Assembly (NCBI GenBank): GCA_025800145.1
Contig: JAOXSH010000103.1
Coordinates: 1-44,770 of the forward strand
DNA: 44,770 nt
Reading direction: 5' to 3'
Source: Cohaesibacter sp.
GTDB taxonomy: Bacteria; Pseudomonadota; Alphaproteobacteria; Rhizobiales; Cohaesibacteraceae
The stretch's first letter is position 1. Every line of letters starts with the position of its first letter. Positions 1 through 44,770 of the stretch are shown one piece after another. The notes beneath the pieces were generated by a model, which did not search any database, was not told the DNA's origin, and saw only the letters and a list, made by a program, of their open reading frames with translations. The position numbers and the translations under genes are program-made.

Positions 1-214
1 GATAGAATGGGAGTGGTATAGGAACCAGTGGCTGGAGAAAACCGGCCAATATCAATGCTGCAAACCAGAATGCCTGTTCATATTACCATGAAACGCTGCC
101 AAATATAACACTCAAAGCAGGTTGATAGAGGTTCTCATCTGTGTTTCGTCTCGACAGATTGTCATGGATATGTCACACTTTGTCTGTCTCAACTGAGTTT
201 TTATGGAGGATTAC

Positions 215-385
215 ATGGCTCTTGAAGCGCATATCCAGGAACTGGAACGTCGTCATGAGGTTCTGGGAAAAGAAATCGATGACGCGGCCCATCATCCGTC
301 CGTCGATGATTTGGAAATCGCGGATATGAAACGACGAAAGCTCCAGCTTAAAGATGAGATTGAGAAACTGAGAGCCTCTGATTGA
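215..385 (+). CDS. YdcH/DUF465 family small protein
   Basis: This is a 56-residue, highly charged, helical protein of the DUF465 (YdcH) family, whose role is not established. The pattern MALEAHIQELERRH, then a short acidic linker, then MKRRKLQLKDEIEKLR is the usual two-helix hairpin of the family. I start at the ATG at 215 because GGAGGA lies at 205-210 just in front of it and family members begin with an M-(S/A)-LEAH-like run; an in-frame ATG at 203 would add MEDY and lacks its own ribosome site. A strong bidirectional terminator follows. Identification is by family resemblance; function is unknown. Confidence 0.85.
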   Translation: MALEAHIQELERRHEVLGKEIDDAAHHPSVDDLEIADMKRRKLQLKDEIEKLRASD

Positions 386-402
386 TTCTTTCAGTTCAGC
401 AA

Positions 403-436
403 TAAAAAAGCCGCGGTCCAGACCGTGGCTTTTTTG
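403..436. terminator. bidirectional intrinsic terminator
   Basis: GCCGCGGTC (410-418) pairs with GACCGTGGC (421-429), with a run of A before and of T after. It can end transcription of the DUF465 gene on the plus strand and of the acyl-CoA synthetase gene on the minus strand, which converge here. Confidence 0.9.
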
Positions 437-480
437 TTTGTTTTATGAGTTTACGTCCTAAATCGGGCACTCAGTTTTTG

Positions 481-2106
481 TTACAATGCTTTGGCGCGTT
501 CGCGCAGGACGAATTTCTGGATTTTTCCAGTTGAGGTTTTTGGTAAATCTTCAAAAATAATGGTTTTTGGTGCTTTAAAATGCGCCAAATGCTCGCGGCA
601 CCAAGTGATGAGATCCCGTTCGCTGATTTCGGACCCACTGTTCGTTTCGACAAAGGCACAGGGGGTCTCGCCCCATTTGTCATCAGGCCTTGCTACGACA
701 GCGGCAGCGCTGACATCGGGATGTTTGTAGAGGGCCTCTTCCACTTCGATGGAGGAAATATTTTCACCGCCGGAAATGATGATATCTTTTGAGCGGTCTT
801 TTAGTTGCACATAACCGTCCGGGTGCATGACGCCCAAATCCCCGGAATGGAACCAGCCATCATAAAAAGCCTGATTGGTGGCCCCGGCATTTTTGAAATA
901 GCCTTTCATAACGATGTTGCCACGGAACATGACCTCGCCAATGGTTTCGCCATCTTTGGGTACGGGTTTCATCGTTTTGGGATCAAGAACTGTTAAGTCT
1001 TCCAAAGCTGGATAACGCACGCCCTGTCTTGCTTTGCGGGCGGCCTGATTGGCTGAATCCAGATCCGACCATTCCTCTTTCCATTCATTGACGACAGAGG
1101 GGCCATAAGTTTCGGTCAGGCCATAGACATGGGTTACGTTAAAGCCCGCATTTGCCATGCCTGCCAGGATGGATTCGGGCGGGGGAGCGGCGGCGGTGAT
1201 AAATTCTATGGGGTTTGCAAGTGTGCGTTTTTCGGTCTTTGGTGCATTGAGCAAAGTCGACATCACGACAGGGGCGCCGCATAAATGGGTGACGCCTTCA
1301 TCAGCCATGGCATCAAAAATGGCTTTGGCGCGCACAGCGCGCAGGCAAATATGGGTGCCCGCCACCACAGAGAGCGACCATGGAAAACACCAGCCATTGC
1401 AATGAAACATGGGCAAAGTCCACAAATAGACCGGATGTTTTGCAAGATTAGCTGAAATGATGTTGGCATAGCCCATGAGATAGGCCCCGCGATGGTGATA
1501 GACCACGCCTTTGGGATCGCCTGTTGTGCCAGAGGTGTAATTGAGGGCAATTGCGTCCCATTCATCATCAATGCCGGGCCAATTAAAGTCTTTATCGCCT
1601 TCGCTCAAAAGATTTTCATAGCCCAATTCTGCGATATAGGGGCCGGTCTGGGGAAATTCGGGATCTTCATATTGCACGATGATTGGGTCAATATCGGCCA
1701 GTGCCAGCGCGTCTTTCATGACATTGGCAAATTCTGTGTCGATGATGACCATTTTGCTTTGAGCATGGTCGAGCTGAAACGCGATGATGGCAGGGTCCAG
1801 ACGGGTGTTGATGCTATGCAGGACGGCACCGACCATCGGTACGGCATAATGGGCTTCGAGCATGGCTGGAATGTTTGGCAGCATCACCGAGACCACATCG
1901 CCTTTTTTGAAGCCCCGTTTTGACAGGCTGGAGGCAAATTGACGGCACCGATCATAAAAGTCAGCGTAGCTTTTGCGGCTTTTGCCATGCACCCAGGCAA
2001 TATGATCTGGGTGGATGCGAGCGGAACGCTCCAAAAAGGTCAAAGGAGACAAGGGGATATGATTGGCAGGATTTTTATCGAGATTGTTGTCAAAGGGATT
2101 GGTCAT
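481..2106 (-). CDS. acyl-CoA synthetase, AMP-forming (DmdB/medium-chain type)
   Basis: A 541-residue member of the ANL adenylating enzymes, which activate a carboxylic acid with ATP and load it on CoA. The P-loop YTSGTTGDPKG is at residues 190-200, the hinge/core motif GWFHSGDLG is present, and the C-terminal catalytic lysine lies in KTSTGKIQK near residue 528. Length and overall pattern fit the subfamily that includes 3-methylmercaptopropionyl-CoA ligase DmdB and medium-chain acyl-CoA ligases; the substrate cannot be read from the sequence. The start is ATG 2106; a GTG directly before it (2109) is the alternative, with GGAAAG upstream of both. It is monocistronic as far as can be seen. Confidence 0.9.
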   Translation of the reverse strand: MTNPFDNNLDKNPANHIPLSPLTFLERSARIHPDHIAWVHGKSRKSYADFYDRCRQFASSLSKRGFKKGDVVSVMLPNIPAMLEAHYAVPMVGAVLHSINTRLDPAIIAFQLDHAQSKMVIIDTEFANVMKDALALADIDPIIVQYEDPEFPQTGPYIAELGYENLLSEGDKDFNWPGIDDEWDAIALNYTSGTTGDPKGVVYHHRGAYLMGYANIISANLAKHPVYLWTLPMFHCNGWCFPWSLSVVAGTHICLRAVRAKAIFDAMADEGVTHLCGAPVVMSTLLNAPKTEKRTLANPIEFITAAAPPPESILAGMANAGFNVTHVYGLTETYGPSVVNEWKEEWSDLDSANQAARKARQGVRYPALEDLTVLDPKTMKPVPKDGETIGEVMFRGNIVMKGYFKNAGATNQAFYDGWFHSGDLGVMHPDGYVQLKDRSKDIIISGGENISSIEVEEALYKHPDVSAAAVVARPDDKWGETPCAFVETNSGSEISERDLITWCREHLAHFKAPKTIIFEDLPKTSTGKIQKFVLRERAKAL

Positions 2107-2252
2107 CACGCTTGTACTTTCCAGCAGGCATTTCCATCATGTTTTTATCAGGTTTGGCAGATCACTGCGCCCGGGTCTTGGTCTGCCTGTTCTTGCAGAA
2201 GAAGGGATATATAATAGAAGCCAAAGTGTGGGGAAGCGCAAGCGCCATGCCT

Positions 2253-3021
2253 TTAGACTTTGAGGCTATCTGCAATGAGTTTGACGGCTATCACAAACAT
2301 GGCAGCATAGGTGAGTGTGTAAAAATGTTTTTGGCTGATATGGTGGACCAGCCAGATACCGGCACCTGTTGCGAGCGGGGCCAGTGGCAAGAGGAACAGA
2401 GAGGTTTTCAGATTGTCTGTTGAGAATTGGCCAAGGGCAAAATAGGGAACCAGTTTGATGGCATTGGCCAAGGTGAAAAAATAGACCGAAGTGGCAATGA
2501 AGGTTATTTTGTCCAGTCTCAAAGAGAGGGTATGGATCTGATAAGGCGGGCTGCCTGTATGGGCGATGAAGCTGGTTAGACCTGAACAAGCGCCCCAGAA
2601 AAACGCCGAGAGCGGGCCCTTTTTATGGTGCGTTTGGGATGACTGATTGCTGGGTCTTATTGACAGCTTTTTGATGACATAATCCAGCACAAAAATAAGT
2701 GGTCAGGCCAACGCAAAAGCGGATCACTTGTTTATTTAATTGATCGGCCAGGAGCCAGCCCAGAGCAATGCCAAAAGAGGCGGCGGGGACCATTTTCTTT
2801 AAAATGGACCAATCTGCCTTGCCGCGATAGGCGATGATGCCCACCATATCCATGACAATCAGAATGGGCAGCAAAATGGCAGCTGCCTGAAGCGGAGGGA
2901 TGCTCAGGCTTAGGATGGGATCCCCCAACATGGATAAGGATGCTGCAAAGCCACCTTTTGACAGTCCGGCCAGTATGATTGCGGGAATGGCGAAATAATA
3001 AAAATCGGCGGGTAATGGCAT
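2253..3021 (-). pseudogene. TauE/SafE family permease, frameshifted
   Basis: Two adjacent reading frames together make one sulfite exporter TauE/SafE (DUF81) membrane protein of the usual ~250 residues. The first frame starts at ATG 3021 with PADFYYFAIPAIILAGLSKGG, the N-terminal family hallmark, and runs through IRFCVGLTT; the second picks up with LIFVLDYVIKKL and ends at 2253 after about five hydrophobic segments. The switch lies near 2695-2702, where the coding strand reads ACCACTTATTTTTG and one missing base explains the break. The gene is divergent from prpE. It is either inactive or the product of a one-base read error; substrate unknown. Confidence 0.8.
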
Positions 3022-3178
3022 CAAGGGTTCTGAATTTGGTTGGATTGTTGTTGGTGATTCTCTTTAACCCGCCTAAAAGTCGAATATTTTGTCGCAGAAA
3101 TTGCTCTTTTTACTCAATAGACGGCGCGGGGGTGGCATTGTATTTATGAGGCAATCTGCATTTCTTTGGGAGGCCTCG

Positions 3179-5080
3179 ATGAGCGCATACTATAAAGACG
3201 TTTATAATAGTTGGAAACAAGACCCGGAAGGCTTTTGGGGTGAAGCTGCGCAAGCCATTGACTGGTTCAAGCCTGCCGACAAAATTTTTGACGCTGATCT
3301 GGATGTTTATGGTCGCTGGTTCGCCGGTGCTGAGTGCAACAGCTGTTATAATGCGGTTGATCGTCATGCCGATGGAGCGCGGGCTGATCAGGATGCTATT
3401 ATTTATGATAGCCCGATCACAGGCTCCAAAGCCACTTATAGCTATGCTGATGTTAAGGCTCAGGTTCAGGCTTTGGCCGCGGTGTTGCAGGATCAGGGTG
3501 TTGAAAAAGGTGATCGTGTTATCATCTATATGCCTATGATCCCGCAGGCTGCCTTTGCCATGCTGGCTTGTGCGCGTATCGGGGCGATCCATTCGGTTGT
3601 TTTTGGTGGCTTTGCTGCCAATGAGCTGGCAACCCGTTTGAATGATGCCAAGCCAAAGGCGATTATTTCTGCCTCTTGTGGTATCGAGCCGGGCCGGGTG
3701 ATTGCCTATAAGCCTTTGTTGGATGAAGCCATTGAGTTGGCCGAGCATAAGCCCAGCGCTTGTGTGATTTTCCAGCGAGAGCAATTGGGGTGTGATCTGA
3801 TTGAGGGGCGTGATGTTGATTATGGCGCTGGCGTTGATGCTGCCATTGAGGCAGGACGCGAAGTGCCTTGTGTGCCGGTTGCGGCAACAGATCCGCTTTA
3901 TATTCTCTATACCTCTGGCACCACCGGGCAGCCCAAAGGGGTTGTGCGTGACAATGGTGGCCATATGGTTGCCCTTAGCTGGTCGATGAAAAATCTTTAT
4001 GACATCAAGCCGGGGGAGGTTTTCTGGGCCGCTTCTGATGTGGGTTGGGTCGTTGGCCATTCCTATATTGTGTATGCGCCCTTGGTGCATGGTGCGACCA
4101 CTCTTTTGTTTGAAGGCAAGCCCGTAGGCACACCGGATGCGGGCACCTTCTGGCGGGTGATTGATGAGCATAATGTGGTGTCTTTGTTCACCGCGCCAAC
4201 GGCCTTTCGCGCGATCAAGAAAGAAGATCCCAACGGGGCGTTTATTGGCAAATATGATTTGTCCAAATTGCGCACCCTGTTCCTTGCTGGCGAACGGGCT
4301 GATCCTGATACCGTGCAATGGGCTGAAGATATGCTCAAAGTGCCAGTGATTGATCATTGGTGGCAGACTGAAACCGGTTGGGCGATTGCCGCCAATCCGG
4401 TTGGTATTGAATTGCTACCGGTTGTGCATGGTTCGCCAACCGTTGCGATGCCTGGCTATGATGTTCAGATTGTTGGATCAGATGGTCATCAGGTGGCTGC
4501 AGGCGAGATGGGTAATATTGTGATCAAACTGCCCATGGCACCGGGTAACCTGCCGGGGCTTTGGCAAAATGATGACCGGTTCCGCTCGTCCTATTTGGAA
4601 GAATTTCCCGGTTATTATCAAACGGGTGATGCGGGCTATATGGATGAGAATGGCTATCTCTATATCATGTCCCGTACCGATGATATCATCAATGTGGCGG
4701 GGCATCGTCTTTCAACCGGCGCGATGGAAGAGGTGCTTTCTGCCCATGCTGATGTTGCAGAATGTGCGGTGATTGGCATTGCAGACAAGCTGAAAGGGCA
4801 GTTGCCTGCCGGGTTTGTTGTGCTCAAATCCGGTGTTGATCGCACGCCAGCTGAGATTGAGAAAGAGTTGGTCAAGCTGGTGCGTGAGAAAATTGGCCCG
4901 GTTGCCGCCTTTAAAATTGCGGTGACGGTTGATCGTTTGCCCAAGACCCGCTCAGGCAAGATTTTGCGGGGCACCATGCGCAAGATTGCCGATCATGAAG
5001 ACTATAAAATGCCAGCCACCATTGATGATCCAGCCATTCTGGACGAAATTGGTGCAGCGCTCAAAGAGCATGGATTGTAA
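3179..5080 (+). CDS. prpE: propionyl-CoA synthetase
   Basis: A 633-residue AMP-forming acyl-CoA synthetase that turns propionate, ATP and CoA into propionyl-CoA. It has the acetyl-CoA synthetase N-terminal domain (YYKDVYNSWKQDPEGFWGE), the P-loop YTSGTTGQPKG near residues 243-253, the WWQTETGW motif, the YQTGDAGYMDENGY loop and the C-terminal lysine motif KTRSGKILRG near residue 592, a known acetylation target in the family. The pattern is nearer PrpE than Acs (no SRWWLPG-type features, VRDNGGH after the P-loop). The start at 3179 is set by GGGAGG at 3168-3173; an upstream in-frame ATG at 3089 lacks a ribosome site. No prpBCD lie nearby. Confidence 0.92.
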   Translation: MSAYYKDVYNSWKQDPEGFWGEAAQAIDWFKPADKIFDADLDVYGRWFAGAECNSCYNAVDRHADGARADQDAIIYDSPITGSKATYSYADVKAQVQALAAVLQDQGVEKGDRVIIYMPMIPQAAFAMLACARIGAIHSVVFGGFAANELATRLNDAKPKAIISASCGIEPGRVIAYKPLLDEAIELAEHKPSACVIFQREQLGCDLIEGRDVDYGAGVDAAIEAGREVPCVPVAATDPLYILYTSGTTGQPKGVVRDNGGHMVALSWSMKNLYDIKPGEVFWAASDVGWVVGHSYIVYAPLVHGATTLLFEGKPVGTPDAGTFWRVIDEHNVVSLFTAPTAFRAIKKEDPNGAFIGKYDLSKLRTLFLAGERADPDTVQWAEDMLKVPVIDHWWQTETGWAIAANPVGIELLPVVHGSPTVAMPGYDVQIVGSDGHQVAAGEMGNIVIKLPMAPGNLPGLWQNDDRFRSSYLEEFPGYYQTGDAGYMDENGYLYIMSRTDDIINVAGHRLSTGAMEEVLSAHADVAECAVIGIADKLKGQLPAGFVVLKSGVDRTPAEIEKELVKLVREKIGPVAAFKIAVTVDRLPKTRSGKILRGTMRKIADHEDYKMPATIDDPAILDEIGAALKEHGL

Positions 5081-5106
5081 AATCTTCTCTTTGACATAGA
5101 GATGAG

Positions 5107-5135
5107 AAAAGGGGGGGCGTTGTCGCCCCTTTTGT
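5107..5135 (+). terminator. intrinsic terminator of prpE
   Basis: GGGGCG, loop TTGT, CGCCCC, then TTTT, 27 bases after the prpE stop codon. Confidence 0.85.
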
Positions 5136-5160
5136 TTGGATGAGGTCTGATTTTGATCAT

Positions 5161-5190
5161 AAAAAAAGCCGGGCATTGCCCGGCTTTTGA
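5161..5190 (-). terminator. intrinsic terminator of trcR
   Basis: AAAAGCCGGGCA pairs with TGCCCGGCTTTT. Read on the minus strand it is followed by seven T residues, so it ends the trcR transcript; it may also stop read-through from prpE. Confidence 0.88.
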
Positions 5191-5220
5191 AAAGATATTT
5201 GATCTGAAAAGATGCTCTGA

Positions 5221-5937
5221 TCAGCTTTGCGCTTCTTCTTCTTCTTCCTGCGGAGCAGGAGCGAAATTGGCAAAGACGGATGCCGCATCGGGAAGATTTT
5301 CTTCTTCCTGTGGTGCCTCGGTTGGCTTGAAATTGCCAAATGGATCGGCTGGATTGATCGATTCTTCCGGGGACAGCAGGGTTGGATCTTCTGGCAATTC
5401 CTGACGGGCAGGGGCATCGGCTGCGGATTTTTTGACTTCCAGATCCAGATCAATCTGCTTACAGATGCCAAGGGTTACCGGATCCATGGGTGTGAGCTGG
5501 GCGCTGTTCCAGTGGGAGCGGTTGCGAATGGCTTCAATGGTAGGTTTGGTTGTTCCTACCAGACGGATAATTTGCGCGTCTTTCAGTTCAGGATGGTTGC
5601 GCACCAGCCACAAAATGGCATTGGGACGATCCTGACGTTTGGAGACCGGGGTGTAACGTGGACCACGGCGCTTTGGCTCTGGCACGCTGACCTTTGGTGG
5701 GGCCAGCTTGACCCGGTAATTGACGTCATTTTGTGCTTTTTCAAGCTCTTCGCGTGTCAACTGGCCAGTCATGATCGGGTCAAGGCCTTTGATGCCTTGT
5801 GCCGCTTCACCATCTGCAATGGCTTTGACTTCCAGTGGATGCAATTTGCAGAAAGCAGCGATCTGATCGAAAGACAAGGCTGTGTTATCGACCAGCCAAA
5901 CTGCTGTTGCTTTCGGCATCAGGGGCGCATTCGACAT
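5221..5937 (-). CDS. trcR: TrcR-type cell-cycle regulator (DUF1013)
   Basis: A 238-residue DUF1013 protein, the family annotated in alphaproteobacteria as cell-cycle transcriptional regulator TrcR, thought to act with RNA polymerase. Two helix-turn-helix-like units are visible, each opening with a (V/L)WLV motif: AVWLVDNTALSFDQIAAFCK near residue 12 and ILWLVRNHPELKDAQIIRL near residue 108, which suggests an internal duplication. Between them is a basic stretch (PKRRGPRYTPVSKRQDRP). The last ~60 residues are disordered and acidic, ending in EEEEEAQS. The start is ATG 5937, with AGAGGA about seven bases upstream. The upstream region holds a perfect inverted repeat (6016-6040). Confidence 0.85.
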   Translation of the reverse strand: MSNAPLMPKATAVWLVDNTALSFDQIAAFCKLHPLEVKAIADGEAAQGIKGLDPIMTGQLTREELEKAQNDVNYRVKLAPPKVSVPEPKRRGPRYTPVSKRQDRPNAILWLVRNHPELKDAQIIRLVGTTKPTIEAIRNRSHWNSAQLTPMDPVTLGICKQIDLDLEVKKSAADAPARQELPEDPTLLSPEESINPADPFGNFKPTEAPQEEENLPDAASVFANFAPAPQEEEEEAQS

Positions 5938-6015
5938 GGTACATCCTCTTGGTTGCTTGACCGGGATTTTCACCAGATCAGCTTGGGAAATTCGTCTGAA
6001 AATGACAGGGAATAT

Positions 6016-6040
6016 CGTCACTATACTTGGAATAGTGACG
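6016..6040. promoter_or_regulatory. perfect inverted repeat upstream of trcR
   Basis: CGTCACTAT (6016-6024), a 7-base spacer ACTTGGA, then ATAGTGACG (6032-6040): nine perfect base pairs, about 80-100 bases upstream of the trcR start. It has no T-run, so an operator for a dimeric regulator or a 5' UTR hairpin is more likely than a terminator. The binding protein is unknown. Confidence 0.55.
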
Positions 6041-6173
6041 TGAAGCAAACAAGAAAACGTCTTTTCTGGGCCTTTAAGTGGCTTTGTTGCATGAAGAAGG
6101 GGTTTGAAAGACTGTTTTTTCCCAATTTTACCAGATCTGGTTTGTCTGATCTGGAATTATGAGCGAGGGGTAG

Positions 6174-6194
6174 GAGCCATGATTTTGATGGCTC
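6174..6194. repeat. inverted repeat downstream of TadG-like gene
   Basis: GAGCCAT, 7-base loop, ATGGCTC. It lies just beyond the 3' end of the gene at 6212 on the minus strand but lacks a T-run, so it is at best a weak terminator or an RNA-end stabilising hairpin. Confidence 0.4.
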
Positions 6195-6211
6195 TTAGTC
6201 ACACAAAATGC

Positions 6212-7741
6212 TTATTGCGTGATGCGGACATTGTTGAGCGCTGCGGCGATTTTTTTGAAATCTGCCACCATTTGCGCGGTGCTTCGTGGTGTGAAGGCAT
6301 AGTCTGGCATGGTGGCGCAATTGCGCAGCATGGTTGTGGTGGACGATCCCAAATTGCCATAAGCTATCGTATAGACTCTGATGCCTTCTTTTTTGGCTGC
6401 CTGACAGGCTTCCAAAGTGCGTTTGTTCATTTCGCTTGTTGTGTTGCGTGATCCAGAGATGCGGCCATCACCGGAATATCCATAAGCACCATAATTTCTG
6501 TAATAATTCTGCCCATCGGACATGACGATCAGAAATTTGATGGTTTCTTTGTCTGAATAGGCTGCCCCTTGGGTGAAAGGTGGCTGTTTGGACAAAGTGC
6601 GCAAGCCCCAAATGGTGCCCATATGAATGTTGGTATAGCCACTGGCCTTCATGCGATTGATATCAGTGCGGATGGTGTTCATATTTTTGGTCAGGGGTGT
6701 GATCTTTTGAACATAGCATCCATAATTGGGATTATAGCGGCTGGGGCGCTGGTTGTAATATTTGCCATATCGATCTTTGATTGGATTGTAGCGGGCACTG
6801 CCACTTAGCCAGTCTCTTAGATATGACCCGGAGCGGCCATCTCGTCTATCTGGCATGAAGAATGGCAGATAATAGCTGTCGCCATATTTGGTGCTGGGAG
6901 AAACATCATTGATATCATAGGGATGTTTGCGTGCTTCCATGCAGCCTTGCCATTCTGTGTTTTGTAGCGTTTGAAACAGTTCCATACGGTTGGAATTTCG
7001 TGGCAAATGTCTGTATGAATCGCGCACATGATAATTTCTATGCAGGGATGAGCGGGCATTTTGATCCAGCCAGCTGGCATTTTTGTTGCTTTTATCGACC
7101 CGCACAAGATGGTTGAAGGGCACCAGTGCGATGCGTAAATCTTCGCTGCTTTGCTGGTTTTCTTCCAAGATATTGACCAGACTTTTGGCAGCGGTTTTCA
7201 GACCACTGATGCGGCTGCCACGCATGGAGCCGGAATTGTCCAGCACCATGGCCACCTCAATGGCCTTATCGCTGGAGACGGCTTCACTTTTGACCTTGAA
7301 ATCCATGCTGTCCACGCGGGCCAGTTTCATGAAATAGGTATCGGTTGAGCCATGAGCCCAAGCTCTGATCTTGTTGTTCTTGCGGTCAATTGCGATCAGA
7401 TTGACATTTGCTGCGGTGCCGTTGGGGACATTGGCAGCGACATAGCTGCGGATCAATGTTTTGATTTCATTATCATTTTGAAGGGGAATGCGGTTAACGG
7501 CGGCCAGAACAGCGGCATCGACGGCATCTTGGACTTGTTGCTGCTGATTGCTTGCGCGGGCATAATCGATCGCGGCTCCCCCTAACATTATCAATGGCAT
7601 GATACTGAGAGCGAAAATGATGGCGACCGCTCCGTCGTCATTGCGATGAAAATGGCTGACAGAAGCATGGATATGTTGGACGAGTTGGCTGCTTTTGTGC
7701 TTCAAACGCGTTTTCAGCTTATGTGCTGACTGGGTGTGCAT
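6212..7741 (-). CDS. TadG-like protein with von Willebrand factor A domain
   Basis: A 509-residue protein of the TadE/TadG-VWA type found in Tad pilus systems and as stand-alone envelope proteins. The N-terminus has a basic cytoplasmic segment, then the TadG-like membrane helix (DGAVAIIFALSIMPLIMLGG, followed by AAIDYARA). From about residue 160 a VWA domain follows, with the metal-ion (MIDAS) motif DNSGS near residue 168 and a later MSDGQN segment. The middle part is rich in Tyr, Arg and Asn (for example the YYNQRPSRYNPNYG segment). I start at ATG 7741 because GGAG precedes it; ATG 7753 is possible. No other tad genes are nearby, so a pilus role is uncertain. Confidence 0.82.
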   Translation of the reverse strand: MHTQSAHKLKTRLKHKSSQLVQHIHASVSHFHRNDDGAVAIIFALSIMPLIMLGGAAIDYARASNQQQQVQDAVDAAVLAAVNRIPLQNDNEIKTLIRSYVAANVPNGTAANVNLIAIDRKNNKIRAWAHGSTDTYFMKLARVDSMDFKVKSEAVSSDKAIEVAMVLDNSGSMRGSRISGLKTAAKSLVNILEENQQSSEDLRIALVPFNHLVRVDKSNKNASWLDQNARSSLHRNYHVRDSYRHLPRNSNRMELFQTLQNTEWQGCMEARKHPYDINDVSPSTKYGDSYYLPFFMPDRRDGRSGSYLRDWLSGSARYNPIKDRYGKYYNQRPSRYNPNYGCYVQKITPLTKNMNTIRTDINRMKASGYTNIHMGTIWGLRTLSKQPPFTQGAAYSDKETIKFLIVMSDGQNYYRNYGAYGYSGDGRISGSRNTTSEMNKRTLEACQAAKKEGIRVYTIAYGNLGSSTTTMLRNCATMPDYAFTPRSTAQMVADFKKIAAALNNVRITQ

Positions 7742-7973
7742 ATCGGGCTCCATGATCTCAAAGCAAATGGCCAGATGGTGTCTGATTGTCAGAGACAGCT
7801 GGCTGATTGTTGAGCATCATTGAACCCAAAGAGCCTTACCAACTTCTTTCCAGAATAGGTAGGAAGCTAGTCTTTTGAGAGGTGAGGTTAATGCTGGTTT
7901 ACACGATTGTCTGAATAATCATCTATTCGTTGTAGATTTATAAAGATTGTTTGTTTTGGTTATTTGATTGTAA

Positions 7974-8002
7974 CAAAAAAGAGGCTGATGAGCCTCTCTT
8001 TT
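7974..8002 (-). terminator. intrinsic terminator of the quinone oxidoreductase gene
   Basis: AGAGGCT, loop GATG, AGCCTCT with a T-run on the minus strand, 17 bases beyond the stop codon at 8019. Confidence 0.85.
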
Positions 8003-8018
8003 ACTTATATTTTATGAT

Positions 8019-9029
8019 CTATTCTACTTTTATCATGATCTTTCCGATATGTTCGGAGCTTTCCATCAGGCTATGGGCTTTGTTAGCTTCTTTCAAAGCA
8101 AATGTTCGATAGATGAGTGGTTTGATGGTCTGATTGGCAAGGAGAGGCCAGACATGCTCATGTAATTCCGAGGCAATGTTCGCTTTGAAAGCATCGGGCT
8201 GGGCTCGCAAAGTTGAGCCGGTATGGATCAGGCGTTTCATCATCAGGCGGCGAAAATCGGCTTCTGTTACACCGCCTTGCAAAAAAGCAATGGATACAAT
8301 GCGCCCATCATTGGCTGCTGCAATGTAATTTTTGGTGATATAATCGCCTCCGACCATATCAAGGATCACGTCTGCGCCTTGTTTGTTGGTCCAGTTGCGC
8401 AGCTCTTTGACCCAATCCTTTTCTTTGTAATTGATGGCCAGATCGGCTCCCAGATCGCGGCAGGCCTGACATTTTTCTTCTGTGCCGGCTGTCGTTATGA
8501 TGCGTGCGCCAAAAGCTTTTGCCAATTGAATGGCTGTGGTACCAATACCTGAACTGCCGCCATGCACCAGAAAGGTTTCGCCTTTTGTGAGGCGGGCACG
8601 CTGAAAGACATTGTGCCAAACAGTGAAGAAGGTCTCTGGCAGTGCTGCTGCTTGTTCCATATTGAGACAATCGGGTTTTGGCAACACGCTTCCCTCATCT
8701 GCGCAGCAATATTGGGCATAGCCTCCCCCTGAGACTAATGCTGTGACCTGATCGCCGACTTTAAATTTGCTTGTTTCACTGCCGAGCTGAATAATTTCTC
8801 CTGAAATTTCCAGACCAAAAATATCTGAGGCGCCGGGCGGGGGTGGATATCCGCCTGCACGCTGGATGCAATCGGGGCGATTCACCCCTGCATAGGCGAC
8901 TTTGATCAGTACCTGGTTTGAGCTTGGGCTTGGAACAGGGCGTTCCACTTTTTGCAAACAATCCGGGCCGCCGGGCTCCGGGGCGATGATGGCTTGCATC
9001 ATGGAAGGAAGGGAGGGGATGTGTGGCAC
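8019..9029 (-). CDS. NAD(P)H quinone oxidoreductase, zinc-free MDR family
   Basis: A 336-residue medium-chain dehydrogenase/reductase of the PIG3/quinone oxidoreductase type, which reduces quinones or similar carbonyl compounds with NADPH. The family pattern AGVNRPDCIQRAGGYPPPPGAS and the nucleotide-binding VHGGSSGIGTTAIQLAKAFGA are present; the zinc-ligand cysteines of alcohol dehydrogenases are absent. The first start is GTG 9029; the ATG codons at 9002 and 8999 (before QAIIAPEPGG) are alternatives, but only the GTG has an AAGAGA-like site upstream. It is monocistronic with its own terminator. Confidence 0.88.
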   Translation of the reverse strand: MPHIPSLPSMMQAIIAPEPGGPDCLQKVERPVPSPSSNQVLIKVAYAGVNRPDCIQRAGGYPPPPGASDIFGLEISGEIIQLGSETSKFKVGDQVTALVSGGGYAQYCCADEGSVLPKPDCLNMEQAAALPETFFTVWHNVFQRARLTKGETFLVHGGSSGIGTTAIQLAKAFGARIITTAGTEEKCQACRDLGADLAINYKEKDWVKELRNWTNKQGADVILDMVGGDYITKNYIAAANDGRIVSIAFLQGGVTEADFRRLMMKRLIHTGSTLRAQPDAFKANIASELHEHVWPLLANQTIKPLIYRTFALKEANKAHSLMESSEHIGKIMIKVE

Positions 9030-9363
9030 AGATTGTCTCTTGGTTTTGTCGATAGGGATGGTTTAAAACAGCCTTCTTTTATGGGTATTTTGATTTGTTA
9101 TGCTTCTGTCTGGCTGTTTGTTGGGCGTTGGCTTATAAAGAATTTAGCAAGTTCAAATCGTTGGGACAATAAACCTTTTTTATCATCTCATGCCGTTGGT
9201 ATAAACGGATTGGAACATATTGTTTTTATATATTTCTTTCTATTTTGAATGTTTAAAATGTGATTACTTGTTGGTCTTAATTGTGTAAAATATAATGGTA
9301 AATTTATCTTCAATAGATATATTTGTTAACCAGTTATTAATCATTGTTAGTTCTAATAAACTT

Positions 9364-9455
9364 ATCCATTTTACATGGATCATGAGTGGCTCCTGTCACT
9401 CTGTTTGACGCCTCCCTGTTAACTCCTGAGAGCCGCCTATGCGGCTCTTTTTTTG
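9364..9455 (+). ncRNA. candidate trans-acting small RNA with CTCC motifs
   Basis: Three consecutive hairpins lie on the plus strand with no gene in front of them: ATCCAT-TTTAC-ATGGAT (9364-9380); GAGTG-GCTCCTGT-CACTC (9384-9401), with CTCCT exposed in the loop; and the terminator AGAGCCGC-CTAT-GCGGCTCT followed by a T-run (9429-9455). The linker between the last two contains GCCTCCCT and ACTCCT, complementary to ribosome-binding sites. Alphaproteobacterial small RNAs of the ar14/cuckoo kind have this design, C-rich anti-Shine-Dalgarno loops plus a Rho-independent terminator. The start point and promoter are not certain; TAATAA at 9354-9359 is a possible -10 box. Family assignment is inference. 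Confidence 0.55.
9429..9455 (+). terminator. orphan intrinsic terminator (end of candidate small RNA)
   Basis: AGAGCCGC (9429-9436), loop CTAT, GCGGCTCT (9441-9448), then a run of T. There is no coding sequence upstream on this strand for over 4 kb. Confidence 0.85.
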
Positions 9456-9788
9456 TGCTGTTGCAGATGCTGGCTTTTTGCTGTCAAATAGCTCCGCATT
9501 TCTTTTTGATCGCCGTTGCCGCGCGTGCCTTATCTTAACCATATTTGCGCTTTGTGCTGGATGAAAATCTATTTGACGCAGATTCGCAAGGGGATTTGGG
9601 CTATGGCTGTGGCGTTGATTTTGGAGATTGTGCTCCGTCAAAATTAACGAAACATAGAAGTGTCAAGAGGTAATCTGAAAGCTGGCATGGTTTGTGCTTG
9701 ATATTCTCGCAATTCATGTGTGTGCAGATAGTCTGTTTGAAAATGAGACAGTGAGCATGCTAGTCAGTATCAGAGAGTTGGAGGTCAC

Positions 9789-10328
9789 ATGAACGATAAG
9801 CGGAAAGTCCGGGCAACTGAAGCCCCTGTAGCGTTTGGTGCCAAGCTTGCTGATTCAGACAGTTTTAAAACCCTGTTTCGCGATGGTATGGCTTTGGTGG
9901 AAGAGGCAGCTGATTATCTGGATGGAGATGGGCGCGATGAAGCCAAGGATTTGCCCCGTGTGGCGAGTTTGGCTTATGCGACCGAATCCATGCGCTTGAC
10001 CACCCGTTTGATGCAGATGGCCTCATGGCTGTTGTTGCAGCGCGCTGTCAATGAAGGGGAAATGACCCCTGAACAGGCTGGTCAAGAGAAAAACAAAGTG
10101 CGCTTGCATGGTCTTAGCTCTGCCAAGGATGGCCCGGGTTGGGAAGAGTTGCCGTCTCGCTTGCGCGATTTGATTGAGCGCTCACTGCATTTGCAAAAAC
10201 GCATTCGTCATCTGGATGAGGTGATTTACAACAAGGCTGTCGAAAGTGAAGAGCCTGCTGTTGTCAGCAATCCGGTGAGCGATCAGATCGGTATGATTGC
10301 CAATGCCTTTGCGGTCAAGGCTGATTGA
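9789..10328 (+). CDS. rcdA: RcdA-type protease adaptor (DUF1465)
   Basis: A 179-residue DUF1465 protein. Caulobacter RcdA, the founding member, is a helical adaptor that helps ClpXP degrade the master regulator CtrA and other proteins. The conserved core is visible: FKTLFRDGMALVEEAADYLDG, the long helix SLAYATESMRLTTRLMQMASWLLLQRAV, and a C-terminal helix with ERSLHLQKRIRHLDE. The tail after residue ~150 is variable, as in the family. GGAGG five bases before ATG 9789 fixes the start. It is a single gene followed by its own terminator. Function is inferred from the family. Confidence 0.85.
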   Translation: MNDKRKVRATEAPVAFGAKLADSDSFKTLFRDGMALVEEAADYLDGDGRDEAKDLPRVASLAYATESMRLTTRLMQMASWLLLQRAVNEGEMTPEQAGQEKNKVRLHGLSSAKDGPGWEELPSRLRDLIERSLHLQKRIRHLDEVIYNKAVESEEPAVVSNPVSDQIGMIANAFAVKAD

Positions 10329-10362
10329 AGTTGATAATCTGGTTGTATCTTTGATGATTGAG

Positions 10363-10390
10363 ACCCGCCTTCTTTGAAAGCGGGTTTTTT
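10363..10390 (+). terminator. intrinsic terminator of rcdA
   Basis: ACCCGC (10363-10368) pairs with GCGGGT across a CTTCTTTGAAA loop, followed by a T-run. Confidence 0.85.
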
Positions 10391-10393
10391 GTT

Positions 10394-10674
10394 TCATGGC
10401 TCGTAATAGTTGCCGCTTGGTGGAGCTGCGAGCAATGGCATGGCGGCTTGCATATCTTCTTTGGGGAAATTAGCAATCGATGCCTGATGGTCTTTTATCG
10501 TTTCCCATTTTTCGATAACAATGTAGCTTGACTGTCATCCTTGTTTTGTAAAACGTCGCAGGCAAGGCAGCCTCTTGAATTTGAAATATAGGGAATCAGG
10601 GATTTCAGGAATGTGCCCAACTCTTCAGAGCTGGCCTCCTTCGCTTTGAAATGGTTTAGTCTTGTGATTGGCAT
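10394..10674 (-). pseudogene. antibiotic biosynthesis monooxygenase (ABM) domain protein, frameshifted
   Basis: This small gene is split between two frames. The first starts at ATG 10674 (MPITRLNHFKAKEASSEELG) after AAGGGAG, and reaches GCLACDVLQNKDDSQ. The second resumes with YIVIEKWETIKDHQASIA and ends PLLAAPPSGNYYEP at 10394. Joined, they form a complete ~93-residue ABM-fold protein of the quinol monooxygenase YgiN type. The switch is near 10522-10530, where the coding strand reads AGTCAAGCTACATTG; the total of 281 bases is one short of an open frame. Either it is a recent inactivation or one base was missed in sequencing. It converges on rcdA. Confidence 0.75.
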
Positions 10675-10743
10675 ATTTGGTCTGCTCCCTTGATCTGAAT
10701 AGAAACTCATAGCAGCTGTTATTGTATGGCTTTGGCATGATAA

Positions 10744-10776
10744 CAAAAAACCCGGCTCGAAGGCCGGGTTTTGTAT
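10744..10776 (-). terminator. intrinsic terminator of rpmE
   Basis: CCCGGC (10751-10756), loop TCGAAG, GCCGGG, with six A before it, which read as a T-run on the minus strand. Confidence 0.88.
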
Positions 10777-10823
10777 CTCGATGGCATTGCAGTCTTTTAT
10801 GAAAAGGCTGCTGCCTGGGTGCT

Positions 10824-11048
10824 TTATGAACCCAGGAAGCCAGAGAATTTGTCTTTGAAGCGGGAAACGCGACCGCCACGGTCCAGCAACTGGTTGTTGG
10901 AACCGGTCCATGCAGGATGGCTGGTTGGGTCAATATCCAGGTTCAGGATATCGCCTTCTTTGCCATAGGTGGAACGGGTCATGAATTCGCTACCATCGGT
11001 CATAACAACTTTGATGGTGTGGTAGTCTGGATGAATGTCGTTTTTCAT
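10824..11048 (-). CDS. rpmE: 50S ribosomal protein L31
   Basis: A 74-residue L31 of the large ribosomal subunit, recognisable from [18 protein letters not shown], the [16 protein letters not shown] segment and the HPAWTG...DRGGRVSRF end. It has no cysteines, so it is of the zinc-independent kind usual in this class of bacteria. It is transcribed alone and followed by a strong terminator. The ABC exporter gene is divergent to it, 328 bases away. Confidence 0.97.
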
Positions 11049-11376
11049 CGTCGAATGTCCTTACTACTGGGCCTCAGAGCGCCTTGCGATCATCTGATTG
11101 AGATGCGATTGCCGTAGCGAGCTGATCCAAAAGTTTCGGCTGCGGGCGTAGGCCGCCGCACAGCCGCAAAATAATTTGATGGACCCTATAGCGCAGCCTG
11201 TTGAGATATACAAGCCTGTAACCTATCTTGAGACAGAAAAATGCGTATAGCGGTCTTATATGGTTCTGATTTGGGGTTAACTCGGCCTTTATGCTTTATG
11301 GCAGCGGGGGAGGGGTTCATTCTTTTCCATCCAGAATTATGACTGAGGCTATGACGCACAAGAAGCGGGACTTTTC
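11049..11376. other. 328-bp intergenic region between rpmE and the ABC exporter gene
   Basis: It should hold the divergent promoters of both genes. The only structure seen is a GC-rich hairpin, CGGCTG (11137-11142) with CAGCCG (11161-11166) and an inner GGCG/CGCC pairing, in the leader side of rpmE. It could take part in L31 autoregulation, but nothing in the sequence proves this. Confidence 0.45.
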
Positions 11377-13149
11377 ATGACCAAGACTGACGTGCCAAAA
11401 GGGCGCTCTTTTCAACCTCTCATGCGGTTGGCCCCCTATGCCTTGCGCTATCGCTCTATGGTGGCAATGGCGCTGTTTTCTTTGTTGCTGGCCTCCGGTG
11501 CGACTTTGTCTTTGCCCACTTTTGTGCGCGGCTTGGTGGATCAGGGATTGAGCCAAGGTGACATTGGATTTGTCGATCAATATGCAGGCTGGTTGCTGCT
11601 GGTGGTGGCCTTGTTGGCGCTGGGCAGTGCCTTGCGCTATTATTTTGTCATTGTGCTTGGGGAGCGGGTTGTCAATGATTTGCGTTCTGATGTTTTTGCC
11701 AAGCTGACGCTTTTGTCGCCGCATTTTTATGATCAAGCCCGCTCTGGTGAAGTGATTTCGCGCCTGACGGCAGATGCCACTCAGATTAAATCTGCGGTTG
11801 GGGCTAGCGCGTCCATGGCCTTGCGCAATTTTTTGCTGTTTGTCGGGGCCGGGGCGATGATGGTGGTAACCAGTCCTGCTATGTCTGCGATGGTTTTGGT
11901 GGCGCTTCCTTTCATTGTGCTGCCAATGGTGGCTTTGGGTCGCTGGGTGCGGGGCAGACAGCGCTTTGCGCAGGATCGGTTGGCTGACAGTTCTGCTTTT
12001 GCTACAGAAGCCATTGGGGCTATGCGGATTTTACAGGCTTTTGGACAGGAAAAGCGGGCGCGTGATTTTTTCTCCAGCCGCATTGAAGAGGCCTTTGGTG
12101 CAGCACAGAAATCGACTCAAGCCCGTGCGGTGTTAACCGCTTTTGCTATCTTTGTGATTTTCTCGTCCATTTTGGCTGTGTTGTGGGTTGCTGCGCAAGA
12201 TGTGGCAGCCGGTACGTTGTCTGCCGGGGCCTTGAGCCAGTTTGTTCTCTATTCCATGTTGGCGGCGGCTGGGCTGGGCGGCATGAGCGAGGTTTGGGGT
12301 GAAATTTCCCAAGCATCGGGGGCGGCAGAGCGTTTGTTTGAGTTGCTTGATGAAACAGTGAGGATCGAAAGCCCAAAGGGCGGGCATGTCCTGAGCAAAG
12401 AGCATAAGATGGATGTGGTTTTTGACTCTGTCGGTTTTTGCTATCCCGGTCATCCAGATAAGCCGATTTTGCATGGATTGAATTTTACCATCAAAGCTGG
12501 TGAGACGGTTGCCATTGTTGGGCCTTCAGGGGCGGGAAAGTCGACCCTGTTTCAGCTTTTGATGCGGTTTTATGATTTAAGCGAAGGCTCTATTCATTTG
12601 GCTGGTCGGGCCATTGACAGCCTTGACCTTGCTTCGCTGCGCGGGGCCATGGCGATTGTGCCCCAAGAGCCTGTGGTTTTTGCGCTGTCGGTTGCGCACA
12701 ATATTGCCATGGGACGTCAGGAGGCCGATCAGAGCGCGATTGAGCAAGCGGCGAAAGCGGCGCATGCGCATGACTTTATTCAGCATCTTGGCAATGGCTA
12801 TGACACAATGGTGGGTGAGCGCGGCATTATGCTGTCTGGTGGTCAGCGGCAGCGTCTGGCGATTGCGCGGGCAATTTTGAAAGATGCGCCTTTGTTGTTG
12901 CTGGATGAGGCGACCTCGGCGCTGGATGCGGAAAGCGAGGGATTGGTGCAAGAGGCGCTGAATGATTTGATGGTTGGCCGTACAACTTTGGTGATTGCCC
13001 ATCGTTTGGCCACGGTCAAAAAAGCTGATCGCATTCTGGTACTGGATCAGGGCCGTTTGGTGGAGGAGGGCAGTCACGATAGCCTGATCGCCAAAGGCGG
13101 CCTTTATGCGCGCCTGGCCCGTTTGCAATTCGGTTTTGAAGAGACGTGA
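11377..13149 (+). CDS. ABC transporter, fused permease/ATPase exporter
   Basis: A 590-residue half-transporter of the MsbA/lipid-exporter type: about six membrane helices in residues 25-310, then the nucleotide-binding domain. Walker A GPSGAGKST is near residue 382, the signature LSGGQRQRLAIARA near 486, and Walker B LLLLDEATSALD follows. It would work as a homodimer in the inner membrane, exporting a hydrophobic compound; the substrate is not known. AAGCGGGA upstream of ATG 11377 serves as ribosome site. It converges with the OmpA-type gene 30 bases downstream, with no clear terminator between. Confidence 0.9.
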   Translation: MTKTDVPKGRSFQPLMRLAPYALRYRSMVAMALFSLLLASGATLSLPTFVRGLVDQGLSQGDIGFVDQYAGWLLLVVALLALGSALRYYFVIVLGERVVNDLRSDVFAKLTLLSPHFYDQARSGEVISRLTADATQIKSAVGASASMALRNFLLFVGAGAMMVVTSPAMSAMVLVALPFIVLPMVALGRWVRGRQRFAQDRLADSSAFATEAIGAMRILQAFGQEKRARDFFSSRIEEAFGAAQKSTQARAVLTAFAIFVIFSSILAVLWVAAQDVAAGTLSAGALSQFVLYSMLAAAGLGGMSEVWGEISQASGAAERLFELLDETVRIESPKGGHVLSKEHKMDVVFDSVGFCYPGHPDKPILHGLNFTIKAGETVAIVGPSGAGKSTLFQLLMRFYDLSEGSIHLAGRAIDSLDLASLRGAMAIVPQEPVVFALSVAHNIAMGRQEADQSAIEQAAKAAHAHDFIQHLGNGYDTMVGERGIMLSGGQRQRLAIARAILKDAPLLLLDEATSALDAESEGLVQEALNDLMVGRTTLVIAHRLATVKKADRILVLDQGRLVEEGSHDSLIAKGGLYARLARLQFGFEET

Positions 13150-13179
13150 GAGGGGTGAGGCCTTCTCATGATTTTGTTG

Positions 13180-14208
13180 TCAGCTTTGGGTGAGTTTTAG
13201 CTCAATGCGGCGATTTTTGCGCAAGGCCTCCTCGCTTTCGCCTTGTTCCAGAGGTTGAAATTCTCCAAAACCCGCGGCTACAAGGCGAGTTGGGGGGACG
13301 CCTTTTGAGATTAGATATTTCACCACCGAGATAGCGCGCGCCGTTGACAATTCCCAGTTGGAAGGGAAACGGGCGGAATTGATCGGGCGGGCATCTGTAT
13401 GCCCGTCAATGCGCAGCACCCAATTGATTTCTTCGGGGATTTCACGGCTTAGTTCCAAAATGGCTTCGGCAAGGCGATCGAGCTCTGCTTGGCCTTCGGC
13501 TTTCATGCTATCGGCCCCTGAGGGAAAGAGCACTTCTGACTGAAAAACAAAGCGGTCCCCCACGACGCGGATGTCTGAGCGTTGGGAGAGGATTTCGCGA
13601 AGGCGGCCAAAAAAGTCCGAGCGATAGCGGGACAATTCCTGAACACGTTGGGCAAGGGCGACATTGAGGCGTTTGCCAAGGCTGGCAATTTTGGTTTGGC
13701 TTTCGCGGTCGCGTTTTTCTGATGCATCCAGCGCATCTTCCAAGGCTGCAATCTGGCGACGCAGAGCTGAAATCTGCTGATTGAGCAATTCCACTTGTGC
13801 CAAGGCACGTTGGGAGACCGCTTTTTCGCTTTCCAGCGATTTGCTTAATGCTGCAATTTGGCCGCCTGCGCTGTCTTTATCTCCGGCTTGTGCTTGTAGT
13901 TGGGCAAGCAAGCGATCACGGGATGATTGTGCGCTGGATAAATTGGATTGCAAGGTCAGCAGCGAGCTTTCCAGATCCTGTTTTCCGGCACGCTCAAGGG
14001 CCAGCAATTCTGTAAGCTCGGCAATCTGGTTGTTGAGCTTGTTGAGAACCGTATCTTTGCCGGAAATTTCCTGACTGAGGAAGAATTGGGCGACCATGAA
14101 AACGGTCAACAAGAAGATCAGCACCAATAAAAGGGTGGCCATGGCATCGACAAATCCGGGCCAGTAATCGGCTCTTGGTTCATTGCGTCTGTTGCGTGAC
14201 AAGCCCAT
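13180..14208 (-). CDS. MotB/OmpA-type peptidoglycan-binding protein
   Basis: A 342-residue partner of the TolQ/MotA-type channel encoded just upstream. One N-terminal membrane helix (residues ~17-40) carries Asp21 in the GFVDAMATLL motif, where MotB-like stators bind protons. A long coiled coil covers about residues 50-195, and an OmpA-type peptidoglycan-binding domain ends the protein (RIDGHTDARPIN, LVAAGFGEFQPL, NRRIEL). It probably forms an ion-driven complex spanning inner membrane and cell wall. It is not next to flagellar genes; what the complex drives is unknown. It lies 11 bases after the channel gene, so the two are co-expressed. Confidence 0.85.
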   Translation of the reverse strand: MGLSRNRRNEPRADYWPGFVDAMATLLLVLIFLLTVFMVAQFFLSQEISGKDTVLNKLNNQIAELTELLALERAGKQDLESSLLTLQSNLSSAQSSRDRLLAQLQAQAGDKDSAGGQIAALSKSLESEKAVSQRALAQVELLNQQISALRRQIAALEDALDASEKRDRESQTKIASLGKRLNVALAQRVQELSRYRSDFFGRLREILSQRSDIRVVGDRFVFQSEVLFPSGADSMKAEGQAELDRLAEAILELSREIPEEINWVLRIDGHTDARPINSARFPSNWELSTARAISVVKYLISKGVPPTRLVAAGFGEFQPLEQGESEEALRKNRRIELKLTQS

Positions 14209-14219
14209 GGATGTGCCCT

Positions 14220-15263
14220 TTATCCTTGTTTGTCAGATTGGGAGAGGAGGCTGTCCAAGCGTTCCAGAAGTTTTTTGATATCCTCTTGCTGGCTGGATTG
14301 CTGGTCTGCCCAGTCGCGCATTAATTGCTGTTCTGAGCGGATATGCTGGACCAGCCCTTGAATGCCTTCTGCCAGATTGGCCATGGCATTGGTTGCATTG
14401 CGATTGTTGTTGCTGGCCTCTTGACCGGGCAAATTATCGAGCTTGAGGGATAATCTTTCCAGCATTTGCATGAGCTGTTCATTGTGTAGGGCGGTGGTGC
14501 TTGTGCTGTTTGCTGGTTGATGAGTGAGGGGCGTGGCCTGCTCGTCGCTGCGAATGTCTGTTACCGTTGAGAGCCAATCTTCCAGATTGGTATAAAAACG
14601 GGTTTGGGCCTGCCCTGCTTGCAAATCCAGAAAGCCCAGGACGAGGGAGCCGGAGAGACCAAAGAGGGAGGATGAAAAGGCCGTTCCCATGCCTTGCAAG
14701 GGGGCTTCCAGCCCGGCTTTCAGATCTTCAAACACCACGCCGACATCATTGGACGCCACAGAGAGCGAGCGGATCACATCGCCGACCGAGCTGACGGTTT
14801 GCAACAGACCCCAGAAGGTGCCGAGCAGCCCCAAAAAGACCAGAAGACCTGTTAAATAGCGTGAAATGTCGCGGGCTTCATCCAGTCGCATACCAATGGA
14901 ATCCAAAATGGACCGCATCGTGGATGTATCGATGGCCATGCGGCCCACACGATCCCCCAACAGGGTGGCCATTGGGGCCAGCAGGATAGGAGGGCGTGCA
15001 ACTTCCAGACCGGGGTCACCAAGCCGGAAATTATTGACCCATTTCACCTCGCGAAACAGACGCACAACCTGCCTTAATGCCAGAAAGATGCCAACGCCAA
15101 GCACCATAAAGATCATTGAGTTGAGCAAGGGATTGGCCCAAAAGGCTTCTATGATCTGGCGATAGAGAATAAGCGGGATAAAGGCGGCGGCTCCGATGAA
15201 AATGAGCATACGGAGCAAATAGTGGCGGGGGCTGGCGAGCTTGTAGGGGTCTACGTCAGTCAT
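14220..15263 (-). CDS. MotA/TolQ/ExbB-type proton channel protein
   Basis: A 347-residue inner-membrane protein. Membrane segments are visible near residues 18-40, 45-65, 137-160 and 195-218; the third contains LGLLGTFWGLLQTV, the signature of TolQ/ExbB/MotA channels. The last ~110 residues are soluble, with a helix rich in Gln and Glu. Together with the MotB-like protein it would form a stator-like energy-converting unit. The pair resembles ZorAB of Zorya defence in kind, but ZorA is much longer and no zorCDE genes are here; a conserved housekeeping role in this order is more likely. Confidence 0.85.
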   Translation of the reverse strand: MTDVDPYKLASPRHYLLRMLIFIGAAAFIPLILYRQIIEAFWANPLLNSMIFMVLGVGIFLALRQVVRLFREVKWVNNFRLGDPGLEVARPPILLAPMATLLGDRVGRMAIDTSTMRSILDSIGMRLDEARDISRYLTGLLVFLGLLGTFWGLLQTVSSVGDVIRSLSVASNDVGVVFEDLKAGLEAPLQGMGTAFSSSLFGLSGSLVLGFLDLQAGQAQTRFYTNLEDWLSTVTDIRSDEQATPLTHQPANSTSTTALHNEQLMQMLERLSLKLDNLPGQEASNNNRNATNAMANLAEGIQGLVQHIRSEQQLMRDWADQQSSQQEDIKKLLERLDSLLSQSDKQG

Positions 15264-15302
15264 CTGTTTCCAACTTTTACGGTTTTGCCGAAGCCTGAAA
15301 CG

Positions 15303-15340
15303 AAAAAAGGGCTGGAGTGAGACTCACTTCAGCCCTTAAA
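15303..15340 (-). terminator. long intrinsic terminator of the inositol-monophosphatase gene
   Basis: AAGGGCTGGAGTGAG and CTCACTTCAGCCCTT (about 15307-15337) pair over 15 positions with one G-T pair. On the minus strand the hairpin is followed by six T, so it ends the gene starting at 16228 and separates it from the channel pair. Confidence 0.85.
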
Positions 15341-15433
15341 GACATAGCCCGTTTTTTGATCCTTGCGAAGGAGCAAAATAAAAATTTTGTTCTTCTCTTT
15401 TCAAAAGTAGGCAGGCTTTCGCCTATCGCGCAG

Positions 15434-16228
15434 TTAGCCCTGCGCACGCTTTAGATTGCGCATCAGATATTTGCGCACGGTTTCATTGCCTGCGACAATG
15501 GAGCCATTGTCCAGCATTTTTTCGCCGCCTTTGATGTCAGAGACAAAACCGCCTGCTTCGCGGACCAGCAAAATGCCTGCGGCCATATCCCATGCATTGA
15601 GATTTTCTTCCCAATAACCATCGAAACGCCCTGCTGCGACATAAGCCAGATCAAGGGATGCGGCACCCATGCGGCGAATGCCAGAGACATCTGCCATGAC
15701 GGCTTCCAGCTGTGTCAGATAAGCTTTGTGCTGGCCGCGACCAAGATGGGGCACGCCAGTTGCGATGACGCAATCGTGGAAATCCATGCGGTTGGCGACG
15801 CGCAGGCGGCGATCATTAAGGAATGCCCCACGTCCGCGTTCAGCGGTAAACAGATCATCGGTGGCGGGATTATAAATCACTGCTGCGACGATCTTGTCTT
15901 CATGTTTCAAGGCAATGGAGATGGCAAACATCGGGATGCCATGGAGGAAATTGGTTGTCCCATCAAGGGGATCAACAATCCATGTATGGCTTTTGTCGAT
16001 GCCTTCTTCTGCGCCACTTTCTTCCATCAGGAAGCCGAAATTCGGGCGGCCTTTTTGCAATTCTTCGCGTAGGATTTTCTCGGCCTGATAATCGGCATTG
16101 GAGACAAAATCGCCCGGTCCCTTGCGTGAGACTTGCAGATTTTCCAATTCGCCAAAATCGCGAGACAGGCGGCGGCCTGCTTTCATTGCGGCCTGGACCA
16201 TAACATTGAGAAGGGCTGAACGGGCCAT
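15434..16228 (-). CDS. suhB: inositol-1-monophosphatase family protein (SuhB-like)
   Basis: A 264-residue Mg2+-dependent phosphatase of the inositol monophosphatase family. Metal ligands are visible: E70 in MEESGAEE, D86 and D89 in VDPLDGTTNF, and the aspartate of NAWDMAAG near residue 213. The substrate may be inositol phosphate or another sugar phosphate. Enterobacterial SuhB also takes part in rRNA antitermination, but this cannot be assumed. AAGGATAA precedes ATG 16228. It lies 124 bases after efp, with a strong hairpin in between. Confidence 0.88.
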   Translation of the reverse strand: MARSALLNVMVQAAMKAGRRLSRDFGELENLQVSRKGPGDFVSNADYQAEKILREELQKGRPNFGFLMEESGAEEGIDKSHTWIVDPLDGTTNFLHGIPMFAISIALKHEDKIVAAVIYNPATDDLFTAERGRGAFLNDRRLRVANRMDFHDCVIATGVPHLGRGQHKAYLTQLEAVMADVSGIRRMGAASLDLAYVAAGRFDGYWEENLNAWDMAAGILLVREAGGFVSDIKGGEKMLDNGSIVAGNETVRKYLMRNLKRAQG

Positions 16229-16257
16229 GAGGCTTATCCTTGATTGTATAAGAGCAA

Positions 16258-16298
16258 AGCCATGCGCTGCTTCTCAGGCTCTGAGGCTGCGCATGGCT
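16258..16298. repeat. perfect hairpin between efp and the monophosphatase gene
   Basis: AGCCATGCGC (16258-16267) pairs perfectly with GCGCATGGCT (16289-16298), and an inner CTCAG/CTGAG stem sits in the loop. On the minus strand it is followed by TTTGCTCTT, so it may be a weak terminator or attenuator behind efp. Confidence 0.6.
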
Positions 16299-16352
16299 CG
16301 TTTGAGGCAGCTAAAGACTTTATTAAACTGGTTTAACTTTTAAATCGGACAC

Positions 16353-16916
16353 TTAGTCCGCGCGGCGCACATAGGTGATTTCGTTGGTGTCGACGATAAT
16401 CTTTTCGCCAGTGGTGATGAAAGGAGGCACCATGCAGCGCACGCCATTGTCCAAAGTTGCAGGCTTATAAGAAGAAGACTGGGTCTGGCCTTTGATGGTT
16501 GGCTCGGTTTCGGTGACTTCCAAAGTGACCTGATCTGGCAATTGAATGCCAATCGGGCGCTCTTCGTGCAGTTCCACAGTGACGGCCATGCCATCTTGCA
16601 GAAAAGCGGAGCGTTCGCCGACAAAATCCTTATTCAGTTCCAGCTGCTCATAGGATTCGCTGTCCATGAAAACCAGATTGTCCCCTTCTTCATAGAGATA
16701 GGTGAAGTCTTTTTGCTCAAGGCGGATGCGCTCGACGGTTTCTGTGGCGCGGAAGCGTTCATTGAGCTTGCGGCCATCGATCAGGTTTTTCAACTCGACC
16801 TGAGCAAAAGCGCCGCCTTTGCCAGGCTTAACAGCATTGATTTTCACCGCAACCCAAATGGTGCCCTGATGCTCGATCACATTACCGGGGCGAATTTCGT
16901 TACCATTGATCTTCAT
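16353..16916 (-). CDS. efp: translation elongation factor P
   Basis: EF-P of 187 residues, which relieves ribosomes stalled at proline runs. The N-terminal KOW-like domain shows [18 protein letters not shown] and the tip loop KPGKGGAF; Lys33 in this loop is the residue modified by EpmA/EpmB-type enzymes in many bacteria. Domains II and III follow ([38 protein letters not shown]). The length is normal. ATG 16916 is the only sensible start. Confidence 0.97.
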
Positions 16917-17126
16917 GATATGTCATCTCGCTGGCAGGGCCATCATGCCTTTGCGCCGGTCTGTTGTCCGGCGTGGCGGGGCCGTGCAAAAAAATTACAG
17001 AAAAAGTCAACGTCCTAGACCATATTCAGCGGATTTTTTCAAGGCTTTGCGCGGATTTTTCCTTAATTTCAGCGTTTACAGGGCTAAATGTCGTCTTGTG
17101 CTGATCCTGTTTGCACGTGCCGGATT

Positions 17127-18170
17127 TTACCAGATGCTGGCATTTTGCAGCTGGGCGCGGGCTTTGGCTTTGTCTGCTTCTGGCAAGGCGCGATAAAAGG
17201 CATCCAGCCAGTCATCTTTTTTGCCAGCTTTTCGGGACAAAAGATACCATTTGGCGGCTTTGATCGGTTGGGCTTTTGTGCCAAGGCCACGGGCGAGAAT
17301 GCGGGCCAGTCTGTTTTGCGCCAGAATATGCCCTTTATTGGCTGCTTGTCGCAACCAGGAAATGGCGGCTTTTTGATCTTGCTTGACGCCTTTGCCGTTG
17401 AACAGCATCAGAGCATATTCCACTTGTGCGTCAAGAAAGCCGTTTTGCGCGGCTTTTTGCAGCCAATAGCTTGCCTGATCGAGATTGGGGGCGGGCAGAA
17501 AATCTGACACATAGAGATTTGCCAGAGCATATTGGGCCTCAGGCAAGCCCTGATTTGCCGCTTTGGAAAAGAGATCCATCGCCTTGGTCAGATCCTGTCT
17601 ACGGCTTTGGCCTTGCAGATAGATATAGCCAAGATTGAATTGGGCATTTTTCTGATTTTGTGTCGCGGCTTTTTCGAACCATAGCAAGGCCTGATCCAGA
17701 TCCTTTTTGATGCCTTTTCCCGTGGCATAGGCAAAACCAAGAGAGAATTGTGCTTCTCTGTCGCCATTTTTGGCGGCAAGGCTGAACCAGTTTAGCGCTT
17801 CCTTGTCATCTTGTGGGACGCCGAGGCCATGTTTGTATAATTCTCCCAGCAAAGTCTGGCTGGCGACATCGCCTCTTCCTGCCCATTTGGTGGCCAAGGC
17901 AAAGGCGGTTAGATAGTAACCGCGCTGGAAGGCATCAAAGGGGGCATTGGGCGTGGTTTCCTTTTCCGGTACATTGAAAGGATTGGCCTTTGTGGTTGGA
18001 CTAATCGCGGAAAGCCCTTGTTCTGATTTGTTTGGCGCGTTTGGCGCGTTTGGCGCTTTGGGGGTTGAGAGGGCAGGAGAGAGCGTGACGCAAACAAGCG
18101 ATATGGCAAGCATGGCGCATAGGCACCATCTGGCGTGATATCGATTGCTTTTTATCAGTGCTTTTTGCAT
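17127..18170 (-). CDS. Sel1-repeat protein with signal peptide
   Basis: A 347-residue protein with an N-terminal signal (CLCAMLAISLVCVTLSPALS) and at least six tandem Sel1-like repeats between residues ~75 and 330, each with the AQ(F/Y)xLGxxYxxGxG(V/I)xxDxxxAxxWxxKAA pattern; the clearest are LLGELYKHGLGVPQDDKEAL and FSLGFAYATGKGIKKDLDQA. Such solenoids mediate protein contacts in the envelope or periplasm. The partner is unknown. An alanine/asparagine/proline run (APNAPNAPN) marks the linker after the signal, and its DNA is a short repeat (about 18035-18060). It is upstream of efp on the same strand but 210 bases away. Confidence 0.85.
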   Translation of the reverse strand: MQKALIKSNRYHARWCLCAMLAISLVCVTLSPALSTPKAPNAPNAPNKSEQGLSAISPTTKANPFNVPEKETTPNAPFDAFQRGYYLTAFALATKWAGRGDVASQTLLGELYKHGLGVPQDDKEALNWFSLAAKNGDREAQFSLGFAYATGKGIKKDLDQALLWFEKAATQNQKNAQFNLGYIYLQGQSRRQDLTKAMDLFSKAANQGLPEAQYALANLYVSDFLPAPNLDQASYWLQKAAQNGFLDAQVEYALMLFNGKGVKQDQKAAISWLRQAANKGHILAQNRLARILARGLGTKAQPIKAAKWYLLSRKAGKKDDWLDAFYRALPEADKAKARAQLQNASIW

Positions 18171-18206
18171 GGATCTCTCTTGTGTCCTTGTCTTTTGGCC
18201 GTTTGC

Positions 18207-18845
18207 TCAGGCGCTTTCGATGCTATGCTCTGCCAATAGGCTGTTGGCTTGTTGAATTGCTAGGCGCGGGCCTTGGGCATGGTTCCAGACAGCGCTGCGC
18301 AAAGCGATGAATTCTATGCCCGCTTTTGCGGCTTGCTCGCATCCATCCAGTGATGTGCCAGAGAGAATAACGGCCGGCACTTCAAACAGAGAAGACCACC
18401 AGTCTGCCATCTCAAAACTTTGGGGATAGATCATTTCTTCTTCTGGCGCATTGAGGCGGCCAAACATGATATAATCAATGCCGCTTTCGCCGCGCTGCAT
18501 GGCCTCATGGCGTTTGTTGCTGCCTTCCGCCCCTGTCATGAAGCGGTTGGAAAAATCTTCTGCGCCTTCGCGAATTGCGTCCAGATCTCCGTCCAGATGC
18601 AGGCCATCGCATTTGGCCCGCCCTGCAATGCGCGAATCGCCGCGCAAAAGCACAGCGACATCTTTTGCCTGTGCCATTGATGTCAGGGTTTGCGCGATTT
18701 TTTGCAGCTCACTGTCATGCTCGGCATCGCAATCAATCAGCAAGGCTGCAATCTCGCCTCCGGCCAGTGCCTCGCTCAAAAGAGCGGGGAAGGTGTCCAG
18801 ATCAATCTGTTTGGGCGTGATGAGATAGATTTGTGTGCTTTGCAT
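18207..18845 (-). CDS. ThiE-like (thiamine phosphate synthase fold) protein, degenerate
   Basis: A 212-residue TIM-barrel protein related to thiamine phosphate synthase. The part CDGLHLDGDLDAIREG matches the ThiE DG(V/I)HLGQxD segment only loosely, and the GGI phosphate-binding motif near the end is replaced by VILSGTSLDGCEQAAKAG. Key active-site motifs are therefore altered, and true ThiE activity is doubtful; a diverged role or moonlighting is possible. It is placed after pgk in the same direction, a position I recall from relatives. No strong ribosome site is seen before ATG 18845, and a 13-bp triplicate repeat lies directly upstream. Confidence 0.7.
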   Translation of the reverse strand: MQSTQIYLITPKQIDLDTFPALLSEALAGGEIAALLIDCDAEHDSELQKIAQTLTSMAQAKDVAVLLRGDSRIAGRAKCDGLHLDGDLDAIREGAEDFSNRFMTGAEGSNKRHEAMQRGESGIDYIMFGRLNAPEEEMIYPQSFEMADWWSSLFEVPAVILSGTSLDGCEQAAKAGIEFIALRSAVWNHAQGPRLAIQQANSLLAEHSIESA

Positions 18846-18880
18846 GATGTCGATCTTGTGTTTGGCCAGTTTCAGATTTT

Positions 18881-18919
18881 GGCTTGTGTCTGGGGCTTGT
18901 GTCTGGGGCTTCTGTCTGG
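18881..18919. repeat. three tandem copies of a 13-bp unit
   Basis: GGCTTGTGTCTGG occurs at 18881-18893, again at 18894-18906, and with one change (GGCTTCTGTCTGG) at 18907-18919. The array lies 36 bases upstream of the ThiE-like gene start, in its likely promoter or leader. Confidence 0.8.
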
Positions 18920-19052
18920 CCGTTGATGGCTGTTTATGTCAGATTATTGCGGCAAAAATTGGTTCTTCTGATATCCGCAAATTCTGGCATGGGTGCAAGG
19001 ACAATTGTTTGACCGACCCTTGGCAGGGCCGATTTATCCCATATTGGCCCAA

Positions 19053-19088
19053 GAAAAAACGCCAATTGGCTGGCAATTGGCGTTTTGT
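19053..19088 (-). terminator. intrinsic terminator of pgk
   Basis: AACGCCAATTG pairs with CAATTGGCGTT around a short loop; on the minus strand it is followed by six T. It lies 22 bases past the pgk stop. Confidence 0.9.
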
Positions 19089-19109
19089 TGTTCTGGTGCA
19101 AGGGGGATA

Positions 19110-20309
19110 TCAGTTTTTGAGCACTTCTACGCCGGGCAGGGCTTTGCCTTCCATCCATTCCAAAAAGGCACCGCCAGCGGTGGAGACGTAGGAGAAAGTC
19201 TGCGATATGCCTGCATGGTTCAGCGCTGCAACGGTATCGCCGCCCCCTGCAACGGAAATCAGATTGCCGACTTCGGTCTCGCTTGCAGCGGCTTTGGCTG
19301 CGGCCACTGTTGCTGTGTCAAAGGGGGTGATTTCAAAGGCGCCAAGTGGGCCATTCCAGACAATGGTCTGGGCTTTTTTGATCCATGCAGTGACCGCTTC
19401 GACAGATTTTGGACCAACATCGAGCATCATGCCATCGGATGGGACGCTATCGACATCGACAATTTCATGGGGGGCATTGGCGGCAAAGTCTTTGGCAACA
19501 GCTGCATCAACCGGCAGGATGATATCGCAACCGACTTTGTCTGCTGCGGCCATGATGCGTTTTGCGGTGTCTGCCAGATCATGCTCACACAGGCTTTTGC
19601 CGACATCTTTGCCTTGTGCGGCAAGGAAGGTGTTTGCCATGCCGCCGCCAATGACCAGACCGTCCACCTTGCTGACGAGATTTTCCAGCAGGTCAATTTT
19701 GGTGGAGACTTTTGCACCGCCCACAATGGCCAAAACTGGGCGCTTTGGTGTGCCAAGGGCTGAATCAAGAGCTTCAAGCTCGGCCTGCATGGTACGGCCA
19801 GCAACCGCTGGCATATGATTGGCCAGACCTTGGGTCGTTGCATGGGCGCGATGGGAGACGGAAAATGCGTCGGAGACCAGCAGATCGCCATTTTCAGCCA
19901 AAGCGGCAACAAAGTCGGCTTCGTTCTTTTCCTCGCCTTTATAAAAGCGGGTATTTTCCAATACCAAAATGTCACCCGATGACATAGCCTCAATCGCGCC
20001 TTTGGCGACATCGCCAATGCAATCTTGCGCGAACATGACCGGGCGATCGAGAATTTTTGACAAGGCAGGAACGACAGGCTTTAGGGACATTTCAGCGACT
20101 TTTTCGCCTTTGGGGCGACCGAAATGCGCCAGAATGATGACTTTTCCGCCTTTTTCAGAAATTTCGGACAAGGTTGGCACAATGCGTTCCAGACGGGTGG
20201 CGTCGGTGACGATGCCATCTTTCATTGGGACATTGAGGTCTACGCGAACCAGCACGCGCTTGCCGTTCAGCTCTACATCATCAAGGGTTTTGAAGTTGGA
20301 GGCAGCCAT
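19110..20309 (-). CDS. pgk: phosphoglycerate kinase
   Basis: A 399-residue PGK, which transfers phosphate from 1,3-bisphosphoglycerate to ADP in glycolysis and works in reverse in gluconeogenesis. The N-terminal signature [16 protein letters not shown], the substrate-site LAHFGRPKG, the hinge and nucleotide site ([37 protein letters not shown]) are all present. It is the third gene of tkt-gap-pgk. A CAGGAA site precedes ATG 20309. Confidence 0.97.
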
Positions 20310-20344
20310 ATGGGGTTGTTCCTGCTTTTCTCAAAAGGATCTAT

Positions 20345-20405
20345 AAAAGGAAAAGGCGCTGGAGATGCCGGGCCCCCAAAGGGGATGCATCGGCCCAGCG
20401 CCTAA
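20345..20405 (-). terminator. long GC-rich hairpin between gap and pgk
   Basis: AGGCGCTGG (from 20354) pairs with CCAGCGCCT (to 20403) through an imperfect stem with an inner ATGC/GCAT and CCCC-AAA-GGGG tip. On the minus strand it is followed by TTTTCCTTTT. It probably ends most gap transcripts and may let a fraction read on into pgk. Confidence 0.75.
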
Positions 20406-20435
20406 TCTGTGTCACGTCTGATTGCCTTTAGGCAA

Positions 20436-21443
20436 TCAGATCAATTTTGCCATTGCAACTGCGGTGTCGGACATACGGTTGGAGAAGCCCCACTCATTGT
20501 CATACCATGTCAGAATGCGCACCAAAGTGCCTTCCATAACTTTGGTCTGGTCAGCGGCAAAGCTGGAAGAATGGCCGTCATGGTTGAAGTCGATGGAAAC
20601 CAAAGGCTCTGTGCTGTAGCCCAGAATGCCTTTCAACTCGCCTTCAGCGGCTTCCTTGATGGCTGCATTGATTTCTTCTGCGGTGGTTTCGCGCTTGGCG
20701 ATGAATTTCAGATCCACAACAGAAACATTGGCGGTTGGAACGCGGATGGCGGAGCCGTCCAGTTTGCCTGCCAACTGAGGAAGAACCAGACCTACGGCTT
20801 TTGCAGCACCAGTGGAAGTCGGGATCATGGACATGGCAGCTGCACGGGCGCGATAGAGATCGCTATGCATGGTGTCCAGAGTTGGTTGGTCGCCTGTGTA
20901 AGCGTGGATGGTGGTCATATAACCTTTTTCGATGCCAACCAGTTTGTCCAGCACGTAAGCGACAGGAGCCAGACAGTTGGTGGTGCAAGAGGCGTTAGAG
21001 ACAACCAGATCTTCACTGGTCAATGTGTCGTTGTTGACACCGTAAACGATGGTTTTGTCAGCGCCGGATGCAGGGGCGGAAACCAGAACGCGCTTTGCGC
21101 CTGCTTCCAGATGTGCAGAGGCTTTTTCCTTGGCGGTGAAAATGCCGGTACATTCCATGGCCACATCAACACCCAATTCGCCCCATGGCAGTTCTGCTGG
21201 ATTGCGGATGGCGGTTACCTTGATTGGACCCTGACCGACGTCAATGGTGTCGCCATCAACGGTGACAGTTGCAGGGAAACGGCCATGCACAGAATCATAG
21301 CGCAGCAGATGTGCATTGGTCTCAACCGGACCCAGATCATTGATGGCAACGACTTCGATGTCGGTGCGGCCAGATTCAATGATTGCACGCAAAACATTAC
21401 GGCCAATACGGCCAAACCCATTGATCGCAACTTTTACAGTCAT
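20436..21443 (-). CDS. gap: glyceraldehyde-3-phosphate dehydrogenase, type I
   Basis: A 335-residue GAPDH that oxidises glyceraldehyde 3-phosphate to 1,3-bisphosphoglycerate. The Rossmann motif [14 protein letters not shown] starts at residue 7, an aspartate after the second strand (Asp36 in INDL) suggests NAD use, and catalytic Cys153 sits in [12 protein letters not shown]. The C-terminal [11 protein letters not shown] is complete. AGGAGA lies before ATG 21443. It is followed by pgk and preceded by tkt, all on the minus strand. Confidence 0.97.
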
Positions 21444-21750
21444 GATCTTCTCCTACACTTGACCGGCCCATTCAGGCCGGGATTCATATTCGACCAAAAT
21501 CAATGCCCCTATAAAAGCGAGGGCTTTGTTGAGGTCAACCCTAATCTTTGTCCATGTGCCGGTTTGTCATCTTTGGCAGCATGATCAAAAGCGTTTGGTC
21601 CTGTTTTTCCATCATTTGGTGGGATAACAGGGCGTTTGTTGTGAGACTTTTTGCGGATGTTGCACAATGGCGGCAATCGGTTTTTATTTGAAGAACCAGT
21701 GTCTCGGATAATCGAAAAAAAAAGAGGGACCAAAGTCCCTCTTCTTACCT
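21444..21750. other. 307-bp tkt-gap intergenic region
   Basis: It holds the tkt terminator at its right end and must hold the gap promoter. No operator-like repeat stands out. A short leucine/glycine-poor frame here is not convincing as a gene. Confidence 0.5.
21716..21746 (-). terminator. intrinsic terminator of tkt
   Basis: GAGGGAC (21724-21730), loop CAAA, GTCCCTC, with nine A in front, which read as a long T-run on the minus strand. Confidence 0.9.
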
Positions 21751-23754
21751 TTATTCAGCCGCTTCGCTTTGTTCGAGCTCAGTTTCTACCTGAGCGACAA
21801 CCGCGTCGGCGGTGATGCCGAATTTCTCATATAATGCTTTGTAGGGGCCGGATGCACCAAAGCTGGACATGCCAACAAAAATGCCATCTGTGCCGATGAA
21901 GCGATCCCATCCCATGCGGATGGCAGCTTCAATGCCGACATTGACGTTTGCATTGCCCAATATCTCTTTTTGATATTCGCGTGACTGGGCTTCGAACAGC
22001 TCAAAACATGGCACAGAGATCACACGGGCCTTGATGCCTTTTGCCGCCAGAGCTTTTTGGGCTTCCATGGCGACTTCGATTTCAGAGCCGGAGGCAAAGA
22101 GAGAAACATCTGCTTCGCAGTCAGATTCAGATAGCACATAAGCGCCGCGTGCGCAGAGATTTTCTGAGACATATTCTGTGCGGACCGGGGCCAAATTCTG
22201 GCGGGTCAAGGACAGAACGGACGGTGCCTTGTCAGATTTCAGGGCCAGATCCCAGCATTCTGCGGTTTCTGTCACATCTGCCGGACGGAAGACCAGCATG
22301 TTTGGAATGGCACGCAAAGAGGCAAGGGTTTCGACCGGCTGATGGGTTGGGCCATCTTCGCCAAGACCGATGGAATCATGGGTCAGAACATAGATGACGC
22401 GCTGTTCCATTAAGGCAGACAAACGCATAGCGCCGCGCATATAGTCAGCAAAGACAAGGAAGGTGCCGGAATAAGGCACCACGCCGCCATGCAAGGCCAT
22501 GCCGTTGAGGGCTGCGGCCATGCCATGTTCACGGATGCCCCAATTGATGTAACGGCCAGAGAAATCATCAGGCGTTACAGGAGCTGTGTCTTTGGTTTTG
22601 GTGTTGTTGGAGCCGGTCAAATCCGCAGAGCCGCCAATGGTTTCGCTAATGGCTTCATTGATGACGGTGAGGGCCATCTCTGATGCTTTGCGGGTGGCGA
22701 CGGTTTTTGGTTCAGCGGCCAACTCTTTTTTGTAGGCATCAAGCGCGTCATCCAGACTGGATGGCAGATCGCCGCGCATACGGCGCTCGAAATCGGCCTT
22801 GATGTCAGCTTCTTGCGCATCCAGACGTTTTTGCCAGTCTTTGCGGGCGTGAGCTGCATTGAGGCCAGCAATGCGCCATGCATCGCGAATATCGGCCGGG
22901 ATATCAAAGGGCTCATTGTCCCAGCCAAGGGCTTTGCGGGTGCCTGAAATTTCGTCTGCGCCCAAGGGAGCGCCGTGAATACCAGAGGTGCCAGCCTTGT
23001 TTGGTGCACCAAAACCGATGGTGGTTTTGCAGGCAATCAGGGTTGGTTTGTCGCTTTTTTGTGCCGCTTCAATGGCGGCTGCAATGGCATCCTGATCATG
23101 ACCGTCAATGCTGTCGGTGTTCCAGCCAGATGCTTTGAAACGTGCCAATTGATCGGTGGAATCGGAAACAGAGACCGAGCCGTCAATGGTGATGTTGTTG
23201 TCATCCCACAGAACGATCATTTTGTTCAGCTTCAAATGACCGGCAAGGGAGATGGCTTCCTGGCTGATGCCTTCCATCAGGCAACCGTCACCGGCAATGA
23301 CATATGTATAGTGATCGACAATCTCGGAGCCGAATTTGGTGGCAAGCAATTTCTCGGCGATGGCCATGCCAACCGCGTTGCCAACGCCCTGACCCAGAGG
23401 ACCGGTGGTGGTTTCAATGCCACAGGCGTGACCAAATTCGGGGTGACCCGCGGTTTTTGCGCCGATCTGACGGAAATTGGCAATATCCTCAATGGTCATG
23501 TCTTCATAGCCAAGCAGATGCAACAGCGCATATTGCAGCATGGAGCCGTGGCCTGCGGACAGCACGAAGCGGTCGCGATCTGCCCAATTGGGGCAGGTTG
23601 GGTCAAATTTCATGAATTTGGTGAAAAGGACCGTCGCGATATCGGCTGCACCCATTGGGAGACCGGGATGTCCTGATTTTGCCTTCTCGATCGCGTCCAT
23701 AGCAAGAAAGCGGATCGCATGGGCCATGCGGTTTTGTTTGTCTGTGTTGCTCAT
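21751..23754 (-). CDS. tkt: transketolase
   Basis: A 667-residue thiamine-diphosphate enzyme of the pentose phosphate pathway that moves two-carbon units between sugar phosphates. N-terminal [18 protein letters not shown], the diphosphate-binding [13 protein letters not shown], the pyrimidine-domain segment FRPADVTE and [11 protein letters not shown] (catalytic His region) are present. I start at ATG 23754 ([15 protein letters not shown]); a TTG at 23775 is in frame but unlikely. Shine-Dalgarno support is weak. A perfect 10-bp inverted repeat lies 31 bases upstream. It leads the tkt-gap-pgk group, each gene with its own terminator. Confidence 0.96.
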
Positions 23755-23775
23755 GAGCTCTGCGTCTGTGATCAA

Positions 23776-24222
23776 TGTGCCAACCCTGATCCATAGTTGG
23801 ATGGATCAGGAAGGATCTGGATAGCAAACCCTTCTGCATGAAAGGGGTGCAGTTGGGTGTTACGGGATCTGCCATGCCTTGCGTGCGCGGCAGACAGAGG
23901 CTGATACAATCGCCACGACATTTAGCACCCCGGTCTCAAGAGTCAATGTGAACCTTGTTGAAGGGGGCGAAAAACCGCCAAAAATTCACTTGTGGAACTT
24001 TATTGTTGATCAATTGTCAGCATTGACGACATCAGGACAAAGCGCCTAGGCTTGGGTTCTGGATGGAATTTGGCGTGATTCATTGTTACAAATGCCTGAT
24101 TGGGTCAGGCTTGTTTTGTTGATTATGCTGGATGTGAAGGGTGTTTTGCGCCTTGCTTTGGACATTATTTGACTGGAATTGTGGGCCAGTTGGCGTGTCT
24201 TGATAGATTGAGGGGGGATGTG
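23776..24222. other. 447-bp divergent intergenic region tkt / DUF4164
   Basis: It must hold promoters for tkt (minus) and for the DUF4164-zapA pair (plus). The inverted repeat at 23785-23810 is the one clear structure. A frame opening at 24100 in phase with the DUF4164 gene has no ribosome site and unlikely composition. Confidence 0.5.
23785..23810. promoter_or_regulatory. perfect 10-bp inverted repeat in the tkt leader
   Basis: CCTGATCCAT (23785-23794), spacer AGTTGG, ATGGATCAGG (23801-23810). It could be an operator for a dimeric regulator or a leader hairpin close to the tkt start. No T-run follows on either strand. Confidence 0.55.
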
Positions 24223-24504
24223 ATGGTGAGTGAGCCAGCGATTGCGGGTGCGTTGGGGCGATTGGATCGGGCTCTTCTTTCTCTTGAACAGGCTATCGAA
24301 AAAAAACAGGCAAAACAGACTCGTTTGAAAGGCTTGCAGGAAGATGTGTCGCGTCTTTCCAATGAGCGCGAAGATCTGTCTTCTTCTCTTGCCAATGAAA
24401 CCAAACGGGCGGATCGTTTGGAACAGGCCAATGAAGAAGTGTCCCGACGGTTGGGGTCTGCCATGGAATCAGTTAGGGCTGTTTTGGAGCAGCATGGCGG
24501 GTAA
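24223..24504 (+). CDS. DUF4164 coiled-coil protein
   Basis: A 93-residue protein of the DUF4164 family found before zapA in Hyphomicrobiales. Nearly all of it is predicted coiled coil by heptad pattern (ALGRLDRALLSLEQAIEKKQ through RADRLEQANEEVSRRLG). A role in cell division with ZapA is likely from position only. ATG 24223 follows AGGGGGG at five bases. The gap to zapA is 95 bases. Confidence 0.8.
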   Translation: MVSEPAIAGALGRLDRALLSLEQAIEKKQAKQTRLKGLQEDVSRLSNEREDLSSSLANETKRADRLEQANEEVSRRLGSAMESVRAVLEQHGG

Positions 24505-24599
24505 AGCTGGTGTCATGAGAGTGTCATTTGATTGATGGCAAGTCTTCACGATCGGTCTTTGGGACCAGAGGCAAGAAAATAAGGGTGCGGTTGTTTTAA

Positions 24600-24959
24600 A
24601 TGGTTCAAGTCAGTGTCAGCATCAATGGGCGTGCCTATCGTATGGCCTGTGAAGATGGTCAGGAAGATCATTTGCTGTCTCTTGCACGCCGTTTTGATGC
24701 AACCATTTCTCATTTAAAGGACTCATTTGGAGAAATTGGCGACCAGAGACTGACTGTGATGGCGGGGATCATGGTGGTGGATGAGCTAAATGAATTGAAG
24801 AAACGCATCAAGACGCTGGAAGGTGAGGTGGAGGCCTTGCGCGATGCACGCACTGCGGTTGTTGAAAAAAGCGCTGGTGATCAGGAAAATATTGCCGCAC
24901 GCATTGATAAAGCAGCCGAGCAATTGGAAAAATTAGCGTCTGTCCTGTTAGAGGATTAG
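24600..24959 (+). CDS. zapA: cell division protein ZapA
   Basis: A 119-residue ZapA, which bundles FtsZ filaments at the division site. The N-terminal globular part VSVSINGRAYRMACEDGQEDHLLSLARRFD and the C-terminal coiled coil (VDELNELKKRIKTLEGEVEALRD) are characteristic. The protein is slightly longer than E. coli ZapA because the coiled-coil tail continues to residue 119. Normally 6S RNA and a 5-formyltetrahydrofolate cyclo-ligase gene often follow in proteobacteria; here an insertion element begins within about ten bases of the stop codon. Confidence 0.92.
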   Translation: MVQVSVSINGRAYRMACEDGQEDHLLSLARRFDATISHLKDSFGEIGDQRLTVMAGIMVVDELNELKKRIKTLEGEVEALRDARTAVVEKSAGDQENIAARIDKAAEQLEKLASVLLED

Positions 24960-24965
24960 GACATT

Positions 24966-25795
24966 TAGGGTTTCCATTTGTTTTGAGTTCTGATTCAATG
25001 TTCCAAAAGGGGAGGTTTGAATGGACCCGAGCAGATTTGTTCTCACAGATCGTCAGTGGCTTACGATTGAACCACTGTGTCCCGGCGGTTTGAGCGCACC
25101 GGGCCGCACTGGTGTTGATACGCGCCTGTTTCTGGAAGCAGTGCTTTGGATCGTACGCACGGATGCCCCTTGGCGGGACTTGCCGTCTGAGTTCGGCAAC
25201 TGGAATAGTACCTTCAGACGGTTCCGTCGATGGGTTCAAGCCGATGTATTCAAACGAATATTCGATGCCCTCAGCAATGAGCCAGATATGGAGTACGCGA
25301 TGATCGACGCGACCATCGTCAAAGTCCACCTGCACGGAATGGGCGCAAAAGGGGGACTCAGAGCCAGGCCATAGGCAAATCGAAGGGCGGATGGACAACC
25401 AAAATCCTCGCTCTCGTTGATGCCTTGGGCAACCTCGTGCGGTTCATCCTGATGCCCGCCAACCGCTATGACACGGTCGGTGTCGCGCCGTTAATCCGCG
25501 GTGTCGAATTTGGTGCGATGCTCGCGGATAAGGCATTCGACAGTAATTGGATCATTGATGATATGAACGCGCGCGGAGCGAAGATCGTCATATCGCAGCG
25601 CCCTCAGCGGTTGCAGCCGCTTGAAATTGACGAGGAAATGTACAAGTGGAGACACCTGATCGAGAATTACTTCCAGAAGCTGAAAGAATTCAAGCGCATA
25701 GCTATGCGGTCGGATAAGACAGACGCATCCTATGGCGCGATGATCTGCCTATGTGCCGCGATCATTAACTCACGATGAATGTCCACAGACCCTAG
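24966..25795 (+). mobile_element. IS5 family element, IS427-type (two-frame transposase)
   Basis: About 830 bp carrying a transposase split in two overlapping frames, the layout of the IS427 group. The right end is well set by ACCCTAG at 25789-25795, after which a different gene resumes. The left end is probably TTAGGGT at 24965-24971; the two ends share only TAGGGT in inverted orientation, so exact borders are unsure and the left side may have been changed. CTAG at 25792-25795 could be a target-site remnant. Confidence 0.75.
25021..25778 (+). CDS. IS5/IS427-type transposase made by -1 frameshift
   Basis: Frame A (25021-25374) encodes the N-terminal DUF4096-type domain (FVLTDRQWLTIEPLCPG, APWRDLPSEFGNW) and the first catalytic aspartate in MIDATIVKVH. 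Frame B (from about 25356 to 25778) carries TQSQAIGKSKGG-like sequence, the second aspartate in MLADKAFDS and the glutamate in WRHLIENYFQKLKEFKRIA, completing the DDE triad. Frame B is at -1 to frame A, and the overlap holds the slippery AAAAGGGGG run at 25347-25355. The combined protein would be about 250 residues, normal for the group, so the element may still be active. GGGGAGG precedes ATG 25021. Confidence 0.85.
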
Positions 25796-26110
25796 TCCGA
25801 GGTAAGACAAATCATCCTTTGTCCGTTGCCTCATTGCCGCGCCAAAGCGTTCGATCATCATGATCTGAGCGACCTCGGCGGCCTCGTAAACATCCTTCCA
25901 TATCCATGCGCCATCGCTGTCAGACGCACCAAAAGCATCTTCCATTCTCTCGCGTAGAATTTTAGCACTGAGCCTGTCGCCAAACCTGAGATGATCGAAC
26001 AGCAATCTGGCAGCTGACAAGATGCATTGAGCATCGGATGAAGTCTGAGTTGACTGTGTGGGACAGCCCGCAACTGGGCTGGTGGTCTGGAACGATCCGA
26101 CCTGATTCAT
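25796..26110 (-). pseudogene. strawberry-notch-type plasmid helicase gene, N-terminal fragment cut by the IS
   Basis: About 105 codons remain. The text CILSAARLLFDHLRFGDRLS, then RMEDAFGASDSDGAWIWKDVYEAAE and MMIERFGAAM resembles the N-terminus of the very long strawberry-notch family proteins (methyltransferase plus helicase) carried next to ParB-like genes on rhizobial plasmids; this is from memory of the family. Reading into the IS adds only about 20 foreign residues before a stop. ATG 26110 is preceded by AGGAGAG, and a structured leader lies upstream (26167-26199), shared with the ParB-like gene. The rest of the gene, which should be over 1,000 residues, is missing. Confidence 0.6.
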
Positions 26111-26156
26111 AATAGCTCTCCTGGGTTGGGTTCAACGAACCCAGCCGGGGAGGGCA

Positions 26157-26199
26157 CTCTCTCTTCAGCCCGGAGGGTTCATCTCTTCCTCCCGGGGCT
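26157..26199 (-). promoter_or_regulatory. structured leader, copy 1 (strawberry-notch fragment)
   Basis: On the minus strand: AGCCCCGGGAGG, an 11-base loop, CCTCCGGGCT, then GAAGAGAGAGTG. The stem has about ten pairs with two bulges (26167-26176 with 26188-26199). The same hairpin-plus-GA-tract design occurs before the ParB-like gene. A second inverted repeat, TGGGTT/AACCCA (26122-26143), lies between it and the ribosome site. Confidence 0.6.
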
Positions 26200-26271
26200 C
26201 TCACTTTTGTTGCCACAGATACCAAAAATTTCCTTCGCTTTGGTTCAACTGCTGGTGACCTGCAAATGAGA

Positions 26272-26300
26272 TTGACCAATATGCTACTCAGTAGTATGGT
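26272..26300 (+). promoter_or_regulatory. parDE promoter
   Basis: TTGACC (26272-26277), a 17-base spacer, and TATGGT (26295-26300). The spacing is ideal, and a ribosome site AGGAGA (26308-26313) follows shortly, leaving a very short leader before ATG 26322. Confidence 0.65.
26281..26297. promoter_or_regulatory. operator-like palindrome inside the parDE promoter
   Basis: ATGCTACTCAGTAGTAT is a near-perfect palindrome centred on 26289. It fills the -35/-10 spacer, so binding of the ribbon-helix-helix antitoxin here would block RNA polymerase, the usual autorepression of parDE operons. Confidence 0.65.
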
Positions 26301-26321
26301 GGTTCTCAGGAGATCAAGATC

Positions 26322-26597
26322 ATGTCTGTGAAAGCATCCGTATCCATCTCGGAACAACAAGACAAATTCGTGCGCGAACTTGTTGAAGATGGTCGATATT
26401 CAAGTGTTAGCGCCGTCGTTCAGCAAGGCATCGAACTGTTACGGCACAAAACTGAGGCGGATGTGGTACAAACCAATGCTCTAAGGGTGCTTTTGAAAGA
26501 GCGGATGGAAGGGCCATTTGTGCCTGCTGAAGAATTCAACCAGAGACTTGAGAGCATGTTGGCACGGAAACGAGAAGAACATGGTCTGGACGATTAG
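26322..26597 (+). CDS. parD: ParD-like ribbon-helix-helix antitoxin
   Basis: A 91-residue type II antitoxin. The N-terminal part KASVSISEQQDKFVRELVEDGRY-type pattern (residues ~4-25) is a ribbon-helix-helix DNA-binding fold, followed by SSVSAVVQQGIELLRHK; the C-terminal half (EEFNQRLESMLARKREEHGL) would bind and neutralise the toxin. The ParE-type toxin gene overlaps its end by 17 bases, the standard arrangement. The promoter upstream contains a palindromic operator. Confidence 0.88.
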   Translation: MSVKASVSISEQQDKFVRELVEDGRYSSVSAVVQQGIELLRHKTEADVVQTNALRVLLKERMEGPFVPAEEFNQRLESMLARKREEHGLDD

Positions 26598-26931
26598 GGT
26601 CCAGCCTGAAGCTGAAGATGATCTCGCGTTAATCTATGATTTTCTGTTCCAATCCTACCTAGACTTCGGTGAAGCGCCTGACGATGCACAAGAGCGAGTT
26701 GTGGATCGAATTCGCGGTATCACAAAAAACGCTTATGACTTAGCGCAGAACCCTTATTGCGGTACAAAACGCAATGATTTTGGTGACGGTATCCGGAATA
26801 TTACCCAGAACAAGGCCATCATCTGGTTCCATGTCGATGAAGCCACCAAAACAGTCAGCATTCTTGCTTTCTTTTTTGGTGGTCAAGATCATGTCGATCA
26901 CATGTTAGAGCGATTGCTATCTGGAAAATAA
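26581..26931 (+). CDS. parE: ParE-like toxin
   Basis: A 116-residue toxin of the RelE/ParE superfamily. IRVQPEAEDDLALIYDFL at the start and IRNITQNKAIIWFHVDE plus VSILAFFFGGQDHVDHM at the end are the typical strands and helices; ParE members poison DNA gyrase, RelE members cleave mRNA, and the sequence alone favours ParE because of the ParD partner. ATG 26581 overlaps the antitoxin gene, so translation is coupled. The frame is complete, so the module appears functional. Its 3' end converges on an unassigned minus-strand frame. Confidence 0.85.
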   Translation: MVWTIRVQPEAEDDLALIYDFLFQSYLDFGEAPDDAQERVVDRIRGITKNAYDLAQNPYCGTKRNDFGDGIRNITQNKAIIWFHVDEATKTVSILAFFFGGQDHVDHMLERLLSGK

Positions 26932-27257
26932 TCTGGCCTGACAGTGATCACAGACCGCTTGTGGCTCTCAGCCGGTGTCGGCGAAGATCGCAGAATCGGG
27001 GCGGAATTGGGTTCATAGAGCCGGATCTGAGTGTCATCGAGCGACAATGCCCAGGCGAGATTCTGTTCTTCAACTGCCTCATCGGCACCAGCAAAGATGA
27101 AAGCTTCCGACCAAACCTTTTCGAGCGGTTTCAGCTCATTGCTGTCCTTATCCGCGTGCATCGGAGAAAACGGTCGAAGCTGCGAGACCGCCTCTGGCAG
27201 ATCAAATCCCAGTTCTTTAGAGACCCATGCGTCTTGCTTCCAGCTCAGGGATCTCAA
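26898..27257 (-). CDS. unassigned open frame, possibly a gene remnant
   Basis: A 119-codon frame I do not recognise. It is acidic and protein-like in the middle (PLEKVWSEAFIFAGADEAVE, SLDDTQIRLYEPNSAPI), with no membrane or signal segment. Its first ~14 codons overlap the PemK-like remnant in another frame, so the ATG at 27257 may not be a true start. It could be the 3' part of an older gene whose 5' end is lost, or a chance frame. There is no ribosome site. Confidence 0.25.
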   Translation of the reverse strand: MRSLSWKQDAWVSKELGFDLPEAVSQLRPFSPMHADKDSNELKPLEKVWSEAFIFAGADEAVEEQNLAWALSLDDTQIRLYEPNSAPILRSSPTPAESHKRSVITVRPDYFPDSNRSNM

Positions 27258-27466
27258 TAGCTGGTGTTGTTGGATCGGGTTGCTTGGTCGTCACCGGGAT
27301 GAGAAAAATTCGATCCGTTTCAGTTGAGGGACTTCTCAGAATTATGGCACATGGGCGGTTTTGACACTGCTTTCCCGGCCCTTGGCGGCCTCGTGACTCC
27401 ACAGGAACTGATATTCCACGAGGGTGCCATTTTGATAGGCATCATAGGGGGGAACTCAATGGTCAT
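27217..27466 (-). pseudogene. PemK-like growth inhibitor toxin, frame-disrupted
   Basis: The minus strand encodes, in pieces, a protein resembling rhizobial PemK-type growth inhibitors: NGTLVEYQFLWSHEAAKGRE in the phase of the antitoxin gene, then NRPCAIILRSPSTETDRIFL and PAIEIPELEARRMGL one base out of phase, ending at a stop at 27217. The phase change is at the A-run 27359-27362, where one base is missing. The natural start, ATG 27466 overlapping the antitoxin stop, reads MTIEFPP and needs one more C in the six-C run (27446-27451 region) to enter the toxin frame; a GTG at 27419 is an alternative start. The C-terminal part of the family is not found, so the toxin is very likely dead. Confidence 0.6.
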
Positions 27467-27707
27467 CATCCAGTTGTGCGTCTATGCCGGATAGAAGCTC
27501 ATCCCGCAAATCTTGGGGAAGCTCGTCTGTTTTGAACGCTTTGTGCAAAGTTCGGGCGGATTTCAAACGCTCATACTCTTCAACGCTCATAACCACGTGA
27601 CGAGGTTTTCCGTGATTTGTAAGTATGATCGGGGCAATCGTTGCTTCGTGAAGGATTTCACAGGTTTTACGCGTGAGATCACTGGCTCTGAATTCTCGAT
27701 CTGTCAT
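27456..27707 (-). CDS. Phd/YefM-type antitoxin
   Basis: An 83-residue antitoxin. ILTNHGKPRHVVMSVEEYERLK is the Phd/YefM core, which binds operator DNA, followed by a C-terminal helix (DELPQDLRDELLSGIDAQLDDD) for toxin binding. The toxin gene behind it is broken, so it is probably an orphan that may still protect against related toxins or regulate its own promoter. It lies 27 bases after the ParB-like gene in the same direction. Confidence 0.82.
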   Translation of the reverse strand: MTDREFRASDLTRKTCEILHEATIAPIILTNHGKPRHVVMSVEEYERLKSARTLHKAFKTDELPQDLRDELLSGIDAQLDDDH

Positions 27708-27734
27708 CGCACTAACATCCGTAAATGTTGAATT

Positions 27735-30053
27735 TTACACAAAAAACAGAATTTCTGTAATTTTATCAAGCTGCCTTGTTTCAACCAGTGACCGCGCTTG
27801 CGACAAGACATATCCATCATAGTCTCCCAGAAAGCCCCAACAGGCATCAATTTCTTCGCCTTCCTGTTCAATGACGTAGCCGTAGATATTGCCTGACAGA
27901 TATTCGTGATAAGTTGCAACTTCGTTGCGGAGCACATCTTCTACTTTTGCACGCAACTGTGCCGACACGCGCTTCACATCATATTCTTTCCGGATCTCCT
28001 CCAGGGTTGCGTATATGAACCCGACCTGTCCTGAATCCCACGGACAGTGAAACCCTGTCGTATTCATCGCAAGGCCGGAATGATCGTAGAGAAACAACGG
28101 CAATATTACAGCCTTTCGTTCTGCCCGTAAAAGCAAGGTATCAACGGACATATCTGTGTTTTCATCGAGCTTCTTCTCGCTATTGCGTTCTGTGGCGAAT
28201 TCTTCTCCGATCAGATCTTTGGCGACCTCGCCGATATGCGCTTTGGTTACTTTGCCCCAATAGTTTGCAGCTGTTGGACGCCAGCAAGCGGCAACATCCA
28301 CATCCATACGCGCACCAAGTTCCTCAATGACGGCTGAAGGACTATTATCGGAAGAGAGCTGCGCTTCAAGCGTTGTAGCTGCGGCCCAGGCAAACAGCGC
28401 TTCTTTCTCTTCGCGCGTCAGCTTTGACATAGCTTGGAAGTCTTTGGGCTGTTCGAGCAGCATCCAGGAAACCGTAAGCCCCTCTTTGATAGCCTCAAGC
28501 ATGCGATCCGCAATGGAACTTGCCACGAGCTTTTCGCCATTGGGGACATACCGACGATTGAGGCTTACGTCGAGCGGCAGACCGCTGATGTAGCCGGAAG
28601 AAAACGCCCGCTTGCACATCGTGTACAGCATGGCATCGAAGGCAACGTTGTAATGAACTGCGAGGTGAGCGCGCAGAATGTGATGACGGGTCGTGCGCAA
28701 ATCATCGGCCAGCGAATTCGGCATGCCCTCGGCCTTGCGCATTGCCCCTGCAGGATCCGATACAGGAAACGGCGTCGACGATGTTGGCGACGAAATGCGG
28801 CTATCATCCGTATCATGACGTTGGTTCGCCTCGGGAATATCTTCAGGTCTAACAAGACCAATATCGAGTGCAAGCTCTCCGTTCCATCCAATCGATAAAA
28901 CAACACCCGCAATTGCGCGGTCTGCATCCGAGTAAGGCCGCGCCGCTTCAATCTGTTCGTGGATCTCATCGATGCGGGGTTGGATGGCCTCATATTCTTC
29001 GAGCAATTCCAGAGACAAGTCTTCACCATCCCCCATGGCGACAAGTTCTTCTTCCCGGGCATTCAGTGTTTCGATTTCTTCGATGAGAGCTGGATCCAGA
29101 TCAACCTCTTGCGGTGATACGCGACCGAATGAACGCAAGGCACCTTGATCGAGTTCGATATGGGCATCCACCCATTTCCATTTCCCGATATAGTTCTCCG
29201 CTGCCGCTTGGAGTTTTTCCAGTGCAAGACGTTCGACCAGTTCGGGGTTTTCGAAATAGGTTGTATCTCGTTCGGAGAACAAATCTGACATCACGGTTCC
29301 GCCAGCAGCCTCATAGGCTTCTTGGCCGACGAATTTACCAAGCTTTGAGGCCGCCGAATAGGACGTTTCAGTCAGCATGCGTTTGATAGCGTTAGGATGG
29401 ACATGATGGTTGTCCTTGATACTGTTCCAAACGACCAATTGACGATCATGGTTGTCCGATAGCGTGAAAGCCATCACACATTCCAGATTGATGTCGCCAG
29501 CACGAAAAGCCTCGAAGACTGCCGGGGCGACCCGCGCAAGTTTCAGGCGCCGTCTGACAAGGCCAATATCGACACCGAATTTTTGTGCGATCTCTTCTTC
29601 TGTTCGACCTTCTTCAATCAAGGTTGCGAATGCTTCAAATTGATCAGCTGGATGCATCGCAGCCCGTTGAACATTCTCCATGATGGATGAAAGCGTTGCT
29701 GTTTGTTCTTCCTCAACAAGGCAGACAACAGGGTGATTTTGAGGAATGCCCCCTTCTTCAGCGAGCGCTTTCAGCGCCTTGAGACGCCGCCAACCTGCGT
29801 CGACGAGGAAAGTATCGTTTGGTCCTGAATATACAATCAGGTTCTGCTTCAGGCCTTGTTCCCGGATGGATGCCAAGAGTTGTGCATCTTCGGCTTCTGA
29901 TGGTGGGACTTTCCGAACGTTTTTTGGTGAAAGCTCCAACTGGCTAAGTGGAATCTGGCGGATTTCAACTGGGGCTGACGCACTTCCCTTCGTTTGTTCG
30001 CCGGTAGCTGGTTTTGGGGTTCTGGACTTGGCGGTGGATTTTGTTCTGGCCAT
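27735..30053 (-). CDS. large ParB/RepB/Spo0J-like protein of plasmid type
   Basis: A 772-residue protein. Residues ~30-125 form a ParB/Srx-type N-domain (IRQIPLSQLELSPKNVRKVP; VDAGWRRLKAL; IMENVQRAAMHPADQ), and a KorB/ParB helix-turn-helix follows near residues 150-185 (EEEIAQKFGVDIGLVRRRLK). The remaining ~580 residues have no domain I can name. Genes of this size and kind sit on rhizobial plasmids near strawberry-notch genes. No parA or parS cluster is nearby, so it is not a standard partition system; transcription control or a CTP-dependent clamp role is possible. I start at ATG 30053, after AGGAGC, not at an upstream ATG at 30110 that lies in the leader hairpin. Confidence 0.8.
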   Translation of the reverse strand: MARTKSTAKSRTPKPATGEQTKGSASAPVEIRQIPLSQLELSPKNVRKVPPSEAEDAQLLASIREQGLKQNLIVYSGPNDTFLVDAGWRRLKALKALAEEGGIPQNHPVVCLVEEEQTATLSSIMENVQRAAMHPADQFEAFATLIEEGRTEEEIAQKFGVDIGLVRRRLKLARVAPAVFEAFRAGDINLECVMAFTLSDNHDRQLVVWNSIKDNHHVHPNAIKRMLTETSYSAASKLGKFVGQEAYEAAGGTVMSDLFSERDTTYFENPELVERLALEKLQAAAENYIGKWKWVDAHIELDQGALRSFGRVSPQEVDLDPALIEEIETLNAREEELVAMGDGEDLSLELLEEYEAIQPRIDEIHEQIEAARPYSDADRAIAGVVLSIGWNGELALDIGLVRPEDIPEANQRHDTDDSRISSPTSSTPFPVSDPAGAMRKAEGMPNSLADDLRTTRHHILRAHLAVHYNVAFDAMLYTMCKRAFSSGYISGLPLDVSLNRRYVPNGEKLVASSIADRMLEAIKEGLTVSWMLLEQPKDFQAMSKLTREEKEALFAWAAATTLEAQLSSDNSPSAVIEELGARMDVDVAACWRPTAANYWGKVTKAHIGEVAKDLIGEEFATERNSEKKLDENTDMSVDTLLLRAERKAVILPLFLYDHSGLAMNTTGFHCPWDSGQVGFIYATLEEIRKEYDVKRVSAQLRAKVEDVLRNEVATYHEYLSGNIYGYVIEQEGEEIDACWGFLGDYDGYVLSQARSLVETRQLDKITEILFFV

Positions 30054-30084
30054 GGGTTTTGCTCCTTTTGGCAATTCCCGGACC

Positions 30085-30128
30085 CGAGAAAACTCTCTCT
30101 TCTCTTTCAAGCCCGGTTACCCCGGGCT
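30085..30128 (-). promoter_or_regulatory. structured leader, copy 2 (ParB-like gene)
   Basis: On the minus strand AGCCCGG (30122-30128), loop GGTAA, CCGGGCT (30110-30116), then TGAAAGAGAAGAGAGAGTT. The stem is a perfect seven pairs. The design matches the leader of the strawberry-notch fragment at 26157-26199. Confidence 0.6.
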
Positions 30129-30129
30129 A

Positions 30130-30553
30130 TCCCTCCTCTTCCTCTATTGTTTGAGTTCTGCCTATGATCTTGGGCTGGAGTTGGTGTTCCGGACCTGCGC
30201 AAGAGATCGTTCCTTGACAACGGTCCTATCTGTCAAGTGGAGATTCTAGAAAAGCTGACCTTCAAATTGAATCGGTCAATGACTGGGTAGGGGACGAAGC
30301 GACCAAACTCAGATTTGGCTCCTAGGTCTCAAATGGGCGGGAAGCGGCCATTTCCTGCAGGTGCTAGAACATGGTTGTTGCAAGCAAAAGCTGACTTTTT
30401 GAACCAGAAAAGCGTGAACGACGAAGCAATTCACTCAAGTTAAAAGCGGTTAAATGAAGCTGAATGAAGACCGGATTGATTTCCCTTCATGAGGTTTCAA
30501 CTGCAAATTTGATACCTGCAATTATGAACCCATCGGGCAGCAAGTCCTTTGCA
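30130..30553. other. intergenic junction between plasmid remnant and catabolic locus
   Basis: About 420 bases without a gene. Apart from the ParB-side leader, no terminator for the catabolic operon, no tRNA and no integrase or attachment site could be recognised. The border of the element is not sharp. Confidence 0.5.
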
Positions 30554-30844
30554 TCAAGTGACGAATGCAAGCTTATCGACCGTCAGGCTTCCGTATTTTG
30601 GCAAGATCTCTGTTTTGAAATACTGCAAATGCGGGGTTTCCAGATGGGCCATCCAATGGGACTTGCTTTCCCAGATCTCATATATGAGCCAGGTACCAAA
30701 GACTTCGTCGTCCCGGCAAACCTGATAGCACTGACATCCTGTCTCAAGCCGGGTTGCTTCCGCCAAAACACCTATTTCAGTTGCCATGACAGCTGCGCGA
30801 TCAGGATTTGCCGTGATATGGGCAACAACAACAAACTGGCTCAT
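30554..30844 (-). CDS. LsrG-like ABM-fold protein
   Basis: A 96-residue antibiotic biosynthesis monooxygenase-fold protein, the last gene of the operon. FVVVAHITANPDRAAVMATE, then the CYQVCRDD segment, WLIYEIWESKSHWMAHLETP and a C-terminal PKYGSLTVDKL are the family pattern. Family members include heme-free oxygenases, quinol monooxygenases and LsrG, which isomerises phospho-DPD in AI-2 breakdown. It starts at ATG 30844 immediately after the GMC gene stop (TGAAATG), with AAAGG eight bases upstream; the GTG at 30853 is the alternative start. Confidence 0.82.
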   Translation of the reverse strand: MSQFVVVAHITANPDRAAVMATEIGVLAEATRLETGCQCYQVCRDDEVFGTWLIYEIWESKSHWMAHLETPHLQYFKTEILPKYGSLTVDKLAFVT

Positions 30845-30845
30845 T

Positions 30846-32459
30846 TCATACACCTTTCCTGATCATATCGGCCGCTTTTTCAGCAATCATGACAACGGGC
30901 GAAGCCGTATTGCCGGAGACAATTTTTGGCATGATGGATGCGTCGACAACGCGCAGGCCTGACAGCCCATGCACGCGCAATTCGTTATCAACCACGGCGG
31001 CCGGGCCATAGCCCATCTTGCAGGTCCCGACAGGATGGAAAATTGTCGTTGCAATATCGCCGATGGATCGCAACAGATCCTCATCATTTTCGACCTCAGG
31101 CCCAGGCAATACTTCGCGCGGTTGATAGGGCTCAAGGGCTTGTGCGGTCATGATCGTCCTTGCCTGGCGCACAGAGGACAGTGCCACCTGTCTATCCTTG
31201 TCAGTGGATAGATAGTTCAGCCGGATGTCAGGCTGAGCGTCACTATTCTTTGTTGTGATATGGCAATCCCCCACGCTCTCAGGCCTGAGATTGCAAACAG
31301 ATACTGTGATGGCCGGGAAAGGATGCAGCGGATCGCCAAGCCGATCCGTGGAAAGAGGTTGAACATGATATTCCAGATCAGGAGTCGCCACCGAAGGGTC
31401 GGACTTGGTGAACATGCCAAACTGGCTGGGGGCCATCGACATGGGACCTGATTGCCGCAATCCATATTCGAGAGCGATTTTGGCCTTGCCAATCAGTGAG
31501 TTGGCCATGGTGTTGAGCGTCTTGGCATTCTTGACTTTAAAGACCGTGCGAATTTGCAAATGGTCCTGAAGATTTTCTCCAACCCCAGCGCATTCATGCA
31601 TCACGGAAATGCCCTGCTTTGACAGGATATCCGGGCGACCAATGCCGGACAATTCCATGATTTTCGGGGAATTGATCGCACCGGCGGCCAGCAACACTTC
31701 TCGCTTGGCAACCGCTTTGTAGCTCTTGCCCCGGTGACTGAACTGAACACTGGTCGCGCGTTTTCCTTCAATAATGATCTTGTCCGTATGGGCTTTGGTG
31801 ACGATCCGTAGGTTTGCACGTCCCTTTGCCGGGCGCAGGAAACCCTTGGCGGTGTTCCAGCGAATACCAGCGTGCTGGTTTACTTCGAAAAACCCACTGC
31901 CTTCATTGTTGCCATCATTGAAATCATCGCGGGGCATGATACCAAATTGCTTTGCCCCTTCCTGAACAGCATTGAGAATATCCCAATTTAGGCGCTGCTT
32001 GGAGACAGCCCATTCCCCACCAGAGCCATGCATCTCACCAACGCCGGAGAAATGATCTTCAGACTTGCGGAAATAGGGCAGGACATCCTCCCAGCCCCAC
32101 CCGAGATTGCCCATTTGCCGCCAGCAATCATAATCTGCGGCCTGCCCACGCATATAGATCATGCCATTGATTGATGTGCAGCCACCCAGAACCTTGCCGC
32201 GCGGATAAGCCAGAGAGCGGCCATTCAAGCCCGCTTCATTGACGGTTTTCATCATCCAGTCCGTACGGGGATTGCCGATGCAATAGAGATAGCCAACAGG
32301 GATATGGACCCAATGATAATTGTCCGATCCTCCTGCTTCGAGCAGCAGAACACGGACCGAGGGATCTTCGCTCAATCGATTGGCAAGAACGCAACCCGCC
32401 GTCCCGGCGCCAACGATCACATAATCATAGTCGCCTTTAAACACTGTTACCGATGTCAT
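30846..32459 (-). CDS. GMC family FAD-dependent oxidoreductase
   Basis: A 537-residue glucose-methanol-choline oxidoreductase that oxidises an alcohol group with FAD. The dinucleotide motif VGAGTAG is at residues 16-22, the GMC signature GKVLGGCTSINGMIYMRG near residue 83, the catalytic His475 in HPVGTCKMG and Asn517 in SGNTASP. It is closest in look to choline dehydrogenase BetA and alkanol dehydrogenase AlkJ, but there is no choline transport or betB gene here; within this operon it more likely acts on a polyol or related alcohol. There is no signal peptide, so it is cytoplasmic. ATG 32459 with AAGGAA upstream is preferred over TTG 32462. Confidence 0.88.
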   Translation of the reverse strand: MTSVTVFKGDYDYVIVGAGTAGCVLANRLSEDPSVRVLLLEAGGSDNYHWVHIPVGYLYCIGNPRTDWMMKTVNEAGLNGRSLAYPRGKVLGGCTSINGMIYMRGQAADYDCWRQMGNLGWGWEDVLPYFRKSEDHFSGVGEMHGSGGEWAVSKQRLNWDILNAVQEGAKQFGIMPRDDFNDGNNEGSGFFEVNQHAGIRWNTAKGFLRPAKGRANLRIVTKAHTDKIIIEGKRATSVQFSHRGKSYKAVAKREVLLAAGAINSPKIMELSGIGRPDILSKQGISVMHECAGVGENLQDHLQIRTVFKVKNAKTLNTMANSLIGKAKIALEYGLRQSGPMSMAPSQFGMFTKSDPSVATPDLEYHVQPLSTDRLGDPLHPFPAITVSVCNLRPESVGDCHITTKNSDAQPDIRLNYLSTDKDRQVALSSVRQARTIMTAQALEPYQPREVLPGPEVENDEDLLRSIGDIATTIFHPVGTCKMGYGPAAVVDNELRVHGLSGLRVVDASIMPKIVSGNTASPVVMIAEKAADMIRKGV

Positions 32460-32485
32460 CAATGACTTTCCTTATCTTCCCGTCG

Positions 32486-33496
32486 TCAGAAGGTCACGAC
32501 GATTTTTCCGATCATCGAACCGGTTTCAATCAGGCGATGGGCATCCTTGAGTGTCTCTGCATTCAGGCCACGCATTGCTTTGGTTTGTGTGGTGGAGACG
32601 ACGCCATCATCAACCATGTGTGCCATCTGGCTCAAGATCCGGCCCTGTTCGGCCATATCTGGGGTACCAAAGAGTGACCGTGTGAACATCAGCTCCCACA
32701 TCAAGGCGGCAGATTTGCCCTGCAAGGCCGAGATATCGATCTTCTCATCGGTTTCCACGATGGTCCCGATCCGCCCCTGAGGAGCAATCAATTCGCACAT
32801 GGCATCCCAATGCTGGGCAGTATCGGCATATTGGGCGATGTAATGAACAAATTCAGGTCCGGCCTTGCGCACTTCAGCGACAAGATCACGATGCGCGACC
32901 ACATCATGGGCACCCATCTGCTGGCACCATTCGGCGCTTTCCGGACGTGATGCAGTCGCCAATATTCTCAGCCCTGTCAGCTTGCGTGCCAGCTGGGTGG
33001 TCACTGATCCCACGCCGCCTGCACCACCGATCACCAACAAAGTGCCGGCGTGGGCTCCGGTTGAGACTTGCAATCTATCAAACAGCATCTCCCAGGAGGT
33101 CAGGGAGACCAATGGCAGGGATGCTGCAGCTTCGGGGGCAACGGACTTCGGCGCTTGAGAGACAAGTCTGTGATCCACCGCCTGCATCTCGGCATAGGAA
33201 CCGGGCCGGTTCACATCTCCGGCATACCAGACGCGATCACCGACCTTGAATCCGGACACATCCGCTCCCATCGCTTCCACTTTTCCCACGGCATCATAGC
33301 CAAGGATAAAGGGTTTCGCGTGAGACTGGTCCACCGCCGTACGGATACGCCGTTTGGCATCCGCCGGGTTCACAGAAATGGCTTCTACCGACACCAGCAA
33401 ATCTGCCGGTCCAAACTCTGGCGTTGGCAATTCCACATCAAAGAGGCTATTCGCGTCATCGATTGGTAGCGAATTTAAAAATCCGACAGCTTTCAT
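32486..33496 (-). CDS. zinc-free MDR-family alcohol dehydrogenase/reductase
   Basis: A 336-residue medium-chain dehydrogenase of the type annotated as zinc-binding alcohol dehydrogenase family protein. The family signature ISVNPADAKRRIRT replaces the zinc-site cysteine region, and LLVIGGAGGVGSVTTQLARK is the NAD(P)-binding loop. It would reduce or oxidise a carbonyl or alcohol intermediate of the pathway. Its ATG at 33496 shares one base with the stop of the kinase gene (TGATG), so the two are translationally coupled. Confidence 0.87.
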   Translation of the reverse strand: MKAVGFLNSLPIDDANSLFDVELPTPEFGPADLLVSVEAISVNPADAKRRIRTAVDQSHAKPFILGYDAVGKVEAMGADVSGFKVGDRVWYAGDVNRPGSYAEMQAVDHRLVSQAPKSVAPEAAASLPLVSLTSWEMLFDRLQVSTGAHAGTLLVIGGAGGVGSVTTQLARKLTGLRILATASRPESAEWCQQMGAHDVVAHRDLVAEVRKAGPEFVHYIAQYADTAQHWDAMCELIAPQGRIGTIVETDEKIDISALQGKSAALMWELMFTRSLFGTPDMAEQGRILSQMAHMVDDGVVSTTQTKAMRGLNAETLKDAHRLIETGSMIGKIVVTF

Positions 33497-35013
33497 CACA
33501 GATCACCCGCCGTCTGAAGATTATGCCAAATGGGTTTCAGGGCCCTGGTGAGCGCGGTATAGATCTCATACCGCTTGTCATAATGGCCCTTCATCTCTTT
33601 GGCTGGTTGAAATTCTTGCCGTGCCCGTGTCATCTGGCTGATCCCCTGCTCATAATCGGACACCAAACCTGTCGCGACGGCGACACCAATTGCAGCCCCC
33701 AGAGCGCCGGTCTCAGATGCTTCTGCCACCACGATAGGAACACCAAGGCAGTCGGCAAACATTTGCGGCCAATGAGGGCTGCGCGACCCACCTCCGGACA
33801 GGATGGCGCGATCAAATTGAACGCCCGCCGACCGGAGAATTTCGATATGGCGGCGATGCTCAAGCAACACGCCTTCAAACAAGGCGCGCAGCACATGGCC
33901 TTCGCCATGCCAACCCGCCAGCCCGTAAAAGCCCGCGCGAAAGTCGGCCCCTTGCCCGGATCCATATAGGAAGGGATGAAAAAATGGATCATCAGGTCGG
34001 GGCGTTACTTCGCCCACCAGTCGATTGCAGAAACCGAAAGGATCGTCGTGATGTCCACCGCGCTCGACGAACTCGCGCACATACCATTCCAGATTGGCCG
34101 CAGAAGTGGCGCTGGCTTCAATATTGACATAGTGGCCAGGGCCAAAGGCCGAGACCATGAACACGTCTTTGTTCACAACAGGTATTTGCGAGAAAACCTG
34201 ATTGATGCTCCATGTCCCGGCAATGATGGAGGCATCGCCTGGCAGACCAGCACCCGACCCGAGCGCACTGGAGACCACATCAAAATAGCCGCCAATAACT
34301 GGAGTGCCCTCAGCAAGACCGGTCGCTTTGGCGGCCTTGACCGTGACATGACCCGCAATTTCGGCAGGATCAATCAATCTTGGAAGGAGATTGCGCGCAT
34401 CTTCCAGACCATAGAGATCCAGCAAGTCATCATCATAGGCAGCATCGGGCATCCGGGCCAGGCCGCAGCCGGACATGTCGGAGATTTCGCTCACTCGCTC
34501 CCCGGTCAGGCGATTGGTGATGAAATCCTTGCACAAAAGCAATGTGCCTGCCTGAGCATAGATCTCGGGCCTGTTTTTCTTGATCCAGGCCAGAAGAACG
34601 GGGGTCTGAGATGGCCATGGTTTTTGCAAGCACAATTCATGCAAGCGATCCCCCGCCGCAGCACCCAGCTCGCCAGTCAGATCCGCCGCACGTGTATCCA
34701 GAGACTGGATTCCGACCAGGGGCTGGTCATCCTTATCCAGCAGATAGAGGCCATTGCCATGCCCAGCACAACCAACCCCGGCAATCTCGCTGGGATCGAT
34801 CCCGGCCTTTTCGATGCAGCCCGAAATCGCGACGCCAGCATTGGCCCAAAGCTCGTTCAGATCGCGTTCCACATGCCCCGGCTGAGGCGTCGATGATTGA
34901 CCATCGAGCGCATGCATGGCGATTTGTCTGCCTTCCAGGTCAAACAACACCGCCTTGATAACGGTGTTGCCTGCATCAAGACCAAGTACATATTTCTGTC
35001 TATCAGCCGTCAT
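33496..35013 (-). CDS. FGGY-family carbohydrate kinase, LyxK-like
   Basis: A 505-residue sugar kinase of the FGGY family. YVLGLDAGNTVIKAVLFDLEG opens the first actin-like domain, with IAGTWSINQVF and a C-terminal AILSGGGSRSPHW ATP motif. Internal segments such as IGGYFDVVSSALGSGAG and ATSAANLEWYVREF look more like L-xylulose kinase LyxK than like LsrK or EryA, judged by eye. It would phosphorylate the imported sugar or polyol. I start at ATG 35013, overlapping the aldolase end by 11 bases; an earlier ATG at 35049 is possible. Confidence 0.87.
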   Translation of the reverse strand: MTADRQKYVLGLDAGNTVIKAVLFDLEGRQIAMHALDGQSSTPQPGHVERDLNELWANAGVAISGCIEKAGIDPSEIAGVGCAGHGNGLYLLDKDDQPLVGIQSLDTRAADLTGELGAAAGDRLHELCLQKPWPSQTPVLLAWIKKNRPEIYAQAGTLLLCKDFITNRLTGERVSEISDMSGCGLARMPDAAYDDDLLDLYGLEDARNLLPRLIDPAEIAGHVTVKAAKATGLAEGTPVIGGYFDVVSSALGSGAGLPGDASIIAGTWSINQVFSQIPVVNKDVFMVSAFGPGHYVNIEASATSAANLEWYVREFVERGGHHDDPFGFCNRLVGEVTPRPDDPFFHPFLYGSGQGADFRAGFYGLAGWHGEGHVLRALFEGVLLEHRRHIEILRSAGVQFDRAILSGGGSRSPHWPQMFADCLGVPIVVAEASETGALGAAIGVAVATGLVSDYEQGISQMTRARQEFQPAKEMKGHYDKRYEIYTALTRALKPIWHNLQTAGDL

Positions 35014-35845
35014 TGTAGATGTCCCAAGCCTCTTCACCAGAGGCACCATTGTGGATCATGGCCATCAAAGCCGCGACCATCGCTTTTGGATTGTCATGCT
35101 GGTAGATGTTGCGGCCATAGACCATGCCCTTGGCACCTTGCGTCATCAGAGCTGCAGATTTGCTCAGCACGTCTTTCAGATCGGCTTTGCCACCACCACG
35201 TACCAGAACCGGGACGCGCGCAGCTTCAACAACGCGATGGAAGTCTTCAGCATTGTCGGTAGGGTCTGCCTTGATGATATCGGCACCCATCTCTGAGGCG
35301 AGGCGCACGAGGGTTACGATCTTGTCAGCGTCTCCGTCCACCTGATAGCCCCCGCGCACATCGTTGGGCAGCATCACAAGCGGCTCAATCATCAGCGGCA
35401 TGCCATATTTGTTGCAGGCAGCCCGAACGCGCGAGATGTTTTCAATGCATTGACGGAACAGCTCCGGCTCATCGGGAAGCATGAAGAGGTTCACAACGAC
35501 GGCCGCAGCATCCATTTCGAGCGCGCCAATGATCGGTTCATCCGCATTTTGCAGCATGGACCACATGACCCGATGGCGCTGATCATTATAGGGATTGCCC
35601 ATGTCGATCCGCATCACCAAAGCAGGCTTGTCTTTTTCAGGGCGGCTTTGCAGCAGGTCCGCCTGACCATAGGCACATTGAATGGCATCAGGACCGGCCT
35701 TGATCAGCGTATCCATCACACCGGCCATATCCTCCAGACCAACCATGAATGAAGGCTCATTACAGACGCCATGGTCAACCGCCACGTCAAGGCAGCCGCC
35801 ATTGGTGAACATCCGGTTCATGCGGGCTTTCGTGCTTATGCGCAT
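35003..35845 (-). CDS. class I aldolase, DhnA/LsrF type
   Basis: A 280-residue TIM-barrel aldolase of the DhnA/LsrF group (class I fructose-bisphosphate aldolase family). The Schiff-base lysine is Lys192 in MGADIIKADP; the phosphate-binding part VLVRGGGKADLKD and the QGAKGMVYGRNIYQHDNP segment are close to LsrF and archaeal FBA. Members cleave ketose phosphates to dihydroxyacetone phosphate, or in LsrF transfer an acetyl group from phospho-DPD to CoA. Its start at 35845 lies inside the end of the upstream gene (10-base overlap), with GGAG six bases before. Confidence 0.88.
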   Translation of the reverse strand: MRISTKARMNRMFTNGGCLDVAVDHGVCNEPSFMVGLEDMAGVMDTLIKAGPDAIQCAYGQADLLQSRPEKDKPALVMRIDMGNPYNDQRHRVMWSMLQNADEPIIGALEMDAAAVVVNLFMLPDEPELFRQCIENISRVRAACNKYGMPLMIEPLVMLPNDVRGGYQVDGDADKIVTLVRLASEMGADIIKADPTDNAEDFHRVVEAARVPVLVRGGGKADLKDVLSKSAALMTQGAKGMVYGRNIYQHDNPKAMVAALMAMIHNGASGEEAWDIYNDG

Positions 35846-37560
35846 TTTTTACTCCATAATTCTGTTCGCTCCGTCAGCATCTGGGATGTGACGCCATAAA
35901 ACTCTGTCATTTCAGCAACCAATGTTGCCTGTTGCTCATTGATGTCCTTGCTGCTCAATCCAAGTTCAGCTTTCAATATTTCTGCCAATATACCAATCAA
36001 GCCACTTGAAATCTTTCCGGTGATGGCCAGAGTCGTCCTTCGCAGCACGAGATCAGACAATGTCTCGACCTGCTCCGACCGGATCATATATTTGATTTCC
36101 GAACGGCTATAGAGCGAGCCTTCTCCCACAGAACAATCACCGGGATCATTGTTGCAGGCCTGCTGCACCCGGCCCGCCACTGAGCCGTAATGGGTTATCA
36201 GGTGGCGCGCGCGTTCAGTGTCGATGGAAAAGTCCCGTTCCAGTTGCCGCGCAAGCGAGGTGGTATCCTCAGGGAACTCCTTGCCACCACCAATGGCCAG
36301 ATCAAGGGTATCGCATTGACGTTCACGGCCCAGAGCCTCCAAGACCTGATCTGTTGTCTGTTCCGCAAAGGCCCGGAATGTGGTCCATTTACCCCCAACC
36401 ATACAGAATTGCAGTTTGTCACCAGGCAGTTGCCGCACATCATGGCCACGGGAGATGCGTCCGGTAAATTCATGCTTGCTTTGAGGCAGAGGGCGGATGC
36501 CCGCATAGCTGAACACCACTTCATCCTGTCTGATATCGATGGCCGGGAAAACCAGTTTGAGCGAATCCAGAATATAGACCAGCTCTTCCTCCTCACAGCG
36601 CACCCGTCTGGCGTGATCCACACGGATGTCAGTTGATCCTGCCAGCACTTTCCCAAGATAAGGAAACACGATGCAAACCCTGCCGTCGGAATTCTCGAAA
36701 TAGACCATATGGCCGTTCAGCGCCTTCTCAAGCGCCGGATTGTCAATGATAAGATGCGATCCCTTGGTGCCGGAAACCATCTTCTCAGCAGGGGCCGAGC
36801 CCAGGCTCTTGACTGAGCTATCCAGCCAGGCTCCGGTTGCATGGACGACGGCGCGCGCATTCACATGGAGCTTCTGCCCGGTAATCCGGCAAGTAAGCTG
36901 ATATTCCTCCTTTTCCAAGCCAAGCTCGGCATAATTCATTGCGATGCTATGCGGCGAGGTTTCTGCGACATCGGAGATCATCTCGATGCATAATCTCTCC
37001 GGATGGGAGATCCATGCATCATAGTAAACCGCCGAAAAGATCGCTTGCTCTGTGAGTTCTGGCCACTCATCCCGAGTGGTCTGGCCGCTGTTGAAATGGT
37101 GATTGGGAAGGATCTGGTTCTTGCGGGTAACCCAGTCATACAGGGACAAGCCCATCTTGATCGGCAGGGCTCCGCGGCTCGACGGTTTGCCTTCCCAACC
37201 AAAGAAACTGGCAGCGGAATTCAGGATGCCTGAGAAAATGGAAGTAACAGGAATGACGGTCGGCAAAGGTGCCACCAAATGGGGTGCATTGCGCAACAGC
37301 GCGTCTCTTTCCTGAAGGGACTCCCGAACCAGATCAAACTCACCATTTTCAAGATATCGCAGTCCGCCATGGATCATTCGAGACGGCGCAGCAGAGCAGC
37401 CGGACGCATAATCATTCCGCTCGACCAGAAGGACGCGCAATCCCTGAAGTGAGAGCTCGCGATAAACCCCGATTCCGTTCACACCTCCCCCAACGACAAT
37501 CACATCGAATTGGTTATCGTGCTGGATCCCGGTCAGTCTATTCTGGCGTTCTACGGACAT
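35836..37560 (-). CDS. GlpD/EryB-like FAD-dependent polyol-phosphate dehydrogenase
   Basis: A 574-residue member of the glycerol-3-phosphate dehydrogenase family. The FAD motif VVGGGVNGIGVYRELSLQG is at residues ~21-39, then SRMIHGGLRYLENGEFDLVRE, as in GlpD and in erythritol-4-phosphate dehydrogenase EryB. The C-terminal domain contains TTLAITGKISS. It should oxidise a polyol phosphate to a ketose phosphate and pass electrons to the quinone pool at the inner membrane. Between an FGGY kinase and an aldolase it probably supplies the aldolase substrate (inference). It is separated from the aldo/keto reductase gene by 60 bases. Confidence 0.88.
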   Translation of the reverse strand: MSVERQNRLTGIQHDNQFDVIVVGGGVNGIGVYRELSLQGLRVLLVERNDYASGCSAAPSRMIHGGLRYLENGEFDLVRESLQERDALLRNAPHLVAPLPTVIPVTSIFSGILNSAASFFGWEGKPSSRGALPIKMGLSLYDWVTRKNQILPNHHFNSGQTTRDEWPELTEQAIFSAVYYDAWISHPERLCIEMISDVAETSPHSIAMNYAELGLEKEEYQLTCRITGQKLHVNARAVVHATGAWLDSSVKSLGSAPAEKMVSGTKGSHLIIDNPALEKALNGHMVYFENSDGRVCIVFPYLGKVLAGSTDIRVDHARRVRCEEEELVYILDSLKLVFPAIDIRQDEVVFSYAGIRPLPQSKHEFTGRISRGHDVRQLPGDKLQFCMVGGKWTTFRAFAEQTTDQVLEALGRERQCDTLDLAIGGGKEFPEDTTSLARQLERDFSIDTERARHLITHYGSVAGRVQQACNNDPGDCSVGEGSLYSRSEIKYMIRSEQVETLSDLVLRRTTLAITGKISSGLIGILAEILKAELGLSSKDINEQQATLVAEMTEFYGVTSQMLTERTELWSKKCA

Positions 37561-37620
37561 AGCTTCCCCGTTCGCCGCAGTTGAGCTGCGTCGTCCTTCT
37601 GTTTTTTGTTGTGACGAGAA

Positions 37621-38628
37621 CTAACCGTCCAGGTCGATTAAGTTCGATGTTGCAGCCTGACTGATTGCATCAATATCTGATGCAGTCAAACTTAGCTGTC
37701 CTGCTTTGGCATTCTCTATCGCCTGGCGTTCATCCCGCGCTCCGCAAAGCGAGAATGTGATGCCAGGCTGTTGCAATGTCCAAGCGATGACGGTTTGCGC
37801 CAGCGTTGCGTCATGCTGATCAGCAATCGGCTTGATCACTTCCATAAGTCGCGCAACCTTCTCGCGATTGGCCATTGAAAAGCGAGGATTGTCCTTGCGC
37901 TGATCGTCGCCTTCAAAAACCCGATCCGGTCCGATCTTGCCACTGAGCAACCCCAGCGCCAGAGATGAATAGCTAAGAATGGAGACGCTATTTTCCACGC
38001 AGAGAGGAACATGGCTGCCTTCAATCACACGCTTCACCATTGAATATTCTTCCTGAACCGCATCGAGCTGGCCAGCGGCGAGATATTGCCGAACATCCTG
38101 GGCGTTGGTGTTGCTGGCACCGACAGAGCGGATTTTGCCTTGCTCTTTCAGCTGTTCCAGCGCTTCCATCGTCTCGTCAATCGGTGTGGTTGGATCTTGC
38201 CAATGGGTAATATAATGATCGATCACATCTGTTCCGAGACGCTTCAGGCTCTGCTCGACCTCGTAAATGATCGCATCCTTGCCCAGATAGCGATGCACTG
38301 GCTTGCCATCATAATCGAAGAAATGGTTGCCTTTCTGGGTGTGCCAGACCAGACCACATTTGGTCGCCAGAACCACCTTATCGCGTCGGCCCTTAATGGC
38401 CTTGCCGACAATCTCCTCTGCCAGACCTTGCCCGTAGGCAGGAGCGGTATCGACCAATGAGACGCCTTCATCAATGGAGGCCTGAATGGCCCGGATTGAG
38501 ACAGCTTCATCGGTGCCGCCCCACATCCAGCCGCCAATGGCCCAGGTCCCCAGACCAATAGCCGAAGCCTTGATGCCGGATTGCCCAATTTCGCGCGTTA
38601 GCATCGTGTTGTTAACAACATCAAGCAT
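37621..38628 (-). CDS. aldo/keto reductase
   Basis: A 335-residue NADPH-dependent aldo/keto reductase. The catalytic tetrad is visible as Asp60, Tyr65, Lys90 and His142 in VDTAPAYG, LATKCGL and DHYITHW. The barrel is complete (GLGTWAIGGWMWGG to ENAKAGQLSLTASDID). It would interconvert a sugar or aldehyde and the matching alcohol. ATG 38628 overlaps the regulator gene by eight bases and has AGGAG seven bases upstream; an ATG at 38604 (MLTREIG) is a less supported alternative. Confidence 0.88.
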   Translation of the reverse strand: MLDVVNNTMLTREIGQSGIKASAIGLGTWAIGGWMWGGTDEAVSIRAIQASIDEGVSLVDTAPAYGQGLAEEIVGKAIKGRRDKVVLATKCGLVWHTQKGNHFFDYDGKPVHRYLGKDAIIYEVEQSLKRLGTDVIDHYITHWQDPTTPIDETMEALEQLKEQGKIRSVGASNTNAQDVRQYLAAGQLDAVQEEYSMVKRVIEGSHVPLCVENSVSILSYSSLALGLLSGKIGPDRVFEGDDQRKDNPRFSMANREKVARLMEVIKPIADQHDATLAQTVIAWTLQQPGITFSLCGARDERQAIENAKAGQLSLTASDIDAISQAATSNLIDLDG

Positions 38629-39592
38629 CCTGAAGCTCCTGTTCCAATAGGGTTGTTGCGGTATCTTCGTCAGTGACAAGCGAGTTGAAATATTTCCCGT
38701 TTAAGGCCGCAGCTATGGGTTCGACCTTTTCAGGTCCAGACGCAATAGCGATGGTGATCGGGATAGCTGCCAGCTCCTTGGGTAGCAATGCAACAAGCCG
38801 GGAATTGTAACTAATGCCGGAGGAGGAACCGTCTTGCTCAATCAGATGACCAAGAAATTCGCTACGCACTCCGCTTTGATACAGTCTTTGGCGTTCGGCT
38901 TCTGAAACCGGATGCGCCATGTAGTAAGTTGAACTTGCTCCAGCGACGGCCCCAATACCGACAACTGCAACGGTTGCTTTACGGGCCTCGTCCATCACCT
39001 CGCGCACTGACTTCAAAGACAAGACCAAATCACGTTCTTCCTCAGACGCTGCATGCAAGGGGGCGTGGATCAAGGTCGCATGACCCGAGAGTTTTTGGGC
39101 CAATTCGGTCGCGATATGATTGACATCCGTATAATGGTGTCCCTGAACACCACCGGTCATGGGCACAACGGAGATGTCATATTCACTGGTGACCGTCATA
39201 TTCTCAATCATCACGCTGAGGCTTCGCCCACCCGAAATAGCAATGGTATCGCCGTCCCGGATTGTGTCCTTGAGTAGGGAAGCCGCACCTTTGCCAACTT
39301 CGTTCAAGGTTGCTGGTTCGCTTCCCGAAACGGAGGGAACAACAAGGCATTTCTTGAGGTTCCAGCGTTTGGCGATCTTGCGTTCGAGATCGAAATACCG
39401 AACCAGCGGGCTCTTGATGGTGATCTGCACCATGCCGAGCTCGCGCCCCTGCTTGATCAATCGGTTGACCTTGGCGGTGGACAGCCCCAATTCCTTGGCA
39501 ACATCGGATTGCAGTCGCTCTTCTTCATAATGCAGCGACAAAACCCGAGCGATCAGATGCATCTGTTCCGGACTTGGAGGCACAGTGCTCAT
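38621..39592 (-). CDS. SorC/DeoR-type sugar-binding transcriptional regulator
   Basis: A 323-residue regulator of the SorC family, to which LsrR and EryD belong. An N-terminal helix-turn-helix (DVAKELGLSTAKVNRLIKQG, residues ~30-49) is followed by the large sugar-phosphate-binding domain (ISGGRSLSVMIENM; PIAAALNGKYFNSLVTDEDT at the end). It is probably a repressor released by a phosphorylated intermediate made by the kinase. It is embedded in the middle of its operon: its ATG overlaps the permease stop in an ATGA, so its level is tied to operon expression. Confidence 0.9.
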   Translation of the reverse strand: MSTVPPSPEQMHLIARVLSLHYEEERLQSDVAKELGLSTAKVNRLIKQGRELGMVQITIKSPLVRYFDLERKIAKRWNLKKCLVVPSVSGSEPATLNEVGKGAASLLKDTIRDGDTIAISGGRSLSVMIENMTVTSEYDISVVPMTGGVQGHHYTDVNHIATELAQKLSGHATLIHAPLHAASEEERDLVLSLKSVREVMDEARKATVAVVGIGAVAGASSTYYMAHPVSEAERQRLYQSGVRSEFLGHLIEQDGSSSGISYNSRLVALLPKELAAIPITIAIASGPEKVEPIAAALNGKYFNSLVTDEDTATTLLEQELQDA

Positions 39593-40626
39593 GATGCTTT
39601 CCCTTTCTGACTGATAAAGTGATTAGAGGCGGCGGCCAGGAGCAATGCAGAACCGATGACAAACGCCTGGTAATAGGCAGGAACAATGGTCAGCATACCC
39701 ACAGTCAACGCCATAATAATAAGTGCACCGACAAAGGATCTGAGAACTTTTCCTTCGCCCCCGCTGAAAGCAGTGCCGCCAAGCAACACGACCAGAATTG
39801 CGGTCAGTTCCATGCCATCCCCCGATAGAGGGTCGCCAAGGGACATGAAGCTGGAGCGCGCGATCCCTGCCAGAGCAGCGCTGACACCCACAATCACATA
39901 GAGCGTGAAGACCGTGCGGCCGGTATTGATGCCAGACAGTTTCGCCGCGGTTGGATTGCCACCTGTCGCAGCAGCATATTTGCCTAGGGTTCCGCGATTC
40001 TGGATGATGATCAACAGGATTGTCACGGCAGCGGCAACCCAGAATGATGCGGGCAGATTCAATAAGACACCTTCACGACCATAGGAATTAAACCAGCTTG
40101 GCATTTTCAGTCCATTGCCTGATTTGATAGCGGAAACCCCATCCTGCACCAGCAGCAAAGCTGCACCCTTGAACAAGCTCAATGTAATCAGGGTAGCAAT
40201 GACGGGTGTAATATTGAGCCGGACCACCAGTAAACCATTGATTGCCCCCAGACCAGCACCAATGATCATCGTCAGCACAAAAGCTGGCAGAAATGGCACG
40301 CCATTGATGGCAAGCAGTGCATAAACCACTGCGCTCAATCCCATCACGCTGCCAACCGACAGGTCGATATATCCTGAGACCATCAGCAGGGTGAAGGTGC
40401 CGGCCAGCACGAGCAATGGTGCTGAAATCCGCAATATGTTGATAATATTGCGCTTGTTCAGGAAGTTTCCGCGCTCGAACAGGTCAAACTGATCCAGATT
40501 GGCACTGGCGAGGATCGCCACCACGGCAACAAGCACGAAATAGATATAGTAATTCTGAAAGAACCCGGAGACCTTGGCTCCAAAAGTCAGCTCAGATGCG
40601 TTTGTTTGTTGAGTGATAGACATCAT
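39589..40626 (-). CDS. sugar ABC transporter permease (RbsC-like), second
   Basis: A 345-residue inner-membrane permease of the ribose/xylose ABC type with about eight to ten helices. ISAPLLVLAGTFTLLMVSGY followed by IDLSVGSVMGLSAVV is the family signature of the substrate pathway, and GGTAFSGGEGKVLRSFVGAL is the ATPase-contact loop. It pairs with the permease encoded two bases upstream to form the membrane channel. Its stop overlaps the regulator start (ATGA). Confidence 0.93.
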   Translation of the reverse strand: MMSITQQTNASELTFGAKVSGFFQNYYIYFVLVAVVAILASANLDQFDLFERGNFLNKRNIINILRISAPLLVLAGTFTLLMVSGYIDLSVGSVMGLSAVVYALLAINGVPFLPAFVLTMIIGAGLGAINGLLVVRLNITPVIATLITLSLFKGAALLLVQDGVSAIKSGNGLKMPSWFNSYGREGVLLNLPASFWVAAAVTILLIIIQNRGTLGKYAAATGGNPTAAKLSGINTGRTVFTLYVIVGVSAALAGIARSSFMSLGDPLSGDGMELTAILVVLLGGTAFSGGEGKVLRSFVGALIIMALTVGMLTIVPAYYQAFVIGSALLLAAASNHFISQKGKAS

Positions 40627-40628
40627 GC

Positions 40629-41654
40629 TTACCTATTGCGACGGGCCAGAGCCCAGGTCTGAGTTACAATAGCCAGGAACACCGCCACAGCCTTGAGGAT
40701 GAATTGCCAATCAGGGGAAAGCACCAGACCGGTCGCAGCTGACGTGACAACCGCCAGGATGATCGCCCCGAAGAACATGCCAATCACTGATCCGAAACCG
40801 CCCGTAATTGCCACGCCACCCAGAAGCGCGATGACCAGCGCGTCGAACTCCATCAGGAGACCTCGGTTGGAGAAACCGGACTGATATTCGGAGGCAAGCA
40901 GGATCCCCACGACACCGGCAATCGCCGCGCTGAACAGATAGAGCTTGGTGATGTGCCAGGCACGGTCAATTCCGGACAGATCCGCAGCTTCGGGATTGGC
41001 TCCGATCCAGTAAGTGATCCGTCCGAACACCATCTTGCGCTCAACAAAAACCGCAATCAGCAGCAAGACGATCATCAGAACCACGGGCAGTTTGATCGAG
41101 GTGCCAAACATGGTCAGATTGCCAAGAAAACCGAATTCGCTGGGCAGATTGGTGTTGCGCTGCGAGCCATGTGTGATGATCTGCGCAATGCCGCGTGCCA
41201 CCATCATTGTACCCAATGTGACAATAATGGATGGGATTTTAAAACGCACAACAAAGAGTGCATTCATCGCCCCGATGGCCAAAGCCCCACCTAGCGCGCA
41301 TATAGTCGCCAGAGGATAGGGAAAGCCCAACCCGGTCGAGAGTGGGTTGGTCCCGCCGGTGCTTTGTGCAAACCAGACCGACAAGACCCCTGACAGGGCA
41401 ACGATGCCACCGACCGACAGGTCGAAATTGCCGGATACCAGAAGGAAGGACACACCGATCCCCAGTGAGATCACGGCCCAGTTGTTGGTCACCAGATTGA
41501 CCACATTCTGCCATTGGAAGAAATTTGGCACCAGAAAGGACGCCGTCAGAAACAGGCCAATCGCTACCATGGTGACCAGCATAGTAATAAAAGCCTCATC
41601 ACTCATTTTTCGGTGCAGTTTCAAGATCTGGAAAGGCTCCGTTACGATGCTCAT
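40629..41654 (-). CDS. sugar ABC transporter permease (RbsC-like), first
   Basis: A 341-residue permease of the same family. SLGIGVSFLLVSGNFDLSVG and GGVAITGGFGSVIGMFFGAI are the two hallmark stretches. Its ATG 41654 overlaps the stop of the ATPase gene in an ATGA, so expression is coupled. With its neighbour it forms a heterodimer, like LsrC/LsrD. Confidence 0.93.
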   Translation of the reverse strand: MSIVTEPFQILKLHRKMSDEAFITMLVTMVAIGLFLTASFLVPNFFQWQNVVNLVTNNWAVISLGIGVSFLLVSGNFDLSVGGIVALSGVLSVWFAQSTGGTNPLSTGLGFPYPLATICALGGALAIGAMNALFVVRFKIPSIIVTLGTMMVARGIAQIITHGSQRNTNLPSEFGFLGNLTMFGTSIKLPVVLMIVLLLIAVFVERKMVFGRITYWIGANPEAADLSGIDRAWHITKLYLFSAAIAGVVGILLASEYQSGFSNRGLLMEFDALVIALLGGVAITGGFGSVIGMFFGAIILAVVTSAATGLVLSPDWQFILKAVAVFLAIVTQTWALARRNR

Positions 41655-43162
41655 ATCACATCCCCTTCATGGCCACCGGTCACTACATTGAGAATGTGAG
41701 CAATATCTACATCCGGTCCGTTTGTAATTTCTTCTTGCAGATGTCCATCAAACATCAGGAAAACGCGATCACAGATGCCCAGAACTTCTTCCAGCTCCGA
41801 GGAAAAGACGGCAATAGCGTCCCCTTCATCTGCCAGCTCCTTGATGATGTCATAAATTTCGGTCTTCGCACCGACATCAACTCCACGGGTTGGTTCGTCT
41901 AGCAACAGAAGGTCCGCCTTGGAGAACAGGCATTTGGCAAAGACGACTTTTTGCTGGTTTCCACCAGACAGCTTCTCGGCATGCTTTTCAATTGAGCTGG
42001 TTGCGATGCCCAGTTGATCGACATAGCGTAAAGACGCATCACGCACGTCTCTGGCCTTGAAGATTCCGCTTTTAGAGACACGTGGCAGGTTCATAACCGG
42101 GACATTTTCCCGAATGGTCAGCTCGGTGAAGAGACCCTGCGTCCGGCGCTCTTCGGGCACCAACGCAATCCCTGAAGCAATCGCTTCCTTCGGGGTCGTG
42201 CCAACGGGCTTGCCTTTATAAGTGACGGAACCCTCAAAAGGATCCGCTCCGAAAAGCGCTCGTGCGATCTCGGTCTTACCGGCTCCGACCAGACCATAGA
42301 AACCGACAATTTCGCCTTCCTTGATATCAAAAGACACGTTTTTCAGCAGCTTGTTCGTCACGCCCTGGGCTTGAAGCACGACTTTGTCGCCAATCCCTGC
42401 GCGTGGTGTGTAGTTCTGGAAGACGGTGCGGCCGATCATCATTTCGATCAGCTCGGCACGACCATTAACTTCACTCAAAGGCTTGGTAGCGATATGCTTG
42501 CCATCTCGCAGGACGGTTACATTGTCGCCAAGCTCAAAAATTTCGTCGAGTTTGTGTGAGATATAGATGACCGTCACATTGCTCTCGCGCAAGCGCCGGA
42601 TCACGCCAAACAAGCGCTCGACCTCTCGTTCGGACAAAGCCGCTGTTGGTTCATCCATGATGATGATATTGGCCCCGGATGAAGCGGCGCGAGCGATCTC
42701 GATGATCTGCTTCTGCGCAACGCTCAGGGATGAAACTCGCGCGGTCGGATCGATGGATGGTTCGATGGCAGCCAATGTCTTAATCATACGATCTTCAAGA
42801 TCCGACTTGATCAGAAACCCAAAGCGGCTTTTCTCCATGCCAAGGGTCAGATTTTCGAGCACCGTCAGCTCATCCACCACATGCAATTCCTGGAACAGTG
42901 TCGCAAGGCCGCCTTCGCGGGCTTCTTGCGGGCTTGTTGGTGCATAGGCTTTTCCGTTCACCGACATGGAACCGCTCGTGGGTTCCAGGGCACCGGTCAG
43001 CATCTTTACAAGTGTCGATTTCCCAGCACCATTCTCGCCGACGAGGCAGTGGATCGTGCTGTTTTCTATAACAAAGCTCACCTGATCAACGGCTCTGACA
43101 CCGGGATAATCCTTGGTAAGCTCTTCGACGGAAAGCACGGTAAAGGTCTGTTGGCCGGTCAT
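41651..43162 (-). CDS. sugar ABC transporter ATPase (RbsA-like), two domains
   Basis: A 503-residue tandem ATPase. Domain one has Walker A GENGAGKST, a diverged signature LSVAQKQ and Walker B IIIMDEPT; domain two has a diverged Walker A GLVGAGKTE, signature LSGGNQQ and Walker B LLLLDEPT. This is the standard arrangement of RbsA, XylG and LsrA importers. AGAGGAGA precedes ATG 43162. The binding-protein gene lies upstream, separated by a hairpin. Confidence 0.94.
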   Translation of the reverse strand: MTGQQTFTVLSVEELTKDYPGVRAVDQVSFVIENSTIHCLVGENGAGKSTLVKMLTGALEPTSGSMSVNGKAYAPTSPQEAREGGLATLFQELHVVDELTVLENLTLGMEKSRFGFLIKSDLEDRMIKTLAAIEPSIDPTARVSSLSVAQKQIIEIARAASSGANIIIMDEPTAALSEREVERLFGVIRRLRESNVTVIYISHKLDEIFELGDNVTVLRDGKHIATKPLSEVNGRAELIEMMIGRTVFQNYTPRAGIGDKVVLQAQGVTNKLLKNVSFDIKEGEIVGFYGLVGAGKTEIARALFGADPFEGSVTYKGKPVGTTPKEAIASGIALVPEERRTQGLFTELTIRENVPVMNLPRVSKSGIFKARDVRDASLRYVDQLGIATSSIEKHAEKLSGGNQQKVVFAKCLFSKADLLLLDEPTRGVDVGAKTEIYDIIKELADEGDAIAVFSSELEEVLGICDRVFLMFDGHLQEEITNGPDVDIAHILNVVTGGHEGDVI

Positions 43163-43264
43163 TCCAATCTCCTCTGGATTGGAGCAAGTTCCTTCAGTTC
43201 GGATTAAGACCGTCTGGAGTGTCGTTGCTGGTTATTCACAGATGTTTTTTATAAGACAGAAATT

Positions 43265-43315
43265 GGAAGGCTGATAATCCAAAGAGGACCCCAGATTTGG
43301 GATAACCAGCCTTCC
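43265..43315 (-). repeat. intercistronic hairpin between binding-protein and ATPase genes
   Basis: GGAAGGCTG (43265-43273) pairs with CAGCCTTCC (43307-43315), with a partly pairing inner part. There is no clean T-run on the minus strand, so it is more likely a processing or stabilising hairpin, or an attenuator, that gives more binding protein than ATPase, as in many such operons. Confidence 0.6.
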
Positions 43316-43324
43316 CAGGCAGCA

Positions 43325-44347
43325 TTAGCCGCCAAACTGAGCGTCAAGCCATTCTTTGGCTTCACCTTTTTTCATTGTCCAATAGGAAATGGTGTAAGCC
43401 TTATAGAAGAACTCTTTCGCCGGGCTGGATTTCGGAGCAACCTTGCCATCCAGAACATTCATGATCAGATCGATGCGACCCTGAGCGGTTTCTAGAGGTG
43501 GCAGACCCATGGAGACCTTGAGGCTTGAGTTTGGATCAAAGACATGGTCGATCTCAACCGCATCAAAATCCACGCTGGCAACGATCTCGGTCAGAGGCTT
43601 GCCGTCAGCAAACTTGCCGCGACCCAACTGAGACAGACCGGCCATTGTGCCAACAGTCAGGTTTGAAGCTTCAGAATAGATCAGATTGACTTCTGGACGC
43701 TGCGTTAGAAGGTCAACGATGATCTGTTTGGCAGCTTCCTGGCCCTTGCTTGAATCAAGTGCGCCGAGATTTTCCGCAGTTGGATCAACAGATAGAACGC
43801 CTTTGGCGAAAGGCTCGGTACGTCCGGAATTCACTTCTGTATGGTTTGGCCAACCCAGCTGTACCATCACGATTGGCTTGTTCGGATGCGCCTCCTTCCA
43901 GGCCTTGGCCATCTGGGCACCCATTTCAAAGGAGACGGACGCCTCATCACTACGAGCGGTAGGAATGCCCGTGTCAGTGATCGGGCTAAAGAATGACGTG
44001 ACAGCAATGTTTTCTGCCAATGCGTCATTCACACCGGGTGTCGCTGCTTCAGCGTCCCAGATATGCAGGCTTGCCGCATCAAAACCACCAGCGACAATCT
44101 GGTCAACATTCTGCGTCATAACGGCAGAATCTGCCTGACCATCAAAAACCACGACCTCGGCGCCATATTTGTCTTTGGCATATTTTTCAGCAGCAGCAGC
44201 CTGTGATTGATGAAATACATTTGAAAGGTCAGAGACGAAAAACGCGATGCGTTTACCGTCTGCTGCCAGGACGTTTGCACCTGCCGCCATCACGAGCGAC
44301 GACGCCAGCAGTCCTGACATAACCAACTTCTTTCCATTAATCCTCAT
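43325..44347 (-). CDS. periplasmic sugar-binding protein, ribose/LsrB class
   Basis: A 340-residue substrate-binding protein of the peripla_BP_4 class. The signal peptide is residues 1-~28 (GLLASSLVMAAGANVLA, cut before ADGKRIAFF), and two lobes follow, with NVDQIVAGGFDAASLHIWDA and LIYSEASNLTVGTMAGL. By eye it is not close to LsrB of enterobacteria, so AI-2 is not the obvious ligand. I start at ATG 44347 with GGGAGGAA seven bases upstream; an in-frame ATG at 44404 lacks a ribosome site. It is the first gene of the operon. Confidence 0.9.
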   Translation of the reverse strand: MRINGKKLVMSGLLASSLVMAAGANVLAADGKRIAFFVSDLSNVFHQSQAAAAEKYAKDKYGAEVVVFDGQADSAVMTQNVDQIVAGGFDAASLHIWDAEAATPGVNDALAENIAVTSFFSPITDTGIPTARSDEASVSFEMGAQMAKAWKEAHPNKPIVMVQLGWPNHTEVNSGRTEPFAKGVLSVDPTAENLGALDSSKGQEAAKQIIVDLLTQRPEVNLIYSEASNLTVGTMAGLSQLGRGKFADGKPLTEIVASVDFDAVEIDHVFDPNSSLKVSMGLPPLETAQGRIDLIMNVLDGKVAPKSSPAKEFFYKAYTISYWTMKKGEAKEWLDAQFGG

Positions 44348-44404
44348 TGCAGTTCCTCCCATGCATTGGATCAACGAGGTGATCTTCACCTCCAGTTTAA
44401 CCAC

Positions 44405-44770
44405 AAGTCAGCCCTATTCTTCATGTGAAATTTATTGCAGTTATTGTAATAAATATGCATAATTTGAAATTATTGTCAATTATCCAATTATTTTTCTGAA
44501 TAAATTTCAGCCGAAAAAAGTTCGCAAATACGGAATAAGGGCAGAAACTTCAAAATCTCAGAACTCAACAATCATCAGATTATCTATTTGATTCTATGTT
44601 TTAATTTTCTCTAATCGGATTTATTCTCTACATCCGAACGGTCTTCTAAATGCAAAAAAGTATTTGTAGGTACAACACCTGAAATGAGTCTATAAGCCGG
44701 TGACGGAGAAAGGCATTCAGGCGCGTTTCTCCAAAAATTTGTTTGGAGGTTTGGGATTTCTCCACCATGA
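44405..44770. other. upstream region of the binding-protein gene, to window end
   Basis: It is AT-rich between 44420 and 44520. A 10-bp inverted pair, GAAATTTATT (44427-44436) and AATAAATTTC (44499-44508), encloses the promoter. Near the end, GGAGAAA (44705-44711) and TTTCTCC (44726-44732) form a hairpin. No gene is seen in the last 360 bases. Confidence 0.5.
44430..44479 (-). promoter_or_regulatory. probable promoter and operator of the catabolic operon
   Basis: On the minus strand a perfect -35 box TTGACA (44479-44474) is followed, 17-18 bases on, by an AT-rich -10 region (ATATTT or TATTTA, about 44456-44450). An inverted repeat ATTTATT (44430-44436) / AATAAAT (44448-44454) overlaps the -10 and start region, fitting a SorC-type repressor site. 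The -10 box is poor, so the exact promoter is uncertain. Confidence 0.5.

Follow-up and report, generated by a model that had tools for sequence, protein, structure and literature searches.

Known systems related to the locus

Several described catabolic systems share parts with the operon reported here. The lsr operon (lsrKR and lsrACDBFG) for AI-2 breakdown, in which P-HPD is an intermediate, resembles it in having an ABC sugar importer, a SorC-type regulator, an FGGY kinase, a class I aldolase-fold cleavage enzyme and, in those loci that include one, an ABM protein. The erythritol genes eryABCD and related FGGY-GlpD sets share with it an FGGY kinase, a GlpD-like dehydrogenase, a SorC or DeoR regulator and a CUT2-type importer. 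The archaeal ADTH synthase (MJ0400) and class I FBA – enzymes with biosynthetic or glycolytic roles – have the fold and the Schiff-base-type lysine of its cleavage enzyme. The DHAP shunt or 5-deoxyribose salvage, as described in the excerpts available of PMC6079011 and PMC12632272, likewise has a kinase step and a cleavage to DHAP, and 5-deoxypentose substrates are possibly common to both; the operon here differs in using an FGGY kinase and an FAD dehydrogenase, and none of its 12 genes encodes an MtnK-type kinase, an MtnA-type isomerase or a class II aldolase.

Gene content and layout of the operon

The window, a stretch of 44,770 nucleotides from Cohaesibacter sp. (contig JAOXSH010000103.1), carries 12 co-directional genes, which occupy positions 30554 to 44404 of the minus strand. 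By open reading frames and family profiles, all are long open frames, and the family matches bear out each of the protein classes that a first-pass annotation had named. Upstream-most is a periplasmic sugar-binding protein (43325..44404; PF13407), with a likely start at 44347, where an ATG after GGAGG opens an N-terminus that by eye resembles a signal peptide; this agrees with the end coordinate proposed earlier, though the open frame runs to 44404. It is followed by a tandem ABC ATPase of the sugar type (41651..43162; family profiles), ABC permease 1 (40629..41654) and permease 2 (39589..40626), both matching PF02653 (BPD_transp_2), and a SorC-family sugar-binding regulator (38621..39592; PF04198), on which the LsrR and DeoR models score below cut-off.

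The enzymes begin with an aldo/keto reductase (AKR; 37621..38679; PF00248), for which the best NCBIfam match is YdjG methylglyoxal reductase at 278 bits versus a cut-off of 550, and a GlpD-like FAD dehydrogenase (35836..37560; DAO and DAO_C) that the tree places in a distinct subfamily. Profiles and a predicted model identify the next product, here called ALD (35003..35845), as a DeoC/LacD class I aldolase/thiolase-fold enzyme with a Schiff-base-type Lys192. The FGGY carbohydrate kinase (33496..35049; FGGY_N/FGGY_C) probably starts inside its open frame. Two accessory genes encode an MDR oxidoreductase (32486..33499; TIGR02817 at 394 bits, cut-off 284) and, at the end of the operon, an ABM-domain protein of 99 aa (30554..30853; PF03992, 58 bits); between them lies a choline-dehydrogenase-like FAD alcohol oxidoreductase of the GMC family, below cut-offs (30846..32462). 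The MDR enzyme has only two Cys, at 192 and 235, which makes its earlier description as zinc-free plausible. Adjacent frames are separated by -59 to +60 nt, except for 162 nt between the ATPase and the binding protein, a spacing like that of a single transcript.

A palindromic, operator-like site, CTGCAATAAATTTCA (44426..44440, minus strand), lies upstream of the binding-protein gene. It departs from the perfect 16-base palindrome at 4 positions and is the single place in the window's genome that matches CTGNAATAAATTTCA at no more than 1 mismatch. Palindromic operator-like sites occur at 76 of 93 promoters of two transporter types, versus 36 of 1860 random control windows drawn from the same loci, which may include true sites; 16 window-type promoters match the 16-base operator, 7 of them at the 4-mismatch limit. 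A promoter-like TTGACA-16-CATATT (44452..44479, minus strand) has its TTGACA conserved in relatives, and an exact TGAAATAAATTTCA is present at an operon of the same genus, L189.

Comparison with lsr and GlpD/EryB proteins

The first-pass annotation had found every gene class of the AI-2 lsr operon in this locus, but what the two share is superfamilies and not lsr orthologs. The kinase scores 187 bits versus 528 for LsrK, and three LsrK rows fall in a separate clade; the regulator reaches 158 bits versus 486 for LsrR, and the ATPase 376 versus 586 for LsrA. The binding protein had been called unlike LsrB, and indeed no LsrB model or structure matched it at E up to 0.001, none of its 11 PDB matches at that threshold being named LsrB. 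For the ABM protein, "LsrG-like" is right at the level of fold and goes no further: LsrG is not named among its 12 PDB matches at E up to 1, and it aligns to three LsrG proteins at only 24-36 bits. We rejected identity with the lsr operon, since the kinase, binding-protein, LsrF-type and LsrG-type genes all fail lsr membership. The operon also departs from lsr by adding the GlpD-like, AKR and GMC enzymes.

The FGGY kinase lies below every equivalog cut-off, and its tree places it in a clade of its own, outside the LsrK rows, the GlpK rows and a row that we labelled EryA-like. The earlier suggestion of an unrecognised substrate also stands. The label EryB-like proved too loose for the dehydrogenase, which falls short of both GlpD cut-offs, with 282 bits where 360 are required and 242 where 352 are; membership in the GlpD/EryB equivalog system was rejected on these scores. 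A GlpD/EryB-type protein in a genome of the same genus (L193), which reaches 720 and 809 bits on the GlpD models, is only 27% identical to it, and adjoins a TIM-barrel gene that we take to be EryC-like. The window operon further differs from eryABCD in having a class I cleavage enzyme and an AKR; neither EryC-like nor TPI/RpiB partner genes are among its 12 genes.

The cleavage enzyme and its exchange with LsrF

The description of ALD as an LsrF-type aldolase holds for the superfamily and not beyond it: ALD scores 109.6-109.8 bits on the LsrF model NF006081 (cut-off 297) and is only 25-27% identical to LsrF. The archaeal ADTH synthase models (144 and 125 bits) and FBA models outscore LsrF, all below cut-off. 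When the predicted model (mean pLDDT 79.5) was compared by Foldseek, ADTH synthase came first (E 9e-18, TM 0.75-0.78), LsrF second (E 2e-15 and up, TM 0.71-0.75) and FBA third (E 8e-14 and up, TM 0.70-0.73), with all three sets of scores lying close together; identity in the structural match to ADTH synthase (MJ0400) and class I FBA is 21-25%. Lys192, Gly217-218 and Gly244-Arg245 are invariant in 23 sequences including LsrF, and the conserved lysine and the G-G and GR phosphate motifs assign ALD, by sequence, to the class I (Schiff-base) aldolase superfamily.

In a few otherwise similar operons, ALD appears to be interchanged with true LsrF. The operon at L189 encodes a binding protein, ATPase, permease, SorC regulator, AKR (61%), GlpD-like dehydrogenase and FGGY kinase (54%) together with an LsrF of 437.9 bits (cut-off 297); no class II aldolase was seen in the stretch read, and the best match to ALD in that genome, at 29% identity, is not an ortholog. 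Conversely, no protein encoded in the window's genome, which is 90% complete, exceeds the LsrF cut-off. The plasmid of Sagittula MA-2 carries SorC, GlpD-like and FGGY genes with an LsrF 72% identical to that of E. coli and, in addition, a class II aldolase; Sagittula P11 has the same gene set from SorC on. Among the variant operons, genuine LsrF is present in L127, L176 and L189 only, and the additional class II aldolase in L127 and L176.

We read 19 LsrF neighbourhoods, namely 14 of 29 listed places and all 5 over-cut-off places of another search. One (L189) is an operon with ALD replaced, to which the two plasmids of one genus are to be added; eight are canonical lsr operons (L182, L183, L184, L186, L187, L190, L191, L192), three have DhaK/DhaL-like neighbours (L180, L181, L188; L181 by profile, the others by eye), and seven have other neighbours (L164-L168, L179, L185). 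At L180 and L181, LsrF adjoins DhaK, DhaL and an aldolase-SDR, a possible second route to a CO-CH2-O-P compound. A genome of the same genus, G003, holds a complete canonical lsr operon (L190) besides its LsrF-type variant operon; their functions are therefore probably distinct.

The trees cover the window together with 26 selected ALD-type loci and a small number of other loci. In the one for FGGY kinases, operons with LsrF and operons with ALD group in a single clade (99/98) with LsrK outside. In the one for GlpD, an ALD-type operon and the Sagittula row are sisters (98/96), with the Sagittula rows flagged as long branches and a weak placement of L189 (82/35).

Conservation across relatives

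A search for the same gene order elsewhere, as had been suggested, showed that it recurs in many genera, beyond chance. Relatives were chosen by their ALD match (the best 80 of 107, from 114 pattern matches), and the counts that follow are uninformative on genomes without ALD. ALD adjoins the GlpD-like gene in 80/80, AKR is present in 79/80 and GMC in 67/80; SorC, AKR, GlpD-like, ALD and FGGY kinase genes occur together in 69 of the 71 loci long enough to judge. MDR (22/80) and ABM (12/80) are optional extras outside the core. GMC is absent from L171, and both AKR and GMC from the minimal ALD-type operon L170. The importer occurs in at least two types, the second of which, not that of the window, is found in L189, L127 and L170; the two ABC importer types are interchangeable in an otherwise shared operon. 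The PDB relatives of both binding-protein types gave no ligand assignment.

Marine and soil alphaproteobacteria commonly carry the operon, among them Sinorhizobium meliloti on pSymB, where its genes are presumably SMb20496-20504, a numbering based on gene order and one table row for SMb20504 in an open-licence paper; that row gives no function. Among the annotated records examined, the operon enzymes bear generic names. When conserved neighbours beyond the operon were clustered, they offered no clue to the substrate. Besides the second-type binding protein and antisense frames, the clusters that recurred comprised an aldehyde dehydrogenase (five Devosia loci), a regulator (four loci) and an ABC ATPase (four loci). 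In two Rhizobium plasmids thiCOSGE adjoins the operon; it is absent beside the operon in the other annotated plasmid stretches examined.

A proposed pathway and its alternatives

We tentatively read the locus as a catabolic operon under SorC control that serves a small deoxysugar-like compound and involves LsrF-like cleavage. After import, AKR and GMC would set the oxidation state, and the terminal CH2OH would be phosphorylated by the FGGY kinase. The GlpD-like enzyme would convert the carbon beside CH2-O-P into a ketone by oxidation, and ALD, doing the same job as LsrF, would cleave a 3-hydroxy-2,4-dione phosphate into DHAP and an acyl (two-carbon) unit. The order of phosphorylation, oxidation and cleavage given by the first-pass annotation is still the best inference, now backed by the exchange of ALD for true LsrF. 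That exchange makes the predicted intermediate specific and testable. If it were P-HPD, the known intermediate on which LsrF acts, the kinase would make a DXP-type 1-deoxypentulose 5-phosphate, cleavage would yield DHAP and acetyl-CoA, and the organism would feed on a 1-deoxypentulose, 1-deoxypentitol or 5-deoxypentose, probably of the L-type configuration, which GlpD and LyxK-like enzymes prefer. The DXP-type skeleton is a precursor of isoprenoids and thiamine. In the excerpts available of the sources, LsrF yields DHAP and acetyl-CoA (PMC7828210, PMC8016206), and XylB phosphorylates 1-deoxy-D-xylulose (PMC3424233). That the GlpD-like flavoenzyme oxidises a DXP-type 1-deoxypentulose phosphate to P-HPD, for LsrF or a second thiolase from a different subfamily to cleave to DHAP and acetyl-CoA, we hold to be rather doubtful. 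Several points weigh against the favoured pathway: ALD resembles ADTH synthase and FBA models more than LsrF by score, the ALD exchange is rare, the class II aldolase of the Sagittula plasmids could be the true replacement, L189, L127 and L170 differ from the window in importer type, and LsrF in the variant operons could have changed its substrate.

A classical polyol pathway is a serious, if itself uncertain, competitor. Here AKR or GMC would adjust an aldose or alditol, the FGGY kinase would give an alditol phosphate and the GlpD-like enzyme a ketose 1-phosphate, which ALD, as a true class I aldolase, would split into DHAP and glycolaldehyde, lactaldehyde or acetaldehyde. The precedence of ADTH synthase, a class I aldolase relative, in both the profile and the structure searches with ALD argues for it, as do the methylglyoxal reductase match of AKR, below cut-off as it is, and the class II aldolase in Sagittula. 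A related FGGY-DeoR-GlpD set at L193 adjoins TPI- and RpiB-like genes (by eye), and the surroundings of a 52% relative of ALD, with PfkB and SDR genes, look like those of ordinary ketose-1-phosphate cleavage. Against it stand the genuine LsrF in ALD's place at L189, where no class II aldolase accompanies it in the stretch read, and a Leu in ALD where MMYPRG of MJ0400 has the proton-donating Tyr, which LsrF also lacks.

The LsrF exchange and the common superfamilies would suit a diverged lsr operon through which AI-2 is taken up, phosphorylated and broken down, but with no LsrK, LsrB or LsrF ortholog, no convincing LsrG, a canonical lsr operon in addition to the described one in G003, and no need of a GlpD step in AI-2 breakdown as the available excerpts describe it, we regard this as most improbable. 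Chain length is fixed by nothing here, and the importer is of at least two types. LsrF and ALD might both cleave a 2,4-dione phosphate of greater length, derived from a longer polyol or ketose, to DHAP and some acyl-CoA that is not acetyl-CoA. This seems unlikely: neighbour clustering showed no conserved extra gene for a longer acyl-CoA, and the only LsrF substrate known to us is a C5 compound.

Implications

The open-licence literature yielded nothing on LsrF with FGGY/GlpD, 1-deoxy-D-xylulose catabolism or erythritol, though subscription journals may differ, and no title on deoxyxylulose as food was among the matches listed there. Judged by its gene content, the operon is a widely conserved gene set for a small sugar-like molecule, distinct from the AI-2 operon, and the apparent interchangeability of ALD and LsrF points to a five-carbon deoxy-sugar not yet recognised as food. 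With enzymes that bear generic names in the databases, a carbon source that is common in the sea and the rhizosphere may be overlooked. If the favoured pathway is true, LsrF-type chemistry would serve general deoxysugar feeding, with at least three entries to it – LsrK with LsrG, FGGY kinase with the GlpD-like enzyme, and DhaKL with SDR – and the AI-2 degradation machinery would be partly recast.

A conserved catabolic operon

All twelve genes that the first-pass annotation had assigned to the operon are present on the minus strand at 30554-44404, in classes that agree with our family scans; adjacent frames overlap or almost touch (widest gap, 162 nt). The operon is real, conserved and catabolic. 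By eye, a large ParB-like protein of plasmid-partition type lies directly downstream (27735-30110), and a row of phosphoglycerate kinase, glyceraldehyde-3-phosphate dehydrogenase and transketolase genes occupies 19110-23775.

We scanned named bacterial genomes with the operon's DeoC/LacD class I aldolase/thiolase-fold enzyme (ALD) and retained 80 loci, 83-93% identical (the best 80 of 107 relatives), from Ruegeria, Shimia, Roseibium, Mesorhizobium, Devosia, Dongia and others. Because ALD picked the loci, the following counts measure neighbourhood, not frequency, and part of the absences are contig ends. ALD and the GlpD-like FAD dehydrogenase occur in all 80, the aldo/keto reductase (AKR) in 79, the SorC regulator in 77, the FGGY kinase in 75, GMC in 67, MDR in 22 and ABM in 12. 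SorC, AKR, GlpD-like, ALD and FGGY are all present in 69 of the 71 loci having at least 4.5 kb on each side. The most frequent order is SorC-AKR-GlpD-ALD-FGGY-GMC (44/80); a search for the window's own order, with MDR and ABM, recovered it in 7 of the 80 ALD-picked loci. There are two importer types, the window's in 18/80 and a second with a different binding protein and a single permease, and a few loci (e.g. L035, L036, L038 and L058) have both. The operon is also carried by S. meliloti pSymB and R. etli plasmids; on two Rhizobium plasmids (L115, L132) it lies directly downstream of thiCOSGE in the same direction. The thiazole step of that pathway uses 1-deoxy-xylulose 5-phosphate (DXP). Distribution in the window's genus is patchy: the kinase has a match at E up to 1e-60 in 4 of 18 genomes, among which the sole match above 50% identity, apart from the window's own, is that of genome G003.

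The resemblance to the AI-2 (lsr) operon did not hold at the level of orthology: none of the kinase, the binding protein, ALD and the ABM protein proved to be an ortholog of its lsr counterpart (LsrK, LsrB, LsrF and LsrG, respectively), and we do not regard the locus as an lsr operon. Nor is it an erythritol (ery) operon, and "EryB-like" is a loose label for the dehydrogenase, which falls below the GlpD cut-offs and is 27% identical to a GlpD/EryB-type protein (L193) adjoining a TIM-barrel gene that we take to be EryC-like. The kinase belongs to an FGGY clade that excludes LsrK, GlpK and a row labelled EryA-like, in a tree with several flagged long branches.

A predicted operator

A promoter-like TTGACA at 44479, just upstream of the first gene, is the sole 10-of-12 match in 29900-44770; since promoter-like matches there equal expectation (11 found, 11.2 expected), what gives it weight is that relatives conserve the TTGACA. 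Alignment of upstream regions revealed TTGACA plus a site resembling CTGAAATAAATTTCAG. Allowing 4 mismatches or fewer in 16, this site precedes 67/74 second-type and 16/19 window-type binding-protein genes; 7 of the latter 16 reach the limit of 4, as does the window's own site. With no more than 2 mismatches allowed in 14, the site was found in 76/93 regions versus 36/1860 random windows from the same loci. The pattern CTGNAATAAATTTCA, at up to 1 mismatch, occurs once in the window's genome, before the operon. On the simplest reading, SorC would control a one-operon regulon through this predicted operator.

LsrF in the position of ALD

LsrF scored over its cut-off (297 bits) in 5/385 class-level and 27/397 order-level sampled genomes, and one of the 19 neighbourhoods read, L189 in G003, has an operon-type setting: binding protein (SBP)-ATPase (ATP)-permease-SorC-AKR-GlpD-FGGY-LsrF. 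Its AKR and FGGY are 61% and 54% identical to the window's, its LsrF scores 437.9 bits, it has the second kind of importer, and an exact TGAAATAAATTTCA lies upstream. No class II aldolase was found within the 20 kb read around L189, and no ALD ortholog in the G003 genome (best match, 29%), which additionally carries a complete lsr operon (L190). No LsrF over the cut-off was found in the window's genome assembly (3.44 Mb, 90% complete; the window is contig C109:1-44770). Judging by the relatives recovered, this genome is probably alphaproteobacterial.

Plasmid p3 of Sagittula sp. MA-2 reads SBP-ATP-permease-SorC-GlpD-like-FGGY-LsrF-class II aldolase, with LsrF at 499 bits and 72% identity to E. 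coli LsrF; Sagittula sp. P11, whose record begins at SorC, has the same order from there onward. The minimal ALD-type operon L170 (SBP-ATP-permease-SorC-GlpD-ALD-FGGY) is 75% identical to Sagittula in the binding protein and 52% in the GlpD-like protein, and a GlpD tree joins the two (98/96; Sagittula sits on a branch flagged as long). In operons that otherwise match, ALD and LsrF thus hold the same position; this case is limited to one genome and one plasmid-bearing genus, and is weakened by the additional class II aldolase in Sagittula. A looser relative in Shinella sp. H4-D48 (LsrF, aldolase-SDR, ABC, FGGY, GlpD-like, DeoR), whose FGGY shares 37% identity with that of the window and whose GlpD-like protein shares 42% with that of Sagittula, fits such an exchange, yet comes from another FGGY/GlpD branch of the tree.

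Other LsrF and possible deoxypentose neighbourhoods were also seen. In L179, L180 and L181 (the latter two from two genomes, family f41), a gene for a bifunctional class II aldolase-SDR follows LsrF, and a DeoR regulator and what by eye is a CUT1-type ABC importer lie alongside; L180 and L181 have DhaK and DhaL as well. This set may offer a further way in to the LsrF substrate. L185 (G719; 317-3977 and 7957-11430) has a frame that by eye resembles methylthioribose kinase next to a distant GlpD-like gene; LsrF and aldolase-SDR lie a few kb off on the opposite strand, an arrangement that hints at some connection to 5-deoxypentose salvage. L194 (G016) groups an FGGY kinase, a kinase resembling MtnK and a class II aldolase resembling FucA, and by eye has the look of a cluster for deoxypentose salvage. 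L167 and L168 (family f110) hold true LsrF genes that belong to no lsr operon; these neighbour citrate/malyl-CoA-lyase-like and peroxidase-like frames near suf genes (by eye).

Proposed chemistry

LsrF converts the LsrG product and CoA to DHAP and acetyl-CoA, according to excerpts of PMC8016206 and PMC7828210; the former calls that product 3,4,4-trihydroxy-2-pentanone-5-phosphate. The title of PDB 4p2v gives LsrF with P-HPD, a 3-hydroxy-2,4-dione phosphate. By structure, P-HPD is a 1-deoxypentulose 5-phosphate less two hydrogens at C4, the carbon adjoining CH2-O-P. GlpD-type enzymes act at the carbon adjoining CH2-O-P. Excerpts of PMC3424233 state that E. coli XylB phosphorylates 1-deoxy-D-xylulose and that pyruvate dehydrogenase can make it. 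We propose that the FGGY kinase would phosphorylate a 1-deoxypentulose, that the GlpD-like enzyme would then oxidise C4 to give P-HPD, and that ALD would perform an LsrF-type cleavage to DHAP and acetyl-CoA; these steps, each of which has a precedent, would make a complete 1-deoxypentulose route. AKR, GMC and MDR may serve at the entry to the pathway, which agrees with L170 lacking both AKR and GMC, and L171 lacking GMC. We infer an L-type configuration at C4 and 5-deoxyribose as a substrate source.

ALD might instead be a true retro-aldol enzyme acting on a ketose 1-phosphate. We keep this as possible, if on the doubtful side, because ADTH synthase, an archaeal class I aldolase relative, is what ALD most resembles in both models and structure, and a 52% relative of ALD lies near PfkB and SDR genes.

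We found no prior characterisation of the operon in the open-licence literature. The operon brings known enzyme classes together in a new way, and it yields a specific chemical prediction.
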